Source of the DNA: Cupriavidus sp. WGlv3
Lineage (GTDB): Bacteria > Pseudomonadota > Gammaproteobacteria > Burkholderiales > Burkholderiaceae
Length of the DNA: 64,000 nt
Assembly: GCF_023952475.1 (NCBI RefSeq)
Contig: NZ_JALHRX010000001.1
Coordinates: forward strand, 124,001 to 188,000
Reading direction: 5' to 3'
The position numbers and the translations under genes were made by a program. The notes beneath the pieces are model-generated. The model was not told where the DNA came from and made no database searches. It saw only the letters and a program-made list of their open reading frames with translations. How positions within the stretch are numbered: the first letter of the stretch is position 1; the number at the start of each line of letters is the position of its first letter. This document shows positions 1 through 64,000 of this stretch, piece by piece.

Positions 1-32
1 GTGCTCAGGCCGGAAACTTCCAGTAGTGCCAT
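1..32 (-). CDS. ABC transporter ATP-binding protein, N-terminal fragment
   Basis: Only the first ten codons are inside the window, reading M-A-L-L-E-V-S-G-L-S from an ATG at 32. This is the usual opening beta-strand of OppD/DppD-type ATPases. A strong ribosome site (AAGGAG, 6 bases before the ATG) and the 10-base gap after the permease stop show that it continues the peptide-importer operon. The Walker motifs lie beyond the window edge, so the call rests on operon position plus this short peptide. Confidence 0.6.
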   Translation of the reverse strand, partial: MALLEVSGLS

Positions 33-42
33 GCCGGGCTCC

Positions 43-990
43 TTACGCTTCCAGCCGCGGGTTGAGCACGCGGCGCAGGCGGTCGCCCACCAGGTTGATC
101 GAGCCGATCAGCAGCACCAGGGCCACGCCCGGGAACACGCTGATCCAGTACTTGTTCGACAGCATGTATTCGAAGCCGTTGGCGATCAGCATGCCCAGCG
201 ACGGCTGCGTGCGCGGCAGGCCGATGCCGAGGAAGCTCATGGTGGCCTCGAGCGTGATCGCATGTGCGATCTGCAGCGTGCCGGTCACCACCAGCGGCGC
301 CATGCAGTTGGGCAGGATATGGCGGAACATCACGCGCAGCGCCGGCAGCCCCTGGCCCAGCGCGGCCTCGACATACTCCTTGCGCCGCTCCACCTGCGCC
401 GCGCCACGCACGGTGCGGGCAAAGTAGGCCCACTGCACGATCACCAGCGCCAGCAGGGTCTTGTCGACGCCCTGCCCCAGCACCGCCAGCAGGATCAGCG
501 CCACCAGCACCGCCGGCAAGCTCAGCTGCAGGTCGACCACGCGCATGATGGCGGCATCGACCACGCCGCCGAAGTAGGCCGCGGCCAGCCCCACCGCGCT
601 GCCCACCATCAGCGCCACCACCGCGCTGATCACGCCCACGCCCACGCTGATGCGGATGCCGTAGAAGATGGCGCTGAGCAGGTCGCGCCCGGCGCCGTCG
701 GTGCCGAGCCAGTAGTGTGCCTGGGCTTCATAGCCCGTGCTGCCGGGCGGCAGCTCGGAATCGATCACCGACACCGTGGCGAGGTCATAGGGGTTCTGCG
801 GGCTGAGCGCATGGGCCAGCACGGCCACCAGCAGCAGCACCAGCAGCAAGGCCAGCGCGGCGGCAGAGACGCGGTTGGCGCAGAAGCGCCGCAGCAGCGA
901 AGGCCGTGCCGGCGGCGCGGCGGCTGGCGCCGGCGCGAGCGTGGGGAGCGCGGGAACGGCTTCATCGTTTTCGGATAGAGGCAGGGACAT
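43..990 (-). CDS. Peptide/nickel-type ABC transporter permease, DppC family
   Basis: A 315-residue inner-membrane subunit of a family 5 ABC importer, which carries small peptides or similar solutes into the cytoplasm. After a cytoplasmic Ala/Pro-rich tail of about 35 residues comes a first membrane helix (about 40-62), then the 'WLGTDGAGRDLLSAI' signature of DppC/OppC proteins. Further helices and the EAA-type loop follow ('EAALGQGLPALRVMFRHILPN'), which contacts the ATPase. It is the third gene of a binding protein-permease-permease-ATPase operon. Start ATG at 990 is 61 bases after the DppB-type stop; no strong ribosome site is visible. The substrate cannot be told from sequence. Confidence 0.9.
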   Translation of the reverse strand: MSLPLSENDEAVPALPTLAPAPAAAPPARPSLLRRFCANRVSAAALALLLVLLLVAVLAHALSPQNPYDLATVSVIDSELPPGSTGYEAQAHYWLGTDGAGRDLLSAIFYGIRISVGVGVISAVVALMVGSAVGLAAAYFGGVVDAAIMRVVDLQLSLPAVLVALILLAVLGQGVDKTLLALVIVQWAYFARTVRGAAQVERRKEYVEAALGQGLPALRVMFRHILPNCMAPLVVTGTLQIAHAITLEATMSFLGIGLPRTQPSLGMLIANGFEYMLSNKYWISVFPGVALVLLIGSINLVGDRLRRVLNPRLEA

Positions 991-1051
991 CGGTTCGGTC
1001 TCGGTCTTCGGTATGCAGTCTTCGGGTAGCGGGGAATGGAGGCGGCAGGGG

Positions 1052-2023
1052 CTAGGCTGCCTTGTGCCGCAGGCGCGGGTCGAGCACCACGTACAGCAGG
1101 TCGACCACCAGGTTGAGCACCACGAACAGCAGCAGCGTGACCAGCAGGTACGCCACCACCACCGGGCGGTCCAGCGCCAGCACGGAATCGATGATCAGCT
1201 TGCCCATGCCGGGCCACGAGAACACCGACTCGGTCACCACCGAGAAGGCGATCAGGTGGCCGAACTCCAGCCCGACCACGGTCACGATCGGGATCAGCAC
1301 ATTGGGCACCACGTGGCGCAGCACCAGCCGCGCCCCGCCCACGCCCTTGGCGCGGGCAAACTTGATGTATTCCTGCCCCGCCACCTCGCGCGTGCCGGCC
1401 TCGGTCAGCCGCGCCACCAGCGAGATCTTGAACAGCGACAGGGTCAGCGCCGGCAGCAGCAGGAAGCGGATGCCCTCCCAGCTGCTCACCGACAGCGGCA
1501 CGCCCAGCACCGTGCTGACCGGCCCGCGTCCGCCCGACGGCAGCCAGCCCAGGTTCACCGAGAACACCAGGATGCCGATCATGCCGATCCAGAAGGTCGG
1601 CATGATCACGCCGCCGAGCGAGGCCGCCATCAGCATCCGCGCCAGGCGGCTGTGCGGCTTCAGGCCTGCATAGACGCCCATCGGGATGCCGATGCCGAGC
1701 GACAGCAGCAGCGCCGTCACCGCCAGTTCCAGCGTGGCCGGCACGCGGCTGACGATCAGCTCGATCGCGGGCCGGTTGTAGACGAAGGAGTCGCCGAGGT
1801 CGCCATGCAGCGCGCCCGCGAGAAAGCGCAGGTACTGCTGCGGCACGGGCAGGTCCAGGCCGAGCGCATGGCGGGCCTCGGTGATCTCCTGCTCGGTGGC
1901 GGTCGGGCTGACCAGCAAGTGCACCGGGTCGCCGATCAGGTTGACCGCGCAGAAGGTCAGCACCGACATGATCCAGAGCACCGCGATGCTCTGCAGCAGC
2001 CGTTTGAGTAGGGTTTCAAGCAT
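1052..2023 (-). CDS. Peptide/nickel-type ABC transporter permease, DppB family
   Basis: A 323-residue integral membrane permease that pairs with the DppC-type subunit. It begins with a membrane helix in 'LLQSIAVLWIMSVLTFCAVNLI', followed by the long periplasmic loop typical of DppB. The EAA loop reads 'EYIKFARAKGVGGARLVLRHV'. The open frame extends upstream to 2143, but that would overlap the binding-protein gene by about 80 bases. ATG 2023 gives the standard DppB N terminus (MLETLLKRLLQSI) and leaves a 40-base gap to the upstream stop. Confidence 0.9.
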   Translation of the reverse strand: MLETLLKRLLQSIAVLWIMSVLTFCAVNLIGDPVHLLVSPTATEQEITEARHALGLDLPVPQQYLRFLAGALHGDLGDSFVYNRPAIELIVSRVPATLELAVTALLLSLGIGIPMGVYAGLKPHSRLARMLMAASLGGVIMPTFWIGMIGILVFSVNLGWLPSGGRGPVSTVLGVPLSVSSWEGIRFLLLPALTLSLFKISLVARLTEAGTREVAGQEYIKFARAKGVGGARLVLRHVVPNVLIPIVTVVGLEFGHLIAFSVVTESVFSWPGMGKLIIDSVLALDRPVVVAYLLVTLLLFVVLNLVVDLLYVVLDPRLRHKAA

Positions 2024-2063
2024 GGTAGGAAGCCGGTGGGATGCGGATACGGGTTGGGCGCGG

Positions 2064-3692
2064 TCAGCGTTGCGGCGCAGCCAGCGGCGCCGGGCGGATG
2101 TTGCCGGCATAGGTGAAGCCGTCGCTGCGCGGCTGCACCGCAAGCCCGTCGCGATAGGCCCAGGCGGCGCGCAGGTGATGCAGCGGGACGATGCCGGCGT
2201 CGGCCGCCAGCCGCTCCGCCGCGCCCTGCTGCGCCAGCTCGCGCGCGGCCGGAGCCATGGTGCGCATGGCCTGCCCGATCAGCTCGTCGACGGCCGCGTT
2301 GGCATAGCCGCTGCGGTTGTTGGCGCCCAGCCCGGCGGCCTTGTCCTGCGCATGCGCCACCGCCACCAGCGGCTCCAGCGAATCGCCGCTGACCGCGCCG
2401 ATGCCGAGCAGGAAGGCGCTGAACTCGGGCTTGCCGCCGGCGCCGCCCGAGGTGGCGCGGGTGATATAGACCGAATACGGCAGCGTGCGCACCTCGGTGC
2501 GGATGCCGGCGCGGGTCAGCATCTGGCCGACCGCCTCGCAGGTCTTGGCGTCGTTCAGGTAGCGGTCGTTGGGGCAATGCAGCGTCAGGCGGAAGCCCTG
2601 CGGATAGCCGGCCTGCGCCAGCAGCCAGCGCGCCCGCTCCACGTCGGCGCGCGGCGCCGGCACCGTCGGGGCGAAACCGAAGAAGCCCTGCGGCACCATC
2701 TGCCCGGCCGGCACGGAATCGCCCTTGGTCACGCGCGCCGCGATCAGGTCGCGGTCGATCGCCAGGCTGAGCGCCTGCCGCACCCGTACGTCGCGCAACG
2801 GATTGGCCGCCAGCGGCTGGCCCGCGTGGTCCTGCACATAGGGCGAGACCGCGCGGGCCTGGTCCAGCTGCAGGTAGTTCAGCATGTACGAGGTGGCGGA
2901 GACGGTGCGGATGCGGCCATTGGTGCGCGCAAAGGCCTCGGCAATGCTGGCCGACGAGGCGTCGATCACGTCCACCAGCCCCGACAGCAGCGCCGAGGCC
3001 CGCGCCGGCTCCTTCGGGATGAACTGGAACACCACCCGCTGCCACGGCTGCGGCCCGCCCCAGTAGCCCGGATTGCGCGACAGCGTCAGCTGCTGGCCGT
3101 GCTCCCATGCCACCAGCCGGTACGGGCCGGTGCCGATGGCGGCATTGCCATGGGCGAAATCGGCCTCGCGCACGCCCGCGCCGAGCGAGCGCGGCAGCAT
3201 CGCCACCATGCCCACGTTCTGCGGCAGCACCGGGTTGGGCGAGCGCGTGCGCACGCGCAGCGTCAGCGGCCCGGTGACCTCCACCGCCACCACCGACTTC
3301 AGGTAGGTGCGGAAGGTGCGCGCGCCCGGCAGCTTCAGCGCGCGCTCGATCGAGTAGCGCGCGTCCTCGGCGGTGAACGGCTCGCCATTGCTGAAGCGCA
3401 CGCCGGCACGCAGCTGGAACTCCCAGGTGCGGTCGTCCAGCTGGTGCCAGGCGGTGGCCAGCAGCGGCACCGGGCGCAGCGCATTGTCCAGGCCGACCAG
3501 GGTCTCGTAGACATGGCCCCACAGGTTGCGCCCGGCGGCGTCGAGCACATGGGGATCGGCGGCGCTGATCTCGGCCTTGTAGCCGATGCGCAGGTCGGCG
3601 GCCTGGGCGTTGTTCGCGCCGGCAAGCAGCGTCGCGCTGGCCAGGACGGCGGCCGCAAGGCGCGACGCCAGGTTGACGATGGGTCTGGGCAT
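2064..3692 (-). CDS. Family 5 extracellular solute-binding protein of the ABC importer
   Basis: A 542-residue periplasmic binding protein (DppA/OppA type) that captures the substrate and delivers it to the permeases downstream. From ATG 3692 the first 31 residues form a clear Sec signal peptide ending ANNAQA. The mature protein has the family pattern 'DPHVLDAAGRN.WGHVYETLVGLD', then 'W.FQLRAGVRFSNGEPFTAEDARYSIER'. The open frame reaches 3941, but a start at 3719 or earlier would put polar residues ahead of the signal peptide. It is the first gene of the importer operon; a terminator separates it from the IclR gene. Ligand unknown: family members bind peptides, nickel chelates or glutathione. 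Confidence 0.9.
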   Translation of the reverse strand: MPRPIVNLASRLAAAVLASATLLAGANNAQAADLRIGYKAEISAADPHVLDAAGRNLWGHVYETLVGLDNALRPVPLLATAWHQLDDRTWEFQLRAGVRFSNGEPFTAEDARYSIERALKLPGARTFRTYLKSVVAVEVTGPLTLRVRTRSPNPVLPQNVGMVAMLPRSLGAGVREADFAHGNAAIGTGPYRLVAWEHGQQLTLSRNPGYWGGPQPWQRVVFQFIPKEPARASALLSGLVDVIDASSASIAEAFARTNGRIRTVSATSYMLNYLQLDQARAVSPYVQDHAGQPLAANPLRDVRVRQALSLAIDRDLIAARVTKGDSVPAGQMVPQGFFGFAPTVPAPRADVERARWLLAQAGYPQGFRLTLHCPNDRYLNDAKTCEAVGQMLTRAGIRTEVRTLPYSVYITRATSGGAGGKPEFSAFLLGIGAVSGDSLEPLVAVAHAQDKAAGLGANNRSGYANAAVDELIGQAMRTMAPAARELAQQGAAERLAADAGIVPLHHLRAAWAYRDGLAVQPRSDGFTYAGNIRPAPLAAPQR

Positions 3693-3732
3693 GGTGGGGT
3701 GGTTCGCTTCCCGATACATTGTTTCATTCAGT

Positions 3733-3745
3733 GATACCGCGTATC
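3733..3745. promoter_or_regulatory. 13-bp palindrome upstream of the importer operon
   Basis: GATAC-CGC-GTATC is a perfect inverted repeat, 41 bases before the binding-protein start. Its position between the upstream terminator and the first gene fits an operator. Which regulator would bind is not known; the neighbouring IclR protein is one candidate. Confidence 0.35.
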
Positions 3746-3808
3746 GAAGGATAAGACATCGAGGCCGTTCCCGATAAGCAGGGTTTACCCCCGAGGCGCC
3801 CTTCAGGC

Positions 3809-3835
3809 AAAAAAAACGGCGCCGAAGCGCCGTTT
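3809..3835 (-). terminator. Rho-independent terminator of the IclR gene
   Basis: Read on the minus strand, a GC-rich stem (AAACGGCGC / GCGCCGTTT) closes on a TTCG tetraloop and runs straight into about eight U residues. It lies 42 bases after the IclR stop codon and uncouples that gene from the ABC importer. Confidence 0.85.
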
Positions 3836-3876
3836 GGGACGGGAAGTGCGCGGGACGTGGCCGCGCGGTATCGGGC

Positions 3877-4635
3877 TCAGCCGCCCGTGTAGCCGAGTGC
3901 CCGCGACAGGTTGGCGGCCTCCGCCACCACCATCGCCACATGCTGGTCCAGCGCCTGCTGCGTGGTGCGGCTGGCCGGGCTGGCGATGCTCAGCGAGGCC
4001 ATCGCCGCGCCGCTGTGGTCGCGCAGCGGCGCGGCGGCGGAGACCGCGTCGGCATCGCGCTCGCCCACCGAGATCGCATAGCCGGCGGCACGGATCGCCG
4101 CCAGTTCCTCGCGCAGCGCCTGCGGCTCGATGATGGTCTTGGCGGTGAAGCGTTCCAGCTGTTGCGCCAGCACTGCCTCCAGCACCTCGGGTGCGGCGAA
4201 GGCCAGCAGCAGCTTGCCGGAGGCCCCCACATGCAGCGGCCGGCGGTTGCCGATTTCGGTATGCACCCGCACCGACTGCGTCGACTCGTGCCGCGCCACG
4301 CAGACCGACTCGAGCCCGTCGCGCACGCGCACGATCACGTTCTCGCCGCAGGCTGCGCCGATCGCCGCCAGCCGCGGGCCCACCAGCTTGACCAGGTCGA
4401 ACTGTTCGCGCGCGGCATTGCCCACCAGCAGCGCGTTGTAGCTGAGCTTGTAGACCGCCGCCGGCGACTCGCGCGCGATCAGGCCGCGGTGCTCGAGCGT
4501 GGTCAGCAGCCGGAACGCGCGCGCCTTGGTCAGTCCGGCGCGCCGTGCCAGCTCGGTCACGCCCAGCGATGGGTGCTCGGCCACCAGCATCAGCAGGCCC
4601 AGGGCCTCGTCCACCGCTTCAACGATGTAGGTCAT
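3877..4635 (-). CDS. IclR-family transcriptional regulator
   Basis: A 252-residue regulator. The N-terminal winged helix-turn-helix (about residues 5-65) reads 'EAVDEALGLLMLVAEHPSLGVTELARRAGLTKARAFRLLTTLEHRGLI'. The C-terminal IclR effector-binding domain has the family motif 'LHVGASGKLLLAF'. ATG 4635 is backed by AAGGA five bases ahead; the same frame runs on to 6081 antisense to the thiolase, but that part does not look like protein. It is divergent from the thiolase-like/DUF35 pair with a 249-bp shared control region, so it probably controls that pair and itself. A TACAAT -10 for this gene may lie at 4674-4679. Confidence 0.9.
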   Translation of the reverse strand: MTYIVEAVDEALGLLMLVAEHPSLGVTELARRAGLTKARAFRLLTTLEHRGLIARESPAAVYKLSYNALLVGNAAREQFDLVKLVGPRLAAIGAACGENVIVRVRDGLESVCVARHESTQSVRVHTEIGNRRPLHVGASGKLLLAFAAPEVLEAVLAQQLERFTAKTIIEPQALREELAAIRAAGYAISVGERDADAVSAAAPLRDHSGAAMASLSIASPASRTTQQALDQHVAMVVAEAANLSRALGYTGG

Positions 4636-4748
4636 CGATCCTTTTCGTCCAGATTCAGGAATATCCAGCGCAGATTGTAGCGGTCGCCGCAATCGTTCGC
4701 GCTGCAAGTGCCTTGCGCTCGGCCTCGATGCAAGGCTCCCCGTCCGTA

Positions 4749-4779
4749 CCGAATACACCCTTCTGCACTTCCGAATACA
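4749..4779. promoter_or_regulatory. Direct repeats CCGAATACA, 22 bp apart, in the IclR/thiolase control region
   Basis: Two identical 9-mers (4749-4757 and 4771-4779) are spaced by two helical turns in the region shared by the divergent IclR and thiolase-like genes. A separate palindrome GCAAG-TGC-CTTGC lies at 4704-4716. Either could be the regulator's binding site. The role is inferred from position only. Confidence 0.4.
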
Positions 4780-4884
4780 ACGCAGCGGGCAAGCTACGCA
4801 ATACTCTCGGGATCGCCGTGCCAGCATCGCCCCGTCCCGCCCCGCCCCCTCGCTGGCACCACCTGACGCACCGAAGGAGAACAG

Positions 4885-6051
4885 ATGAGCATCAACGGCA
4901 AGGCCTACATCGTCGGGGCCTACGAGCACCCGACCCGCAAGGCACCCGACAAGACCGTGGCACAGCTGCACGCCGAGAGCGCCAAGGGCGCGCTGCAGGA
5001 CGCCGGCCTGACCCTGGCCGACGTCGACGGCTATTTCTGCGCCGGCGACGCGCCCGGGCTGGGCGCGGTCAACATGGTCGACTACCTCGGCCTGAAGGTG
5101 CGCCATGTCGATTCCACCGACACCGGCGGTTCGGCCTACCTGGTCCATGTCTCGCATGCCGCGCAGGCGATCGCCGCCGGCAAGTGCAACGTCGCGCTGA
5201 TCACGCTGGCGGGCCGGCCGCGCTCGGAAGGCTCCACCGGCACGCAGGCGCGCAACTGGGGCGCCAACCTGCCCGACCTGCCGTTCGAAAGCCCGTTCAG
5301 CCCGGTCACGGTCAACCTGTACGCGATGGCGGCGATGCGCCATATGCACGAGTACGGCACCACCGCCGAGCAGCTCGCCTGGGTCAAGGTGGCGGCGTCG
5401 CACCACGCCCAGCACAACCCGCACGCCATGCTGCGCGACGTGGTCACGGTCGAAGACGTGCTGAACTCGCCGATGATCTCGGATCCGCTGCACAAGCTGG
5501 ACTGCTGCGTGGTCTCTGACGGCGGCGGCGCGCTGGTGGTGGCGCGTCCGGAGATCGCGGCCACGCTGCGGCGGCCCAAGGTGAAGATCCGCGGTGCCGG
5601 CGAATACATCAAGGGCCAGCTCGGCGGCGAAGTCGACCTGACTTGGTCCGGCGCGCGCTTCTCGGGCGCGACGGCGTTTGCCGAAGCGGGCGTGACCCCG
5701 GCCGATATCAAGTACGCGTCGATCTACGACAGCTTCACCATCACCGTGCTGATGCAGCTGGAAGACCTGGGCTTCTGCAAGAAAGGCGAAGGCGGCAGGT
5801 TCGTCGCCGACGGCAACCTGATCTCGGGCGTCGGCAAGCTGCCGTTCAATACCGATGGCGGCGGCCTGTGCAACAACCACCCGGCCAACCGCGGCGGCAT
5901 CACCAAGGTCATCGAAGCCGTGCGCCAGCTGCGCGGCGAGGCCCACCCCGCGGTGCAGGTCGCCAATTGCGACCTCGCGCTGGCGCAGGGCACCGGCGGC
6001 TACCTGGGCTCGCGCCACGGCAGCGCCACCCTGATCCTTGAACGTGAATAA
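4885..6051 (+). CDS. Thiolase-superfamily protein lacking the nucleophilic Cys (lipid-transfer/SCP2-type)
   Basis: A 388-residue thiolase fold. The N-terminal half shows 'VDGYFCAGDAP' and 'ADIKYASIYDSFT' is in the C-terminal half; the conserved 'HP' His sits at 332 in 'NTDGGGLCNNHPANRGG'. Where degradative and biosynthetic thiolases have the acyl-accepting Cys, this protein has Gly81-Gly82-Ser83 ('DTGGSAYLVHVSHA'). Such Cys-less proteins, paired with a DUF35 partner, include the Ltp2 aldolase that cleaves steroid side-chain CoA thioesters by retro-aldol reaction. A retro-aldolase or related CoA-thioester role is therefore more likely than thiolysis. ATG 4885 has AAGGAG at ideal spacing. The DUF35 gene follows after 17 bases. 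Confidence 0.85.
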   Translation: MSINGKAYIVGAYEHPTRKAPDKTVAQLHAESAKGALQDAGLTLADVDGYFCAGDAPGLGAVNMVDYLGLKVRHVDSTDTGGSAYLVHVSHAAQAIAAGKCNVALITLAGRPRSEGSTGTQARNWGANLPDLPFESPFSPVTVNLYAMAAMRHMHEYGTTAEQLAWVKVAASHHAQHNPHAMLRDVVTVEDVLNSPMISDPLHKLDCCVVSDGGGALVVARPEIAATLRRPKVKIRGAGEYIKGQLGGEVDLTWSGARFSGATAFAEAGVTPADIKYASIYDSFTITVLMQLEDLGFCKKGEGGRFVADGNLISGVGKLPFNTDGGGLCNNHPANRGGITKVIEAVRQLRGEAHPAVQVANCDLALAQGTGGYLGSRHGSATLILERE

Positions 6052-6068
6052 AGCGCGGGAGCACTGAC

Positions 6069-6467
6069 ATGACGACCCCACACATCCCCGCCGCCTACAA
6101 GGCGCCCGACGAACAGCCCGACAACCTGCCGTTCTGGCAGGCCGCGCGCGAGGGCAAGCTGCTGGTCAAGGTCTGCGACGACTGCGGCAAGCCGCACTGG
6201 TATCCGCGCGTGCTGTGCCCGTTCTGCATGGGCACCACCTCGTGGCAGCAGGCCAGCGGCCGCGGCACCATCTACACCTACAGCGTGACGCGCCGTGCCG
6301 GCCCCAACCCGTTCTGCATCGCCTACGTGAAGCTGGAAGAAGGCGTGACCATGATGACCCATATCGTCGACTGCGATCTCGACACGGTGCGGATCGGCCA
6401 GAAGGTGCAGGTCAAGTTCTCGCCCAGCGACGGCGGCGCACCGGTGCCGACCTTCACGCTCGCCTGA
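6069..6467 (+). CDS. DUF35 OB-fold protein with zinc ribbon, partner of the thiolase-like protein
   Basis: A 132-residue protein of the DUF35 (ChsH2-like) family. A short N-terminal helix is followed by a rubredoxin-like zinc ribbon with Cys36, Cys39, Cys50 and Cys53 (CDDC...CPFC) and then an OB-fold that binds acyl-CoA in family members. DUF35 proteins usually form a complex with the neighbouring thiolase-type subunit, as in Ltp2-ChsH2. The 17-bp gap to the upstream gene implies co-transcription and probably a stable complex. Confidence 0.88.
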   Translation: MTTPHIPAAYKAPDEQPDNLPFWQAAREGKLLVKVCDDCGKPHWYPRVLCPFCMGTTSWQQASGRGTIYTYSVTRRAGPNPFCIAYVKLEEGVTMMTHIVDCDLDTVRIGQKVQVKFSPSDGGAPVPTFTLA

Positions 6468-6472
6468 GGCCG

Positions 6473-6509
6473 CGCGGCGGTAGCGGGCGTTGCGCCCGCT
6501 ACCGCCGCG
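6473..6509. terminator. Long perfect hairpin between convergent genes
   Basis: Seventeen-base perfect arms flank a TTG loop (core GGTAGCGGGCG / CGCCCGCTACC). It lies between the convergent DUF35 and pirin stops. There is no T-run on either side, so it may end transcription from both directions only with help, or act as an mRNA 3'-end stabiliser. Confidence 0.55.
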
Positions 6510-6529
6510 GCCTGCTTGCTACCGGTTGC

Positions 6530-7405
6530 CTATTGCCGGCCCGCCGCCATGCTGCCGAAGCGGCCGCTGCTGAAGTCGCGGAACGCCTCGGCGATCTCGG
6601 CCTCGGTGTTCATCACGAACGGGCCATGGCCGACGATGGGCTCGTCGATCGGCTCGCCGCTGAGCAGCAGCACCACCGCATCGGTGCCGGCCTCGATGCT
6701 GACCGCATCGCCGGCGCCATCCAGCACTACCATCTCGGCATCGCGCACGGTGGCCTCGGCGTTGACCGTGACCTTGCCGCGCAGCACCACCAGCGCGGTA
6801 TGCCAGCCCTCGGGCAGCGCCACGCGCGTGCCGGCCCCCTGGTTCAGGCGCATGTCCCACACATGCATCGGCGTAAAGGTGCGTGCCGGGCCGCGCTTGC
6901 CTTCGTATTCGCCGGCAATCACGCGCACCGTGCCGGCGTCGCCGGGCATCGGCACCGCCGGGATATCGCGGTCGACGATGGCCTGGTAGCCCGGCGCGGC
7001 CATCTTGTCGCGCGCCGGCAGGTTGACCCACAGCTGCACCATCTCCAGCGCGCCGCCGCTTTGCGTAAACGCGGGCGAGTGGAACTCTTCATGCAGGATG
7101 CCGGCGCCCGCCGTCATCCATTGCACGTCGCCCGGACCGATGACCCCGCCCTGCCCGGTCGAGTCGCGGTGCGCGACCTCGCCCTTGTAGACGATGGTCA
7201 CGGTCTCGAAACCGCGGTGCGGATGCTGGCCGACGCCGCGCGGACGCTGCGTCGGCGTGAAGTCCGCCGGGCCGGCGTAGTCCAAAAGCAGGAACGGACT
7301 CAGCTGTTTGCCGTGGCTGGTGTACGAGAACATCGAACGCACCGGGAAACCATCCCCGACCCAGTGCGGACGCGGTGCGCTGTAGACACCCAGAATGCGC
7401 TTCAT
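6530..7405 (-). CDS. Pirin family protein
   Basis: A 291-residue bicupin. The N-terminal cupin has the pirin signature 'HPHRGFETVTIVYKGEVAHRD' and 'GILHEE', which supplies the three His and one Glu metal ligands. The C-terminal cupin begins near residue 170. Bacterial pirins are iron-binding; some have quercetinase activity and others modulate central metabolism, so the substrate is open. ATG 7405 is chosen over the track's upstream ATG because GGAG sits nine bases before it and homologues start with this MKRILGVYS-like strand. Confidence 0.9.
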   Translation of the reverse strand: MKRILGVYSAPRPHWVGDGFPVRSMFSYTSHGKQLSPFLLLDYAGPADFTPTQRPRGVGQHPHRGFETVTIVYKGEVAHRDSTGQGGVIGPGDVQWMTAGAGILHEEFHSPAFTQSGGALEMVQLWVNLPARDKMAAPGYQAIVDRDIPAVPMPGDAGTVRVIAGEYEGKRGPARTFTPMHVWDMRLNQGAGTRVALPEGWHTALVVLRGKVTVNAEATVRDAEMVVLDGAGDAVSIEAGTDAVVLLLSGEPIDEPIVGHGPFVMNTEAEIAEAFRDFSSGRFGSMAAGRQ

Positions 7406-7539
7406 GTCGATCTCCGAGAATGCCGGCCATGCGGGGGCCGGCAATGATCCATGAAGCGATGATAGGTGCCGCGGCCAGTGCGCGGTAGGCGGCGGGATTG
7501 CGATGCAGCGTCCTGCCGCTGGAACGACGCCGCCAGCGG

Positions 7540-8115
7540 TCAGAAGCGGTAGCGCACGTAGCCCATGCTGAAGTCGGTGCCGGGATTCGGGTCCTTGATG
7601 CCGGCGTTGGACAGGTGCTGGAAGCGGTAGCCGATGGTCAACCGCTGCGCCTTGCCGAAGGCGACGCCCACGCCGATCATGTCGGAAAACTGGAAGGCCG
7701 AGCCCATGCGATGGCCGCCGGCGATTTCGGTGTGGCTCAGCACACGCAGGCCCACCGAGGCCTCGACGAACGGCGTGGCGTACTCACCCGCATAGCTGAG
7801 CCGGAAGATCGGCGACACGCCGAACTCCATCAACTGGCTCGATGGCCGCGACGACAGTGCGCGCCAGTTGGCGACATTGACCTCGCCGTCCAGCGCCAGC
7901 GCCAGCCGGCTCGACAGCTGCCACTGCACGATCTCGTCCCAGCGCGCCGACACTTCGTATTTCTCCACGCCGTGCCGGTTGTCGCGCCCATAACCCGCCT
8001 GCATCGAGAATCCCGCGGCGCCGGCGGAGGACGGCAGCGCCAGCAGGCCAGCCGCAATCGACGCCAGAGCCGCGCGCGGCAGCCTCCCTGGCAATGTGTC
8101 TTTCTTCACTGACAT
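7540..8115 (-). CDS. PagL-like lipid A 3-O-deacylase, outer membrane
   Basis: A 191-residue protein with a signal peptide (residues 1-34, ending SSAGA) and an eight-strand beta-barrel pattern ending in the aromatic 'MGYVRYRF'. The PagL active-site motif is present as His167-x-Ser169 in 'FQHLSNAGI'. The third catalytic residue, Glu in characterised PagL, falls at Asp181 here, 14 residues after the His. PagL removes the 3-O-linked acyl chain from lipid A in the outer membrane. ATG 8115 is used because the open frame upstream reads through promoter and terminator DNA. Confidence 0.85.
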   Translation of the reverse strand: MSVKKDTLPGRLPRAALASIAAGLLALPSSAGAAGFSMQAGYGRDNRHGVEKYEVSARWDEIVQWQLSSRLALALDGEVNVANWRALSSRPSSQLMEFGVSPIFRLSYAGEYATPFVEASVGLRVLSHTEIAGGHRMGSAFQFSDMIGVGVAFGKAQRLTIGYRFQHLSNAGIKDPNPGTDFSMGYVRYRF

Positions 8116-8229
8116 CCGTATCTGTCGGGCAGCGCCTGCGAGATCGACGCGCCACCGCTTTGTTTTGATCACGGCTCGACACGATAGCAGCGCTTCGATA
8201 TTGCAGAAGCCCGTTCCAGGCAAACACAG

Positions 8230-8247
8230 TGTTCCAAAGCCGGAACA
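8230..8247. promoter_or_regulatory. 18-bp inverted repeat upstream of the pagL-like gene
   Basis: TGTTCC-N6-GGAACA is a perfect inverted repeat about 115 bases before the PagL-like start. It stands alone in a 268-bp intergenic region, between that gene and the pyc terminator. It could be an operator; no regulator is assigned. Confidence 0.35.
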
Positions 8248-8306
8248 ATGTTGCGGGACGCGCCACGAAGGCGAGGCATGGCGACCCGCCCGCAGCGTCA
8301 TCCAGA

Positions 8307-8342
8307 CAAAAAACCCCGGCAAGACCGAGGTCTTCCGGGGTT
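8307..8342 (-). terminator. Rho-independent terminator of pyc
   Basis: On the minus strand the long stem AACCCCGG-AAGACC / GGTCTT-CCGGGGTT ends in a run of six T. It lies about 40 bases after the pyc stop. It nearly matches the terminator at 13252-13292. Confidence 0.88.
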
Positions 8343-8383
8343 CCATGGATGGCCCGCACAGGCGCGGCGGGCCACGCCAGCTG

Positions 8384-11300
8384 TCAGTCCTTCAGTTCCA
8401 CCAGCAGGTCCTTCGCCGCCACCCGATCGCCCGCCTTCACATGCACCGCCGCGATCTCGCAGTCCCGGTCCGCGGCGATATGGGTCTCCATCTTCATCGC
8501 CTCCAGCGCCAGCAGCGTGGTGCCCGCGGCCACACGCTGGCCGGGCTGCACCGCCACTGTCACGATCGAACCCGGCATCGGCGCGGCGACATGCAGCGGG
8601 TTGTCCGGCTCGGCGACCGCCCGACCCTGGCGCGCGGTCGCGGCCTGCGCGGTGTTGCGCTGTTCGACCAGCGTGGTGCGCGACTGCCCGTTCAGCTCGA
8701 ACTGGACCTTGATCTTGCCTTCGTCGGCATCGGGATGGGTGCCCTGCAACGACACCAGCAAGGTCTTGCCGGGCTCGATGTCGATCGCCACCTCTTCCTG
8801 CGGCTGCAGGCCGTACAGGTAGGCCGGCGTGGGCACCACCGAGGTATCGCTGTACTGGCGCACATGCGCGTGGTACTCGGCGGCCTGCTTGGGATACATC
8901 AGGTACGAGGCCAGCTGGCGGTCGTCGAGCGGCTGCTCGCACGCCGCCGCGCCGGCGGCGCGGGCCGCGTCGAGGTCGACCGGTGCGATCTGGTCGCCGG
9001 GCCGGTACGGCGCCGGCGGCTCGCCGCGCAGCACCTTGCGCGACAGCGCCGCCGGGAAGCCGTCGGGCGGGAAGCCCAGCTCGCCCCGGAACAGCGACAC
9101 CACCGACTCCGGGAAGGCGATCTCCTTGCCCGGATTGCACACGTCGGCGGCGCTCAGGTCGTTGGCCACCATCATCAGCGCCAGGTCGCCGACCACCTTG
9201 GAGGTCGGCGTGACCTTGACGATATCGCCGAACATCTGGTTGACCTCGGCGTAGGCGCGCGAGACCTCGGTCCAGCGGTGTTCGATGCCAAGCGAGCGCG
9301 CCTGCTCGCGCAGGTTGGTGTACTGCCCGCCCGGCATCTCGTGGCGATAGACGTCGGCGGTGCCGGCGCGGATCTCGGATTCGAACGGCGCGTAGTAGCG
9401 GCGCACCCCCTCCCAGTACATCGACGCCTCGTGCAGGCGTTCCAGGTCCAGGCCCGGGTCGCGCTCGCTGCCGGCCAGCGCCGCGGCGATGCTCGACAGG
9501 TTGGGCTGCGAGGTCAGCCCGCTCATCGCGTCGAGCGCGCCGTCGACCGCGTCGCAGCCGGCCTCGATCGCGGCCAGCGCCGACGCGGCCGAGATGCCGC
9601 TGGTGTCGTGCGTGTGGAAGTGCACCGGCAGCCCGGTCTCTTCCTTGAGCGCCCTGACCAGCGCCGCGGCCGCCTGCGGCCGGCAGATGCCGGCCATGTC
9701 CTTGATGCCCAGCACATGCACGCCGGCTTGCTGCAGCTCGCGCGCGATGCCGACGTAGTACTTCAGGTCGTACCTGGAGCGCTTCGGATCGAACAGGTCG
9801 CCGGTATAGCAGATCGCGCCCTCGCACAGCGCGCCGCTTTCCCCCACTGCATCGATCGCCACGCGCATATTGCGCACCCAGTTGAGCGAATCGAACACGC
9901 GGAACACATCGACACCGGCGCTCGCCGCCTGGCGCACGAAGAAGCGCACCACGTTGTCGGCATAGTTGGTGTAGCCGACCGCATTGGAGCCGCGCAGCAG
10001 CATCTGGAACAGCACGTTGGGCACGCGCTCGCGCAACTGCTCCAGGCGCTGCCACGGGTCTTCCTTGAGGAAGCGCAGCGCCACGTCGAAGGTGGCGCCG
10101 CCCCAGCACTCCAGCGAGAACAGCTGCGACAGCTCGCGCGCATAGAACGGCGCGATCGGCAGCATGTCGGCGGTGCGCATGCGCGTGGCGAACAGCGACT
10201 GGTGCGCGTCGCGCATGGTGGTGTCGGTCAGCAGCACCTGCTTCTGCTCGAGCATCCAGCGCGAGAATTTCTCCGCGCCCAGCTCGCGCAGGCGGTCGCG
10301 CGTGCCGTACGGCAGCGCGGCGCTGGTGTCGATCGCCGGCAGCACCGGCGCGGGCAGCGGCAGCGACGGCAGCGTGCGCCCGCTCAGCTCCGGGTGCCCG
10401 TTGACGCTGACCTCGCCCAGGTAGCGCAGCAGCTTGGTGGCGCGGTCCTGGCGCCTGGCAAAGGCCAGCAGCTCGGGGGTCTTGTCGATAAAGCGCGTGG
10501 TGACGTCGCCCGAGCGGAACGCGGGATGGTTGATGACGTTCTCGAGGAACTGCAGGTTGGAGGCGACGCCGCGGATGCGGAACTCGCGCAGCGCGCGGTC
10601 CATGCGCCGCATCGATTCCGGCGCGGTCGGCGCCCAGGTGGTGACCTTGACCAGCAGCGAATCGTAGTACGGCGTGATCACCGCGCCGCCGTAGGCGGTG
10701 CCCGCATCGAGCCGCACGCCGAAGCCGGCGGCGCTGCGATACGCGGTCAGGCGGCCGTAGTCGGGCAGGAAACCGTTTTCGGGGTCCTCGGTGGTGATCC
10801 GGCACTGCAGCGCATGGCCGTTGAGGGCGATGTCCTGCTGCACCGGCACGCCCGCGGCGCGCACCACGATCCTGCCGTCGGCATCGCGCGTGTTCTCGGT
10901 CATGCCGATATGGCCGCCCTCGGTGATGCGGATCTGCGCCTTGACGATATCGATGCCGGTCACCATCTCGGTGACCGTGTGCTCGACCTGGATGCGTGGA
11001 TTGACTTCGATGAAGTAGAACTGGCCGGAGTCGGCATCCATCAAAAACTCGACCGTGCCGGCGTGGGTATAGCCGACCGCGCGCATCAGCCGCAGCGCCG
11101 ACTCGCACAGCGCGCTGCGCCCGGCATCGTCCAGGTACGGCGCCGGCGCGCGCTCGACCACCTTCTGGTTGCGCCGCTGCACGGTGCAGTCGCGCTCGTA
11201 CAGGTGCACCAGGTTGCCGTGCGTGTCGCCCAGCACCTGCACTTCGACGTGGCGCGCATTGCGCACCAGTTTCTCGACGTAGACCTCGTCGTTGCCGAAT

Positions 11301-11887
11301 GCCGCCAGCGCCTCGCGCCGCGCCGCGGCCAGCGCGCCCTCCAGGTCCTGCTCGCTCTCGAGCACGCGCATGCCGCGCCCGCCGCCGCCCCAGCTCGCCT
11401 TCAACATCAGCGGATAGCCGATGCCGGCGGCGAGGCGCTTGCACGCCTCCAGGTCATGCGGCAATGGATCGGTAGCCGGCATCACGGGCACGCCCGCGGC
11501 GATCGCCGCGTTGCGCGCCGCGACCTTGTTGCCGAGCTTGCGCATCACCTCCGGCAACGGGCCGATCCAGCGGATGCCGGCATCGATCACGGCCTGCGCG
11601 AACTCCGGGTTCTCCGACAGGAAGCCATAGCCCGGATGGATCGCGTCGACCCCGGCCTGCCGCGCAATGCGCAGGATGTCGTCGATATCGAGATAAGCCG
11701 CCAGCGGCTTCTTGCCCTCGCCGACCAGGTAGCTCTCGTCGGCCTTGAAGCGATGCAGTGCGAGGCGGTCTTCCTTCGAATAGATCGCCACCGTGCGGAC
11801 GTTCATCTCGGCGGCCGCGCGCATCACGCGGATCGCGATCTCGGAGCGGTTGGCAATCAGCAGGGATTGGATCGGGCGGTAGTCCAT
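8384..11887 (-). CDS. pyc: Pyruvate carboxylase, single-chain
   Basis: A 1167-residue biotin enzyme that makes oxaloacetate from pyruvate, bicarbonate and ATP, refilling the TCA cycle. Domains in order are biotin carboxylase (about 1-460, Gly-rich ATP-grasp loop 'GGGGRGMRV', 'FIEVNPRIQVEHTVTE'), carboxyltransferase (about 540-830, 'LLTDTTMRDAHQSL', 'VLGIKDMAG'), tetramerisation, and biotin carrier with Lys1132 in 'LEAMKMETH'. Length is normal for the family. ATG 11887 gives the standard MDYRPIQSLLIANR start; the frame extends 23 codons further without likeness to the family. The 217 bp upstream hold no gene; an inverted repeat of GGAATT/AATTCC lies near 12059-12081. Confidence 0.97.
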   Translation of the reverse strand: MDYRPIQSLLIANRSEIAIRVMRAAAEMNVRTVAIYSKEDRLALHRFKADESYLVGEGKKPLAAYLDIDDILRIARQAGVDAIHPGYGFLSENPEFAQAVIDAGIRWIGPLPEVMRKLGNKVAARNAAIAAGVPVMPATDPLPHDLEACKRLAAGIGYPLMLKASWGGGGRGMRVLESEQDLEGALAAARREALAAFGNDEVYVEKLVRNARHVEVQVLGDTHGNLVHLYERDCTVQRRNQKVVERAPAPYLDDAGRSALCESALRLMRAVGYTHAGTVEFLMDADSGQFYFIEVNPRIQVEHTVTEMVTGIDIVKAQIRITEGGHIGMTENTRDADGRIVVRAAGVPVQQDIALNGHALQCRITTEDPENGFLPDYGRLTAYRSAAGFGVRLDAGTAYGGAVITPYYDSLLVKVTTWAPTAPESMRRMDRALREFRIRGVASNLQFLENVINHPAFRSGDVTTRFIDKTPELLAFARRQDRATKLLRYLGEVSVNGHPELSGRTLPSLPLPAPVLPAIDTSAALPYGTRDRLRELGAEKFSRWMLEQKQVLLTDTTMRDAHQSLFATRMRTADMLPIAPFYARELSQLFSLECWGGATFDVALRFLKEDPWQRLEQLRERVPNVLFQMLLRGSNAVGYTNYADNVVRFFVRQAASAGVDVFRVFDSLNWVRNMRVAIDAVGESGALCEGAICYTGDLFDPKRSRYDLKYYVGIARELQQAGVHVLGIKDMAGICRPQAAAALVRALKEETGLPVHFHTHDTSGISAASALAAIEAGCDAVDGALDAMSGLTSQPNLSSIAAALAGSERDPGLDLERLHEASMYWEGVRRYYAPFESEIRAGTADVYRHEMPGGQYTNLREQARSLGIEHRWTEVSRAYAEVNQMFGDIVKVTPTSKVVGDLALMMVANDLSAADVCNPGKEIAFPESVVSLFRGELGFPPDGFPAALSRKVLRGEPPAPYRPGDQIAPVDLDAARAAGAAACEQPLDDRQLASYLMYPKQAAEYHAHVRQYSDTSVVPTPAYLYGLQPQEEVAIDIEPGKTLLVSLQGTHPDADEGKIKVQFELNGQSRTTLVEQRNTAQAATARQGRAVAEPDNPLHVAAPMPGSIVTVAVQPGQRVAAGTTLLALEAMKMETHIAADRDCEIAAVHVKAGDRVAAKDLLVELKD

Positions 11888-12104
11888 GGCGGCAAGAAAA
11901 TGGCCCTCCGGGCGCGCTGGCCACGGAAAGTCGGGTGATGGGGAATGGCGGATCACAGGCGCGAACCAGCATGCGCCTGCATCCTGGTGGGCGCAAGAAA
12001 CGAGCCACCGACGCTCTTGTTGATTTACAAAAGGATTTTCAGTGCCGCCACGCCCGCTTGGAATTCAAAACTGAAATTCCCCCGCCGTTTCATGCGAATT
12101 CCAG

Positions 12105-13052
12105 CTATCGCCCCGTACCGGTCTTGTCCACCTGCAGCGCGAATTCGATGCACTCCGCGCTCGGCCCCGTCCACTGGCCAAACCCGATCCAGCCGTGCCC
12201 CCTCAGCGTGACCTCGTCGCGGCGCAAAATGAATGGCTCGGCGCCGTCCATGCAGACGTGGGTGCCGTTCGAGCTCCTGTCGATCAGCACATACCTGCCG
12301 GCGCGCGGCTCGGCCATGGCCTGGAACCGCGACGCGAGGCGGTCCGACACCACGATGGTCATGCCGGCGTCACGTCCGATGGTAACCGGCGCCGAGACCG
12401 CGTTCATCTCGACCACGGTGTCCCGGTAGCGCAAGGTGAGGAAGGCGGCATGCGCCAGCGGCTCCTTGAACCCCGCGATCAGGGTCAGGTCGGTGGCCTG
12501 CTGCCAGATCGCCTCGTACAACTCGACCGGCTGCGCCCTGCCGCGCACGTGGATCGGGTACAGGTAGCGCGTCATCTGGCGCAGCGGCGCGGGCAGGTCC
12601 GCGACCGCATCCTTGCTGGTGATGATCTGTCCGCGCGCGGCGAGCCCGGCCAGCCGCGCGGCCAGGTTGACGGCGTCGCCGAAGACATCGCCGGACGCAT
12701 CGGACAGGATCGGGCCATGATGGAAGCCGATGTGGGACGACATGGTGAAGCCAGCCACGGGCGGCAGCTCGGCAACCGCCCGCTGTATGTCCAATGCCGC
12801 CTGCAAGGCCTGCTCGGCACAGGGGAACAGCACCATGACCTCATCGCCGATGGTCTTGACCAGCCGGCCTTGCGAGGCCTCGGAACAGGACTTCATCGCA
12901 CCGATGCAACGGCCGACCGCGGCAAGGGCGGCGGCGTTGCCCGCCCGCTCATAGAGCCGCGTACTGCCGCTGACATCCGCGAACAGTACCGAACCCTCCG
13001 ACGCCTGGTGCAGCAGTTCCCGGTCCATGTGCATCCCGATCCGTCCCGCCAT
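12105..13052 (-). CDS. Class III adenylate/guanylate cyclase fused to a C-terminal FHA domain
   Basis: A 315-residue cytoplasmic signalling protein. The cyclase domain (about 18-185) has metal-binding Asp26 and Asp70, purine-selecting Lys66 and Asp122, and transition-state Asn129 and Arg133 ('DAVNLAARL'). The K-4-D, D-7-N and N-4-R spacings match active class III adenylate cyclases, and Lys/Asp favours ATP over GTP. Residues about 205-305 form an FHA-type domain ('VTIGRDAG', 'SSNGTHV'), but the usual phosphothreonine-site His is Gln244 in 'SRFQA'. There is no membrane segment. The start is uncertain: ATG 13052 has a weak GGAG; 13097 and 13034 are alternatives. Confidence 0.85.
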   Translation of the reverse strand: MAGRIGMHMDRELLHQASEGSVLFADVSGSTRLYERAGNAAALAAVGRCIGAMKSCSEASQGRLVKTIGDEVMVLFPCAEQALQAALDIQRAVAELPPVAGFTMSSHIGFHHGPILSDASGDVFGDAVNLAARLAGLAARGQIITSKDAVADLPAPLRQMTRYLYPIHVRGRAQPVELYEAIWQQATDLTLIAGFKEPLAHAAFLTLRYRDTVVEMNAVSAPVTIGRDAGMTIVVSDRLASRFQAMAEPRAGRYVLIDRSSNGTHVCMDGAEPFILRRDEVTLRGHGWIGFGQWTGPSAECIEFALQVDKTGTGR

Positions 13053-13251
13053 CGCCGCGCGGCGCTCCGGCCAGCTGCCGGCGCCACGCCCCCGCATGCA
13101 GGGAATTCTGGCACCGGCAAAGCCGATGCTCAATATGAATCTGGAGCGCGCTGGGGCGAGGGAGGGAAGGAGATCGGCGCACGCATCATGTGAACGGCGC
13201 AAGGCAACGCGAACGGATTGCCGATGATGAGGGATGCGCCCTGCGGGGCGC

Positions 13252-13292
13252 CCAAAAAACAAAACCCCGGAAGACCGCGATCTTCCGGGGTT
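13252..13292 (-). terminator. Rho-independent terminator after tRNA-Ser
   Basis: On the minus strand a perfect 12-bp stem (AACCCCGGAAGA / TCTTCCGGGGTT) with a six-base loop is followed by a T-rich tract of about 11 bases. It lies 24 bases beyond the tRNA 3' CCA. Confidence 0.9.
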
Positions 13293-13315
13293 CCGCCGCC
13301 AAGGACGGTTGTCAT

Positions 13316-13409
13316 TGGCGGAGACGGAGGGATTCGAACCCTCGATCCAGGTTTTGGCCCGGATGCTCCCTTAGCAGGGGAGTGCCTTCGACCTCTCGGC
13401 CACGTCTCC
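13316..13409 (-). tRNA. tRNA-Ser, anticodon GCU
   Basis: A 94-base class II tRNA with encoded CCA. The acceptor stem is GGAGACG / CGTCTCC. The anticodon loop CTGCTAA gives GCU, reading AGC/AGU codons. A long variable arm and the T-loop GGTTCGAATCC are present. It is transcribed away from lysC. No integrase or direct repeat is seen next to it. Confidence 0.97.
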
Positions 13410-13538
13410 CAAACTTGCGTTGTGTGAGGGAGCCACACAACGAAGCGCGTATTCTAGCGATGCCACCGGGGTTGGTCAATGAAAAATCGATGACTCAACA
13501 CAAATTTTGCGGCCTCGCCAGAAAAGCTTACGAACGGA

Positions 13539-14792
13539 TCACGCCTGTTCCAGTTCGAAGGCCTTGTGCAGCGCGCGCACGGCCAGCTCCATGTACTTCT
13601 CGTCGATCAGCACCGAGATCTTGATTTCCGAGGTGGAGATCATCTGGATGTTGATGCCCTCTTCCGACAGCGTGCGGAACATCTTGCTGGCGATGCCGAC
13701 GTGCGAGCGCATGCCCACGCCCACCACCGACACCTTCGACACCTTGGGGTCGCCCGACACGCTGCCGGCGCCGATGTGCGCCTTCACGCCATCGTTCAGG
13801 ATCGCCAGCGCGCGCTGGTACTCGCCGCGCGGCACGGTGAAGGTGAAGTCGGTCTTGCCGTCGACGGACTGGTTCTGGATGATCATGTCGACGTCGATGT
13901 TGGCGTCGGCGACCGGGCCCAGGATCTGGTAGGCGATGCCGGGCTTGTCGGGCACGCCCAGGACGGTGATCTTGGCTTCGTCGCGGGCAAAGGCGATGCC
14001 GGAGATGACAGCGGCTTCCATGGTGGAGTCTTCTTCCTCAAAAGTGATCAGCGTGCCCGAGTGCATTTCCTGCTCGAGCGGCATAAGCGGGTCGGTCAGC
14101 GACGACAGCACGCGGGTCTTGACGCGGTACTTGCCGGCGAACTCCACCGAGCGGATCTGCAGCACCTTGGAGCCCAGGCTGGCCATTTCCAGCATTTCCT
14201 CGAAGGTGATCTGGTCCAGGCGGCGGGCATCCTCGACCACGCGCGGGTCGGTGGTGTAGACGCCGTCGACGTCGGTGTAGATCAGGCACTCGTCGGCCTC
14301 GATCGCGGCGGCAATCGCCACGGCCGAGGTGTCGGAGCCGCCGCGCCCCAGCGTGGTGATGTTGCCGTCGTCGTCGATGCCCTGGAAGCCAGTGATCACC
14401 ACCACGCGGCCGGCGTCGAGGTCGGCCAGGATGCGCTCGTCGTCGATCGATTCGATGCGGGCCTTGGTGTAGGACGAATCGGTCTTCACCGGAACCTGCC
14501 AGCCGGTGTAGCTGACGGCGTCGATGTCCTCGCCGTGCAGGGCGATCGCCAGCAGCGCCACGCTGGCCTGTTCGCCGGTGGAGGCGAGCATGTCCAGTTC
14601 ACGCGGATTGGGCTGGGGCGAAATTTCCTTGGCGAGTCCCAGCAGGCGATTGGTCTCGCCCGACATGGCCGAAGGCACCACGACTACGCGGTGACCGGCG
14701 CGGTGCCACTTGGCCACGCGCTTGGCGACATTCTTGATGCGTTCCGTGGAACCCATCGAAGTGCCGCCGTATTTGTGAACGATGAGAGCCAT
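13539..14792 (-). CDS. lysC: Aspartate kinase
   Basis: A 417-residue monofunctional aspartokinase, the first step from aspartate to lysine, threonine and methionine. The kinase domain opens with '[11 protein letters not shown]' (residues 5-14) and carries '[16 protein letters not shown]'. Two ACT domains fill the last 160 residues ('[17 protein letters not shown]', '[19 protein letters not shown]') and mediate feedback by lysine and threonine in related enzymes. ATG 14792 is preferred because homologues start [10 protein letters not shown]; 15 upstream codons are not conserved in character. tRNA-Ser follows 130 bases downstream on the same strand. Confidence 0.97.
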
Positions 14793-14935
14793 CTTCTTGT
14801 CGACGCCAGCGATTGTGCAAAGCCCTTGAAAATACACGAAGCGGCCCGGTCAGGCAAGGCGCACGGGGACTATCTGGGCCAGACCGATGTGATGCCGGCG
14901 GCTGGCGAGCGCCATCGAGGTGCCGTTCGGCAAGG

Positions 14936-16390
14936 TCAGCGCGGCGGCGTTGCCAGCGTCGGCGCCTGCGGTTGCCACGCCACGCGCCAGCGCGGCGCCG
15001 GTGCGGCGTCGGGCCAGCGGCGATGCATGCCCAGTCCGGCGGCGAGCACCAGCGTGTCCCCGGCCCACAGCAACGGCAGCCAGGCCCGGCGCCAGGCCGG
15101 GATGCCGGCTTCCTGGCAGGCCTGCTTCAGCGCCCGCGCGGGGCCGCCGGGGCGCAGCACGATGCGCTCGCCGCCGCTGCGCGCGGCCAGGCGCAAAGGC
15201 TGCCGCAGCACCGCTTCGGGCACGCCGAAGGTGTCGTCGCGGAAGAAATGGAGTTCGCCGCGCCAGGCGGGCACGACGATGCGCGCCTCGCCGCGCCAGT
15301 CCAGCAGCACCGGCGCGGGCGCCTGCGCCGGCGGCGGCACGCAGGCCAGCACGCGCTCGCGGAAGCGGCGCAGCACCAGGCCTTCATGCGCGATGGCCGG
15401 CTCGCCGCCCGTGTGCGCAATCAGCTGCTCGCGCATCGCCGCCAGCCGCGCGGTTGAAGGGGCGCGCACGCCGAGGTCGCGCAGCCACAGGCGCAGCACC
15501 GCATCGGCCTGCGCCGCCGGCAGCGCGCGCAGGCCGGGCAGGTCGAGTTCGGACAGCGTGTCGGCGTCGCGGCCGGCACGCGCCAGCGTCGCCAGCGCGG
15601 TGGCGGCGAGCTGGTCGATCAGCGCGCCGGCCTGGGCAAAATGCGCGGCCGCCTGCACCACGTTGATCGCCAGCGCGGGAAATGCCGCCTGCAGGGCCGG
15701 CAGTTGCGCACGCAGGGCGTTGCGCGCATAGCGGCCGTCGGCATTGGACGGGTCGTCCACCCACTGCAGCGCGTTGGCGGCGCAGTAGGCCTCGATGCCG
15801 GCGCGCGGAACATCGAGCCACGGGCGCAGCAGCATCACGCCGCTGTGCGGATCCAGCGGGCGCAGCGCCGGCATGCCCGCCATGCCGGCCACGCCGGCGC
15901 CGCGGAACAGCCGCAGCAGCACGGTCTCGACCTGGTCGTCCTGGTGATGGGCAAACAGCAGCATGCGCGTGCCGCTGTCGGCGCACATCGCCGCAAGCGC
16001 GGCATAGCGCGCGCGGCGCGCGGCGGCTTCGATGCCCTCGCCCGCCGACGGCCGCACCGACACGCGCCGCACGAAATAGCCGACCTGCCACTGCGCGCAC
16101 AGCGCGGCGCAGAAGCGGTCCCAGTCGTCGGCCTCGGCCTGCAGGCCGTGATGGACATGCAGCGCCACCACGCGCGCGCCATCGCCCGCCTGCGCCACCG
16201 CCGCGCGCGCGGCATGCAGCAGCGCGACCGAGTCGCGCCCGCCCGACAGCGCCACCGCGACCGTCGGCGCAGCCGCCGTGGCGTCGCCAGAAACAACAAA
16301 GGCCGCACCGGCCTGCAGGGCCTGTGCGACCTTGTCGGTCAGCCGGGCGGACGGGTCAGTCCTGGGCGCCGGTTTCCTTGAACTTGCCAT
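14936..16390 (-). CDS. tilS: tRNA(Ile)-lysidine synthase
   Basis: A 484-residue N-type ATP pyrophosphatase that converts C34 of the CAU-anticodon tRNA-Ile to lysidine, so that it reads AUA as Ile. The PP-loop reads SGGRDS at residues 49-54, with Arg in the variable position. 'HHQDDQVET' (about residue 145) is the second ATP-binding motif. The TilS-specific and C-terminal substrate-binding domains follow. It starts at ATG 16390, inside the last 35 bases of accA in another frame, so translation is probably coupled. It is about 50 residues longer than the E. coli enzyme. Confidence 0.92.
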
Positions 16391-17327
16391 AGGCCAGCAG
16401 GCGCTCGTAGCGGCGCGCCTGCAATTCCTTCACGCTCATGCCCTGGAACTGGCGCAGCGACTCGGCCAGCGAGCGCTTGAGCATTGCCGCCATGCCCTTG
16501 TAGTCGCGGTGCGCGCCGCCCAGCGGCTCGCTCACGATCTTGTCGATCAGGCCCAGCGCCTTCAGCCGGTGCGCGGTCAGGCCCAGCGCCTCGGCGGCTT
16601 CCGGCGCCTTCTCGGCGGTCTTCCACAGGATCGAGGCACAGCCTTCCGGCGAGATCACCGCGTAGGTGGCGAACTGCAGCATCTGCACCACGTCGCCCAC
16701 GGCAATTGCCAGCGCGCCGCCCGAACCGCCCTCGCCGATGATGGTGGCGATCAGCGGCACCTTCAGGCCGGCCATCACGTATAGGTTGTGGCCGATGGCC
16801 TCGGACTGGCCGCGCTCTTCGGCATCGATGCCGGGGAACGCGCCCGGGGTGTCGACGAAGGTGAAGATCGGCAGGCCGAACTTGTCGGCCAGCTCCATCA
16901 GGCGCTTGGCCTTGCGGTAGCCCTCGGGCTTGGGCATGCCGAAATTGCGCATGGCGCGCTCTTTCGTGTCGCGGCCCTTCTGGTGCCCGATCACCATGCA
17001 CGACTGGCCATTGAAGCGGGCCAGGCCGCCGATGATCGACAGGTCGTCGGCGAAGGTGCGGTCGCCGTGCAGTTCGTGGAAATCGGTAAAGATCTCGCGC
17101 ACGTAGTCCAGCGTATAGGGGCGCTGGGGGTGGCGGGCGATTTGCGCAACCTGCCACGGGGTCAGGTTGGCATAGATATCTTTGGTCAGCTGCTGGCTCT
17201 TGCCGGCCAGCCGCGAAATCTCTTCGGAAATATCGACAGCCGAATCGTCCTGCACGAAGCGCAGTTCTTCGATCTTTGCCTCGAGTTCGGCAATGGGCTG
17301 CTCAAAATCCAGGAAGGTGGTTTTCAT
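16356..17327 (-). CDS. accA: Acetyl-CoA carboxylase carboxyltransferase subunit alpha
   Basis: A 323-residue subunit that, with AccD, transfers the carboxyl group from biotin to acetyl-CoA to form malonyl-CoA for fatty acid synthesis. Family features visible are '[11 protein letters not shown]', '[13 protein letters not shown]', the oxyanion/CoA region '[22 protein letters not shown]' and '[11 protein letters not shown]'. Length is typical. ATG 17327 has no strong ribosome site; a TAGAAT -10 lies about 33 bases upstream. The 3' end overlaps tilS by 35 bases. Confidence 0.97.
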
Positions 17328-17359
17328 AAAATCACACGTACCTGTCTGTGAAGGGGCGC

Positions 17360-17365
17360 ATTCTA
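17360..17365 (-). promoter_or_regulatory. Probable -10 element for accA-tilS
   Basis: TAGAAT on the minus strand, about 33 bases before the accA ATG, in the 115-bp gap after the glycosylase gene. No good -35 is seen. Confidence 0.45.
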
Positions 17366-17442
17366 CCGGAAATTGGGCGCTATCTTAGCGCCTGCCAGAT
17401 AGCCCGGACTGCACCCGCCGTTAAATTTTGTTGTTGCGATGC

Positions 17443-18287
17443 TTAATACGTCACAGGCAATGGGTCGAGGCTGCGCCACATATACCAGGTGGCCACGGTG
17501 CGCCACGGCTCCCAGTTGGCCGCCACCTCGCGCGCCTCGCTGCGCGTGACCGGTTCGCCGCTGAAATAGTTGGTCGAGATGGCGTTGATCAGCCCGATGT
17601 CGTCAAGCGGCAGCACATTGGGCCGCATCAGGTTGAACATCAGGAACATCTCGGCGGTCCAGCGGCCGATGCCGCGGATCTGCGTCAGCTCGGCGATGAC
17701 GGCCTCGTCGTCCATCTGCGCCCACTGCGCGACGTGCACGGTGCCGGCCTTGAAGTGCCCGGCCAGGTCGATCAGGTATTCCGCCTTGCGCTTGGACACG
17801 CCGCAGCCCGCCAGTTTCTCGGGGCCGGCACGCAGGAACTGCGCCGGCGCTAGCCGGGGGCAGACCGCGTGCAGGCGTTCCCACACCGACTGCGCCGCCT
17901 TGACCGAGATCTGCTGGCCCACCACCGCGCGCGCCAGCGTGACGAACGGGTCGCCGCGCGAGACCAGGTGCGCGGGACCGTAGGTCGGGATCATCTTGCG
18001 CAGGATGCGGTCGCGCTTCATCAGGTCCGCGCAAGCCTCGTCCCAGTAGGCGGGTCGCACCGTGTCGGCCACGGTCTCGACCGGCAGCGGCACCGCCTGC
18101 GCCTCGGGCAGCACGGACCTGGCGTTGCGCGTGGCCTTGGCCGCGGGCCGCGCGTCCTTGCTGGTGTCCTTGCCGTCGGGCAGCGGCGCTTCCCTGGCGC
18201 CGGCCTTGGCCGGGCGCGGGCCGGCCGCCTTCGCCCGGCCCGCGGCGGCGGGGGACGTGGCGGTGGCGGGCTTGCGCGCGGCAGCGT

Positions 18288-18303
<16 letters not shown>
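17443..18303 (-). CDS. DNA-3-methyladenine glycosylase II-like (HhH-GPD) protein
   Basis: A 286-residue base-excision repair glycosylase. The catalytic half (about 85-286) has the helix-hairpin-helix '[18 protein letters not shown]' followed by 'VLPLDDIGL', whose Asp is the catalytic residue. '[20 protein letters not shown]' is the AlkA-family signature. The first 80 residues are a low-complexity Ala/Lys/Pro/Arg tail. The open frame begins at a GTG at 18303 that overlaps the cysS stop by 16 bases; the true start could lie further in. It removes alkylated purines such as 3-methyladenine. Confidence 0.88.
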
Positions 18304-19676
<1,373 letters not shown>

Positions 19677-19847
19677 GAAACGAAGTGAGTGGTGAGAGGA
19701 GTCTGCCGGTTCCACACGGCAGGCAGCGCGAACGCCGCTGCTGGCGCAATGCCGTCGCGCCCCATATCTTACCGGAAGGCGGTGCGCGAGTCGGACCCGC
19801 GGCCTGGCCGCCACGGCATCGCCTTCGTGCCGCACTTGCCGCTTTGC

Positions 19848-19853
19848 TAGAAT
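19848..19853 (+). promoter_or_regulatory. Probable -10 element for the TPR-ppiA-ppiB genes
   Basis: TAGAAT, 28 bases before the TPR protein ATG, in the 205-bp region divergent from cysS. The -35 is poor. Confidence 0.42.
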
Positions 19854-19881
19854 GCCGCGGAGTATAACGGACCCGTCCTCA

Positions 19882-20598
19882 ATGAGCCTGCCGCTGCCCT
19901 CCCCGTTTTCTGCCGTCTCCGCTACGCGCACGCGCCGGCGCGGACCCTGCACCGTTCTGCCGCTGCTGGCCCTGGCCGCGGCGCTGGCAGGGCCAGCATC
20001 CGCGCAGAATGGCCCGTTGTCGCTGGCGGTGCCGACCTCGCCGGTCGGCGGCATCCAGTCGACCGACCCTGGCATGGGCGAGGCCCAGCAAGCCGCCAAC
20101 GCGCGCCGCTACGAGGACGCCATCAAGGGCTTCGACCGCGTGCTCGCCACCAACCCGCGCAATGCCCAGGCCCGCTTCCAGCGGGCCTGGGCGCTGGCCC
20201 AGGCGGGCCGCGAGGACGAAGCGATCCAGGCCTTCAGCGAGATGGCGCAGGACTTTCCCGAACTGCCCGAGCCGCACAACAACCTGGCGCTGATCTATGC
20301 CAAGCGCGGCGACCTGAAGCGCGCCGAAGCCGAATTGCTGCTGGCCACCGAGGTCAAGCCCGCCTTCGCGGTCGGCTACACCAACCTGGGCGACGTCTAC
20401 CGCCGCCTGGCCGAGCAGGCCTACACCGAAGCGCTTCGCCGCAATCCCGGCGATGCCCGCGCCAGTGCCGGCCTGCGCCAGCTGGCCCCGGCTTCCGCCG
20501 TGGCAGCGCCACCGAAGCCGGCCGCACCCGCGGCCACCGGCCGCAAGTCGGCGCCGGGCGGGCGCCAGTCGCCGGCCAGCGCCCCCGCGGCCAACTGA
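19882..20598 (+). CDS. Exported TPR-repeat protein
   Basis: A 238-residue protein. An Arg-rich N terminus and hydrophobic stretch ending 'GPASAQN' form a signal peptide of about 42 residues. Residues 65-185 hold three to four tetratricopeptide repeats ('[21 protein letters not shown]', '[20 protein letters not shown]', '[21 protein letters not shown]'). The tail of about 40 residues is Ala/Pro-rich and probably disordered. TPRs bind partner proteins in the periplasm; the partner is unknown. The track frame starts ten codons earlier, but ATG 19882 begins the Leu/Pro-rich signal. It lies 70 bp before ppiA. Confidence 0.8.
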
Positions 20599-20668
20599 CA
20601 GCATTCATCCGCAGGCCCGGCGCGGCATGCCCGGGCCGTGTCCATCCCGACTTACCGGAGTTCCCTTC

Positions 20669-21253
20669 ATGATCCGTTCCCGTCGCATCGTCATTGCCGG
20701 CCTGGCCGCAGGCGCGCTGGCGCTGTCCTCGTTCAGCGCGCTGGCCCAGCAGAAGGCCGCCGAGCGCGTCCAGTTCGTCACCAGCGCCGGCAAGTTCACG
20801 GTCGAGCTCTATCCCGAGGCCGCGCCCAAGACCGTCGCGAACTTCCTGGAATATGTGAAGAGCGGCTTCTACAGTGGCACCATCTTCCACCGCGTGATCA
20901 ATGGCTTCATGGTGCAGGGCGGCGGCTTCGACCGCGACATGAAGGAAAAGCCGACGCGCGCACCGATCCCGCTGGAAGCCCGCAACGGCCTGAAGAACAA
21001 GGCCGGCACGGTTGCCATGGCGCGCACCAGCAACCCGGATTCGGCCACCGCGCAGTTCTTCGTCAATGTGGTGGATAATCCGAATCTCGACTACCCGCAG
21101 CCGGACGGCAATGGCTATGCCGTCTTCGGCAAGGTGGTGGAAGGCATGGACACGATCGACAAGATCAAGACCGTGCCGACCACGGCCTACGGCCCGATGC
21201 GCAACGTGCCGGCCGCGCCGATCGTGATCGAGTCGGCCACCGTCGTCAAATAA
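20669..21253 (+). CDS. ppiA: Periplasmic peptidyl-prolyl cis-trans isomerase, cyclophilin type
   Basis: A 194-residue cyclophilin that speeds proline isomerisation during folding of exported proteins. The signal peptide (1-27, ending SFSALA) precedes the cyclophilin core with '[18 protein letters not shown]' and '[16 protein letters not shown]'. The active-site Arg lies in 'FHRV'. ATG 20669 follows CCGGAG by eight bases. It sits 22 bases before its cytoplasmic paralogue ppiB, so the pair looks like a tandem duplication that diverged in location. Confidence 0.95.
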
Positions 21254-21275
21254 TTACCGAACAGAGGAAACCGCC

Positions 21276-21776
21276 ATGTCCAAGGTACAGCTGCAGACCA
21301 ACAAGGGTGTGATCACCCTGGAACTCGACGCCGAGAAGGCTCCGAAAACGGTGGAGAACTTCCTGTCGTATGTCCGCAAGGGCCACTACGACAACACCAT
21401 CTTCCACCGCGTGATCAAGAACTTCATGATCCAGGGCGGCGGCTTCGAGCCCGGCATGAAGCAGAAGGACACCGACGCCCCGATCGAAAACGAAGCCGGC
21501 AACGGCCTGAAGAACGACCGCTACACCGTGGCGATGGCGCGCACCAATGCGCCGCACTCGGCCACCGCGCAGTTCTTCATCAACGTGGTCGACAACGACT
21601 TCCTCAACTTCTCGTCGCCGACCCCGCAGGGCTTCGGTTATGCCGTGTTCGGCAAAGTGGTCGACGGCACCGACGTGGTCGAGCAGATCAAGGGCGTGCG
21701 CACCGGCAGCTCGGGCTTCCACCAGGACGTGCCGCTGGAAGACGTCGTGATCGAGAAGGCCGTCGTCGTCGAATAA
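21276..21776 (+). CDS. ppiB: Cytoplasmic peptidyl-prolyl cis-trans isomerase, cyclophilin type
   Basis: A 166-residue cyclophilin without signal peptide ('[20 protein letters not shown]'). The catalytic core '[21 protein letters not shown]' and '[16 protein letters not shown]' is intact. AGAGGAA lies six bases before the ATG. It is clearly paralogous to ppiA directly upstream and is followed by a hairpin terminator. Confidence 0.96.
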
Positions 21777-21815
21777 GCCGATGCCTGCCGATTGCGGTAC
21801 CGTGCGCGCGCGCGT

Positions 21816-21839
21816 GCCGGCCTGCGTGCCGGCCTTTTT
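21816..21839 (+). terminator. Terminator after ppiB
   Basis: The palindromic GCCGGC repeats at both arms of a short hairpin (loop CTGCGT) and is followed by CTTTTTC. It lies between ppiB and lpxH, which start only 16 bases later. Confidence 0.7.
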
Positions 21840-21854
21840 CTCCCGACACCACGC

Positions 21855-22652
21855 ATGACCGCAATCTCCCACACGCCGGTGGCCGGTCCCCTCGAGGTAC
21901 AGGCGCCGGCGTGGTTCATTTCAGACCTGCATCTGACGCCCGGCATGCCGCGCACGCTGGCGGCCTTCGAGCGCACGCTCGAGCGCGCCGCCGCGCACGC
22001 GCGCACGCTGTTTATCCTGGGCGACTTCTTTGAATTCTGGGTCGGCGACGAAGAAACCGAGGCGCCGTTCGCGCAACGCGTGGCGCTGGCGCTGCGCGCA
22101 CTGGCCGCGCGCGACGTGGCGGTGTACCTGATGCACGGCAACCGCGACTTCCTGCTGGGCCGCCGCTTCGCCGACGCCGCCGGCGCCACGCTGCTGCCCG
22201 ATCCCACCTTGATCGATTGCGCCGGCCAGCGCGTGGTGCTGAGCCACGGCGACATGCTGTGCATCGACGACGAACGCTACAACCGCTTTCGCCGCTGGAC
22301 CCGCAAGCGCTGGGTGCAGCGCGTGTTCCTGGCGCTGCCGCTGCGCGCGCGCCTGGCCGTGGCCCGCAAGCTGCGCGCGGACAGCGAAGGCAACCGCGCC
22401 CGGCAACGCAGCGCCGGCGCGGCGGTACCGGTGGTCTATGGTGATGTGGCCCCCGCGGCGGCGGCCGAGTTGCTCGGCGCCGCTGGCGCGTCGCTGCTGG
22501 TCCATGGCCATACCCATCGCCCTGCCCGCCACGAAGAAGGTGCAGGCGTGCGCTGGGTGCTGACCGACTGGGACCTGGATGGCGCGCATCCGCGCGCCGC
22601 GGTGCTGCAGCTGGACCGCGACGGTTTCCGGCTGCTGCCGCAGACCGACTGA
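21855..22652 (+). CDS. lpxH: UDP-2,3-diacylglucosamine diphosphatase
   Basis: A 265-residue calcineurin-like pyrophosphatase. It hydrolyses UDP-2,3-diacylglucosamine to lipid X at the membrane surface, the fourth step of lipid A synthesis. The metal motifs run in order: 'SDLHL', 'GDFFEFWVGDE', 'MHGNRDFLLG', 'LSHGD', 'HGHTHRP'. The open frame begins at 21792, but ATG 21855 lies after the terminator. It is about 25 residues longer than E. coli LpxH. Confidence 0.94.
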   Translation: MTAISHTPVAGPLEVQAPAWFISDLHLTPGMPRTLAAFERTLERAAAHARTLFILGDFFEFWVGDEETEAPFAQRVALALRALAARDVAVYLMHGNRDFLLGRRFADAAGATLLPDPTLIDCAGQRVVLSHGDMLCIDDERYNRFRRWTRKRWVQRVFLALPLRARLAVARKLRADSEGNRARQRSAGAAVPVVYGDVAPAAAAELLGAAGASLLVHGHTHRPARHEEGAGVRWVLTDWDLDGAHPRAAVLQLDRDGFRLLPQTD

Positions 22653-22678
22653 GCGGCGCCAGCCATCGCCGGGCGCCC

Positions 22679-23422
22679 TTACTTCATCAGCTTGCGCAGC
22701 TCGCTGGCATCGAACGGGTCGTTCGGCGTGTTTTCCAGGTGTTCGCCAAGCCGGTCTAGCGCGGCCAGCACGGCCTCGATGCGGTCATGCTGGAGCGCGG
22801 CGTTGTCGATCAGGCTCTTGAGCGCCAGCGACACCGGGTCGTCCGCGTTGGGCGTGATGCCGTAGGCCGAGAACTCCTGCTTGGCACCCTGCTGCACCGA
22901 CGGCGCATCGGGCAGGATGATGCGGGCCGGAATGCCGACCGCGGTCGCGCCCGCCGGCACCGGCTTCAGCACCACCGCGTTGGAGCCGACGCGCGCACCG
23001 TCGCCCACCACGAACCCGCCCAGCACCTTGGCGCCCGCGCTGACCACCACGCCGACGCCGAGGGTCGGATGCCGCTTCTGGCCCTTGTACAGCGACGTGC
23101 CACCCAGCGTCACGCCCTGGTAGATGGTGCAGTCGTCGCCGATCTGCGCGGTCTCGCCGATGACTACGCCCATGCCGTGGTCGATAAACACGCGCCGGCC
23201 CAGCGTCGCCGCCGGATGGATCTCGATACCGGTGAAAAAGCGCGACCAGTGCGAGATCCAGCGGCCCAGCCAGTGCCAGCCCGCGCGCCAGCACGCGTGC
23301 GCCAGCCGGTGCAGCAGCACCGCGTGCAGGCCCGGATAGCAGGTCAGGACTTCCAGGCGGCTGCGCGCGGCGGGATCGCGCAGCATGATGGTGTCGATAT
23401 CTTCCTTCAGGCGAGAGAACAT
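22679..23422 (-). CDS. cysE: Serine O-acetyltransferase
   Basis: A 247-residue left-handed beta-helix acetyltransferase that makes O-acetylserine, the carbon skeleton for cysteine. The N-terminal helices ('[21 protein letters not shown]') are short, as in the EpsC-like forms. The active-site region '[27 protein letters not shown]' is followed by hexapeptide repeats ('[31 protein letters not shown]') and a C-terminal tail. ATG 23422 is the conserved MFSRLKED start. It is convergent with lpxH. Confidence 0.95.
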
Positions 23423-23725
23423 CTTGGTCGTGTCGTGGTGCCGCGCCGTGCGCCACGCCACGCGGGCCAGGGCCCGGGGCGGGGTCGCCGGCGCGGTCGG
23501 GGGCCGGTGAAGAGGATCAGGAGTGTAAGGGATTTGCCGGCCCGCCTTGCGGCGCCGGCGTTTGGCCCCTGATCCGCCAGGGACATTGCTGCGATGCTGC
23601 GATCAACATCGACCGGGCCTGCACCCACCCGCGGCGGCAGGACACCCGGCCACGCCGCCTCGGCATGCACCGTTCCGGTCCCACATCGCATCGCTACGGG
23701 TTGCTGCCACGGTCCTTTGCTCCTG
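23423..23725. other. 303-bp intergenic region between trmJ and cysE
   Basis: This GC-rich stretch separates the trmJ stop from the cysE start, both on the minus strand. I see no coding frame that looks like protein and no U-tailed hairpin. A TACACT box on the minus strand (23522-23527) could be the cysE -10. Confidence 0.5.
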
Positions 23726-24544
23726 TCACCGGTCGGCCGGCGGGCCAGACGGGTTCTGCGCGGCAATCAGCATGTGCTTGGCAATGCCGCGCAGGATGTT
23801 CACTTCCTCGCGCTCGAGGCCGCTGCGCGCCAGCAGGCGGCGCAGCCGGGTCATCAGCTTGCGCGGATTGGACGGATCGAGAAAGCCGATCGCCTCCAGC
23901 CCGGCCTGCAGGTGGCCGAACATGGCCTCCACCTGTTCGGCCGTGGCCGGCTCGCCAGCATAGCCGATATTGGCGCCCGCGTCCGGGGCGGCCTCCAGCA
24001 GCGTCAGCCGCATCTCGTAGGCGATCAGCTGCACTGCCTGCGCCAGGTTCAGCGAGGCATAGGCGGGATTGGCGGGGATATGGGTCACGGCGTTGCAGCG
24101 CTGCACCACCTCGTTGGGCAGGCCATAGCGCTCGTTGCCGAACACGAACGCCACGTCGCCGCTGCCGGACAGCATCTGCCGCGCCCGCGCGGCGGCGGCG
24201 CGCGGCAGCAGCCGCGGCGGGCCGAACTCGCGATGGCGCGCAGTCATGGCCACGGTCAGCGCGGCCCCGGCCAGGGCCGCGTCGACCTGGTCGACGATCA
24301 CGGCGGCGGCCAGCACGTCGTCGGCGCCGCTGGCCATGGCGATGGCATCGGGATGCCGCAGCACCTCGGGCTCGCGCGGCGAAACCAGCACCAGGCTGCC
24401 GAAGCCCATGGTCTTGATCGCCCGCGCCACCGAGCCGACGTTGCCGGGATGGCTGGTTTCCACCAGCACAAAGCGCACGCGGCCGAAGGCATCCCCGCCT
24501 GACGTGGGGGTGGCTGGCTGGCTCGTATCAATTGCCGGGTTCAT
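23726..24544 (-). CDS. trmJ: tRNA (cytidine/uridine-2'-O)-methyltransferase TrmJ
   Basis: A 272-residue SPOUT enzyme that 2'-O-methylates position 32 of several tRNAs using SAM. The N-terminal motif '[30 protein letters not shown]' and the knot motifs '[19 protein letters not shown]' and '[16 protein letters not shown]' are clear. The helical C-terminal extension ('[25 protein letters not shown]') sets TrmJ apart from TrmL. ATG 24544 is chosen over the longer frame, which would run into the suhB promoter region. It is divergent from suhB. Confidence 0.92.
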
Positions 24545-24658
24545 ATACAATTCGGGGTTCTTCTTTGGCGCGGCGCCAGGTTTATGCATGCCCGCGAGAC
24601 GTTCGCGACACATTTGCGAAGCGTCGAGCAACAAGGCCGGCGACGCCCCACGTTCTTC

Positions 24659-24664
24659 TACAAT
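24659..24664 (+). promoter_or_regulatory. Probable -10 element for suhB
   Basis: TACAAT, 84 bases upstream of the suhB ATG in the 203-bp region divergent from trmJ. The -35 is not convincing. Confidence 0.4.
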
Positions 24665-24747
24665 CCGTTGTGTTGTCAGCTGCCCATGAGCGGGCGAGCG
24701 GCGCTTTGGCGCCCCGCCGCGCGATCGTGGCCGGCCTGGAGAGATTC

Positions 24748-25581
24748 ATGCATCCGATGCTCAATATCGCCATCAAGGCGGCCCGCAAGGCGGGATCCAT
24801 CATCAACCGCGCGTCGCTCGACGTCGATCTGGTGCGCGTCTCGCGCAAGCAACACAACGATTTCGTTACCGAGGTCGACCGCGCCGCCGAAGCCGCGATC
24901 ATCGAGATCCTGCGCACGGCCTACCCGGAACACGGCATTCTAGCGGAAGAGTCCGGCCAGTCCTGGACCGAAGAAGAAGCCACCCACGAATACACCTGGG
25001 TCATCGACCCGCTCGACGGCACCACCAACTTCATCCACGGCTTCCCGCAATACGCGGTCTCGATCGCCCAGCTGCACCGCGGCACGCCAGTGCAGGCGGT
25101 GGTCTACGACCCGACCCGCGACGAGCTGTTCACCGCCACCAAGGGCGCCGGCGCCTTCCTCAACAACCGCCGCATCCGCGTCACCCGCCGCGACAAGCTG
25201 GCCGACTGCCTGATCGGCACCGGCTTCCCCTTCCGTGACCTGGAAGGCGTGGAAGAGTACCTCGAGATCTTCGCGCTGATGACGCGCAGCTGTGCCGGCC
25301 TGCGCCGCCCGGGCGCCGCCGCGCTGGACCTGGCCTATGTGGCCTGCGGCCGCCTCGACGGCTTCTTCGAGCGCGGCCTGCAGCCGTGGGACATGGCCGC
25401 CGGCATGCTGCTGATCACCGAGTCGGGCGGCCTGGTCGGCAACTACGCCGGCGAGCCGCGCCAGCTGGAACAAGGCGAAGTGCTGGCCGGCAACCCCAAG
25501 GCCTTTGCGCAGATGGTGCGCCTGCTGTCGCCATACTCGCTGGACAACACCAAACCCAGCGCCAAGCCCAGCGCCGCCTGA
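24748..25581 (+). CDS. suhB: Inositol-1-monophosphatase / SuhB
   Basis: A 277-residue member of the inositol monophosphatase family. The Mg-binding motifs are 'GILAEESGQ', '[24 protein letters not shown]' and '[17 protein letters not shown]'. Besides phosphatase activity, SuhB in E. coli joins the rRNA antitermination complex; the same is possible here but not shown. ATG 24748 follows GGAGAG by five bases. A strong terminator follows. Confidence 0.95.
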
Positions 25582-25617
25582 CGCTGGCAGATGGCCTGAG
25601 CGGCCATGCCAGCAAGC

Positions 25618-25650
25618 ACGCCCGCCGCATCCCGGCGGGCGTTTGTTTTT
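25618..25650 (+). terminator. Rho-independent terminator of suhB
   Basis: Perfect ten-base arms (ACGCCCGCCG / CGGCGGGCGT) flank a five-base loop and are followed by TTGTTTTT. It lies 37 bases after the suhB stop. Confidence 0.92.
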
Positions 25651-25802
25651 CCGGGGCCGCATGCCCGTGCGTCCTGCATTGCGGCCTCGTCTCATTCCCC
25701 GGCGAGCCATGATCCTGGTCAAGGCCGCGCCGCCCTGCGCTCACCAGAATGAATCCATGCGCCACGCCATGTGCGCGCGGATCCAGCCACAGGAGAGCCA
25801 GC

Positions 25803-26018
25803 ATGTTTCCCGAGTACCGCGACCAGATCACCGCCCTGAAGACGCAGGACGCCCGCTTTGCGCGGCTGTTCCACCGCCACAATTCGCTCGACCAGGAAAT
25901 CCACAACATGGAAGCGGGCCTGGTGCCGGCATCCACCTTCGAGATCGAGCGGCTGAAAAAGGAGAAGCTGCTGCTCAAGGACCAGCTCTACCAGATCCTG
26001 CGCCGCACCGCCGCCTGA
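25803..26018 (+). CDS. DUF465/YdcH family small protein
   Basis: A 71-residue protein of the YdcH family, an all-helical coiled-coil hairpin ('FARLFHRHNSLDQEIHNMEAG ... FEIERLKKEKLLLKDQLYQIL'). Its role is not established. ATG 25803 has AGGAGA six bases ahead; the longer frame starting at 25749 lacks a ribosome site. The stop is 14 bases before the PPK2 gene, so the two are probably co-transcribed. Confidence 0.88.
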   Translation: MFPEYRDQITALKTQDARFARLFHRHNSLDQEIHNMEAGLVPASTFEIERLKKEKLLLKDQLYQILRRTAA

Positions 26019-26032
26019 CCGGAGGCGCGCAG

Positions 26033-27148
26033 ATGACCGATCGCGACACCCTCCCCACCCGTATTCCCACCCCCACCACCACACGGCCCCGTGCCACCGC
26101 CAGGGGCGATGTGCTGCCCACCAGGTCGGCGCTGTCGGCGCAGCGCAATGAAGTCGACAGCGCAGTCGACGCCGCGGTGCAACTCGCGGCAAGCGGGATG
26201 CAGGACATCCTCGCCAGCCAGGCCGGCGATGGCAGCGGCATGCTGGGCGCCATCCGCACGCTGCTCGACGGCATGGCGCCAGACGAGGCCGCGCAATTGC
26301 GCAGCCTGATCCTCGAAGGCGACCCGGCCGCCTGGCACGCTGGCCGCCAGCGCCACCCGGACGATGAGCTGTCAGCCGGCTGGCGCGAAGGCGCATATCC
26401 GTACCAGAACCTGATGTCGCGGCGCAGTTACGAGAAGCAAAAGTACCGCCTGCAGGTGGAACTGCTCAAGTTCCAGGCCTGGGTGCGCGAAACCGGCCAG
26501 CGCGTGGTGATCCTGTTCGAAGGCCGCGACGCCGCCGGCAAGGGCGGCACCATCAAACGCTTCATGGAACACATGAACCCGCGCGGCGCCCGCGTGGTGG
26601 CGCTGGAAAAGCCCACCGAAGCCGAACGCGGGCAATGGTATTTCCAGCGCTACGTGCAGCATCTGCCCTCGGCGGGCGAGATCGTGCTGTTCGACCGCTC
26701 CTGGTACAACCGCGCCGGCGTCGAGCACGTGATGGGCTTCTGCTCGACCCGCGAATACCAGGACTTCCTGCAGCAGGCGCCGGATTTCGAGCGGCACCTG
26801 GTGCGCAGCGGCATCCACCTGTTCAAGTTCTGGTTCTCGGTCAGCCAGAAGGAGCAGCGCCGGCGCTTCCGCGAGCGCGAGATCCATCCGCTCAAGCAAT
26901 GGAAGCTCAGCCCGGTCGACGTCGCCTCGCTCGACAAATGGGACGAGTACACCCACGCCAAGGAGGCGATGTTCGCGCATACCGATACCGCCGATGCGCC
27001 CTGGACTGTGATCCGCTCCGACTGCAAGAAGCGCGCGCGGCTCAATGCGCTGCGCTACATCCTGTCGCGCTTTCCCTATGCCAACCGCGACACCACCGCC
27101 ATCGGCCAGCCGGATCCGCTGATCGTCGGGCGCGCGCTGGGCAACTGA
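26033..27148 (+). CDS. Polyphosphate kinase 2 family protein
   Basis: A 371-residue PPK2, which moves phosphate between polyphosphate and nucleotides. The P-loop is 'GRDAAGKGG' (164-172), and the lid and Walker B residues are 'DRSWYNRAGVE' from Asp221. Catalytic residues typical of class I (NDP-phosphorylating) PPK2 seem intact. The core needs only about 250 residues; the first 115 here are an extra, partly low-complexity segment (Thr/Pro/Arg-rich, then helical). ATG 26033 has GGAGG nine bases before it. Neighbours are a DUF465 protein and a universal stress protein, suggesting a stress or energy setting. Confidence 0.92.
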   Translation: MTDRDTLPTRIPTPTTTRPRATARGDVLPTRSALSAQRNEVDSAVDAAVQLAASGMQDILASQAGDGSGMLGAIRTLLDGMAPDEAAQLRSLILEGDPAAWHAGRQRHPDDELSAGWREGAYPYQNLMSRRSYEKQKYRLQVELLKFQAWVRETGQRVVILFEGRDAAGKGGTIKRFMEHMNPRGARVVALEKPTEAERGQWYFQRYVQHLPSAGEIVLFDRSWYNRAGVEHVMGFCSTREYQDFLQQAPDFERHLVRSGIHLFKFWFSVSQKEQRRRFREREIHPLKQWKLSPVDVASLDKWDEYTHAKEAMFAHTDTADAPWTVIRSDCKKRARLNALRYILSRFPYANRDTTAIGQPDPLIVGRALGN

Positions 27149-27224
27149 ACACAGCGCCGAAGCACAGGACGCAGCCGCTTTCGTCCGCTTCGCGCCATTG
27201 CCTCCCACAACCGAAAAGGACCCC

Positions 27225-27659
27225 ATGTTCAAGCACATCCTGCTCCCCGTCGACGGTTCGGAGCTGTCGCACCAGGCCGTCTCCGCCGGCATCCAGTTCG
27301 CCCGCACCGCGGGCGCGCGTCTCACGCCTTACATGTGCGTGGAAAGCTATCCCTATGTGCTGACCAGCGACAGCTCGCACGAAAAGCGCGACGCCTACCA
27401 GCAGCGCGTCGAAGCGGAGGCGCGCCAGGAACTGGCCAAGGTCGAGTCCGCGGCCGCGCTGGCCGGCGTGCCATGCAGCGGCCACGTTTCCAGCGCTTCG
27501 GCGCCGTACCAGGGCATCATCCATGCCGCCCGGGACCTGGGCTGCGATGTCATCTTCATGGCCTCGCACGGCCGCCGCGGACTCAGCGGCCTGCTGCTCG
27601 GCAGCGAAACGCAGAAAGTGCTGACCCATAGCGACATCCCGGTGCTGGTGTTCCGCTGA
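27225..27659 (+). CDS. Universal stress protein, UspA family
   Basis: A 144-residue cytoplasmic Usp domain. 'HILLPVDGSELSHQAV' opens the alpha/beta fold, and 'ASHGRRGLSGLLLGSETQKVLTHSDIPVLV' contains the ATP-binding G-2x-G-9x-G(S/T) motif, so it is probably an ATP-binding type. AAAAGGA sits four bases before ATG 27225. It follows the PPK2 gene by 76 bases. Confidence 0.92.
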   Translation: MFKHILLPVDGSELSHQAVSAGIQFARTAGARLTPYMCVESYPYVLTSDSSHEKRDAYQQRVEAEARQELAKVESAAALAGVPCSGHVSSASAPYQGIIHAARDLGCDVIFMASHGRRGLSGLLLGSETQKVLTHSDIPVLVFR

Positions 27660-27780
27660 TCCGGCACCCGCGCAGCGCGCCTGCGCCGCTTCGGCGGCAG
27701 CACCGTGCTGTACCATATCGCCCATATTCGAAAACGCCCCTTCGTGCCGCGGCCACAGGCCGCCGGAGCAGCGCCCGGCC

Positions 27781-27802
27781 CGCCCCCGCGGGGGCGCTTT
27801 TC
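27781..27802 (+). terminator. GC hairpin with short T-run upstream of mutS
   Basis: CGCCCCC-GC-GGGGGCG is followed by CTTTT. It lies 122 bases after the stress-protein stop and about 70 before mutS, so it probably ends the upstream transcript, or attenuates mutS if the promoter lies before it. Confidence 0.5.
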
Positions 27803-27870
27803 CGCGGCACGCAAGGTGCGCTCGGCGCGGATCGGGCGGCTCGACGCAGGCCCACCGCCAGACAGGCTAA

Positions 27871-30576
27871 ATGGCAATGGGATTGCAGAAGAAAACCGAC
27901 CCTGAACAGGCACAGGCAGACGCCACAGGCAGCCGCCACACGCCCATGATGCAGCAATATTTGCGCATCAAGGCGGACCACCCCGACACCCTGCTGTTCT
28001 ACCGCATGGGTGACTTCTACGAACTCTTTCATGACGATGCCGAAAAGGCCGCGCGCCTGCTCGACATCACGCTGACCGCGCGCGGCGCGTCGAATGGCGT
28101 GCCGATCCGCATGGCCGGCATCCCCTTCCATTCGGCGGACCAGTACCTGGCGCGGCTGGTAAAGCTGGGCGAGTCGGTGGCGATCTGCGAGCAGATCGGC
28201 GACCCCGCCACCAGCAAGGGGCCGGTGGAGCGCAAGGTGGTGCGCATCGTCACCCCCGGCACGCTGACCGATGCCGCGCTGTTGCCAGACAAGGCCGATA
28301 CCTTCCTGATGGCCGTGCACCAGCAGACCACGCGCCGCGGCGTCAGCAAGACCGGGCTGGCGTGGCTGAACCTGGCCAGCGGCGAGCTGCGCCTGATGGA
28401 ATGTGAGGCGGCGCTGTTGGGCCGCGAGCTGGAGCGCATCCGCCCGGCCGAGCTGCTGTATGCCGATGGCATCGAACTGCCCGCGCTGGCGTGCGCACGC
28501 ACGCGCCTGCCGGAATGGCATTTCGACCAGGACGCCGGCACGCGCCGGCTGCGCGAGCAGCTGGGCGTGGCCAGCCTCGACCCGTTCGGCTGTGCCGGGC
28601 TGGGCGCCGCGCTGGGCGCGGCGGGCGCGCTGCTGAACTACGCCGCCACCACGCAGGGCCAGTCGCTGCGCCATGTGCAGGGCGTGAAGGTCGAGCGCGA
28701 ATCGGAATACGTCGGACTGGATTCCGCCACGCGGCGCAACCTGGAACTGACCGAAACCCTGCGCGGCGGCGAGTCACCGACGCTGTTCTCGCTGCTGGAC
28801 ACCTGCTGCACCGCCATGGGCAGCCGCGCGCTGCGCCACTGGCTGCACCACCCGCTGCGCGACCCGGCGGTGCCGCAGGCGCGCCAGCAGGCCATCGGCG
28901 TGCTGATCGACCAGGGCACCGACGCGCTGCGCGGGGCACTGCGCCGGCTCGCCGACGTCGAGCGCATCACCTCGCGGCTGGCGCTGCTCAATGCGCGCCC
29001 GCGCGACCTGTCGTCGCTGCGCGACACGCTGCGCGCGCTGCCCGAGGTGCAGGCCTGCCTGCAGGACGACCAGGGCAGCCTGCTGCTGGCGCAGACCCTG
29101 CAGGACCTGGCCGTGCCGCACGACTGCCTGGACCTGCTGGTGCGCGCCGTCGCCGAAGAACCCGCCACCGTGGTGCGCGACGGCGGCGTGATCGCCCGCG
29201 GCTTCGATACCGAGCTCGACGAGCTGCGCGATATCTCCGAAAACTGCGGCCAGTTCCTGATCGACCTGGAAGCGCGCGAGCGCACGCGCACCGGCATTGC
29301 CAACCTGCGCGTCGAGTTCAACCGCGTGCACGGCTTTTATATCGAGGTCACCAACGGCCAGGCCGACAAGGTGCCCGACGACTACCGCCGCCGCCAGACC
29401 CTGAAGAACGCCGAGCGCTACATCACGCCCGAGCTCAAGGCCTTCGAGGACAAGGCGTTGTCGGCGCAGGACCGCGCGCTGGCGCGCGAGAAGCAGCTCT
29501 ACGATGGCCTGCTGCAGGCATTGCTGCCGCATATCGGCGAGCTGCAGCGCGTCGCCGCCGCGCTGGCGCGGCTGGACGTGCTGGCGGCACTGGCCGAGCG
29601 CGCGCAGACGCTGGACTGGTCGGCGCCCGAGCGCGTCGCCGAGAACGTGATCGACATCGTGCAAGGCCGCCATCCGGTGGTCGAGGGCCAGCTCGCGGCG
29701 GAGTCGGTGGCATTCATCGCCAACGACTGCCAGCTCAACGAGGCACGCAAGCTGTTGCTGATCACCGGCCCGAACATGGGCGGTAAATCGACCTTCATGC
29801 GCCAGACCGCGCTGATCGTGCTGCTGGCCTGCGTTGGCGCCTATGTGCCGGCGCGGCGGGCGGTGATCGGGCCGATCGACCGCATCTTCACCCGCATCGG
29901 CGCCGCCGATGACCTGGCCGGCGGGCGTTCGACCTTCATGGTCGAGATGACCGAGGCCGCCGGCATCCTGCATCACGCCACGCCGGCATCGCTGGTGCTG
30001 ATGGACGAGATCGGGCGCGGTACCTCGACCTTCGACGGCCTGGCGCTGGCGTGGGCAATCGCGCGCCACCTGCTGTCGCACAACCGCAGCCATACCCTGT
30101 TCGCCACGCATTACTTCGAACTGACGCAGCTGCCGCAAGAGTTTCCGCAGGCGGCCAACGTGCACCTGTCGGCGGTCGAGCATGGCGACGGCATCGTGTT
30201 CCTGCACGCGGTGCAGGACGGACCGGCCAGCCAGAGCTACGGCCTGCAGGTGGCGCAACTGGCCGGCGTGCCGCAGCCGGTGATCCGCGCCGCGCGCAAG
30301 CACCTGGCCTGGCTGGAACAGCAATCCGCCGACGCCACGCCCACGCCGCAGCTCGACCTGTTCGCCGCGCCGCCGACACCTGACGAGGACGAGGCCTGGG
30401 ACGATGGCGATGCCGGCACGGCGGCGGCCGCCCTCCCCGCCGCGCTGGCGCCTGAGCAGGCAGCCGTGATCGACGCGCTGGCCGACCTGGATCCGGACAC
30501 GCTGACGCCGCGCGCGGCGCTGGAGGCGCTGTACCGGCTCAAGGCGCTGGCGGGCGAGGCGGTCGATACGGCATGA
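27871..30576 (+). CDS. mutS: DNA mismatch repair ATPase MutS
   Basis: A 901-residue MutS. The mismatch-reading F-x-E motif is in 'GDFYELF' (Phe49-Tyr50-Glu51) of domain I. Connector, core, clamp and ATPase domains follow, with Walker A 'GPNMGGKST' (about 632-640), Walker B '[15 protein letters not shown]' and the 'FATHYFEL' signature. The last 100 residues, including an acidic linker ('[10 protein letters not shown]') and a C-terminal helix pair, match the tetramerisation region. Two start codons, 27871 and 27877, compete. The 3' end overlaps the next gene as ATGA. Confidence 0.97.
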
Positions 30577-31613
30577 AGGCGCTGCGCCGGGCCCTGCCGA
30601 CCCTGCTGCTGCCATGGCTGTGCCTGGCCGTCATGGCGGCGGCCGCGCCGCACGCGCTGGCGGCGCGGGCACCGGCCAAGCCGCAGGTGGTGCGCGTCGC
30701 GCTGATCGCCGACCTGCCGCAATGGCCCGCCGCGGAAGCCAACCTGGCGACGCTGCTCGACCACTTCGCCGAGCGCAAGCTGAACCTGGTAATCCATGCC
30801 GGTGGCATCAAGGGCGATACGGAGTCATGCAGCGACGCCGTGCTCAGCAGCCGCCAGCAGCTGCTGAGCCAGTCGCCGCTGCCGCTGGTCTATGTGCCGG
30901 GCGAAACCGATTGGTCCGAGTGCCGGCTGCCAGTCAACGGCAGCTTCGACCCGGTCGAACGGCTGAGCCGGCTGCGCGAGCTGTTCTTTCCGGAAGACGC
31001 CACGCTCGGAAGGCAGACGCGGCCGCTGGTGCGGCAATCGGACCAGGCGCTGTTCCGCAGCTTTCGCGAGAACATGCGCATCAGTGTCGGCGACGTGCTG
31101 ATCGTCGGCCTCAACGTGCCGGGCGACAACAACCACTACCGCGACGAAGGCGGGCGCAACAGCGAATTCGAGGACCGGCGCGAAGCCAACCGGCAGTGGC
31201 TGGCGCGGGCATTCTCGGTGGCGCGCCAGCGCGATCTGAACGGCATCGTCGTGGTGGCCCATGCCGATCCGCATTTCGCCAACGGCTGGGAGAAGAAGGG
31301 ACGGCCCACGCTGCTCGACGGCTTCATGCGCCATCGCACGCGCGACGGCTACCTCGAATTCAAGCGGCAGCTGCGCGACCTGAGCGCGCGCTTCAAGGGC
31401 CAGGTGTTGCTGGTGCACGCCGCCGGCAGCGGCGCCGACAGCGGCTTCGGCATCGACAAGCCGCTGCGCGACGCGGCCGGCAAGGTGCTGCAGAACTTCA
31501 CGCGCGTGTCGCTGCCGACCAGCACGATCTCGCAATGGGCCGAGCTGGTGATCACGCCCGCCGCGGCGTCGCCGTTCGCGGTGGTGCTGAAGGATGCGCC
31601 GGCACCGAACTGA
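30573..31613 (+). CDS. Exported metallophosphoesterase-like protein with degenerate metal motifs
   Basis: A 346-residue protein with a signal peptide (1-31, ending HALAA). Its layout follows calcineurin-type phosphoesterases, but the metal motifs are altered: '[10 protein letters not shown]' for D-x-H, 'IHAGGIKGD' for GDxxD, '[10 protein letters not shown]' for GNHD, and '[10 protein letters not shown]' near the GH region. It may no longer be a metal-dependent hydrolase. Start ATG overlaps the mutS stop by four bases (ATGA), so it is translationally coupled to mutS. No known mismatch-repair partner looks like this. Confidence 0.7.
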
Positions 31614-31621
31614 CGCGCGCG

Positions 31622-31653
31622 CCAAAGCAAAGAAGCCGGCAACGGCCGGCTTC
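31622..31653 (-). terminator. Hairpin terminator between convergent genes
   Basis: GAAGCCGGC and GCCGGCTTC pair across a short loop. On the minus strand they are followed by TTTGCTTTGG, so it serves slyD best, and perhaps the plus-strand gene as well. Confidence 0.65.
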
Positions 31654-31679
31654 CTGATGACAGCACTGCAAGCGAAGGC

Positions 31680-32207
31680 TCAGTGCAGCGTGCGGGGAGT
31701 ATCGTCGTCCTCGTCTTCATCCACCACTTCAACGCCCGAGGCGCCGTGGGCGTGGCCATGCTCGACTTCCTCGGCGGTGGCCTCGCGCACTTCCGAAACC
31801 TTCAGCCAGAAGCGCAGCGCCATGCCGGCCAGCGGATGGTTGCCGTCCAGCACGACCTTGTCTTCGGCCACGTCGGTCACGGTGTAGATGACGGAGTCTT
31901 CTTCGTCGCCGTCCTCGGGCATGCCTTCGAACTGCATGCCGACTTCGAGCGGCTCGGGGAAGCGGTTGCGCGGCTCGACCTTCACCAGGTCGGCATCGTA
32001 GTCGCCGAACGCGTCTTCCGGCTCCAGCTGCAGCTGGGTCTCGAAGCCGGTGTCATGGCCGTCGAGCGCTTCCTCGATCTTGGGGAACGTGCCATCATAG
32101 CCGCCGTGCAAATAGACCATGGCTTCATCTGACTCCTCGATCAGATTGCCTTGCGCGTCCGATAGCTTGTACATCACGGACACCACCGTGTTCTTAGCGA
32201 TTTTCAA
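31680..32207 (-). CDS. slyD: FKBP-type peptidyl-prolyl isomerase SlyD, TTG start
   Basis: A 175-residue FKBP with the insert-in-flap chaperone domain, which folds proteins and, in some bacteria, delivers nickel to hydrogenases. 'VYLHGGYDGTFPKIEEALDGHDTG' and 'HPLAGMALRFWLKV' are SlyD signatures. The tail is acidic ('VDEDEDDD') but has few His, so strong nickel binding is unlikely. The N terminus must be TTG at 32207 (M-K-I-A-K-N): GGAG lies seven bases before it and no in-frame ATG is close. Only 11 bp separate this start from the divergent roxA ATG. Confidence 0.92.
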   Translation of the reverse strand: MKIAKNTVVSVMYKLSDAQGNLIEESDEAMVYLHGGYDGTFPKIEEALDGHDTGFETQLQLEPEDAFGDYDADLVKVEPRNRFPEPLEVGMQFEGMPEDGDEEDSVIYTVTDVAEDKVVLDGNHPLAGMALRFWLKVSEVREATAEEVEHGHAHGASGVEVVDEDEDDDTPRTLH

Positions 32208-32218
32208 TTCTTGACTCC

Positions 32219-33424
32219 ATGAACGATTCCGCATTATACGCGCAGGCCCTGCCCCCTGGCCCCGTCGATCCAGACACTCCGCTCGACTTGCTTGGTGGCA
32301 TGACGCCTGCTGCATTCATGCGGGATGTCTGGCATCGCAAGCCCTTGCTCATTCGACAGGCGGTGCCGGGAATTGTGCCGCCGGTGTCGCGCGATGCGCT
32401 TTTCGATCTCGCCAATCGCGACGACGTCGAATCGCGCCTGGTGACGCACTTCCGCAATCGCTGGAAGCTCGCGCATGGTCCATTTGCGCGCGAAAACCTG
32501 CCCGGCGTCAAGACCCGACAGTGGACCCTGCTGGTGCAGGGCGTCAACCTGCACGATGCCGCCGCGGCGGAACTGATGGGCCGCTTCCGCTTCGTGCCCG
32601 ACGCCCGCCTCGACGACGTGATGATCAGCTACGCCACCGACGGCGGCGGCGTGGGTCCGCACTTCGATTCCTATGACGTGTTCCTGCTGCAAGTCTCGGG
32701 CCGGCGCCGCTGGCGCATTTCGTCACAGACCAGCCTCGAGCTGATTCCGGACATGCCGCTGAAGATTCTTGCCGACTTCAGTGCGGAACAGGAATGGGTG
32801 CTGGAACCGGGCGACATGCTGTACCTGCCGCCGCAATATGCGCACGATGGTATTGCCGAGGGCGAATGCATGACCTGCTCGATCGGTTTCCGCGCGCCCG
32901 CCTATCGCGAATTGGCCGGGCACTTCCTGGCATGGCTGTCGGAAACGGTGGAAGACAACGAGGATCTCGGCGGCCGTTATGCCGATGCCGGCGAGCGCGC
33001 CGCGACCCGGCCCGCGCAATTGCCGGCCGGCATGGCCAAGGCGGTGGCGGACCGGCTCAAGGCATTGCAATGGAACAGCCAGATGGTGTCGGAATTCCTC
33101 GGCAGCCATCTGTCCGAACCGAAGCCTGGCGTTGAATTTGCAGAGATCGCTGACATGCCGTTGCGCCGTTATGCGACACTGGCGTCCCGGCATGGGGTGG
33201 TGCTGGCGCCGGCATCGATTGCGCTTTACGACCGGGCCAATTTCTTCCTGAATGGAGAAGCCTACGAGCCGCCGGCCGAATTGATGCCGTGGCTGAAGAA
33301 GTTGGCCGATAATCGGCAGCTTAGTGCGCAGGAGGTAGGAAACTGTGCTGACCTGCCCGATCTGATGGAAACATTCCATCACTGGACCCTGGAAGGATGG
33401 TTGCAATTGGGGCCGCGGCTGTAA
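32219..33424 (+). CDS. roxA: JmjC/cupin ribosomal oxygenase, RoxA/YcfD type
   Basis: A 401-residue 2-oxoglutarate/Fe(II) oxygenase. E. coli RoxA (YcfD) hydroxylates an arginine of ribosomal protein L16. The iron triad is His148-x-Asp150 ('GPHFDSYDVFLLQ') and His209 ('LPPQYAHDGI'). The C-terminal winged-helix and dimerisation parts follow. 'FMRDVWHRKPLLIRQAVP' near the N terminus is typical. ATG 32219 has no ribosome site and lies 11 bp from the slyD start, so its promoter must be inside slyD, or its mRNA is leaderless. Confidence 0.88.
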   Translation: MNDSALYAQALPPGPVDPDTPLDLLGGMTPAAFMRDVWHRKPLLIRQAVPGIVPPVSRDALFDLANRDDVESRLVTHFRNRWKLAHGPFARENLPGVKTRQWTLLVQGVNLHDAAAAELMGRFRFVPDARLDDVMISYATDGGGVGPHFDSYDVFLLQVSGRRRWRISSQTSLELIPDMPLKILADFSAEQEWVLEPGDMLYLPPQYAHDGIAEGECMTCSIGFRAPAYRELAGHFLAWLSETVEDNEDLGGRYADAGERAATRPAQLPAGMAKAVADRLKALQWNSQMVSEFLGSHLSEPKPGVEFAEIADMPLRRYATLASRHGVVLAPASIALYDRANFFLNGEAYEPPAELMPWLKKLADNRQLSAQEVGNCADLPDLMETFHHWTLEGWLQLGPRL

Positions 33425-33460
33425 TAATGCGTAACATTGCGAATCAGCAAATTTCGGCGC

Positions 33461-33489
33461 TACACAAGCCGGGAAAACGCGGATATAAT
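33461..33489 (+). promoter_or_regulatory. Strong sigma-70 promoter of the small lipoprotein gene
   Basis: TACACA (33461-33466), a 17-bp spacer and a perfect TATAAT (33484-33489). The start point would be near 33496, giving a 5' leader of about 127 bases. Confidence 0.75.
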
Positions 33490-33563
33490 CGTTGGCTGGC
33501 TAGTACTGTGGACCACTGCATATGTCGGCACCCGGGAGGGCCTAATTTTGCAGTTCAAGAGCG

Positions 33564-33581
33564 ATAATTACCGGTAATTAT
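33564..33581. promoter_or_regulatory. Perfect 18-bp AT-rich palindrome in the lipoprotein leader
   Basis: ATAATTACC-GGTAATTAT sits in the predicted untranslated leader, flanked by GCGAT and ATCGC that extend the pairing with a bulge. A T-run (GTTTTTCG) follows at about 33591. It could be an RNA hairpin controlling stability or attenuation, or a protein-binding site. Confidence 0.5.
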
Positions 33582-33622
33582 TCATCGCCTGTTTTTCGTT
33601 ATTACAAGTTAAAGGACGAACA

Positions 33623-33865
33623 ATGAAGAAGTCTCTCCTGATCGCATCGCTGCTGGCCGCTGTTGCTCTTGCTGCTTGCGGCAAGAAGGAAGAAGCTGCC
33701 GCCCCGGCCGCTGACACGGCTGCTCCGGCTGCTACCGCTCCTGCTGCTGAAGCTTCGGCTCCGGCTGCTGAAGCCCCGGTCGCTCCGGCTGCTGACGCTT
33801 CGGCCCCGGCTGCTGACGCCTCGGCTCCGGCTGCTGACGCTTCGGCTCCGGCCGCCAAGCAGTAA
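33623..33865 (+). CDS. Small Ala/Pro-rich lipoprotein
   Basis: An 80-residue lipoprotein. The signal peptide ends in the lipobox Leu-Ala-Ala-Cys19, followed by 'GKKEEAAAP'. The remaining 55 residues are Ala, Pro, Ser, Glu and Asp only, ending in tandem DASAPAA heptads and 'KQ'. Such tails are disordered. AAAGGA lies six bases before the ATG; the strong promoter and strong terminator point to high expression of a single-gene transcript. Function unknown; a spacer or envelope-stress role is a guess. Confidence 0.85.
   Translation: MKKSLLIASLLAAVALAACGKKEEAAAPAADTAAPAATAPAAEASAPAAEAPVAPAADASAPAADASAPAADASAPAAKQ
33788..33850 (+). repeat. Three tandem 21-bp coding repeats in the small lipoprotein
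   Basis: Three nearly identical 21-bp units (33788-33808, 33809-33829, 33830-33850) encode repeated A-A-D-A-S-A-P heptads. They differ by one to three synonymous changes, so the array could change length by slippage. Confidence 0.8.
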
Positions 33866-33881
33866 TCGGTTTCTGACCGAT

Positions 33882-33912
33882 AAAAAAACCGGCCTTCGGG
33901 CCGGTTTTTTGT
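33882..33912 (+). terminator. Rho-independent terminator of the small lipoprotein gene
   Basis: The stem AAAACCGGCC / GGCCGGTTTT closes on TTCG and ends in TTTTTTG. A-run and T-run flank it symmetrically, so it may also stop minus-strand transcripts from the metallo-hydrolase gene. Confidence 0.93.
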
Positions 33913-33953
33913 TTCTGGGGCGCGCCCTCGCGCGGTCCCTGCTGCCACGGGCC

Positions 33954-34742
33954 TCAGGCCCGGACCGCCTGCCACGCCAGGCCTTCGTCCTGATCCGCCA
34001 CCAGCACTTCGCTCGGCCTGGCGCCCAGCGCCGCCGCCAGCGCACCGGTGGCCAGTTCACGCGTGTTGTTCTGCTTGCTCAGGTGGGCCGCCACCACGCG
34101 GTTCAGGCCATCATGGGCCACCTGCGCCAGGATGCTGGCGGCCACTTCATTGGCCAGGTGGCCGAAGTCGCCGCCGATGCGCCGCTTGAGCGAGGCCGGG
34201 TAGACCGAATTGCGCAGCATCTCGCGGTCATGGTTGCATTCGAGCACCAGCGCATCGACGCCCGCCAGGCGTGCGGTCACGTAAGGCGTTTCCATCCCTG
34301 CATCGGTCAGCACACCCAGCCGTGCCTGCCCGTCCGAGAGCACGAACTGCACCGGCTCGCGCGCGTCGTGCGGCACGGTGTAGGGCAGCACCTGCAAGCT
34401 GCCGATGGCGAAGCCATGGTCGGCACAGCAAACCCGCACGTCGGCCACGTCGGCACCGCGCAGGTGCGAGGTGGCCAGCCAGGTGCCGTGGCTGGTATAG
34501 ACCGTCAGGCGATGGCGCGCGGCAAAGGCATAGGCCGAACCGACATGGTCGCCATGCTCGTGCGTGACCAGCACGGCGTCGAGCTGGTCCGGCGTGACGC
34601 CCAGGCGCTCCAGGCGCCGGGCGGTCTCGCGGATGCCGAAGCCGCAGTCCAGCAGCACGCGCGTGGTGGTGGTGTCTTCGCGGGATTCGATCAGCAGCGA
34701 GTTGCCCTCGCTGCCGCTGCCGAGGAAGGCGAAGCGCATCAT
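33954..34742 (-). CDS. MBL-fold metallo-hydrolase, YycJ/WalJ type
   Basis: A 262-residue metallo-beta-lactamase-fold protein. 'FAFLGSGSEGNSLLIES' opens the fold, and the metal motif is 'VLVTHEHGDHVGS'; 'VLTDAGMET', 'LECNHD' and 'AAHLSKQNN' carry further ligands. This subgroup is thought to act as an exo-nuclease-like enzyme. The paired ATGs at 34742/34739 follow GGGAGG; 34742 has the better spacing (eight bases). It is the last gene of a dapA-bamC-hydrolase cluster. Confidence 0.9.
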   Translation of the reverse strand: MMRFAFLGSGSEGNSLLIESREDTTTTRVLLDCGFGIRETARRLERLGVTPDQLDAVLVTHEHGDHVGSAYAFAARHRLTVYTSHGTWLATSHLRGADVADVRVCCADHGFAIGSLQVLPYTVPHDAREPVQFVLSDGQARLGVLTDAGMETPYVTARLAGVDALVLECNHDREMLRNSVYPASLKRRIGGDFGHLANEVAASILAQVAHDGLNRVVAAHLSKQNNTRELATGALAAALGARPSEVLVADQDEGLAWQAVRA

Positions 34743-34809
34743 GGCCGCGCCCTCCCCGCCAGGCACCGGCCAGGATGGCCGGCTGGCAAGCCAGCACTCA
34801 TGCGCCGGC

Positions 34810-36048
34810 TCAGTGCAGTTGCTCGTCGATCAGCGACAGGATGCGCTTGCCGACTTCGCCGTTCTCGGGCTGGCCGGCGTCGTTGAGCACCGTCACCAGC
34901 GTGCCGCTGCCCGTGCCCTTGAGCGAGACGCGGTACTTCTTGGCGGTCTTGGGATCATCCGGCTTGGTGAACAGCTTGGAGAAGAAGCCGCGGTTGTCGA
35001 CCGTGTTGCGCGGGTCGACATAGCGCACGAAGTACAGCCCTTGCGCGCGATCGCGGTCTTCGACGGTGAAGTTGACTCGGTCCAGCGACAGGCCCACCGA
35101 GCGCCAGGCGCGGTCGAACGGCTCGGGCAGCTGCAGCGCAGGGGCGCCGTTGACCTGGGCCAGGTACGACTTGTTCGGCGCGGCCCCGTCAGCACCGGCA
35201 GCGGCACCCGCGGCGGCCGCAGTGCCGGCGGCAGCGCCCGCCGCCGCGGCGGTATTGCCGGCCGGCGTCGGGTTCTTGGCCATGCGGTCGGCCTGCTCCT
35301 TCTGCACGCCCAGGCGCTGGGCCAGGCGCGACAGGAATTCGGCTTCCAGCTCGGGATCGGCCGGGCGCGGAGTCCACACGGTGCTCGACTTGTCGATGCC
35401 GGTCAGCTGTTCCTGCGCGCCGCGGTGGCTGATGAAGACTTCCAGCGTGCCGTTCTGCGAGCGCTCGACGCGGGTGCGGAACTTGTCGCGCTCCGAGGTC
35501 GAGTACAGGCCGTCGAACACCTTGCCGATGGTGTTGCGGATGATGTCCTGCGGGATCTTGGCGCGGTTCTCTGCCCAGTCGGTTTCCATGATGCCGGTCT
35601 CGGGCGAGTCCTGCACCAGCAGGAAACCGCTCTCCTGCCAGAAGCCGCGCAGTTGCTGCCACAGCTGGTCGCCGCGCATGCCGTTGCTGATCACCAGCCA
35701 GCGCTGGTTGCCGTCGCGCTCCATGCGGATGCCCTGCGCCGACGGCAGCACGTTCTCGGTCGGCGATTGCTCGCGCACCTTGGTGGCCTGGCTGTAGGTC
35801 GAGAGCGTCGAGGTGCCGTTGGCATCGGGCACCGAGTAACGACGGTCGCCTTCCAGCTTGGTCAGGTCGGGCGGCACGTCCAGCGTGGGCGTGCGCTTCG
35901 AGGCCGACGACTTGTAGTCGATCTTGTCGGGCTGCATGGCCTCGTTGAGGCTGCTGCAGCCGGTCAACACACCTGCGGCGAGCACGGGCACAACCAGGGC
36001 GGCGCGGCGGACTTGCGTCGCGCCACGGCGGTTAAGCTTCAGTTTCAT
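34810..36048 (-). CDS. bamC: Outer-membrane assembly lipoprotein BamC
   Basis: A 412-residue lipoprotein of the BAM complex, which inserts beta-barrel proteins into the outer membrane. The signal peptide ends in Leu-Thr-Gly-Cys, followed by the conserved N-terminal lasso region ('DKIDYKSSASKRTPTLDVPPDLT') that contacts BamD. Two helix-grip domains (about 100-240 and 300-410) are joined by an unusual Ala/Gly linker of about 40 residues. It is longer than the E. coli protein (about 344). ATG 36048 has AGGA ten bases before it; GTG 36054 is an alternative. It follows dapA, as in E. coli. Confidence 0.93.
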   Translation of the reverse strand: MKLKLNRRGATQVRRAALVVPVLAAGVLTGCSSLNEAMQPDKIDYKSSASKRTPTLDVPPDLTKLEGDRRYSVPDANGTSTLSTYSQATKVREQSPTENVLPSAQGIRMERDGNQRWLVISNGMRGDQLWQQLRGFWQESGFLLVQDSPETGIMETDWAENRAKIPQDIIRNTIGKVFDGLYSTSERDKFRTRVERSQNGTLEVFISHRGAQEQLTGIDKSSTVWTPRPADPELEAEFLSRLAQRLGVQKEQADRMAKNPTPAGNTAAAAGAAAGTAAAAGAAAGADGAAPNKSYLAQVNGAPALQLPEPFDRAWRSVGLSLDRVNFTVEDRDRAQGLYFVRYVDPRNTVDNRGFFSKLFTKPDDPKTAKKYRVSLKGTGSGTLVTVLNDAGQPENGEVGKRILSLIDEQLH

Positions 36049-36097
36049 TGACACGCAATCCTAGTAGGTAAGGCGGACAGCAGGACGCCGCGGAAAA

Positions 36098-36982
<885 letters not shown>

Positions 36983-37014
36983 AACGTTAGGGAATTCGGG
37001 ATGCGAATAACGGG

Positions 37015-37020
37015 ATTGTA
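37015..37020 (-). promoter_or_regulatory. Probable -10 element for dapA-bamC
   Basis: TACAAT on the minus strand, 33 bases before the dapA ATG. The -35 is weak (GTCGAA at 17-bp spacing). Confidence 0.5.
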
Positions 37021-37119
37021 CCGGAACCGCAGGCCGCTTCGACCGCTGCCCGGACAGGGGTTGATACCAACTGTTTCAACGCATGCGGCGCCGTTTGCGC
37101 CGACAGCGCGGCGCGCCGC

Positions 37120-37698
37120 TCAGGGATCGAGCCGGTAGCGTGGCGGCGCGGCCGCACCAGCTGCCGGCGCCGCCTCGCGCACCGCACATAGGCGCTGCAC
37201 GAAGGCTGTTTTCGGCACTTCGACCACGCCGTCCTCGTAGGCCACCACGCGCAGCCCATGGGCGTGCGCGACCTCGAGCAGCTCGCCCGGGCGCAGCAGG
37301 AAATCCGGCCGCGACGGCTTGCCCACGGTCTCGTTGCCAGCGGCGAAGGTTTCGTAGATCCAGCAGCCGCCCGGCGCCAGCGCGGCCGCCAGGTGCGGCC
37401 ACAGCGGCCGGTGCAGGTAGTTGGTGACGACGATGGCGTCGAACGGGGCCTCGCCGGCCAGCGGCCAGTCGCCCTGCTCCAGGTCGGCCGCGCGTCCGAC
37501 GACGTCGGCGGGCAGGCTGGCGATGGCGTCGGCATCGCGGTCGACCGCCAGCACCTGGTGGCCGCGCGCGGCCAGCCAGGCGGCATGGCGGCCGCCCCCA
37601 CAGGCCAGGTCCAGCACCCGCGCGCCCGGGCGCAGCAGATGGGCCCAGCGCGTGACCCAGGCGGAGGGCGCGGCAATACCGGCGTGCGACAGCGTCAT
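37120..37698 (-). CDS. Class I SAM-dependent methyltransferase
   Basis: A 192-residue Rossmann methyltransferase. Motif I is 'VLDLACGGGRHAAWLAARG' followed by 'VLAVDRDADAI', and motif IV is 'DAIVVTNYLHRPLW'. It resembles TehB/UbiE-like small methyltransferases; the substrate is not evident. ATG 37698 lies 11 bases after the site-2 protease stop, so the two are co-transcribed. The longer frame upstream is antisense-like noise within the protease gene. Confidence 0.85.
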   Translation of the reverse strand: MTLSHAGIAAPSAWVTRWAHLLRPGARVLDLACGGGRHAAWLAARGHQVLAVDRDADAIASLPADVVGRAADLEQGDWPLAGEAPFDAIVVTNYLHRPLWPHLAAALAPGGCWIYETFAAGNETVGKPSRPDFLLRPGELLEVAHAHGLRVVAYEDGVVEVPKTAFVQRLCAVREAAPAAGAAAPPRYRLDP

Positions 37699-37709
37699 GG
37701 CAGCCCCGA

Positions 37710-38375
37710 TCAATTGAGCAGAAGCACGATCGGGCGCAGCAGCAGCTCGATCACGGACATCAGCACATTGACCACCGGCGTCATCCAGATGGTGGTGATC
37801 ACCCCCGCGGCCACCAGCGCCAGCACCACGAAAATGCCGTACGGCTCGATGCGCGACACCGCGCGCGCAATGCCCTGCGGCAGCAGCGCGGTCAGCACGC
37901 GGCCGCCATCCAGCGGCGGCACCGGGAACAGGTTGAAGGCCGCCACCACCAGGTTGACGCGCACGCCGGCCAGCGCCATCTCGCCGAAAAACGGCTCGCG
38001 CACGCCGCCCCAGGTCAGGCCGATCGCCAGCAGCACCCAGACGAAGGCCTGCACCACGTTGCTGGCCGGGCCCGCCAGCGCCACCCACATGCCATGCCAG
38101 CGCGGGTTGCGCAGGCGCTCGAACACCACCGGCACCGGCTTGGCGTAGCCGAACACGAACTGGCCGCTGGTCATGATGTACAGCAGCAGCGGCACGGCGA
38201 TGGTGCCGATCGGGTCGATATGGCGGATCGGGTTCAGGCTGACGCGCCCGAGGGCATAGGCGGTGCTGTCGCCGAACAGCTTGGCCACGTAGCCGTGCGA
38301 GGCCTCGTGCAGCGTGATGGCGAACAGCACCGGCAGGGCATAGACCGCGAAGGTCTGGATAAGGGAGGAATCCAT
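37710..38375 (-). CDS. Site-2 protease family (M50) membrane metalloprotease
   Basis: A 221-residue intramembrane protease with five to six hydrophobic helices. Zinc motif His23-Glu24-Ala-Ser-His27 ('TLHEASHGYVAKLFGD') is near the N terminus; the third ligand is in 'NLFPVPPLDGGRVL'. No PDZ or CBS domain is present, so it belongs to the minimal group. Met1 at 38375 is only 22 residues before the active site, so a later start is not possible. No ribosome site precedes it; a TACAAT box begins eight bases upstream. Confidence 0.9.
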   Translation of the reverse strand: MDSSLIQTFAVYALPVLFAITLHEASHGYVAKLFGDSTAYALGRVSLNPIRHIDPIGTIAVPLLLYIMTSGQFVFGYAKPVPVVFERLRNPRWHGMWVALAGPASNVVQAFVWVLLAIGLTWGGVREPFFGEMALAGVRVNLVVAAFNLFPVPPLDGGRVLTALLPQGIARAVSRIEPYGIFVVLALVAAGVITTIWMTPVVNVLMSVIELLLRPIVLLLN

Positions 38376-38382
38376 GAGCGCT

Positions 38383-38388
38383 ATTGTA
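38383..38388 (-). promoter_or_regulatory. TACAAT box immediately upstream of the site-2 protease start
   Basis: If this is a -10 element, transcription would begin within a base or two of the ATG at 38375, giving a leaderless mRNA. The -35 is poor. The gene could equally be read from the upstream operon. Confidence 0.35.
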
Positions 38389-38451
38389 GCGGCCCGCCGC
38401 CGCCCGGGCGCACGCTGGTGCACCCGACCGCAGGCGCGGCGGCGCCGCGGG

Positions 38452-39075
38452 TCAGAGGCCGAAGCGGGCGATGTCGCCGCGGCCGGCGCGCACCAGTTCC
38501 GGCTCGCCGCCGGTCAGGTCGATCACCGTGGTCGGCTGCGCCGGCGCCGGCCCGCCGTCCACCACCAGGTCGAGCTGTTTTTCCAGCCGCGCGCGGATCT
38601 GCGCCGGATCGTTGAGCGGTTCCTCGTCGCCCGGCAGCTGCAGCGTCGCCGAGATCAGCGGCTCGCCGGTCTCGCCCAGCAGCGCCAACGGGATGGCATG
38701 CTCGGGCACGCGCACGCCGATGGTCTTGCGCGCCGGGTGCGACAGCCGCCGTGGCACCTCCTTGGTCGCCTCCAGGATGAACACATACGGGCCCGGCGTG
38801 GCGCCCTTGAGCCAGCGGTACTGGCGGTTGTCGACACGGGCAAAGTTGCCGAGCTCGGACAGGTCGCGGCACATCAGCGTCAGGTGGTGGCGGTCGTCGA
38901 TGCCGCGCAGCCGGCGCAGGCGCTCGACCGCGGCCTTGTCGTCGAGCCGGCACGCCAGCGCATAGCTGGAGTCGGTCGGCAGCGCGATCAGCCCGCCCTT
39001 CTGCAGGATCTGGGCCGCCTGCTTGAGCAGGCGCGACTGCGGGTTGAGCGGATGGATCTCGAAGTACTGGGACAT
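38452..39075 (-). CDS. yciO: YciO/Sua5 family protein (threonylcarbamoyl-AMP synthase-like)
   Basis: A 207-residue protein of the YrdC/Sua5/YciO fold. 'QILQKGGLIALPTDSSYALACRL' is the substrate-binding entry, followed by 'HLTLMCRDLSELGNFARV', 'GPYVFILEATKEVP' and 'KTIGVRVPEH'. YciO is a paralogue of the threonylcarbamoyl-AMP synthases that start t6A synthesis in tRNA; its own role is less clear. It lies 67 bases after the rnm gene, an arrangement also found in E. coli (yciV-yciO). Confidence 0.9.
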   Translation of the reverse strand: MSQYFEIHPLNPQSRLLKQAAQILQKGGLIALPTDSSYALACRLDDKAAVERLRRLRGIDDRHHLTLMCRDLSELGNFARVDNRQYRWLKGATPGPYVFILEATKEVPRRLSHPARKTIGVRVPEHAIPLALLGETGEPLISATLQLPGDEEPLNDPAQIRARLEKQLDLVVDGGPAPAQPTTVIDLTGGEPELVRAGRGDIARFGL

Positions 39076-39142
39076 GGGCCAGGGAGCGGAGTCGGATGGA
39101 ACGGAGCGGCATCCGGGGGCTGGCCCCGGCCAGGCGGGGCGC

Positions 39143-39988
39143 CTACCAGTCGTGCCAGACCGGCGTGACCGTGGGCGGCAGCGGCGGCAGCGTGCCGAGT
39201 TCCACCCGGCCCTCGCCGGGCCCATGGAAGTCCGTGCCGCGCGAAGCCAGCAAGCCGTAGCGCCGCGCCACCTCGGCGTAGCGGCGGTACTGGTCGAGCG
39301 TATGGCTGCCGGTCACCACCTCGACCGCGCCACCGCCCAGCGCCGTGAATTCATCGAACAGGGCGTCGTGCTGGGTGTCGGTGTAGTGGTAGCGGCCCGG
39401 GTGCGCCATCACCGCGATGCCGCCGGCGGTGCGGATCCAGCCCACCGCTTCGGCCAGGCTGGCCCAGCGGTGGCCGACATAGCCCGGACGCCCCTCCGAC
39501 AGGTACTCGCTGAAAACATCGCCGATGCTGGCGCAGCGGCCCTGGTCGACCAGCCAGCGTGCGAAATGCGTGCGCGAGATCAGGTCGGGGTTGCCCACGT
39601 ACTGCAGGGCCCCTTCATAGGCACCGTCGATGCCAACCCTGGCCAGCGCATCGGCGATATCGCGCGCGCGGCGCGCGCGGCCCGAGCGGGTCTCGGTCAG
39701 GCCATCGATCAGTTCCGGGCAGAACGGGTCAATCTGCAGGCCGACGATATGCACGGTCTGCCCGGCCCAGGTCACCGAGATTTCGACGCCCGGCACATAG
39801 CGCATGCCGAATTCCTCGGCCGCGGCGCGTGCCTCGGCCTGTCCGCCCAGCTCGTCGTGATCGGTCAGCGCCCAGAACGCAACCCCCGCGTCGCGGGCGA
39901 TCTGCGCCACGGCGCGCGGCGCCAGCGTGCCGTCGGAAACGGTGGAATGGCAATGCAGGTCGGCATTGATGGCGTGGGCGTTTTGCAT
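39143..39988 (-). CDS. rnm: PHP-domain phosphoesterase, 5'-3' exoribonuclease AM (YciV)
   Basis: A 281-residue PHP-domain enzyme. Metal-binding motifs are 'ADLHCHSTVSDG', 'ALTDHDELGG', 'YVPGVEIS', 'VMAHPGRY' and 'RGTDFHG'. E. coli YciV (RNase AM) trims 5' ends of rRNA and degrades short oligonucleotides. ATG 39988 matches the family start; the upstream frame runs into the divergent flavoprotein gene. The 164-bp gap to that gene holds promoters for both. Confidence 0.92.
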   Translation of the reverse strand: MQNAHAINADLHCHSTVSDGTLAPRAVAQIARDAGVAFWALTDHDELGGQAEARAAAEEFGMRYVPGVEISVTWAGQTVHIVGLQIDPFCPELIDGLTETRSGRARRARDIADALARVGIDGAYEGALQYVGNPDLISRTHFARWLVDQGRCASIGDVFSEYLSEGRPGYVGHRWASLAEAVGWIRTAGGIAVMAHPGRYHYTDTQHDALFDEFTALGGGAVEVVTGSHTLDQYRRYAEVARRYGLLASRGTDFHGPGEGRVELGTLPPLPPTVTPVWHDW

Positions 39989-40102
39989 GGTGGCAATTCT
40001 ACTCCGGTCGCCCCTGGCCTGCGCGGCGCCGCCGCCTCCCGACCGGCCAGGCAAAGCCATGCCGGCAACGCTGGCGTCGGCGGAAAGGCGCCGGCTGCGG
40101 GG

Positions 40103-40108
40103 TATAGT
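40103..40108 (+). promoter_or_regulatory. Probable -10 element for the flavoprotein gene
   Basis: TATAGT, 44 bases before the flavoprotein ATG in the region divergent from rnm. The -35 is poor. Confidence 0.4.
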
Positions 40109-40151
40109 CGGGCTTTGCATCGTCGATTCGCGGGCACCTGGCGTGCCTGCC

Positions 40152-41252
40152 ATGCCCATGTCCACCGCTACCCCAGCCACCGCTCCCGCCACCGCCCCGG
40201 CCACCACCACCGATGTCCTGATCGTCGGTGCCGGCCCCGTTGGCCTGTTCGCCGCGTTCCAGGCCGGCGTGCTCGGCCTGAAATGTGAACTGATCGATGT
40301 GCTCGACCGCGCCGGCGGCCAGTGCACCGAGCTCTATCCCGAGAAGCCGATCTACGACATTCCCGCGGTGCCGGGATGCCTGGCGCAGGACCTGGTGGAC
40401 CGGCTGCTGGAGCAATGCGCCCCGTTCGACTTCCCGATGCACTTCGGCCAGCGCGCCGAAAGCGCCGCCGAAATCCCGGCGCCAGCCGCGCCGGAAGGCC
40501 ATGCCGGGCACCAACGCCTGCTGGTAACGACCGACGGCGGCAAGCGCTTCGATGTCGCCGCGGTGCTGGTCTGCGCCGGCGCCGGCGCGTTCGCGCCGCA
40601 GCGCGTGGCGCTGCCCGAGGCGCCGGCGCTGGAAGGCCGCCACGTGCACTACGCGGTGCGCGATGTCTCGCACTTCGCCGGCAAGCGCGTGATCGTCGCC
40701 GGCGGCGGCGACTCGGCGCTGGACTGGGCCCTGGCGCTGCGCAAGGTCGCCGCGCGCGTGACGCTGCTGCACCGGCGCGAGGGCTTCCGCGCCGCCGACG
40801 GCAGCGTCGCCGAGATGCGCCGCGCGGTGGCCGAGGGCGAGATGGACTTCGTGGTCGGCATGCTGGGCGCACTGCGCACCGAAGGCGCGGACGGCGCGCT
40901 CAGCGAAGTCGAAGTGCGGACCCGCGACGGCAGCACCGTGCTGCCCGCCGAGGAACTGGTGGCGCTGTACGGCCTGGTGTCCGAGCCCGGCCCGATCGCG
41001 CAGTGGGATATGGATATGCGCGCCGGCCGCATCCTGGTCGATACCACCACCTACGAAAGCTCGCGCCGCGGCATCTTCGCCGCCGGCGATATCGCGTTCT
41101 ACCCCAACAAGCAGAAGCTGATCCTGTCAGGCTTCCACGAGGCCGCGCTGGCATTGCGCCGCGCCTACCACTACGCCTTCCCGGAAAAGGCGCTGGTGCA
41201 CGTGCACACCAGCAACAACGCCGCGCTGAAGGAAAAGCTCACCCACGCCTGA
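40152..41252 (+). CDS. Ferredoxin/flavodoxin-NADP+ reductase, thioredoxin-reductase-like
   Basis: A 366-residue flavoprotein. 'DVLIVGAGPVGLFAAFQAG' binds FAD, 'VIVAGGGDSALDWALALRK' binds NADPH, and 'IFAAGDIAFYPNKQKLILSGFHEAALA' is the C-terminal FAD motif. The redox CxxC of thioredoxin reductase is absent, which marks the TrxR-like ferredoxin-NADP reductases. The first 20 residues are a Thr/Ala/Pro repeat (TPATAPATAPATTT). Start could be ATG 40152 or 40158. It would pass electrons between NADPH and ferredoxin or flavodoxin. Confidence 0.92.
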   Translation: MPMSTATPATAPATAPATTTDVLIVGAGPVGLFAAFQAGVLGLKCELIDVLDRAGGQCTELYPEKPIYDIPAVPGCLAQDLVDRLLEQCAPFDFPMHFGQRAESAAEIPAPAAPEGHAGHQRLLVTTDGGKRFDVAAVLVCAGAGAFAPQRVALPEAPALEGRHVHYAVRDVSHFAGKRVIVAGGGDSALDWALALRKVAARVTLLHRREGFRAADGSVAEMRRAVAEGEMDFVVGMLGALRTEGADGALSEVEVRTRDGSTVLPAEELVALYGLVSEPGPIAQWDMDMRAGRILVDTTTYESSRRGIFAAGDIAFYPNKQKLILSGFHEAALALRRAYHYAFPEKALVHVHTSNNAALKEKLTHA

Positions 41253-41278
41253 AGCCTGCACTGCCGCAGGCGCCGGTA

Positions 41279-42178
41279 TCACCGGCCGGCACAGAACGAT
41301 TCCACCAGTTCCGCCACGGCCGCGGGCTGGTCGTGGTGCAGCATATGGCCGGCGTCCTCCACCACCGCCTCGCGGAAGTCGCGGAAGGCGCTGAAGCGCT
41401 GCCTGAATTCGTCGATGGCCTGCTTGTGGGCGATATGGCGCAGCGTCTCCGAATCGCGCGCTTCCACATGCAGCACCGGCGCGGTGACCTGCGCCCACAC
41501 CGCCATCACTTCATCGAGCCGGTACAGCATCGGGTTGACCAGCTTGTGCGCGGGGTCGCCCAGGATCTCCCAGCGGCCCTCGGCATTGCGGCGCGACCAG
41601 TGCGCGGCCAGGAACGCGGCGCGGTCGTCCGGCAGGCGCGGGTTGGTCTTCTGCAGGCGCGCGGCCACGCCATCGAGGCTGTCATAGGTCTTCAGCTCGG
41701 CGCCGGCGCGCACTTCGTCGAGCCAGCGCGCATAGCGCCGGGGCGCATGCTCGGGCCGCGTCGCGGTCATGCCGAAGCCCTCCAGGTCCACCACGTGGCG
41801 CACGCGCTGCGGGCGGATGCCGGCATACAGGCAGATCACGTTGGCGCCCATGCTGTGGCCGACCAGGTCGACCTGCCCTTCGGGCGCATAGTGGTCGAGC
41901 AGAGCCTCGAGGTCGGCGAGGTAGTCGGCAAACCAGTACGACTGCGTGCCGGGGTAGCGCGTGGGCCAGTCGGTCGCGCCGAAGCCGCGCCAGTCCGGCG
42001 CGATCACGTGCCAGTCGCCGCGCAGGTGGTCGACCAGGAACTGGAACGACGCGGCCACGTCCATCCACCCATGCAGCATGAACAGCTTGCGCGCACCAGG
42101 CGTGCCCCAGTGGCGCACGTGGTAGCGCAGCCCGCGCACCGTGATAAATTCAGACCGCGAGGTTTCCTTGATTGTCAT
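41279..42178 (-). CDS. Alpha/beta hydrolase
   Basis: A 299-residue soluble hydrolase. Oxyanion motif 'LHGWMD' (35-40), nucleophile Ser109 in 'GHSMGAN', and catalytic His in 'EDAGHMLHHDQP' are intact. The type resembles haloalkane-dehalogenase/epoxide-hydrolase-like esterases; substrate unknown. ATG 42178 is used; a GTG nine bases upstream (42187) is also open. It is divergent from an acyl-CoA synthetase, with a TATAAT -10 (minus strand, 42266-42271) and two palindromes in the shared region. Confidence 0.88.
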   Translation of the reverse strand: MTIKETSRSEFITVRGLRYHVRHWGTPGARKLFMLHGWMDVAASFQFLVDHLRGDWHVIAPDWRGFGATDWPTRYPGTQSYWFADYLADLEALLDHYAPEGQVDLVGHSMGANVICLYAGIRPQRVRHVVDLEGFGMTATRPEHAPRRYARWLDEVRAGAELKTYDSLDGVAARLQKTNPRLPDDRAAFLAAHWSRRNAEGRWEILGDPAHKLVNPMLYRLDEVMAVWAQVTAPVLHVEARDSETLRHIAHKQAIDEFRQRFSAFRDFREAVVEDAGHMLHHDQPAAVAELVESFCAGR

Positions 42179-42243
42179 TGTCTCCACCCTTGCGTCGGGA
42201 TCTTGCCCGCCGCGGGGGCTGGCGGGGAAACCACGACAAAATA

Positions 42244-42298
42244 GAACGATCGTTCGCTTGTGCGCATTATAGCGGCAGCGGCTGTCAGCGCCGCTGAC
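42244..42298. promoter_or_regulatory. Two perfect palindromes in a divergent promoter region
   Basis: GAACGATCGTTC (42244-42255) and GTCAGC-GCC-GCTGAC (42284-42298) flank the overlapping -10 boxes at 42266-42273 (TATAAT on minus, TATAGC on plus). The first resembles operators of TetR-family fatty-acid regulators (GAAC...GTTC), which would suit an acyl-CoA synthetase. The regulator is not in the window. Confidence 0.55.
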
Positions 42299-42341
42299 CG
42301 CTCGCCGTTTGCCGCGAGGCGGACCCCAACGGAGACCCTGA

Positions 42342-44081
42342 ATGGCCGCAGCTGCCTTGCCGGCAAGCCGGCGCGACGACTACCGCGCCCTGTACGAATC
42401 GTTCCGCTGGGAAATTCCGGCGCAGTTCAACATCGCCGAAGCCTGCTGCGGCCGCTGGGCCCGCGACCCGGCCAGCATGGACCGCATCGCGGTCTATACC
42501 GAGCACGAGGACGGTCGCCGCAACGCGCACAGCTTTGCCTATATCCAGGCCGAGACCAACCGGCTGGCGGCGGCGCTGCGCGCGCTGGGCGTGGCCCGCG
42601 GCGACCGCGTCGCGATCGTGATGCCGCAGCGCATCGAGACCGTGATCGCGCATATGGCGATCTACCAGCTCGGCGCCATCGCCATGCCGCTATCGATGCT
42701 GTTCGGGCCCGAGGCGCTGGCCTACCGCATCGCGCACAGCGAAGCCGGCGTGGCAATCGCGGACGAGACCTCGATCGACAACCTGCTGGCGGCGCGCCCC
42801 GAGTGTCCCGCGCTGGCCACCGTGATCGCCGCCGGCGATGCCCGCGGCCGGGGCGACCACGACTGGGACTTGCTGCTCGCGGCGCAGCTGCCGACCTTCG
42901 TCGCCGAGCAGACCAAGGCCGACGAGGCTGCGGTGCTGATCTACACCAGCGGCACCACCGGCCCACCCAAGGGCGCGCTGATCCCGCACCGCGCGCTGAT
43001 CGGCAACCTGACCGGCTTCGTCTGCTCGCAGAACTGGTATCCGCAGCACGACGACGTGTTCTGGAGCCCGGCCGACTGGGCCTGGACCGGCGGCCTGTGG
43101 GACGCGCTGATGCCGGCGCTGTACTTCGGCAAGCCGATCGTCGGTTACCAGGGTCGCTTCTCCGCCGAGCGTGCCTTCGAGCTGCTGGAGCGCTATGCCG
43201 TCACCAACACCTTCCTGTTCCCGACCGCGCTCAAGCAGATGATGAAGGCCTGCCCCGAGCCGCGCCGGCACTACGACATCCGCCTGCGCGCGCTGATGAG
43301 CGCCGGCGAGGCGGTGGGCGAGACCGTGTTCGGCTGGTGCCGCGACGCGCTCGGCGTGCTGGTCAACGAGATGTTCGGTCAGACCGAGATCAACTACATC
43401 GTCGGCAACTGCACCGCGCAGAACGACGACGCACGGCTGGGCTGGCCGGCCCGGCCGGGTTCGATGGGACGCCCCTACCCCGGCCACCGCGTGCAGGTGA
43501 TCGACGACGAAGGCCGCCCCTGCGCGCCGGGCGAGGACGGCGAGGTGGCGGTGTGCGCCACCGACAGCGCCGGCCATCCGGACCCGGTGTTCTTCCTCGG
43601 CTACTGGAAGAACGAAGCCGCCACCGCGGGCAAGTACACCGAGCGCGACGGCCTGCGCTGGTGCCGCACCGGCGACCTGGCGCGCGTCGATGCCGACGGT
43701 TACCTGTGGTACCAGGGACGTGCCGACGATGTGTTCAAGTCCTCGGGCTACCGCATCGGGCCTAGCGAGATCGAGAACTGCCTGCTCAAGCATCCCGCGG
43801 TCTCCAACTGCGCCGTGGTGCCGTCGCCCGATCCGGAGCGCGGCGCGGTGGTCAAGGCCTTCGTGGTGCTGACGCCGTCGGTGGCGCGTTCGTTCGACGG
43901 CGACGCCGCGCTGGTCGCGGAGCTGCAGGCGCATGTGCGTGGCCAGCTGGCGCCGTACGAATATCCGAAGGCGATCGAATTCATCGACCAGTTGCCGATG
44001 ACGACCACGGGCAAGATCCAGCGGCGCGTGTTGCGGCTGCTGGAACAGGAGCGCGCCGCCGAGCGCCTCCGCTCAGCCTAG
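42342..44081 (+). CDS. AMP-dependent acyl-CoA synthetase (medium-chain/acetyl-CoA synthetase-like)
   Basis: A 579-residue adenylate-forming ligase that activates a carboxylic acid to its CoA ester via an acyl-AMP. The phosphate loop is 'LIYTSGTTGPPKGALIPHRAL', motif A5 is 'MFGQTEINYIVGN', A7 is 'WCRTGDLARVDADGY', the hinge is 'GRADDVFKSSGYRIGP', and the catalytic Lys is in 'TTTGKIQRRVLR'. Overall it resembles ACSM-type synthetases. GGAG lies seven bases before the ATG. Its stop overlaps the convergent DUF455 stop in the four bases CTAG. A GAACGATCGTTC operator-like site is just upstream. Confidence 0.93.
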   Translation: MAAAALPASRRDDYRALYESFRWEIPAQFNIAEACCGRWARDPASMDRIAVYTEHEDGRRNAHSFAYIQAETNRLAAALRALGVARGDRVAIVMPQRIETVIAHMAIYQLGAIAMPLSMLFGPEALAYRIAHSEAGVAIADETSIDNLLAARPECPALATVIAAGDARGRGDHDWDLLLAAQLPTFVAEQTKADEAAVLIYTSGTTGPPKGALIPHRALIGNLTGFVCSQNWYPQHDDVFWSPADWAWTGGLWDALMPALYFGKPIVGYQGRFSAERAFELLERYAVTNTFLFPTALKQMMKACPEPRRHYDIRLRALMSAGEAVGETVFGWCRDALGVLVNEMFGQTEINYIVGNCTAQNDDARLGWPARPGSMGRPYPGHRVQVIDDEGRPCAPGEDGEVAVCATDSAGHPDPVFFLGYWKNEAATAGKYTERDGLRWCRTGDLARVDADGYLWYQGRADDVFKSSGYRIGPSEIENCLLKHPAVSNCAVVPSPDPERGAVVKAFVVLTPSVARSFDGDAALVAELQAHVRGQLAPYEYPKAIEFIDQLPMTTTGKIQRRVLRLLEQERAAERLRSA

Positions 44082-44932
44082 CCGGCCGATGCCTCCAGCC
44101 ACGCCAGCTCGTCCTCGTCGAAGCCCGCGGCGCGGCGGGCCTCGAGGTTGAAGGGTCCGCGCAGCTTCGGCGCGCGGTACTGTTCGGCCAGCCGCGCGTA
44201 GGTGACGACGGGATCGAGCCCGCGCTGCGCGCACAGCCAGCGGTACCAATGGTTGCCGATGGCGACGTGGCCGACCTCGTCGCGCAGGATGATGTCGATG
44301 ATGGCCGCGGCGGCATGGTCGCCGGCGCCGGCCAGCCGGGCGCGCACCGGCGGCGAGGCATCGAGCCCGCGCGCCTCGAGCGTGCGCGGCACCAGCGCCA
44401 TGCGCGCGAGCACGTCACCGGCGGTCTTGTCGGTCATCTCCCACAGGCTGTTGTGGGCCGGGAAATCGCCGTAGGCGGCGCCGAGGGTGGCGAGGTGGTC
44501 GGCCAGCAGCGTGAAGTGGTAGGCCTCTTCATCGGCCACGCGCAACCAGTCGCGGTAGTACGCGGGCGGCATGCCGGCAAAGCGCCAGGCCGCGTCCAGC
44601 GCCAGGTTGATGGCATTGAACTCGATATGGCACAGCGCGTGGATCATCGCCGCGCGCCCGGCCGCGGTCTGCAGCGAGCGGCGCCGCTCGACGTGCTGGG
44701 GCGCCACCAGGGCGGGCCGCGCCGGTCGGCCAGGGATCGCGTGGGTGGCCTCGGCATGGATCGCCTCGCCCGCTTCCAGGGCGGCATCGGGCAACGTCAT
44801 CACATGGCGATAAAGTGCGCGCGCCGCCACGGCCTTGTCGCGCGGATCCGTCCGGCACAGCACCGCCAGCGCCTGCCGGCGTGGCGAAGGAGACGGGTCA
44901 GGCGGCGCGGCGTCGGGTGTTTTTTCTGGCAT
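44078..44932 (-). CDS. Ferritin-like DUF455 family protein
   Basis: A 284-residue helical protein with three ferritin-like iron-ligand patterns: 'ALCHIEFNAINLALDA', 'VADEEAYHFTLLADH' and 'ILRDEVGHVAIGNHWY'. These suggest a di-iron or di-metal centre, but the reaction is not known. The frame is open to 45064; ATG 44932 is chosen because a TACAAT -10 overlaps the earlier ATG at 44959, so transcription would begin after it. The stop overlaps that of the convergent acyl-CoA synthetase. Confidence 0.87.
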   Translation of the reverse strand: MPEKTPDAAPPDPSPSPRRQALAVLCRTDPRDKAVAARALYRHVMTLPDAALEAGEAIHAEATHAIPGRPARPALVAPQHVERRRSLQTAAGRAAMIHALCHIEFNAINLALDAAWRFAGMPPAYYRDWLRVADEEAYHFTLLADHLATLGAAYGDFPAHNSLWEMTDKTAGDVLARMALVPRTLEARGLDASPPVRARLAGAGDHAAAAIIDIILRDEVGHVAIGNHWYRWLCAQRGLDPVVTYARLAEQYRAPKLRGPFNLEARRAAGFDEDELAWLEASAG

Positions 44933-44957
44933 GGGCGTAAAATCCGGGTCTGCCGCC

Positions 44958-44963
44958 ATTGTA
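44958..44963 (-). promoter_or_regulatory. Probable -10 element for the DUF455 gene
   Basis: TACAAT on the minus strand, about 26 bases before ATG 44932. It decides between two possible start codons. Confidence 0.45.
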
Positions 44964-45090
44964 GGGCCTGGCCGGCGCCCGCCTGCCGCGCCAGCCGCGC
45001 AGCGCGGCGCCGCCCCGTTCCCCGGCACCGGCCCTTTAAAGTCCGGCGGCAACCCCCACTTCAACCAAAGCCATTCGTGCAGGAGACCTC

Positions 45091-45615
45091 ATGGCGCTTT
45101 ACCAGCTCGGCGACGTCAAGCCCAGTATCGACAGCGAAGCCTACGTGGCCCCCGAAGCCACCATCATCGGCAACGTGACCCTCAAGTCCCGCGCCAGCGC
45201 CTGGCCCGGTGTCGTGATCCGCGGCGACAACGAGCCGATCGTGGTCGGCGCGGACACCAATATCCAGGAGGGTTCGGTGCTGCATACCGACCCGGGCTGT
45301 CCGCTAACGCTGGGCGACAAGGTCTCGATCGGCCACCAGGCCATGCTGCACGGCTGCACCGTGGGCGAAGGCTCGCTGATCGGGATCCAGGCCGTGGTGC
45401 TGAACCGTGCCGTGATCGGCAAGGAATGCCTGGTGGGCGCCGGCGCCGTGGTGACCGAGGGCAAGGTGTTCCCGGACCGCTCGCTGATCCTGGGCGCGCC
45501 CGCCAAGGTGGTGCGCCAGCTGACCGATGCGGATGTCGCCAACCTTTACCGCAATGCCGAGACCTACGCCACGCGGCAGGCCCTGTACAAGCAACAGCTC
45601 AAGCGGATCGGCTGA
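45091..45615 (+). CDS. Gamma carbonic anhydrase family protein
   Basis: A 174-residue left-handed beta-helix with hexapeptide repeats. The three zinc His of the family are His65 ('VLHTD'), His82 and His87 ('IGHQAMLHGC'). Members of this subgroup (YrdA/PaaY-like) are either carbonic anhydrases or thioesterases; those with conserved metal sites may interconvert CO2 and bicarbonate. AGGAGA lies four bases before the ATG. hslO follows after 37 bases. Confidence 0.93.
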   Translation: MALYQLGDVKPSIDSEAYVAPEATIIGNVTLKSRASAWPGVVIRGDNEPIVVGADTNIQEGSVLHTDPGCPLTLGDKVSIGHQAMLHGCTVGEGSLIGIQAVVLNRAVIGKECLVGAGAVVTEGKVFPDRSLILGAPAKVVRQLTDADVANLYRNAETYATRQALYKQQLKRIG

Positions 45616-45652
45616 CGACCGCCGAGCCTCTACCGAAACCCGACCGATTATT

Positions 45653-46654
45653 GTGACCGATACCACCACCCCCGACACCCTGCAGAAATTCCTGTTCGAC
45701 GCGGCCCCCGTGCGCGGCGAGCTGGTGCGCATGGAAGCCACCTGGCAAGAAGTGCTCGGCCGCCACAGCTACCCTGCCCCGGTGCGCCGGCTGCTGGGCG
45801 AGATGATGGCCGCCGCGGCGCTGCTGTCGGCCAACCTGAAGTTCAACGGGGCGCTGGTGATGCAGCTGCACGGCGACGGCCCGGTGCGCATGCTGGTGGT
45901 GGAATGCCTGTCCGACCTGTCGATGCGCGCCACCGCCAAGCTGGCCGAGGGCGCGCAGCTGGCCGACGATGCCACGCTGGCGCAGATGGTCAACGTACAC
46001 GGCCACGGCCGCTTTGCCATCACGCTGGACCCGAAGGACAAGCTGCCGGGCCAGCAGCCGTACCAGGGCATCGTGCCGCTGGCCGATGCGCACGGCCCGC
46101 TGGGCTCGATCAGCGCCGTGCTGGAGCACTACATGCAGGCCTCCGAACAGCTCGACACGCGCCTGTGGCTGGCCGCGGACGATCATGTCGCCGCCGGCAT
46201 GCTGCTGCAGAAGCTGCCGGCCTACGGCGGCACCGCCGAAGTCGGCGAGACCGGCGCGCCGCTGGCCAGCCACGCCAAGGCGCAGGACCTCGACACCTGG
46301 GATCGCGCGGTGCAGCTCGGCACCACGCTGAAGGCCGAAGAACTGCTGGCCGAGATGCCCGACACGCTGCTGCGCCGCCTGTTCTGGGAAGACCTGCAGG
46401 ACGCCGGCCTGCGCGTGTTTGAGCCGCTGACGCCGCATTTTTACTGCAGCTGCTCGCGCCCGAAGGTGGCCGGCATGCTGCAATCGCTGGGCCACGCGGA
46501 GATCGAAAGCATCATCGCCGAGCGCGGTCAGGTCGAGATCCACTGCGACTTCTGCGGCCAGCGCTATGAGTTCGACCCGGTCGACTGCGCGCAGCTGTTC
46601 TCGGCCACGCCAGTCGCCACTGGCGCCGGCGCCGGCGCAACCCAGCACCACTGA
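45653..46654 (+). CDS. hslO: Hsp33 redox-regulated chaperone, GTG start
   Basis: A 333-residue holdase that turns on under oxidative stress. The C-terminal zinc switch has Cys265-x-Cys267 and Cys298-x-x-Cys301 ('CSC ... CDFC'), which form disulphides on oxidation. The N-terminal domain is complete ('FLFDAAPVRGELVRMEATWQEVL'). No ATG fits that N terminus, so translation begins at GTG 45653 (M-T-D-T-T-T). No clear ribosome site is seen; coupling to the upstream gene is possible. Confidence 0.93.
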   Translation: MTDTTTPDTLQKFLFDAAPVRGELVRMEATWQEVLGRHSYPAPVRRLLGEMMAAAALLSANLKFNGALVMQLHGDGPVRMLVVECLSDLSMRATAKLAEGAQLADDATLAQMVNVHGHGRFAITLDPKDKLPGQQPYQGIVPLADAHGPLGSISAVLEHYMQASEQLDTRLWLAADDHVAAGMLLQKLPAYGGTAEVGETGAPLASHAKAQDLDTWDRAVQLGTTLKAEELLAEMPDTLLRRLFWEDLQDAGLRVFEPLTPHFYCSCSRPKVAGMLQSLGHAEIESIIAERGQVEIHCDFCGQRYEFDPVDCAQLFSATPVATGAGAGATQHH

Positions 46655-46662
46655 TCCGCCTT

Positions 46663-46686
46663 CGGCAGCGCCTGCGTGCGCTGCCG
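46663..46686 (+). terminator. GC hairpin after hslO without T-run
   Basis: CGGCAGCGC and GCGCTGCCG pair perfectly around CTGCGT, nine bases after the hslO stop. No T-run follows, so it may be a weak terminator or a 3'-end stabiliser. Confidence 0.4.
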
Positions 46687-46809
46687 CACCGGCGCGGGCA
46701 ATGCGGGGCAGGTGGCGGGCGGCGCGATGGAAACATCGGTGTTGCCGCCCGGTCCAACGGCTGTACGATGGCAGCATCCAGCTGCCGGCCAGCGAGCCTG
46801 AGAACCGCC

Positions 46810-47232
46810 ATGTCCGCCCGAGCCAACCCTCCCCTGCCTGACTTCGCCTGCCGCGCCCGTTATCCGTGGCGCGGCGCGGCAGCATGCGCCGCGCTAGGCG
46901 CGCTGCTGCTGGCCGCCGGGTGCGCGCAGATCCCGCGCGACGCCAATGGCTCGCCGCCCACCGCGCGGCTGGCGCCGAATGCGCTGCCACCGGCGCCACT
47001 GAGCGCCGAAGACAACCAGAAGCTCGACGCGCTCAACCAGCAGGTGCTGCGCGACCAGGCCGCGGCGATCGCGCTGGACCAGCAGGCCGCGGCCGCGCGC
47101 GCGGCCTATGCCTATCCCAACACCAGCTGGAACCTGTTTTACGGGGGATGGGGTGGCGGCCACTGGGGCGGCGGCGTCAGCGTCGGCATGCCCGGCTGGG
47201 GCTGGGGCGGCTATCCGTACGGCTGGTGGTGA
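46810..47232 (+). CDS. Lipoprotein with Gly/Trp-rich C terminus
   Basis: A 140-residue lipoprotein. After a 25-residue polar start, the hydrophobic stretch 'GAAACAALGALLLAAGC' carries the lipobox (Leu-Ala-Ala-Gly-Cys at about 42). A short helical, Gln/Ala-rich middle (about 70-105) is followed by a tail of some 30 residues dominated by Gly, Trp and Tyr ('FYGGWGGGHWGGGVSVG'). The tail resembles surface-exposed or peptidoglycan-near low-complexity segments. No known family is recognised. ATG 46810 is preferred to 46768, which would place Cys-rich polar residues ahead of the signal. Confidence 0.75.
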   Translation: MSARANPPLPDFACRARYPWRGAAACAALGALLLAAGCAQIPRDANGSPPTARLAPNALPPAPLSAEDNQKLDALNQQVLRDQAAAIALDQQAAAARAAYAYPNTSWNLFYGGWGGGHWGGGVSVGMPGWGWGGYPYGWW

Positions 47233-47292
47233 ACGAGTTGCGGCTGGCTTGATGCAAGTAGAAGCAAGCCGCCGGCAGTCATGGTGAACGGC

Positions 47293-47634
47293 TTAGTGGC
47301 CACCCCGGCCGGCAACCGAATTCGGTGGCGGCGGGAGCGGCGGCGTGGCGCTGACCTTGGGCGCCGGCGCGACGAACTGCACGAAGACCTCGCCTTCGCG
47401 CACCATGCCCAGCTCATAGCGGGCGCGTTCCTCGATGGCGCCGGTACCGTCCTGAAGGTCGGCCACTTCGCCTTCCAGCTTGGCGTTGCGCAGCTTGAGC
47501 GTCTGGTTGCGGGCGCCCTGCTCGGTCAGCTGGCGGTTCAGATCCCACACGCGCAGCCAGCCGCCCTTGCCGAGCCAGAGCGGGTACTGGATGGCAAGCA
47601 GCAGCACGAACAACAGCAGCGAAATCAGGCGCAT
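47293..47634 (-). CDS. ftsB: Cell division protein FtsB
   Basis: A 113-residue bitopic membrane protein of the divisome. One membrane helix (residues 3-20, '[20 protein letters not shown]') is followed by a coiled coil ('[31 protein letters not shown]') and '[22 protein letters not shown]', the FtsL/FtsQ contact region. The tail of about 25 residues is Pro-rich ('PPLPPPPNS'), not seen in the shorter E. coli protein. It lies downstream of eno, the standard context. Confidence 0.92.
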
Positions 47635-47712
47635 GAAAGGTGGCGGACAGGAATTTCCGCACAATGATCTGCGAACTCCGCCTGGAAGGCAATTGCCAGG
47701 CAGATTTCGATA

Positions 47713-47750
47713 CAAAAACGGCGGCGGCCAGGAAGTCCCGACCGCCGCCA
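47713..47750 (-). terminator. Hairpin terminator between eno and ftsB
   Basis: On the minus strand GGCGGCGG pairs with CCGCCGCC across a 14-base loop and is followed by GTTTTTG. It would limit eno transcripts entering ftsB. Confidence 0.65.
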
Positions 47751-47801
47751 TGCCATTCGCCCGCAGCCGCTCCCGCTGGCGCGGGAACGACGCGGCAAAC
47801 C

Positions 47802-49133
<1,332 letters not shown>

Positions 49134-49207
49134 TCAACCTGCGCGCGTGTCAGGCGCGTGTCATGTGCGCAAGTCCTGCGCGCATGACGGCTGCCGGGGC
49201 TGCCGGC

Positions 49208-49501
49208 TCAGGCGGCGCCTTCGACCACGATCATATTCATCTTCGCCGCATGCTCGCGCGACTTGCGCGCGGCGCGGTAGGCCTCGCCGTCGTGGAAGGC
49301 CTTGGCGGCGTCATAGCTGGGGAATTTCAGCACCACCACGCGCGTCGGCGCCCAGTCGCCCTCGAGCGGCTCGGTCTTGCCGCCGCGCACCAGCACCTCG
49401 GCGCCATGGATCTGCATGGCCTTGCTCGAAAGCACCTTGTATTGCTCGTACTGCTGGGGGTCGGTCACGTCGACGTAGGCGATGATAAAGCCCGCGGCCA
49501 T
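49208..49501 (-). CDS. DUF1330 family protein
   Basis: A 97-residue dimeric alpha/beta-barrel (ferredoxin-like) protein. 'GFIIAYVDVTDPQQYEQYKVLSSKAMQIHGAEVLVRGGKTEPLEGDW' is the DUF1330 signature, and 'ERxVVLKFPS'-like strand follows ('TRVVVLKFPSYDAAKAFHDGEAY'). Function unknown. GGGAGA lies six bases before the ATG. It sits between kdsA and eno in the same orientation. Confidence 0.93.
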   Translation of the reverse strand: MAAGFIIAYVDVTDPQQYEQYKVLSSKAMQIHGAEVLVRGGKTEPLEGDWAPTRVVVLKFPSYDAAKAFHDGEAYRAARKSREHAAKMNMIVVEGAA

Positions 49502-49592
49502 GGAGAATCTCCCGATTTTTTGTATTGTCTTTCGATATGGTTTGTCACCGCCGGCATCCGTGACCGGCGCGGCGGCGACAAGCCGGGCTGGC

Positions 49593-50462
49593 TCAGGCGC
49601 AGGCCGGCCAGCCGAAGTTGTCTTCCAGGAAGCCGGCGCGCTTGACCAGCGTGTCGAGTTCCTTGAGCACGGACAGCAGTTCCTTCATGCGCGACAGCGG
49701 CACCGCGTTGGGGCCGTCGGACATGGCCTTGCTCGGATCCGGATGCGTCTCCATGAACAGGCCCGCGACGCCGGTGGCAACCGCGGCACGCGACAGCACC
49801 GGCACGAACTCGCGCTGGCCGCCGGAGCTGGTGCCCTGCCCGCCGGGCAGCTGCACCGAGTGGGTGGCGTCGAACACCACCGGGGCGCCGGTCTCGCGCA
49901 TGATCGCCAACGAGCGCATGTCCGACACCAGGTTGTTGTAGCCGAACGAAACGCCGCGCTCGCAGGCCATGAAGACGTCGTCGGGCAGACCGGCTTCGCG
50001 TGCGGCATCGCGCGCCTTGTCGATCACGTTCTTCATGTCGTGCGGCGCCAGGAACTGGCCCTTCTTGACATTCACCGGCTTGCCGCTCTGCGCGCAGGCA
50101 CGGATGAAATCGGTCTGGCGGCACAGGAACGCGGGCGTCTGCAGCACGTCGACCACGGCGGCGACGGGCTTGATCTCGTCGATCTCATGGATGTCGGTCA
50201 GCACCGGCACGCCGATCTCGCGCTTGACGTGGGCCAGGATCTCCAGGCCCTTCTCCATGCCAAGGCCGCGGAACGACTTGCCCGACGAGCGGTTGGCCTT
50301 GTCGAACGACGACTTGTAGATGAACGGGATGCCGAGCTCGGTGGTGATGGCCTTGAGCTCGCCCGCGGTATCCAGCGCCATCTGCTCGGACTCGATCACG
50401 CACGGACCGGCGATCAGGAAGAACGGCTGGTCGAGGCCGGCCTCGAATCCACAGAGTTTCAT
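49593..50462 (-). CDS. kdsA: 3-deoxy-8-phosphooctulonate synthase (KDO-8-P synthase)
   Basis: A 289-residue TIM-barrel enzyme that condenses PEP and arabinose-5-phosphate to KDO-8-P for the lipopolysaccharide core. Family motifs are '[24 protein letters not shown]', '[20 protein letters not shown]', 'TDIHEIDE' and '[23 protein letters not shown]'. Length fits the family. It is 27 bases downstream of pyrG. Confidence 0.97.
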
Positions 50463-50489
50463 GACTGTCTCTCCTGCTTGCGCCGGGCC

Positions 50490-52169
<1,680 letters not shown>

Positions 52170-52270
52170 TTATACATGAGAGCCCGTTCCCCGCCGACCC
52201 GGAAATTGTGACAGCAGCCCGTCCCCGGCGCGCCGCGCGCCCCGTTGGGGCGCATGCGCCGCACGCCCGC

Positions 52271-53077
52271 TCAGCGCCCCTGCTCGCGCATCGCGCCGAT
52301 CAGTTCGCGCACCAGTTGCGCGGTCTGCTGCGGCCGTTCCATCGGGTACAGGTGGCCGCCCTCGATAAAGCGCAGGTTGGGCCCGACCAGCCGCCGCGTC
52401 GCCCCCAGGCCGCACTGCCGCAACTCGCGCGAGCGCGTGCCGGCGACGAAGCCGACCGGCACCGGCGCGCCGCGCGCGACCTTGCGTCCGAGGCTGGTCG
52501 GCAGCGTGCGGTAGATCCAGTATTCGACCTCGCGGTCGAAGCGCAGCCGGCGCTCGCTGTCCTTGCCGGTGGGCTCGGTGCCGTGGATGGCATAGTCGCG
52601 TAGCACTTCCTGATCCCACACCGCGAAGTTGGGCTTGGCGCGGAAGTGTTCCCACACCGCCTCGGCGTCCGGCCAATGCGTGCGCCGGTTCCTGGTCACC
52701 GCCGCCGGGCCGGGCTTCTCATCGATGCCCAGCATCTGGGCGGTTTTCAACAGCGACGCGCGCCAGCCGGCGATGATCGGCGAGTCCAGCATGACCACGC
52801 CGCGCACCCGCTCCGGGCGGCGCAGTGCCGCCATCAGCGACAGGAAGCCGCCCAGCGAATGGCCCACCAGCCACACCGGCTGGCGGTACTGGCGGTCGAT
52901 GTCGCCCAGCAACTCTTCCACCAGGTGCGGCCAGCCGCGTGTCACCGGGAATTCCGGCTTGTGGCCGTAGCGGTCCACGGCGCGGAACTCGAACTCGCCG
53001 TCGAGTTCGCCGAACAGCTTGCGGTAGGTCGTTACCGGGAAGCCGTTGGCGTGGGAAAAATGGATGATCTCGCGCAT
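52271..53077 (-). CDS. Alpha/beta hydrolase downstream of Anbu
   Basis: A 268-residue soluble hydrolase. 'HFSHANGFPVTTYRKLFGEL' contains the oxyanion-hole segment; the nucleophile is Ser74 in 'VGHSLGGFLS', and the His is in 'FIEGGHLYPMERPQQ'. No signal peptide. Its ATG at 53077 lies 13 bases after the Anbu stop, so it is co-transcribed with the Anbu gene set. Substrate unknown; an ester or amide produced or cleared by that system is possible. Confidence 0.88.
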   Translation of the reverse strand: MREIIHFSHANGFPVTTYRKLFGELDGEFEFRAVDRYGHKPEFPVTRGWPHLVEELLGDIDRQYRQPVWLVGHSLGGFLSLMAALRRPERVRGVVMLDSPIIAGWRASLLKTAQMLGIDEKPGPAAVTRNRRTHWPDAEAVWEHFRAKPNFAVWDQEVLRDYAIHGTEPTGKDSERRLRFDREVEYWIYRTLPTSLGRKVARGAPVPVGFVAGTRSRELRQCGLGATRRLVGPNLRFIEGGHLYPMERPQQTAQLVRELIGAMREQGR

Positions 53078-53090
53078 ATCCGCCGTCGCC

Positions 53091-53912
53091 TCAGTCCGGC
53101 TTGCGCGGATGGACGCGCCTGGCCCGCACCGGCTGGGCCCAGCGGTCGGCCTCGCCGGAGCGCGCCAGCGAGAATTCCGCGGGCGCGGCCGGATCCCACT
53201 CCGGGTTATGGATCTCGCCGAAGACCTGGCGCAGGCGATGACCCCAGGTGTCGCGGATCATGCGGAAATAGGCGTTGCGCTCGTCGATATTGACAAAGCG
53301 GGTCACCTGCAGCGAATCGGCTTCATAGACCAGCAGGTCCAGCGGCAGGCCCACCGAGATATTCGACTTCAGCGTCGAATCCATCGAGATCAGCGCGCAC
53401 TTGGCCCCTTCCGCCAGCGGCAGCGACGGATGCACGACGCGGTCGACGATGGGCTTGCCGTACTTGGCCTCGCCGATCTGGAAGTAGCAGTTCTCGGGCG
53501 TGGCTTCGACGAAATTGCCAGCCGCGTAGATATTGAACAGCCGCACCCGCTCGCCGCGCACCTGGCCGCCGAAGACCAGGCTGACATTGAACTCGATGCC
53601 GGCGTCGCGCAGCGCGTGGGCGTCGCGCCGGTGCACCTGGCGCACCGCCTCGCCGACGATCGAGGCGGCCTCGAACATGTCGCGCGCGGTCCACAACGAA
53701 CGCTTCTCGTCATGGTCCTCGATCAGGATCTGGCGCACCGACTGGCTGATGGCCAGGTTGCCGGCGGTCATCAGCACCATCACCCGGTCGCCAGGCTCCT
53801 CGAACACGGTCATCTTGCGCGCGGTGGAGATGGCGTCTACCCCGGCATTGGTGCGGGAGTCGGACAGGAATACCAGGCCGGCATCCAGCCGCATGGCTAC
53901 ACAATACGTCAT
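53091..53912 (-). CDS. Anbu (betaproteobacterial proteasome homologue), 20S-like N-terminal nucleophile peptidase
   Basis: A 273-residue proteasome-fold protein. Removal of Met1 would expose Thr2 ('MTYCVAMRLD') as catalytic nucleophile, with Asp18 ('FLSDSRTNAG') and Lys33 ('STARKM') at the positions expected for proteasome-type hydrolases. Anbu forms open ring or helical assemblies unlike the 20S barrel. A tail of about 40 residues, rich in Arg and Pro ('ARRVHPRKPD'), ends the protein. ATG 53912 is required for Thr to be residue 2. It follows the transglutaminase, alpha-E and ATP-grasp genes in one operon. Confidence 0.93.
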   Translation of the reverse strand: MTYCVAMRLDAGLVFLSDSRTNAGVDAISTARKMTVFEEPGDRVMVLMTAGNLAISQSVRQILIEDHDEKRSLWTARDMFEAASIVGEAVRQVHRRDAHALRDAGIEFNVSLVFGGQVRGERVRLFNIYAAGNFVEATPENCYFQIGEAKYGKPIVDRVVHPSLPLAEGAKCALISMDSTLKSNISVGLPLDLLVYEADSLQVTRFVNIDERNAYFRMIRDTWGHRLRQVFGEIHNPEWDPAAPAEFSLARSGEADRWAQPVRARRVHPRKPD

Positions 53913-54026
53913 GGTTTGTCTTGATGTTCTTGGTGGCGGCCGGCATGGGCCGGCAGTGGCCTGCATCACTCTGGATTCTAGCGCCCGTGCACCGGCACCG
54001 CGCCACGTCTGGAAGCAAGCACCTAA

Positions 54027-54866
54027 TCAGTTAGAAAGTGGCGTGATTGTTACATTGACTTCCAGCGTCTCGCCGGCGCCGCCGTCCAGAATGCCCCGCA
54101 CTGGTGCCGCCGACGCGTAATCGCGCCCCACCGCCAGCCGGATATGGCGCTCGTCGGTCAGGCAGCCGTGCGTGATGTCGATGCTGCACCAGATTTCGCC
54201 GGCCGGGTCCAGGCATATGTCGGCCCAGGCATGGCTGGCCAGTTCAGTGGCGGCCGGGTCGTAGAAATATCCGCTGACATAGCGCGCCGGGATGCCCAGC
54301 GCCCGGCACGCCGCCACCATCACCTGCGCCTGGTCCTGGCACACTCCGCTGCCCAGCGCGAAGGCCTCCGCCGCCGAAGTGCCGACATCGGTGGTGTTGG
54401 GCTTGTAGCGCACGCGCTCGCCGATGCCGCGCGCCAGCGCCAGCAGCGCATCGATATCATGCCCGGCCGCCAGGAATGGCGCGGCAAACGCCCGCATCGG
54501 CGCCGGCGCCGAGGTCAGCGGCGTGCTGCCGAGGAAGTACAGCGGCGAGACCCGCGCCTCGCCGTCCGGCGGCGCATCGCAGAACGCATGGTGCCCGTCG
54601 CGGTCGAGCTCGCCATGCGGCGGCAGCACTTCAACCTCGCCGCTGGCTTCGATGGCGATGGTGCTGGCGGGCCCGGCCACCGTGAAGTTGTGCACGATGT
54701 TGCCGAAGCCGTCGCGCGCCGCCGACGGGTTGCCGGGCGTCGACAGCTGCCAGTAGTCCACGGTCTGCAGCGGGCCCGAGCGCGGCTGCAGACGCACTTC
54801 GTGCACGCTGCGCCGCACCGGTTCGGTGTAGCGGTAGACGGTATGGTGGTGGATCTTGTATTTCAC
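54027..54866 (-). CDS. Transglutaminase-like (Cys protease fold) protein of the Anbu operon, GTG start
   Basis: A 279-residue bacterial transglutaminase-like protein of the COG1305 type. A beta-rich N-terminal domain ('KIHHHTVYRYTEPVRRSVHEVRLQPRS') precedes the core with Cys176 ('GSGVCQDQAQVMVAACRALGI'), His212 ('ASHAWADI') and Asp230 ('SIDITHG'), a full catalytic triad. Family members are thought to hydrolyse or form peptide-type bonds. GTG 54866 begins the conserved MKYKIHHHT; GTG 54890 is an alternative. No signal peptide, so it acts in the cytoplasm with its neighbours. Confidence 0.92.
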   Translation of the reverse strand: MKYKIHHHTVYRYTEPVRRSVHEVRLQPRSGPLQTVDYWQLSTPGNPSAARDGFGNIVHNFTVAGPASTIAIEASGEVEVLPPHGELDRDGHHAFCDAPPDGEARVSPLYFLGSTPLTSAPAPMRAFAAPFLAAGHDIDALLALARGIGERVRYKPNTTDVGTSAAEAFALGSGVCQDQAQVMVAACRALGIPARYVSGYFYDPAATELASHAWADICLDPAGEIWCSIDITHGCLTDERHIRLAVGRDYASAAPVRGILDGGAGETLEVNVTITPLSN

Positions 54867-54912
54867 GGTATCAGGGCGCGGCGGCGGCACGGGGGACTGC
54901 CGGCGGCCCGGC

Positions 54913-55884
54913 TCAGGCTGCCTGCAACGGCACCAGGAAGTCCCGGCTGATGCCGTTGCCGAGGTCGCCGATGCGCTCCAGGAAGCTGGTCAGGTACGCA
55001 TGCAGGCCGACGGCAAAGATATCGTCGATGCGCGCGTACTTCAGGTCGGCGTGGAGTTTACCAGCCTGCCGCTCGGTTTCCGCCGAATGCTGGTTGCGCA
55101 CCGTATGCAGGATGGCCACCACCTCGTCCATGCTCGACACCAGCGAACGCGGCATGTCCGGGCGCAGAATCAACAGTTCGGCCACGCGCTGCGGCGTGAT
55201 CACCGCGCGATAGACCTTGCGGTAGACCTCGAAGCCCGACACCGAGCGCAGGATCGCCGCCCAGTGGTAGAAATCGTTGTGGGCGCCCTGGTCGGGATTG
55301 GCCTCGCGCTCCTCGCCCTCCCGGCCGTTAGACGCCTGGAACTTGACGTCGAGAATGCGCGCGGTATTGTCGGCGCGCTCCAGGAAGGTGCCCAGGCGCA
55401 TGAAGTGGAAGGCATCGTCCTTGAGCATGGTGCCGAACTGCACCCCGCGCGCCAGGTGCGAGCGGAACTTGACCCATTCGAAGAAGCGCGCCGGATCTTC
55501 CTTCAGCACGCCATCGGCAATCAGGCGCTGCACCTCCAGCCAGGTGGTGTTGACGGTTTCCCAGACCTCGGTGGTGAGCGAGCCGCGCACCGCGCGCGCG
55601 TTCTCGCGCGCCGCGCGCAGGCAACTCATGATCGACGAGGCATTGGTCATGTCGCGCACCATGAAGTCGATCACGTCGTCGCGCGACAGCAGGCCGTACT
55701 TGTGGTCGAAGACCTCGGTCAGCTCAGAGATATCGAGCATGGCCCACCAGCCCTGCTCGGCCACTTCGGCCGACTGCGGCAGCAGCGAGGTCTGGTAGTT
55801 GACGTCGAGCATGCGCGCGGTATTCTCCGCGCGCTCGGTGTAGCGGGCCATCCAGAACAGGTGGTCGGCGGTGCGGCTCAGCAT
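54913..55884 (-). CDS. Alpha-E domain protein of the Anbu operon
   Basis: A 323-residue all-helical protein of the alpha-E (COG2307) family. It begins 'MLSRTADHLFWMARYTERAENTARMLDVNYQ' and repeats a related 'HFMRLGTFLERADNTARILDVKFQ' in the second half, suggesting an internal duplication with conserved Glu-Arg-Ala-(E/D)-Asn-Thr-Ala-Arg segments. Its activity is not established; it always accompanies the circularly permuted ATP-grasp protein. It lies 22 bases after the ATP-grasp stop and 46 bases before the transglutaminase start. Confidence 0.92.
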   Translation of the reverse strand: MLSRTADHLFWMARYTERAENTARMLDVNYQTSLLPQSAEVAEQGWWAMLDISELTEVFDHKYGLLSRDDVIDFMVRDMTNASSIMSCLRAARENARAVRGSLTTEVWETVNTTWLEVQRLIADGVLKEDPARFFEWVKFRSHLARGVQFGTMLKDDAFHFMRLGTFLERADNTARILDVKFQASNGREGEEREANPDQGAHNDFYHWAAILRSVSGFEVYRKVYRAVITPQRVAELLILRPDMPRSLVSSMDEVVAILHTVRNQHSAETERQAGKLHADLKYARIDDIFAVGLHAYLTSFLERIGDLGNGISRDFLVPLQAA

Positions 55885-55906
55885 GCGGGCTCTCCCGAAT
55901 CGGCGT

Positions 55907-57382
55907 TCATCGTTCCAGCACCCAGGTGTCCTTGGTGCCGCCACCCTGCGAGGAATTCACCACCAGCGAGCCCTCGCGCAGCGCCACGCGCGTCAGCCCG
56001 CCCGGCACCATGCGCACCTCCTTGCCCGACAGCACGAACGGGCGCAGGTCGATATGGCGCGGCGCGATACCGGCGTCGACATAGGTCGGGCAGGTCGACA
56101 GCGCCAGCGTGGGCTGTGCGATGTACTGCTCCGGCCTGGAGCGGACCACCTCGCGGAAGGCATCGATCTCGGCGCGCGTCGCTGCCGGCCCGACCAGCAT
56201 GCCGTAGCCGCCGGCGCCGTGGGTTTCCTTGACCACCAGTTCGGACATATGGTCGAGCACGTACTGCAGGTCCTCGGCGCGCCGGCACATATAGGTCGGC
56301 ACGTTGCTCAGGATGGCCTCTTCACCCAGGTAGAAGCGGATCATGTCCGGCACATACGGATAGATCGACTTGTCGTCGGCGACGCCGGTGCCGATCGCAT
56401 TGCAGATGGTCACGTTGCCGGCGCGGTAGACCGACAGCAGGCCCGCGGCGCCGAGCGCGGAATCGGGGCGGAACGCGAGCGGGTCGAGGAAGTCATCGTC
56501 GACGCGCCGGTAGATCACGTCGATGCGTTGCGGGCCCTGCGTGGTGCGCATGAACAGGTGGTTGTCCTCGACGAAGAGATCGCTGCCTTCGACCAGCTCC
56601 ACCCCCATCTGCTGCGCCAGGAAGGCGTGCTCGAAGTACGCCGAGTTGTACATGCCCGGCGTCAGCACCACCACGGTGGGATCGGCGATCGCCTGCGGCG
56701 AGACCCCGCGCAGCATGTCGAGCAGCAGGTCGGGATAGTGCGCCACCGGCGCCACGCGGTTGCGCGCGAACAGGTCCGGGAACAAGCGCATCATCATCTT
56801 GCGGTTCTCGAGCATGTACGACACGCCGGACGGGACGCGCAGGTTGTCTTCCAGCACGTAGAACTCGCCCTCGCCGGCACGCACCACGTCGATGCCGGCG
56901 ACATGCGCATAGACGTCGTGCGGCACGTTGACGCCCAGCATCTCGGGCCGGTACTGGGCGTTGTTGTAGATCTGGTCGGGCGGGATCACGCCGGCGCGGA
57001 TGATGTCCTGGCCGTGGTAGATATCGTGGATAAAGCGGTTCAGCGCGGCCACGCGCTGGCGCAGACCCTTTTCCAGCAGCGCCCATTCGCTCGCCGGGAA
57101 TATGCGCGGGACCACGTCGAACGGAATGGTGCGCTCGGTGCCGCTGTTGGCTTCGTCCTTGTCGCCGTAGACGGCAAAGGTGATGCCCACGCGCCGGAAC
57201 ACCAGGTCGGCCTCGGCGCGCTTGTTGGCCATGGTGCTTTCGGTCTGCCGCCCCAGCCATTCGGCGAAATGCCGGTAGTGCGGGCGTACCGCCCCTTCAG
57301 GCAAGGCCTGTCCCGCATGGATCAGCGCCGGCGCACTGCCGTCGCGCCAGTCCAGCATCTCGTCGAAGTACCGCGCCGCCAT
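55907..57382 (-). CDS. Circularly permuted type 2 ATP-grasp protein of the Anbu operon
   Basis: A 491-residue member of the COG2308 family. ATP-grasp ligases join a carboxylate to an amine via an acyl phosphate; here the lobes are circularly permuted. Conserved segments include 'FRRVGITFAVYGDKDEANSGTERTIPFDVVPRI', 'YVLEDNLRVPSGVSYMLENR', 'ELVEGSDLFVEDNHLFMRT', 'NAIGTGVADDKSIYPYVPDMIRFYLGEE', 'VVKETHGAGGYGMLVGP' and 'SSQGGGTKDTWVL'. It is predicted to make a peptide or peptide tag. GGAGGAG precedes the ATG. First gene of the operon. Confidence 0.94.
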   Translation of the reverse strand: MAARYFDEMLDWRDGSAPALIHAGQALPEGAVRPHYRHFAEWLGRQTESTMANKRAEADLVFRRVGITFAVYGDKDEANSGTERTIPFDVVPRIFPASEWALLEKGLRQRVAALNRFIHDIYHGQDIIRAGVIPPDQIYNNAQYRPEMLGVNVPHDVYAHVAGIDVVRAGEGEFYVLEDNLRVPSGVSYMLENRKMMMRLFPDLFARNRVAPVAHYPDLLLDMLRGVSPQAIADPTVVVLTPGMYNSAYFEHAFLAQQMGVELVEGSDLFVEDNHLFMRTTQGPQRIDVIYRRVDDDFLDPLAFRPDSALGAAGLLSVYRAGNVTICNAIGTGVADDKSIYPYVPDMIRFYLGEEAILSNVPTYMCRRAEDLQYVLDHMSELVVKETHGAGGYGMLVGPAATRAEIDAFREVVRSRPEQYIAQPTLALSTCPTYVDAGIAPRHIDLRPFVLSGKEVRMVPGGLTRVALREGSLVVNSSQGGGTKDTWVLER

Positions 57383-57510
57383 GATGGCCGCTCCTCCATG
57401 TCGCGGGCGCCGCTGCCGGCCGCCCTGGTTGCCCTGGCTGTCTTGCCCTGCCGCGCGGCCGCGCCGGTTGGCGCAAGCCGCGGTGATGCCGTCGAGTCAC
57501 CGGCCCTTCC

Positions 57511-57538
57511 AGCATACCCGTGCCGGCGAAAGCCGCAA
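57511..57538 (-). promoter_or_regulatory. Possible promoter of the Anbu operon
   Basis: On the minus strand TTGCGG (57533-57538) and TATGCT (57511-57516) are separated by 16 bp. The leader would be about 120 bases. It is the best sigma-70-like match in the gap. Confidence 0.45.
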
Positions 57539-57621
57539 GGTGGCCGACGGGCCGCCCGTGCCACCGCTCCCGCGCCGCATCGGCACCGAAACCAGGCTAG
57601 CAAGATGCCTGCCAGCGCACG

Positions 57622-57652
57622 CAAAAACGGCCGCCGGCGAGGCCGGCAGCCG
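57622..57652 (-). terminator. Rho-independent terminator of edd-gntK
   Basis: On the minus strand CGGCTGCCGGC pairs with GCCGGCGGCCG (one mismatch) around a CTC loop and is followed by TTTTTG. It lies about 70 bases after the gntK stop. Confidence 0.85.
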
Positions 57653-57724
57653 TGGTTGCGAACCATGGAAAAAGCGGGATGCTCGCCCTGGACCATGCCC
57701 CTCCGTGGGCACGTTGGCGCAAGG

Positions 57725-58231
57725 TCAGCGCGCCGCGCCTGCCCCCTGCCGCACGGTGGCCTGCAGGATGGTGTCGACCAGCGCTTCGGGTGACTGGCGG
57801 ATATCGAGCGCCAGCGCGTCGCCGGGTTCTTCGAGCGTATTGAACTGGCTTTGCAGCAGCTCGGGGTTGAAGAAATGCTCGGTGCGCGCGGACAGGCGCT
57901 GGCCGATCAGTTCGGCATCCCCCTTCATGAACACGAAGGTCACGCCGCCGTCGGGCGGAGTCAGGCGGTCGCGGTAGGCCTGGCGCAGCGCCGAGCAGGT
58001 GAACACATGGGTGCGGCCTTCGGCTCGGGCGGTGTCGATGGCCGCGCGCATCGCCGCCAGCCAGGGCCAGCGGTCATCGTCGGTCAGCGGGATGCCGGCG
58101 TGCATCTTGGCCTTGTTGGCGTCGCTGTGGAAGTCGTCGGCGTCATGGAAGCCGCAGCCCAGCCGCTGCGCCAGCAGCTGGCCGACCGTGGTCTTGCCGC
58201 TGCCGGAAACGCCCATCAGGATATAGATCAT
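57725..58231 (-). CDS. gntK: Gluconokinase
   Basis: A 168-residue P-loop kinase that phosphorylates gluconate to 6-phosphogluconate, the substrate of Edd. Walker A is 'GVSGSGKTT' (7-15). '[31 protein letters not shown]' is the gluconokinase signature. '[23 protein letters not shown]' is conserved near the end. GGAG lies five bases before ATG 58231. It is 70 bases downstream of edd and probably in the same HexR-controlled unit. Confidence 0.95.
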
Positions 58232-58301
58232 GTCTGCTCCGTCGGTCTTGGTATCGGATGGTGGGACCATCCTTGTCGGTTGATTGCCTGTCCTGGTCCG
58301 G

Positions 58302-60194
58302 TTATTGTGCGACGGATCGCAACTCGGCGGTACGGCCGTCGGCGCCGGCCGCTGCGGCATCCAGTTCGGACAGGTCGAGTGCGCTGCCGCCCTCTTCCGC
58401 GACCCGTGCGTGGCGCCGGAACAGGCCGAACAGGCCGCGCCCCAGGCTGAACTGCGCGAACGGATCGGCAGGCGCGCGTGCCGGCGCCCGCGCCGCGAAT
58501 TCGGCCTCGTCGCCCAGCCATTGCAGCGTGCCGGCGACGGCGTCGACGCGGATGCGATCGCCATCACGCACGCGCGCCAGCGCGCCGCCTGCCAGCGCCT
58601 CGGGGCCGACGTGGATCACCGCCGGCACCTTGCCCGAGGCGCCGGACATGCGCCCGTCGGTCACCAGCGCCACCTTGTGGCCGCCGTCCTGCAGCGCGCC
58701 CAGCACCGGGGTCAGCCGGTGCAGCTCCGGCATGCCGTTGGCATTCGGCCCCTGGAAACGCACCACCGCGATCAGGTCGCCTCCCAGTTCGCCAGCGTCG
58801 AACGCCGCCTGCAGCGCCTCCTGCGAATCGAACACCCGCACCGGGGCCTCGACCACACGGTGCTCGGGCGCCACGGCCGACACCTTGATCACGCCGCGAC
58901 CCAGGTTGCCCTGCATCAGCCGCAGGCCGCCCTCGGCGGAGAACGGCGCGGCGGCCGTCGCCAGCACCTGCGGGTCGCCGCTCCGCGCGGCGCCGTCGCG
59001 CCAGTGCAGCACGCCGTCCGTCATCACCGGTTCCTGCGCGTAACGGGCCAGGCCCGGGCCCGCCACGGTCTGCACGTCCTCGTGCAGCAGGCCGGCCTGC
59101 AGCAGCTCGCGGATCACGAAGCCGGCGCCGCCGGCGGCATGGAAGTGGTTCACATCGGCCGAGCCATTGGGATAGACGCGCGCCAGCAGCGGCGTGATGC
59201 GCGACAGCAGGTCGAAATCGTTCCAGTCGATGACGATGCCGGCGGCGCGCGCCATCGCCACCAGGTGGATGGTGTGGTTAGTCGAGCCGCCCGTGGCCAG
59301 CAGGCCGACCATGGCATTGGCGATGGCGCGTTCGTCGACGATGCGCGCCAGTGGCAGGTAGTGATCGCCGCGCGCGCGCAGCGCAATCGCGCGCTGCGCC
59401 GCCGCGGCCGTCAGCGCATCGCGCAGGCCGCTGTCGGGGTGGACGAAGGCCGCGCCCGGCAGGTGCAGGCCCATGATTTCCATCAGGAACTGGTTGCTGT
59501 TGGCGGTGCCGTAGAAGGTGCAGGTGCCGGCGCCGTGATAGGCCTGGCATTCGGCTTCCAGCAGCGCATCGCGCCCGACCTGCCCGGTGGCGTAGAGCTG
59601 GCGCACGCGCGCCTTTTCCTTGTTGGGCAGCCCGCTGGCCATCGGGCCCGCGGGCACGAACACCATCGGCAGGTGGCCGAACTGCAGCGCGCCCATCAGC
59701 AGGCCCGGCACGATCTTGTCGCACACCCCCAGCATCAGCGCCGCATCGAAGGTGTTGTGCGACAGCGCCACCGCGGTGCCCATGGCAATCGCATCGCGCG
59801 AGAACAGCGACAGCTCCATGCCGGCGTTGCCCTGCGTGATGCCGTCGCACATCGCCGGCACCCCGCCCGCCACCTGCGCCACCGCGCCGACCGCGCGCGC
59901 GGCCTCGCGGATCACGGCGGGATAGCGCTCGTAGGGCTGGTGCGCCGACAGCATGTCGTTGTACGAGGTCACGATGCCCAGGTTGGGCGCATGCTCGACG
60001 CGCAGCTTCAGCTTGTCGCTGGCCGGCAGCGCGGCAAAGCCGTGCGCCAGGTTGGCGCAGGACATGCCGTGCAGCGGCCCCAGCTCCGCCTGCGCTCGGT
60101 CGCAGCGGGCAAGGTAGGCGGCACGGCTGGCGCGGCTGCGCGCAACGATGCGGTCGGTAACGGCCTGAAGCTCGGCATGGACGGCGGAAGGCAT
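58302..60194 (-). CDS. edd: Phosphogluconate dehydratase
   Basis: A 630-residue iron-sulphur dehydratase of the IlvD/Edd family. It converts 6-phosphogluconate to KDPG, the first dedicated step of the Entner-Doudoroff pathway. Cluster Cys lie in '[12 protein letters not shown]' and 'GVCDKIVPG', with '[25 protein letters not shown]'. '[22 protein letters not shown]' is the C-terminal signature. AAGGA lies about ten bases before ATG 60194. The partner aldolase gene eda is not next to it. A HexR-type palindrome and TATAAT -10 are upstream. Confidence 0.96.
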
Positions 60195-60257
60195 GGCGTG
60201 ACGGTCCTTGTGGGCGGAATGAGGCGTAGCGAGGGGCGCCGCAGCGCCGCTATCGTC

Positions 60258-60272
60258 TGTAGATTTTCTACA
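60258..60272. promoter_or_regulatory. HexR operator at the edd promoter
   Basis: TGTAGATTTTCTACA matches the HexR half sites TGTAR...YTACA. With its flanks it is a 17-bp perfect inverted repeat (seven-base arms). It lies just downstream of the edd -10, over or next to the transcription start, a repressing position. Confidence 0.8.
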
Positions 60273-60283
60273 GATTGGCCGCC

Positions 60284-60289
60284 ATTATA
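60284..60289 (-). promoter_or_regulatory. -10 element of the edd-gntK promoter
   Basis: A perfect TATAAT on the minus strand, 90 bases before the edd ATG. The -35 is only a partial match (TCGACG at 16-bp spacing). Confidence 0.65.
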
Positions 60290-60409
60290 CCCAGCGCCTG
60301 CCGCCCGTCGACCCGCAAGCGTAGCAAAATCACGCAGAAAATTCTGTAATCAGGACAAACCCGGAGAGCCAGCCTGGCCTCATCTCAGGCAAGATTCGGC
60401 GCCAATCGA

Positions 60410-60424
60410 TGTAGAATCTCTACA
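60410..60424. promoter_or_regulatory. HexR operator at the hexR promoter
   Basis: TGTAGAATCTCTACA, a second match to the HexR half sites, with flanks forming a 17-bp perfect palindrome. It contains TAGAAT (60412-60417), the likely hexR -10, so HexR probably represses its own gene. Confidence 0.8.
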
Positions 60425-60458
60425 TATCCTTTCCACGCCGACACCGCCGCCTGCCGCC

Positions 60459-61403
60459 ATGCGCGACCGCATCCTTGCCGTCTACGACACCCTTCGTCCT
60501 TCAGAACGCCGCCTGGCCGACTATGTCGCCCGCCACGGCGCCGCCGTGATCCGGCTGTCGATGCCGGAACTGGCCGAGCGCGCCGGGGTATCGCAACCCA
60601 CCATCGCGCGCTTCTGTGCGGCGCTGGGCTACGACGGCTTCCGCGAATTCAAGCTGCAGTTCGCGCAGAACGTCGGCGGCGGCACCCCTTTCGTGCACCA
60701 GGATGTCGCCGCCGACGACCGCCCGGCGGACATCGCCGGCAAGGTGTTCGACCGCACCATCGCCACGCTGATGAGCGTGCGCAACGCGCTGTCGGCCGAC
60801 CAGATCGAGCATGGCATCCAGCTGCTCGCCGGCGCGCGGCGCATCGAGTTCTATGGCTGCGGCAACTCCGGCATTGTCGCGCTGGACCTGCAGCACAAGT
60901 TCTTCCGCCTGGGCATGCCGACCGTCGCCTATGCCGACCCGCACGTGTTCAGCATGTCGGCGGCGCTGCTGGCGCCGGGCGACGTGGCCGTGCTGGTCTC
61001 CAACAGCGGCCGCACCTGGGACATGCTGACCGCCGCCACGCTGGCACGCGGCAGCGGCGCGAGCGTGCTGGCGCTGACCCACAGCGGCTCGCCGCTGGCC
61101 CGGCTGGCCGATGTCTGCGTGTTCTCGGACGTCGAGGAAGACAGCGAGGTCTACACGCCGATGACCTCGCGCATCAGCCACCTGGTACTGGGCGACGTGC
61201 TCGCTGCCGGCGTTGCGCTGGCGCGCGCTGACACCGTCGCGCCGCGCCTGCAGCGCGCCAAGGCGCATCTGCGCGAGCGGCGCATCGCCGGTGCGGAGCC
61301 TGCGCCGGCACGCAGCCGGGGCCGCACCGCGGCGACGAAGCCCGCCATGCCTGCCCAACCTGTACCGCCCGCGGCGCGCCCCGGCCGCCGCAAACCCGGT
61401 TGA
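60459..61403 (+). CDS. hexR: HexR, RpiR-family regulator of the Entner-Doudoroff pathway
   Basis: A 314-residue repressor. The N-terminal RpiR helix-turn-helix (1-78) reads 'LRPSERRLADYVARHGAAVIRLSMPELAERAGVSQPTIARFCAALGYDGFREFKLQ'. The SIS sugar-phosphate-binding domain (about 120-255) has 'EFYGCGNSGIVALDLQHKF' and 'LVSNSGRTWDML'. KDPG is the inducer in studied HexR proteins. The last 45 residues are a basic Ala/Pro/Arg tail not needed for the fold. ATG 60459 has no strong ribosome site. It is divergent from edd-gntK with two HexR sites between. Confidence 0.94.
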   Translation: MRDRILAVYDTLRPSERRLADYVARHGAAVIRLSMPELAERAGVSQPTIARFCAALGYDGFREFKLQFAQNVGGGTPFVHQDVAADDRPADIAGKVFDRTIATLMSVRNALSADQIEHGIQLLAGARRIEFYGCGNSGIVALDLQHKFFRLGMPTVAYADPHVFSMSAALLAPGDVAVLVSNSGRTWDMLTAATLARGSGASVLALTHSGSPLARLADVCVFSDVEEDSEVYTPMTSRISHLVLGDVLAAGVALARADTVAPRLQRAKAHLRERRIAGAEPAPARSRGRTAATKPAMPAQPVPPAARPGRRKPG

Positions 61404-61425
61404 CCGCCCGCGGCACCGGCGCGCC

Positions 61426-63855
61426 CTAGCGCGGCGCCGGCGGCCGTTCCCGCCAGTAGCGCGGCTCGGCCTGCCGGAACATCGACAGCGCGTGACCCGC
61501 GCGCGTCGTGTCCATGGTCACCGCGCCGGTTTCGTCGGTGCGATAGCGCAGGATGCCCGCGCGGCCAAAGCGCTCCCAGACTTCGGCGTTCGGATGGCGA
61601 TAGCGGTTGCCATAGCCAAGTTGGAACACCGCAGCCGCGGGCCCGACCGCCTCGATCCAGTCCGCGCCGGACGACGTAATGCTGCCGTGATGCGCCACCA
61701 CCAGCACGTCGGCGCGCAAGGCCCCGGCTGGCAAGCGCCCGATCAACGCACGCTCCTGCGCCAGGCCGATATCGCCGGTCAGCAGCAGACTGTGCGCGGC
61801 AGTGTCCACGCGCAGCACGCAACTGCGCGCATTGCTGGCGATGGCGGCCTGCTGCGACTGCTCAGGCAACGGGTGCAGCACGGCAAAGCGCACGCCGTCC
61901 CACTCCCATCGCTGTCCCGCTGCGCATGGGCTCCATTCGGCTGGACCGGCCCCAGGATGGTGAGCTCCCAGCAGCGGGTGGCCAGCAGGCGCACCGGTGC
62001 TACGTGCCACCACGTCGACCGTTCCCACAATGTCCGCCACGCCGCCGGCATGATCGATGTCTTCATGGCTGACCATCAGGTGGTCGAGCCGCGCCACCCC
62101 CTCGGCGCGCAATAGCGGCACCACTACCTGCGCGCCCGCGCTGGAACCGCTGGCATAGCCTGGCCCCGCGTCGTACAGCAGTGCGTGCGTGCGCGTGCGC
62201 ACCAGCACCGCCGTGCCCTGCCCGACGTCGAACATCACCGCGCGGAACTGGCCGTCGGCCACCGGCGGGCCGCGCGCCACCAGCATCGGCAGCATCAGCA
62301 GTCCGCCATGCCGGCGCAGGCGCGCCGAAGCCACGGGCGCCACCAGCAGCGCCACGCCGAGCGCGGCCAGCAGCAGCGCCACCGGCCCCGCGCTGGCGGC
62401 CTCCCACATCGCCCCGGGCAGCATGGCAAACCATTGCAGCACGGCAGCCAGTCCCTGCATGGCAAAGTGGGCGAGCGCCATGACCGGCACGGCCAGCCAC
62501 AGCGGCAGCGCGGCGCCCAGCAGCGCCAGCGGCGTCACCAGCAGGCTGACCACGGGAATCGCCAGCGCATTGGCGAACGGCGACACCACCGAGACCTGGC
62601 CGAACAGCAGCAGCGTCAGCGGCACCAGCCCGATGGTCACGGCCCACTGGGTGCGCGCTGCCGCGGCAAGCGCGGCCCGCAGCCGTTGCCAGCGCCCTGC
62701 GATCGCAGCGTCGCGTCCCGGCCGGGCAGCGAAGAAGATCACCGCGACGGCACCGAAGGACAGCCAGAAGCCGGGCAGCATCACCGCCCACGGATCCAGC
62801 AGCAGCGCCACCAGCGCCGCCCACGCCAGCACCACCGACGCCGGCGGCGCGCGTGCTCCCCACACCGCAACCGCCGCGACGCAGAGCATGGCGACGGTGC
62901 GCAGCGCCGGGATCTGCATGCCGGCCAGCATGCCGTAGCCCAGCGCGGTGGCCACTGCCATCACCAGCGCGGCTTGCCGCGCCGGCAGCCACAAGGGCAG
63001 CGGCCGGCGCAGGCAGCGGCCGCAGCCGAACGAGTGGCGCCACAACAGTCCGGCAAGCGACGCAGCCATGCCGGCCACCATGGTGATATGCAGCCCCGAA
63101 ATGGCCACCAGGTGGCTCACCCCGGTGCGCCGGAACAACTGCCAGTCTTCCGCCTCGATGCCGCGCTGGTCGCCGATCACCAGCGCGACCAGCACCGCGC
63201 CATAGCGCGCTCCGGCCGGCAGCGCGGCGCGCAAGTGGTCGCGCACGGCGGCGCGCCAGGCTTCGATGCGCCAGGCCAGCCGCTCGCCGGCAGCCTCCTG
63301 CGGCGGACCCTGGGCGCGGCGCACGTAGCCGGTCGCGCCATAGCCTTGCGCCAGCAGCCAGTAGGCGTAATCGAAGCCGGACGGATTGGCGAGCCCGCGC
63401 GGGCGCCGCAGGCGCAGCGTCAGCGTGAAGCGTTGCCCTGGGCTCAACGCTGGCGGCGCGTCGCGCCAGCTGAGGATGACCCGGCCCGGCAGCGGCGGGG
63501 CCGAACCGGCTGACTGCTCGACAGTGAACGCGAAGCGTGTGCCGGTGGCGGTTTGGGTGGGCAGGCCCGAGACCACCCCGCGCACGTCGAGGTCGCGCGC
63601 TTCCAGCGCCATGGGCAGCCATTCGCGCAGGCGCAGTTCGGCGCGCCAGGCGGCCCAGCAGTACGCCATGGCAAAGGCCAGCGCCACCAGTACCAGGCCT
63701 TGCAGCATGGCAGGCAGGCGCCTGCCCCACAGGGCCACGATGGCGCACAAGGCCAGCAGCGCGGCGCCCAGGCGCAGTCCGTGCGCCTGCGGCAGCGTCG
63801 ACTGCTGCTGCAGGGTCCAGGATCCGGCTACGAATGCCACCACGAAGCGACGCAC
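61426..63855 (-). CDS. comEC: ComEC/Rec2 DNA-uptake channel, GTG start
   Basis: An 809-residue inner-membrane protein for moving single-stranded DNA into the cell during natural transformation. An N-terminal DUF4131/OB-like part (about 1-200) is followed by the competence domain with 'VALVIGDQRGIEAEDWQLFRRTGVSHLVAISGLHITMV' and about ten membrane helices. A C-terminal metallo-beta-lactamase-like domain (about 540-790) has 'FDVGQGTAVLV', 'LYDAGPG' and 'SHEDIDHAGG'. The start is GTG 63855, with GGAGGAGG a few bases before it. It is convergent with hexR. Confidence 0.94.
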   Translation of the reverse strand: MRRFVVAFVAGSWTLQQQSTLPQAHGLRLGAALLALCAIVALWGRRLPAMLQGLVLVALAFAMAYCWAAWRAELRLREWLPMALEARDLDVRGVVSGLPTQTATGTRFAFTVEQSAGSAPPLPGRVILSWRDAPPALSPGQRFTLTLRLRRPRGLANPSGFDYAYWLLAQGYGATGYVRRAQGPPQEAAGERLAWRIEAWRAAVRDHLRAALPAGARYGAVLVALVIGDQRGIEAEDWQLFRRTGVSHLVAISGLHITMVAGMAASLAGLLWRHSFGCGRCLRRPLPLWLPARQAALVMAVATALGYGMLAGMQIPALRTVAMLCVAAVAVWGARAPPASVVLAWAALVALLLDPWAVMLPGFWLSFGAVAVIFFAARPGRDAAIAGRWQRLRAALAAAARTQWAVTIGLVPLTLLLFGQVSVVSPFANALAIPVVSLLVTPLALLGAALPLWLAVPVMALAHFAMQGLAAVLQWFAMLPGAMWEAASAGPVALLLAALGVALLVAPVASARLRRHGGLLMLPMLVARGPPVADGQFRAVMFDVGQGTAVLVRTRTHALLYDAGPGYASGSSAGAQVVVPLLRAEGVARLDHLMVSHEDIDHAGGVADIVGTVDVVARSTGAPAGHPLLGAHHPGAGPAEWSPCAAGQRWEWDGVRFAVLHPLPEQSQQAAIASNARSCVLRVDTAAHSLLLTGDIGLAQERALIGRLPAGALRADVLVVAHHGSITSSGADWIEAVGPAAAVFQLGYGNRYRHPNAEVWERFGRAGILRYRTDETGAVTMDTTRAGHALSMFRQAEPRYWRERPPAPR

Positions 63856-63927
63856 GGCACCTCCTCCGATGATCTTGCATGACCTGGAGTTGTACCCGCG
63901 CGCAGGCGCGGCAAGCTTGTCAGCCTG

Positions 63928-63999
63928 TCAAGAAGGCGTGGAAGTTGTGTGACCGCCAGCGAGCGGAGGCGCCATGGTGTCGGCGAACGCCGCCAGCCG
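63928..63999 (-). CDS. Possible 3' end of a gene running off the window
   Basis: On the minus strand a frame from the window edge reads 'RLAAFADTMAPPLAGG...' and stops at 63928, 73 bases before the comEC start. It could be the tail of the gene upstream of comEC. It is too short to identify, and another minus-strand frame here is also open, so this is weak. Confidence 0.25.
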   Translation of the reverse strand, partial: RLAAFADTMAPPLAGGHTTSTPS

Positions 64000-64000
64000 C

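Follow-up and report, generated by a model that had tools for sequence, protein, structure and literature searches.

A protein encoded on the minus strand of the DNA analyzed here, a stretch of 64,000 nucleotides from Cupriavidus sp. WGlv3 (the window; C1:124001-188000), joins a class III nucleotide cyclase through a linker to an FHA domain. In our judgment the evidence tips slightly toward this FHA-cyclase being a phosphothreonine-gated adenylyl cyclase similar in plan to GarA and OdhI, in which the protein's own FHA domain reads phosphothreonine and for which the dedicated kinase is missing in Cupriavidus. If this is true, such proteins tie Ser/Thr protein kinases directly to cAMP in proteobacteria, a connection that was found from gene neighborhood and a shared short motif.

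The FHA-cyclase gene, recognized from Pfam matches and near-identical Cupriavidus orthologues, occupies positions 12105 to 13052, its frame running from 13052 down to 12105 on the minus strand and yielding a product of 315 amino acids. An earlier note on this DNA had given these coordinates correctly and had described a class III cyclase with a C-terminal FHA domain in one protein, and the Pfam matches to both domains bear it out. The start of the protein is uncertain (Met1, Met7, or Met9), and its first ~14 residues are unconserved in our 108-row alignment. This alignment left out L004 and L005 (own copies) and L032; nine of its rows come from matches that had been extended and so read through a stop codon; these rows were retained, the stop being written as a letter (in the tree, as X). 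The gene is flanked by an aspartokinase gene (lysC-like) and a tRNA-Ser at one end and by a pyruvate carboxylase gene at the other, and no type VI secretion genes were found among its immediate neighbors.

Among the best 80 of 560 confirmed relatives, which made up our nearest-locus set, the nearest sequences came from Cupriavidus alkaliphilus (99%), followed by other Cupriavidus. Close full-length homologues (E <= 1e-100) were present in 20 of the 36 Cupriavidus genomes searched, own genome included, and homologues at E <= 1e-40 in 7 of 24 genomes outside the genus. As a side observation, the interval in which the gene sits, between tRNA-Ser(GCT)/lysC and pyc (window 13316-13409 and 11956-13539), appears to be a variable, insertion-prone locus next to a tRNA, because genome G015 has an identical lysC product, no close FHA-cyclase, and a lysC-to-pyc distance of 13.4 kb.

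The cyclase homology domain (residues 19-184; 12501 to 12998, minus strand) is supported by a Pfam Guanylate_cyc match to residues 19-173 (E=1.1e-13, above Pfam's cut-off) and by an AF2 model. The six catalytic residues listed in the earlier note are present with the spacings that it gave, and each is kept in 106 to 108 of the 108 rows. All on the minus strand, the metal-binding positions Asp26 (12975 to 12977) and Asp70 (12843 to 12845) and the purine-specifying Lys66 (12855 to 12857) are found in 108/108 rows, the other purine-specifying position, Asp122 (12687 to 12689), and the transition-state residue Asn129 (12666 to 12668) in 107/108 rows each, and the transition-state residue Arg133 (12654 to 12656) in 106/108, with Lys in the other two. 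Structure prediction, which had been proposed as a check on the fold, recovered both the cyclase and the FHA fold. A whole-protein AF2 model built on a 63-sequence alignment had a mean pLDDT of 85.6 with one poor inner stretch (residues 186-200), and Foldseek returned the cyclase homology domain fold at an E of 2.5e-12. The cyclase half of the model aligned with Rv1900c (VIA-align Z 25.1, rmsd 1.6, 163 aligned) and with Ma1120 (VIA-align Z 23.7). Ma1120 and Rv1900c are class IIIc cyclases, and they share with the FHA-cyclase the catalytic fold and the short arm. Their matched chains, however, are cyclase domains without an FHA domain, whereas the FHA-cyclase has one at residues 205-300.

The short segment between metal-binding Asp and purine-specifying Asp that marks short-arm cyclases such as Ma1120 is present in the FHA-cyclase. 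The step from Asp70 to Asp122 is 51 or 52 residues in 107/108 rows, and the cyclase domain aligns with Ma1120 (4wp8) with a one-residue gap on each side and no more. By comparison, the alignment with 4p2m, which we take to be a class IIIa cyclase of the Rv1625c type, uses 145 residues against 132 of the query. The short segment pointed out in the earlier note is therefore real, but such a length is normal among the small class III cyclases of bacteria. We rejected it as an unusual feature, since it is family-wide and as in Ma1120.

A Lys/Asp pair at the purine-specifying positions is associated with ATP, and from these residues ATP is the predicted substrate; the protein probably makes cAMP and is presumably a soluble homodimer. 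That the domain is a guanylyl cyclase instead, or is catalytically idle, strikes us as very unlikely. Such a reading gains from the fact that the substrate is assigned solely from residue identity, but the ATP-associated Lys66 and Asp122 are kept in 108 and 107 of the 108 rows, and dN/dS is low (0.02-0.13 for the cyclase domain in nine pairs within the Gln244 clade described below).

The FHA domain (residues 205-300; 12153 to 12440, minus strand) is supported by a Pfam FHA match to residues 223-266 (E=1e-5, above Pfam's cut-off), by invariant positions in the 108-row alignment, and by AF2 with Foldseek. Modeled alone (AF2, residues 185-315), the FHA part reached a pLDDT of 88.8, and Foldseek matched this model to the FHA domains of Rv1747 (FHA-1), ArnA, EmbR, GarA, and OdhI; the closest solved FHA sequences include OdhI, ArnA, and GarA. 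The phosphopeptide motifs of FHA domains are worded as GR, SxxH, and NG in an excerpt of PMC1262709. In the window protein this set is incomplete: GR, the Ser, and NG are present, and, as the earlier note had reported, the usual His is Gln244 (12321 to 12323, minus strand; codon 12323-12321). Gly226, Arg227, Ser241, Arg242, Asn262, and Gly263 are invariant (108/108 rows), and position 244 is Gln in 32 rows and His in 76; His is also found in 27/27 loci of a wider Pseudomonadota sample. Judged by sequence, then, the FHA motif is complete in most of the family, and the Gln244 clade misses one letter.

In an IQ-TREE tree, Gln244 appeared as one His-to-Gln change on one Cupriavidus branch (support 100/93), and Paraburkholderia and the C. 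basilensis group retained His244. The tree held 100 of the 108 rows (27 with Gln), identical rows and two over 420 amino acids having been left out, and column 244 itself was included. A recent local defect or a sequencing error was considered for Gln244 and rejected, the residue being found in 32 rows and on one supported branch. The dN/dS of the FHA domain was 0.05-0.14 in nine pairs with Gln244, close to that of the cyclase domain in the Gln244 pairs, versus 0.06-0.16 in four pairs with His, and the domain is under purifying selection. Six FHA positions are invariant and dN/dS is low; therefore, the site is kept, with one residue altered. The "altered phosphopeptide site" of the earlier note holds to this extent, but Gln244 is no proof of a dead or reprogrammed site, because it is a single lineage change in a domain whose other counted positions are invariant and which is under purifying selection.

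These data also bear on an alternative that we regard as unlikely, namely, that the FHA domain of the Gln244 clade is a phospho-independent scaffold or dimerization domain and that the cyclase is controlled by its expression level or by another ligand. In line with this, Gln244 arose once and was kept in all 32 rows of the Cupriavidus clade, and no dedicated kinase was found (0/21 Cupriavidus and Paraburkholderia loci; 155.8 bits for the best match in own genome). OdhI offers a precedent: an excerpt of PMC10415282 has it binding OdhA through its FHA domain, and one of PMC9769921 has it inhibiting OdhA when unphosphorylated. Weighing against it are the six invariant FHA positions, a linker motif (below) that is present in 32/32 Gln244 rows, and dN/dS values about equally low in Gln and His pairs.

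The remark in the earlier note that no Ser/Thr kinase lies nearby is true of the window, which contains none, the sole PF00069 match on contig C1 being at 407472-408269; it is misleading for the family. Among the best 80 of 560 relatives, scanned with a profile over six-frame open reading frames, 46 of the 59 loci outside Cupriavidus and Paraburkholderia have a Ser/Thr kinase no more than 3 kb from the FHA-cyclase, versus 0/21 loci within these two genera. The 59 loci are mostly betaproteobacterial, with some labeled only Proteobacteria, one labeled Gammaproteobacteria (L100), and one labeled "bacterium." Profile matches were weak in three of the 46 (L066, 29.7 bits; L091, 69.8; L112, 116) and 327 bits or more in the remainder, and four of the 13 loci with no kinase within 3 kb have less than 1.2 kb of downstream DNA. 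Kinase density was 2.61 per 10 kb within 1.5 kb of the FHA-cyclase, 0.13 to 0.22 at 1.5 to 6 kb, and 0 at 6 to 8 kb. The nearest kinase was convergent and downstream in 34 loci, codirectional and downstream in 9, and upstream in 3, and these three arrangements imply that the link has survived rearrangement. Pkinase E values were 1.5e-48 to 3.2e-59 for the six linked kinases scanned, and the catalytic Lys, HRD, and DFG are retained in 20/20 aligned linked kinases. The kinases of L089 and L109 are further off and of other types, and a short open reading frame in L098 matched nothing.

Some of these loci showed further features. Secreted-looking proteins (judged by eye; no Pfam match) lie directly upstream of the linked kinase, on its strand, as at L062:11407-13189 and L070:11436-12230 (minus); they recur in more than 20 loci and may be partners of the kinase in signaling. 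At L062:3261-6637, and also in L082, L085, and L093, a second kinase, different in type, lies upstream of the FHA-cyclase at a distance of 2.5 to 4.6 kb, and it is followed by an AAA ATPase in L062 and L082. At L102:8936-9442 (minus), what by eye resembles a broken leftover of the N-terminal part of the linked kinase stands beside an intact FHA-cyclase, possibly a snapshot of kinase loss.

As a test on sequences outside the first set, we turned to a wider sample of 249 Pseudomonadota genomes, and it gave a different neighbor. With own genome counted, 46 of the 249 hold a match to the FHA-cyclase profile at E <= 1e-60. From the 52 matches listed we chose 27 loci, one per genome, from 27 genomes and 21 genera. 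The kinase linkage was not replicated in them (0/27 within 1.5 kb; L202 has one kinase at 2.9 kb). A PP2C-type phosphatase instead adjoins the FHA-cyclase in 21/27, on the same strand and with the open frames at most 135 bases apart, and four of four linked phosphatases scanned matched Pfam PP2C_2. All 21 loci are from genomes outside the window's class and so are related to each other. The six loci without PP2C are L189, which has only 0.7 kb of upstream DNA, and L201-L205, which have neither a kinase nor a PP2C partner and of which four of five are from the window's class or order. L109 has an adjacent PP2C together with a kinase of another type 3.1 kb off. All six catalytic residues are present in 26 of the 27 wider loci, and GR, SR, the His, and NG are in 27/27. 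The kinase link in one part of the tree and the phosphatase link in another point in the same direction.

Between the two domains of the FHA-cyclase lies the linker (residues 185-204; 12441 to 12500, minus strand), which is mostly disordered (pLDDT < 50 at 186-200). It holds a candidate phosphosite, Thr190 (12483 to 12485, minus strand), in a [D/E]-x-T-hydrophobic motif. Thr190 was found in 105/108 rows, in 71/74 rows after thinning to <90% identity, and in 41/41 Cupriavidus and Paraburkholderia rows, the three rows with no Thr at this position being L112, L031, and L031b; Asp or Glu stands at 188 in 103/108. In the wider sample, Thr aligned at 190 in 25/27 loci, and a looser form of the motif, with Thr or Gln also permitted after the Thr, occurred in 22/27. 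Most of the 13 cyclases without an FHA domain that we inspected show no such motif in the linker place. L130, one of these cyclases, matches the pattern (AERTVAT) at the same place in what looks like a chance occurrence.

The same motif recurs in the partner proteins. The linked kinases contain [D/E]-x-T-[LIVM] in 38/41, with 81 copies versus 5.3 expected (SD, 2.2; maximum, 14; 1000 shuffles), counts that are descriptive because the motif was first noticed in those kinases. The 41 are the kinases that pass a glycine-loop pattern, of 46 kinase loci, and the region scanned ran from the kinase domain to the membrane segment or, if none was found, over the next 90 residues. The linked kinase of L162 has no motif. 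After thinning, the motif was present in 14/16 linked kinases versus 15/37 unlinked kinases (Fisher p=0.002); the latter, which we selected from a list of kinases in relatives and which our survey did not place close to any FHA-cyclase, themselves exceeded their shuffle mean of 3.6 kinases. In the PP2C proteins, an acidic loop has Thr at one aligned column in 21/21 sequences (by eye). The strict motif occurs in 12/21 loops, with 15 copies versus 3.6 expected (maximum, 11; 1000 shuffles), the pattern having been fixed before the count, but after it had been seen by eye in two PP2C sequences. The loop was located by alignment, a first regular expression having caught 3/21 sequences only.

We considered whether Thr190 is structural, for example, a cap after the last strand, with the FHA domain merely docking the cyclase onto a phosphorylated kinase or PP2C protein and thereby localizing cAMP production. 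Trp183, two residues past the last cyclase strand, is likewise invariant, and part of the linker may therefore be structural. In addition, L124, the closest cyclase without an FHA domain, reads EDMVSS at the linker place, keeping W...ED and not the Thr, and the presence of the motif in kinases and PP2C proteins would itself suit a docking role. Residues 186-200, however, have a pLDDT below 50, and the acidic-x-Thr-hydrophobic pattern is identical to that of the kinase linkers and PP2C loops. On this evidence a structural Thr190 seems to us a fairly unlikely explanation.

Returning to phosphothreonine gating, a model is provided by the actinobacterial kinase PknG, in which, according to an excerpt of PMC8546545, a disordered extension carries threonines that the kinase has itself phosphorylated; the FHA domain of GarA or OdhI is anchored on them, and phosphorylation of the FHA protein rises as a result. 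The anatomy of the FHA-cyclase loci is similar, and on this ground we propose docking, Thr190 phosphorylation, capture, and a change in activity. In many relatives, mostly betaproteobacteria, the neighboring Ser/Thr kinase would phosphorylate [D/E]-x-T-hydrophobic threonines in its own linker, and the FHA domain of the cyclase would dock on these phosphothreonine motifs. Thr190 of the cyclase linker would then be phosphorylated, which would constitute the switch: the phosphorylated Thr190 would be captured by the FHA domain of the same or the partner chain, dimer geometry would change, and with it cyclase activity, whether up or down. In the other lineage, the neighboring PP2C phosphatase, with its similar motif, may reset the switch. 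We infer the dimer, the phosphorylation of Thr190, the docking, and the switch mechanism by analogy. Control through the FHA domain and Thr phosphorylation had been suggested in the earlier note, and the kinase linkage (46/59), the PP2C linkage (21/27), and the near-invariant linker Thr lend it support. More tentatively, and with somewhat less than an even chance of being right, kinase, PP2C protein, and FHA-cyclase may use a common acidic-x-Thr-hydrophobic code for docking, through which a single FHA domain could tether all three, in a widespread module that has no name. On that reading the Cupriavidus cyclase, which has no dedicated kinase and one changed FHA residue, would be a natural experiment in rewiring.

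With its dedicated kinase missing, the Cupriavidus copy would have to respond to a different cellular kinase or operate under relaxed control. Since Thr190 (41/41 rows) and the FHA site are retained in Cupriavidus and Paraburkholderia, another kinase would be expected to serve. A search of own genome for the dedicated kinase gave no strong match (the best, at 155.8 bits, is on C87), and none of the 36 Cupriavidus genomes exceeded 258 bits for the kinase profile, compared with 412 to 484 bits for the three kinases that the same search showed to be convergent with an FHA-cyclase. The C87 kinase has the motif twice in its 716-residue frame, which by a rough estimate is about the composition expectation; the motif is absent from L116 and its adjoining PP2C protein, and also from the parts of L117 and L119 that were read. 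With the motif at about chance level in the first and absent from L116 and its PP2C protein, we name no candidate partner. Outside the genus, a kinase above 280 bits was found in 7/7 genomes with an FHA-cyclase versus 7/17 without, a weak co-occurrence across genomes.

Each part of this arrangement is already known: class III cyclases, FHA domains, kinase-FHA-phosphatase sets, and kinase-cyclase fusions. Like GarA and OdhI (kinases PknG/PknB), in which the FHA domain is preceded by a phosphorylatable acidic-Thr stretch, the FHA-cyclase has its candidate Thr190 before the FHA domain. GarA and OdhI, however, inhibit metabolic enzymes in trans, whereas the FHA domain here is fused to the enzyme; the motif is [D/E]-x-T-hydrophobic rather than ETTS; and GarA and OdhI have a cognate kinase, whereas the window genome has neither a linked kinase nor a strong match to the partner profile. 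The kinase PpkA, the PP2C-type phosphatase PppA, and Fha act as a set in threonine phosphorylation of type VI secretion, as an excerpt of PMC5995506 describes. The output of that set is secretion, compared to a predicted nucleotide cyclase output here, and, unlike in that set, no single FHA-cyclase was seen with both a kinase and a PP2C near it, L109 excepted. PKN2 of Myxococcus appears as a kinase-cyclase fusion in an excerpt of PMC1262709. PKN2 and the TOMM kinase/cyclase fusions combine a Ser/Thr kinase with a class III cyclase, as the FHA-cyclase loci do; these fusions are one chain, whereas the FHA-cyclase and its kinase are separate genes with a predicted FHA-phosphothreonine contact. 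The match of the FHA-cyclase to NCBIfam TIGR03903 (TOMM kinase/cyclase fusion) is far below that family's cut-off. In the open literature, a scope that leaves most subscription journals outside, we found no paper on this family or on the linkage of an FHA-cyclase with either a kinase or a PP2C.

Own genome contains four class III cyclases and no class I cyclase, 15 places with a cyclic-nucleotide-binding domain (14 above the cut-off), six kinase matches, and one further FHA protein, which has two FHA domains. A cluster in own genome, L138 (C87:452000-471500), comprises at 2522-18866 a Ser/Thr kinase, an FGE-sulfatase-like protein on the opposite strand, and the double-FHA protein, along with OEP and HlyD exporters, a sigma-54 activator, and a C39-peptidase ABC transporter that itself carries two cyclic-nucleotide-binding domains. 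From its gene content, this cluster may couple phosphorylation and cyclic nucleotide sensing to an exporter. Finally, the FHA-cyclase occurs in tandem copies at L132 (G040:C2), L133 (G059:C1), and L199 (G081:C104), and in both G059 copies Arg133 is replaced by Lys and Thr190 is not kept.
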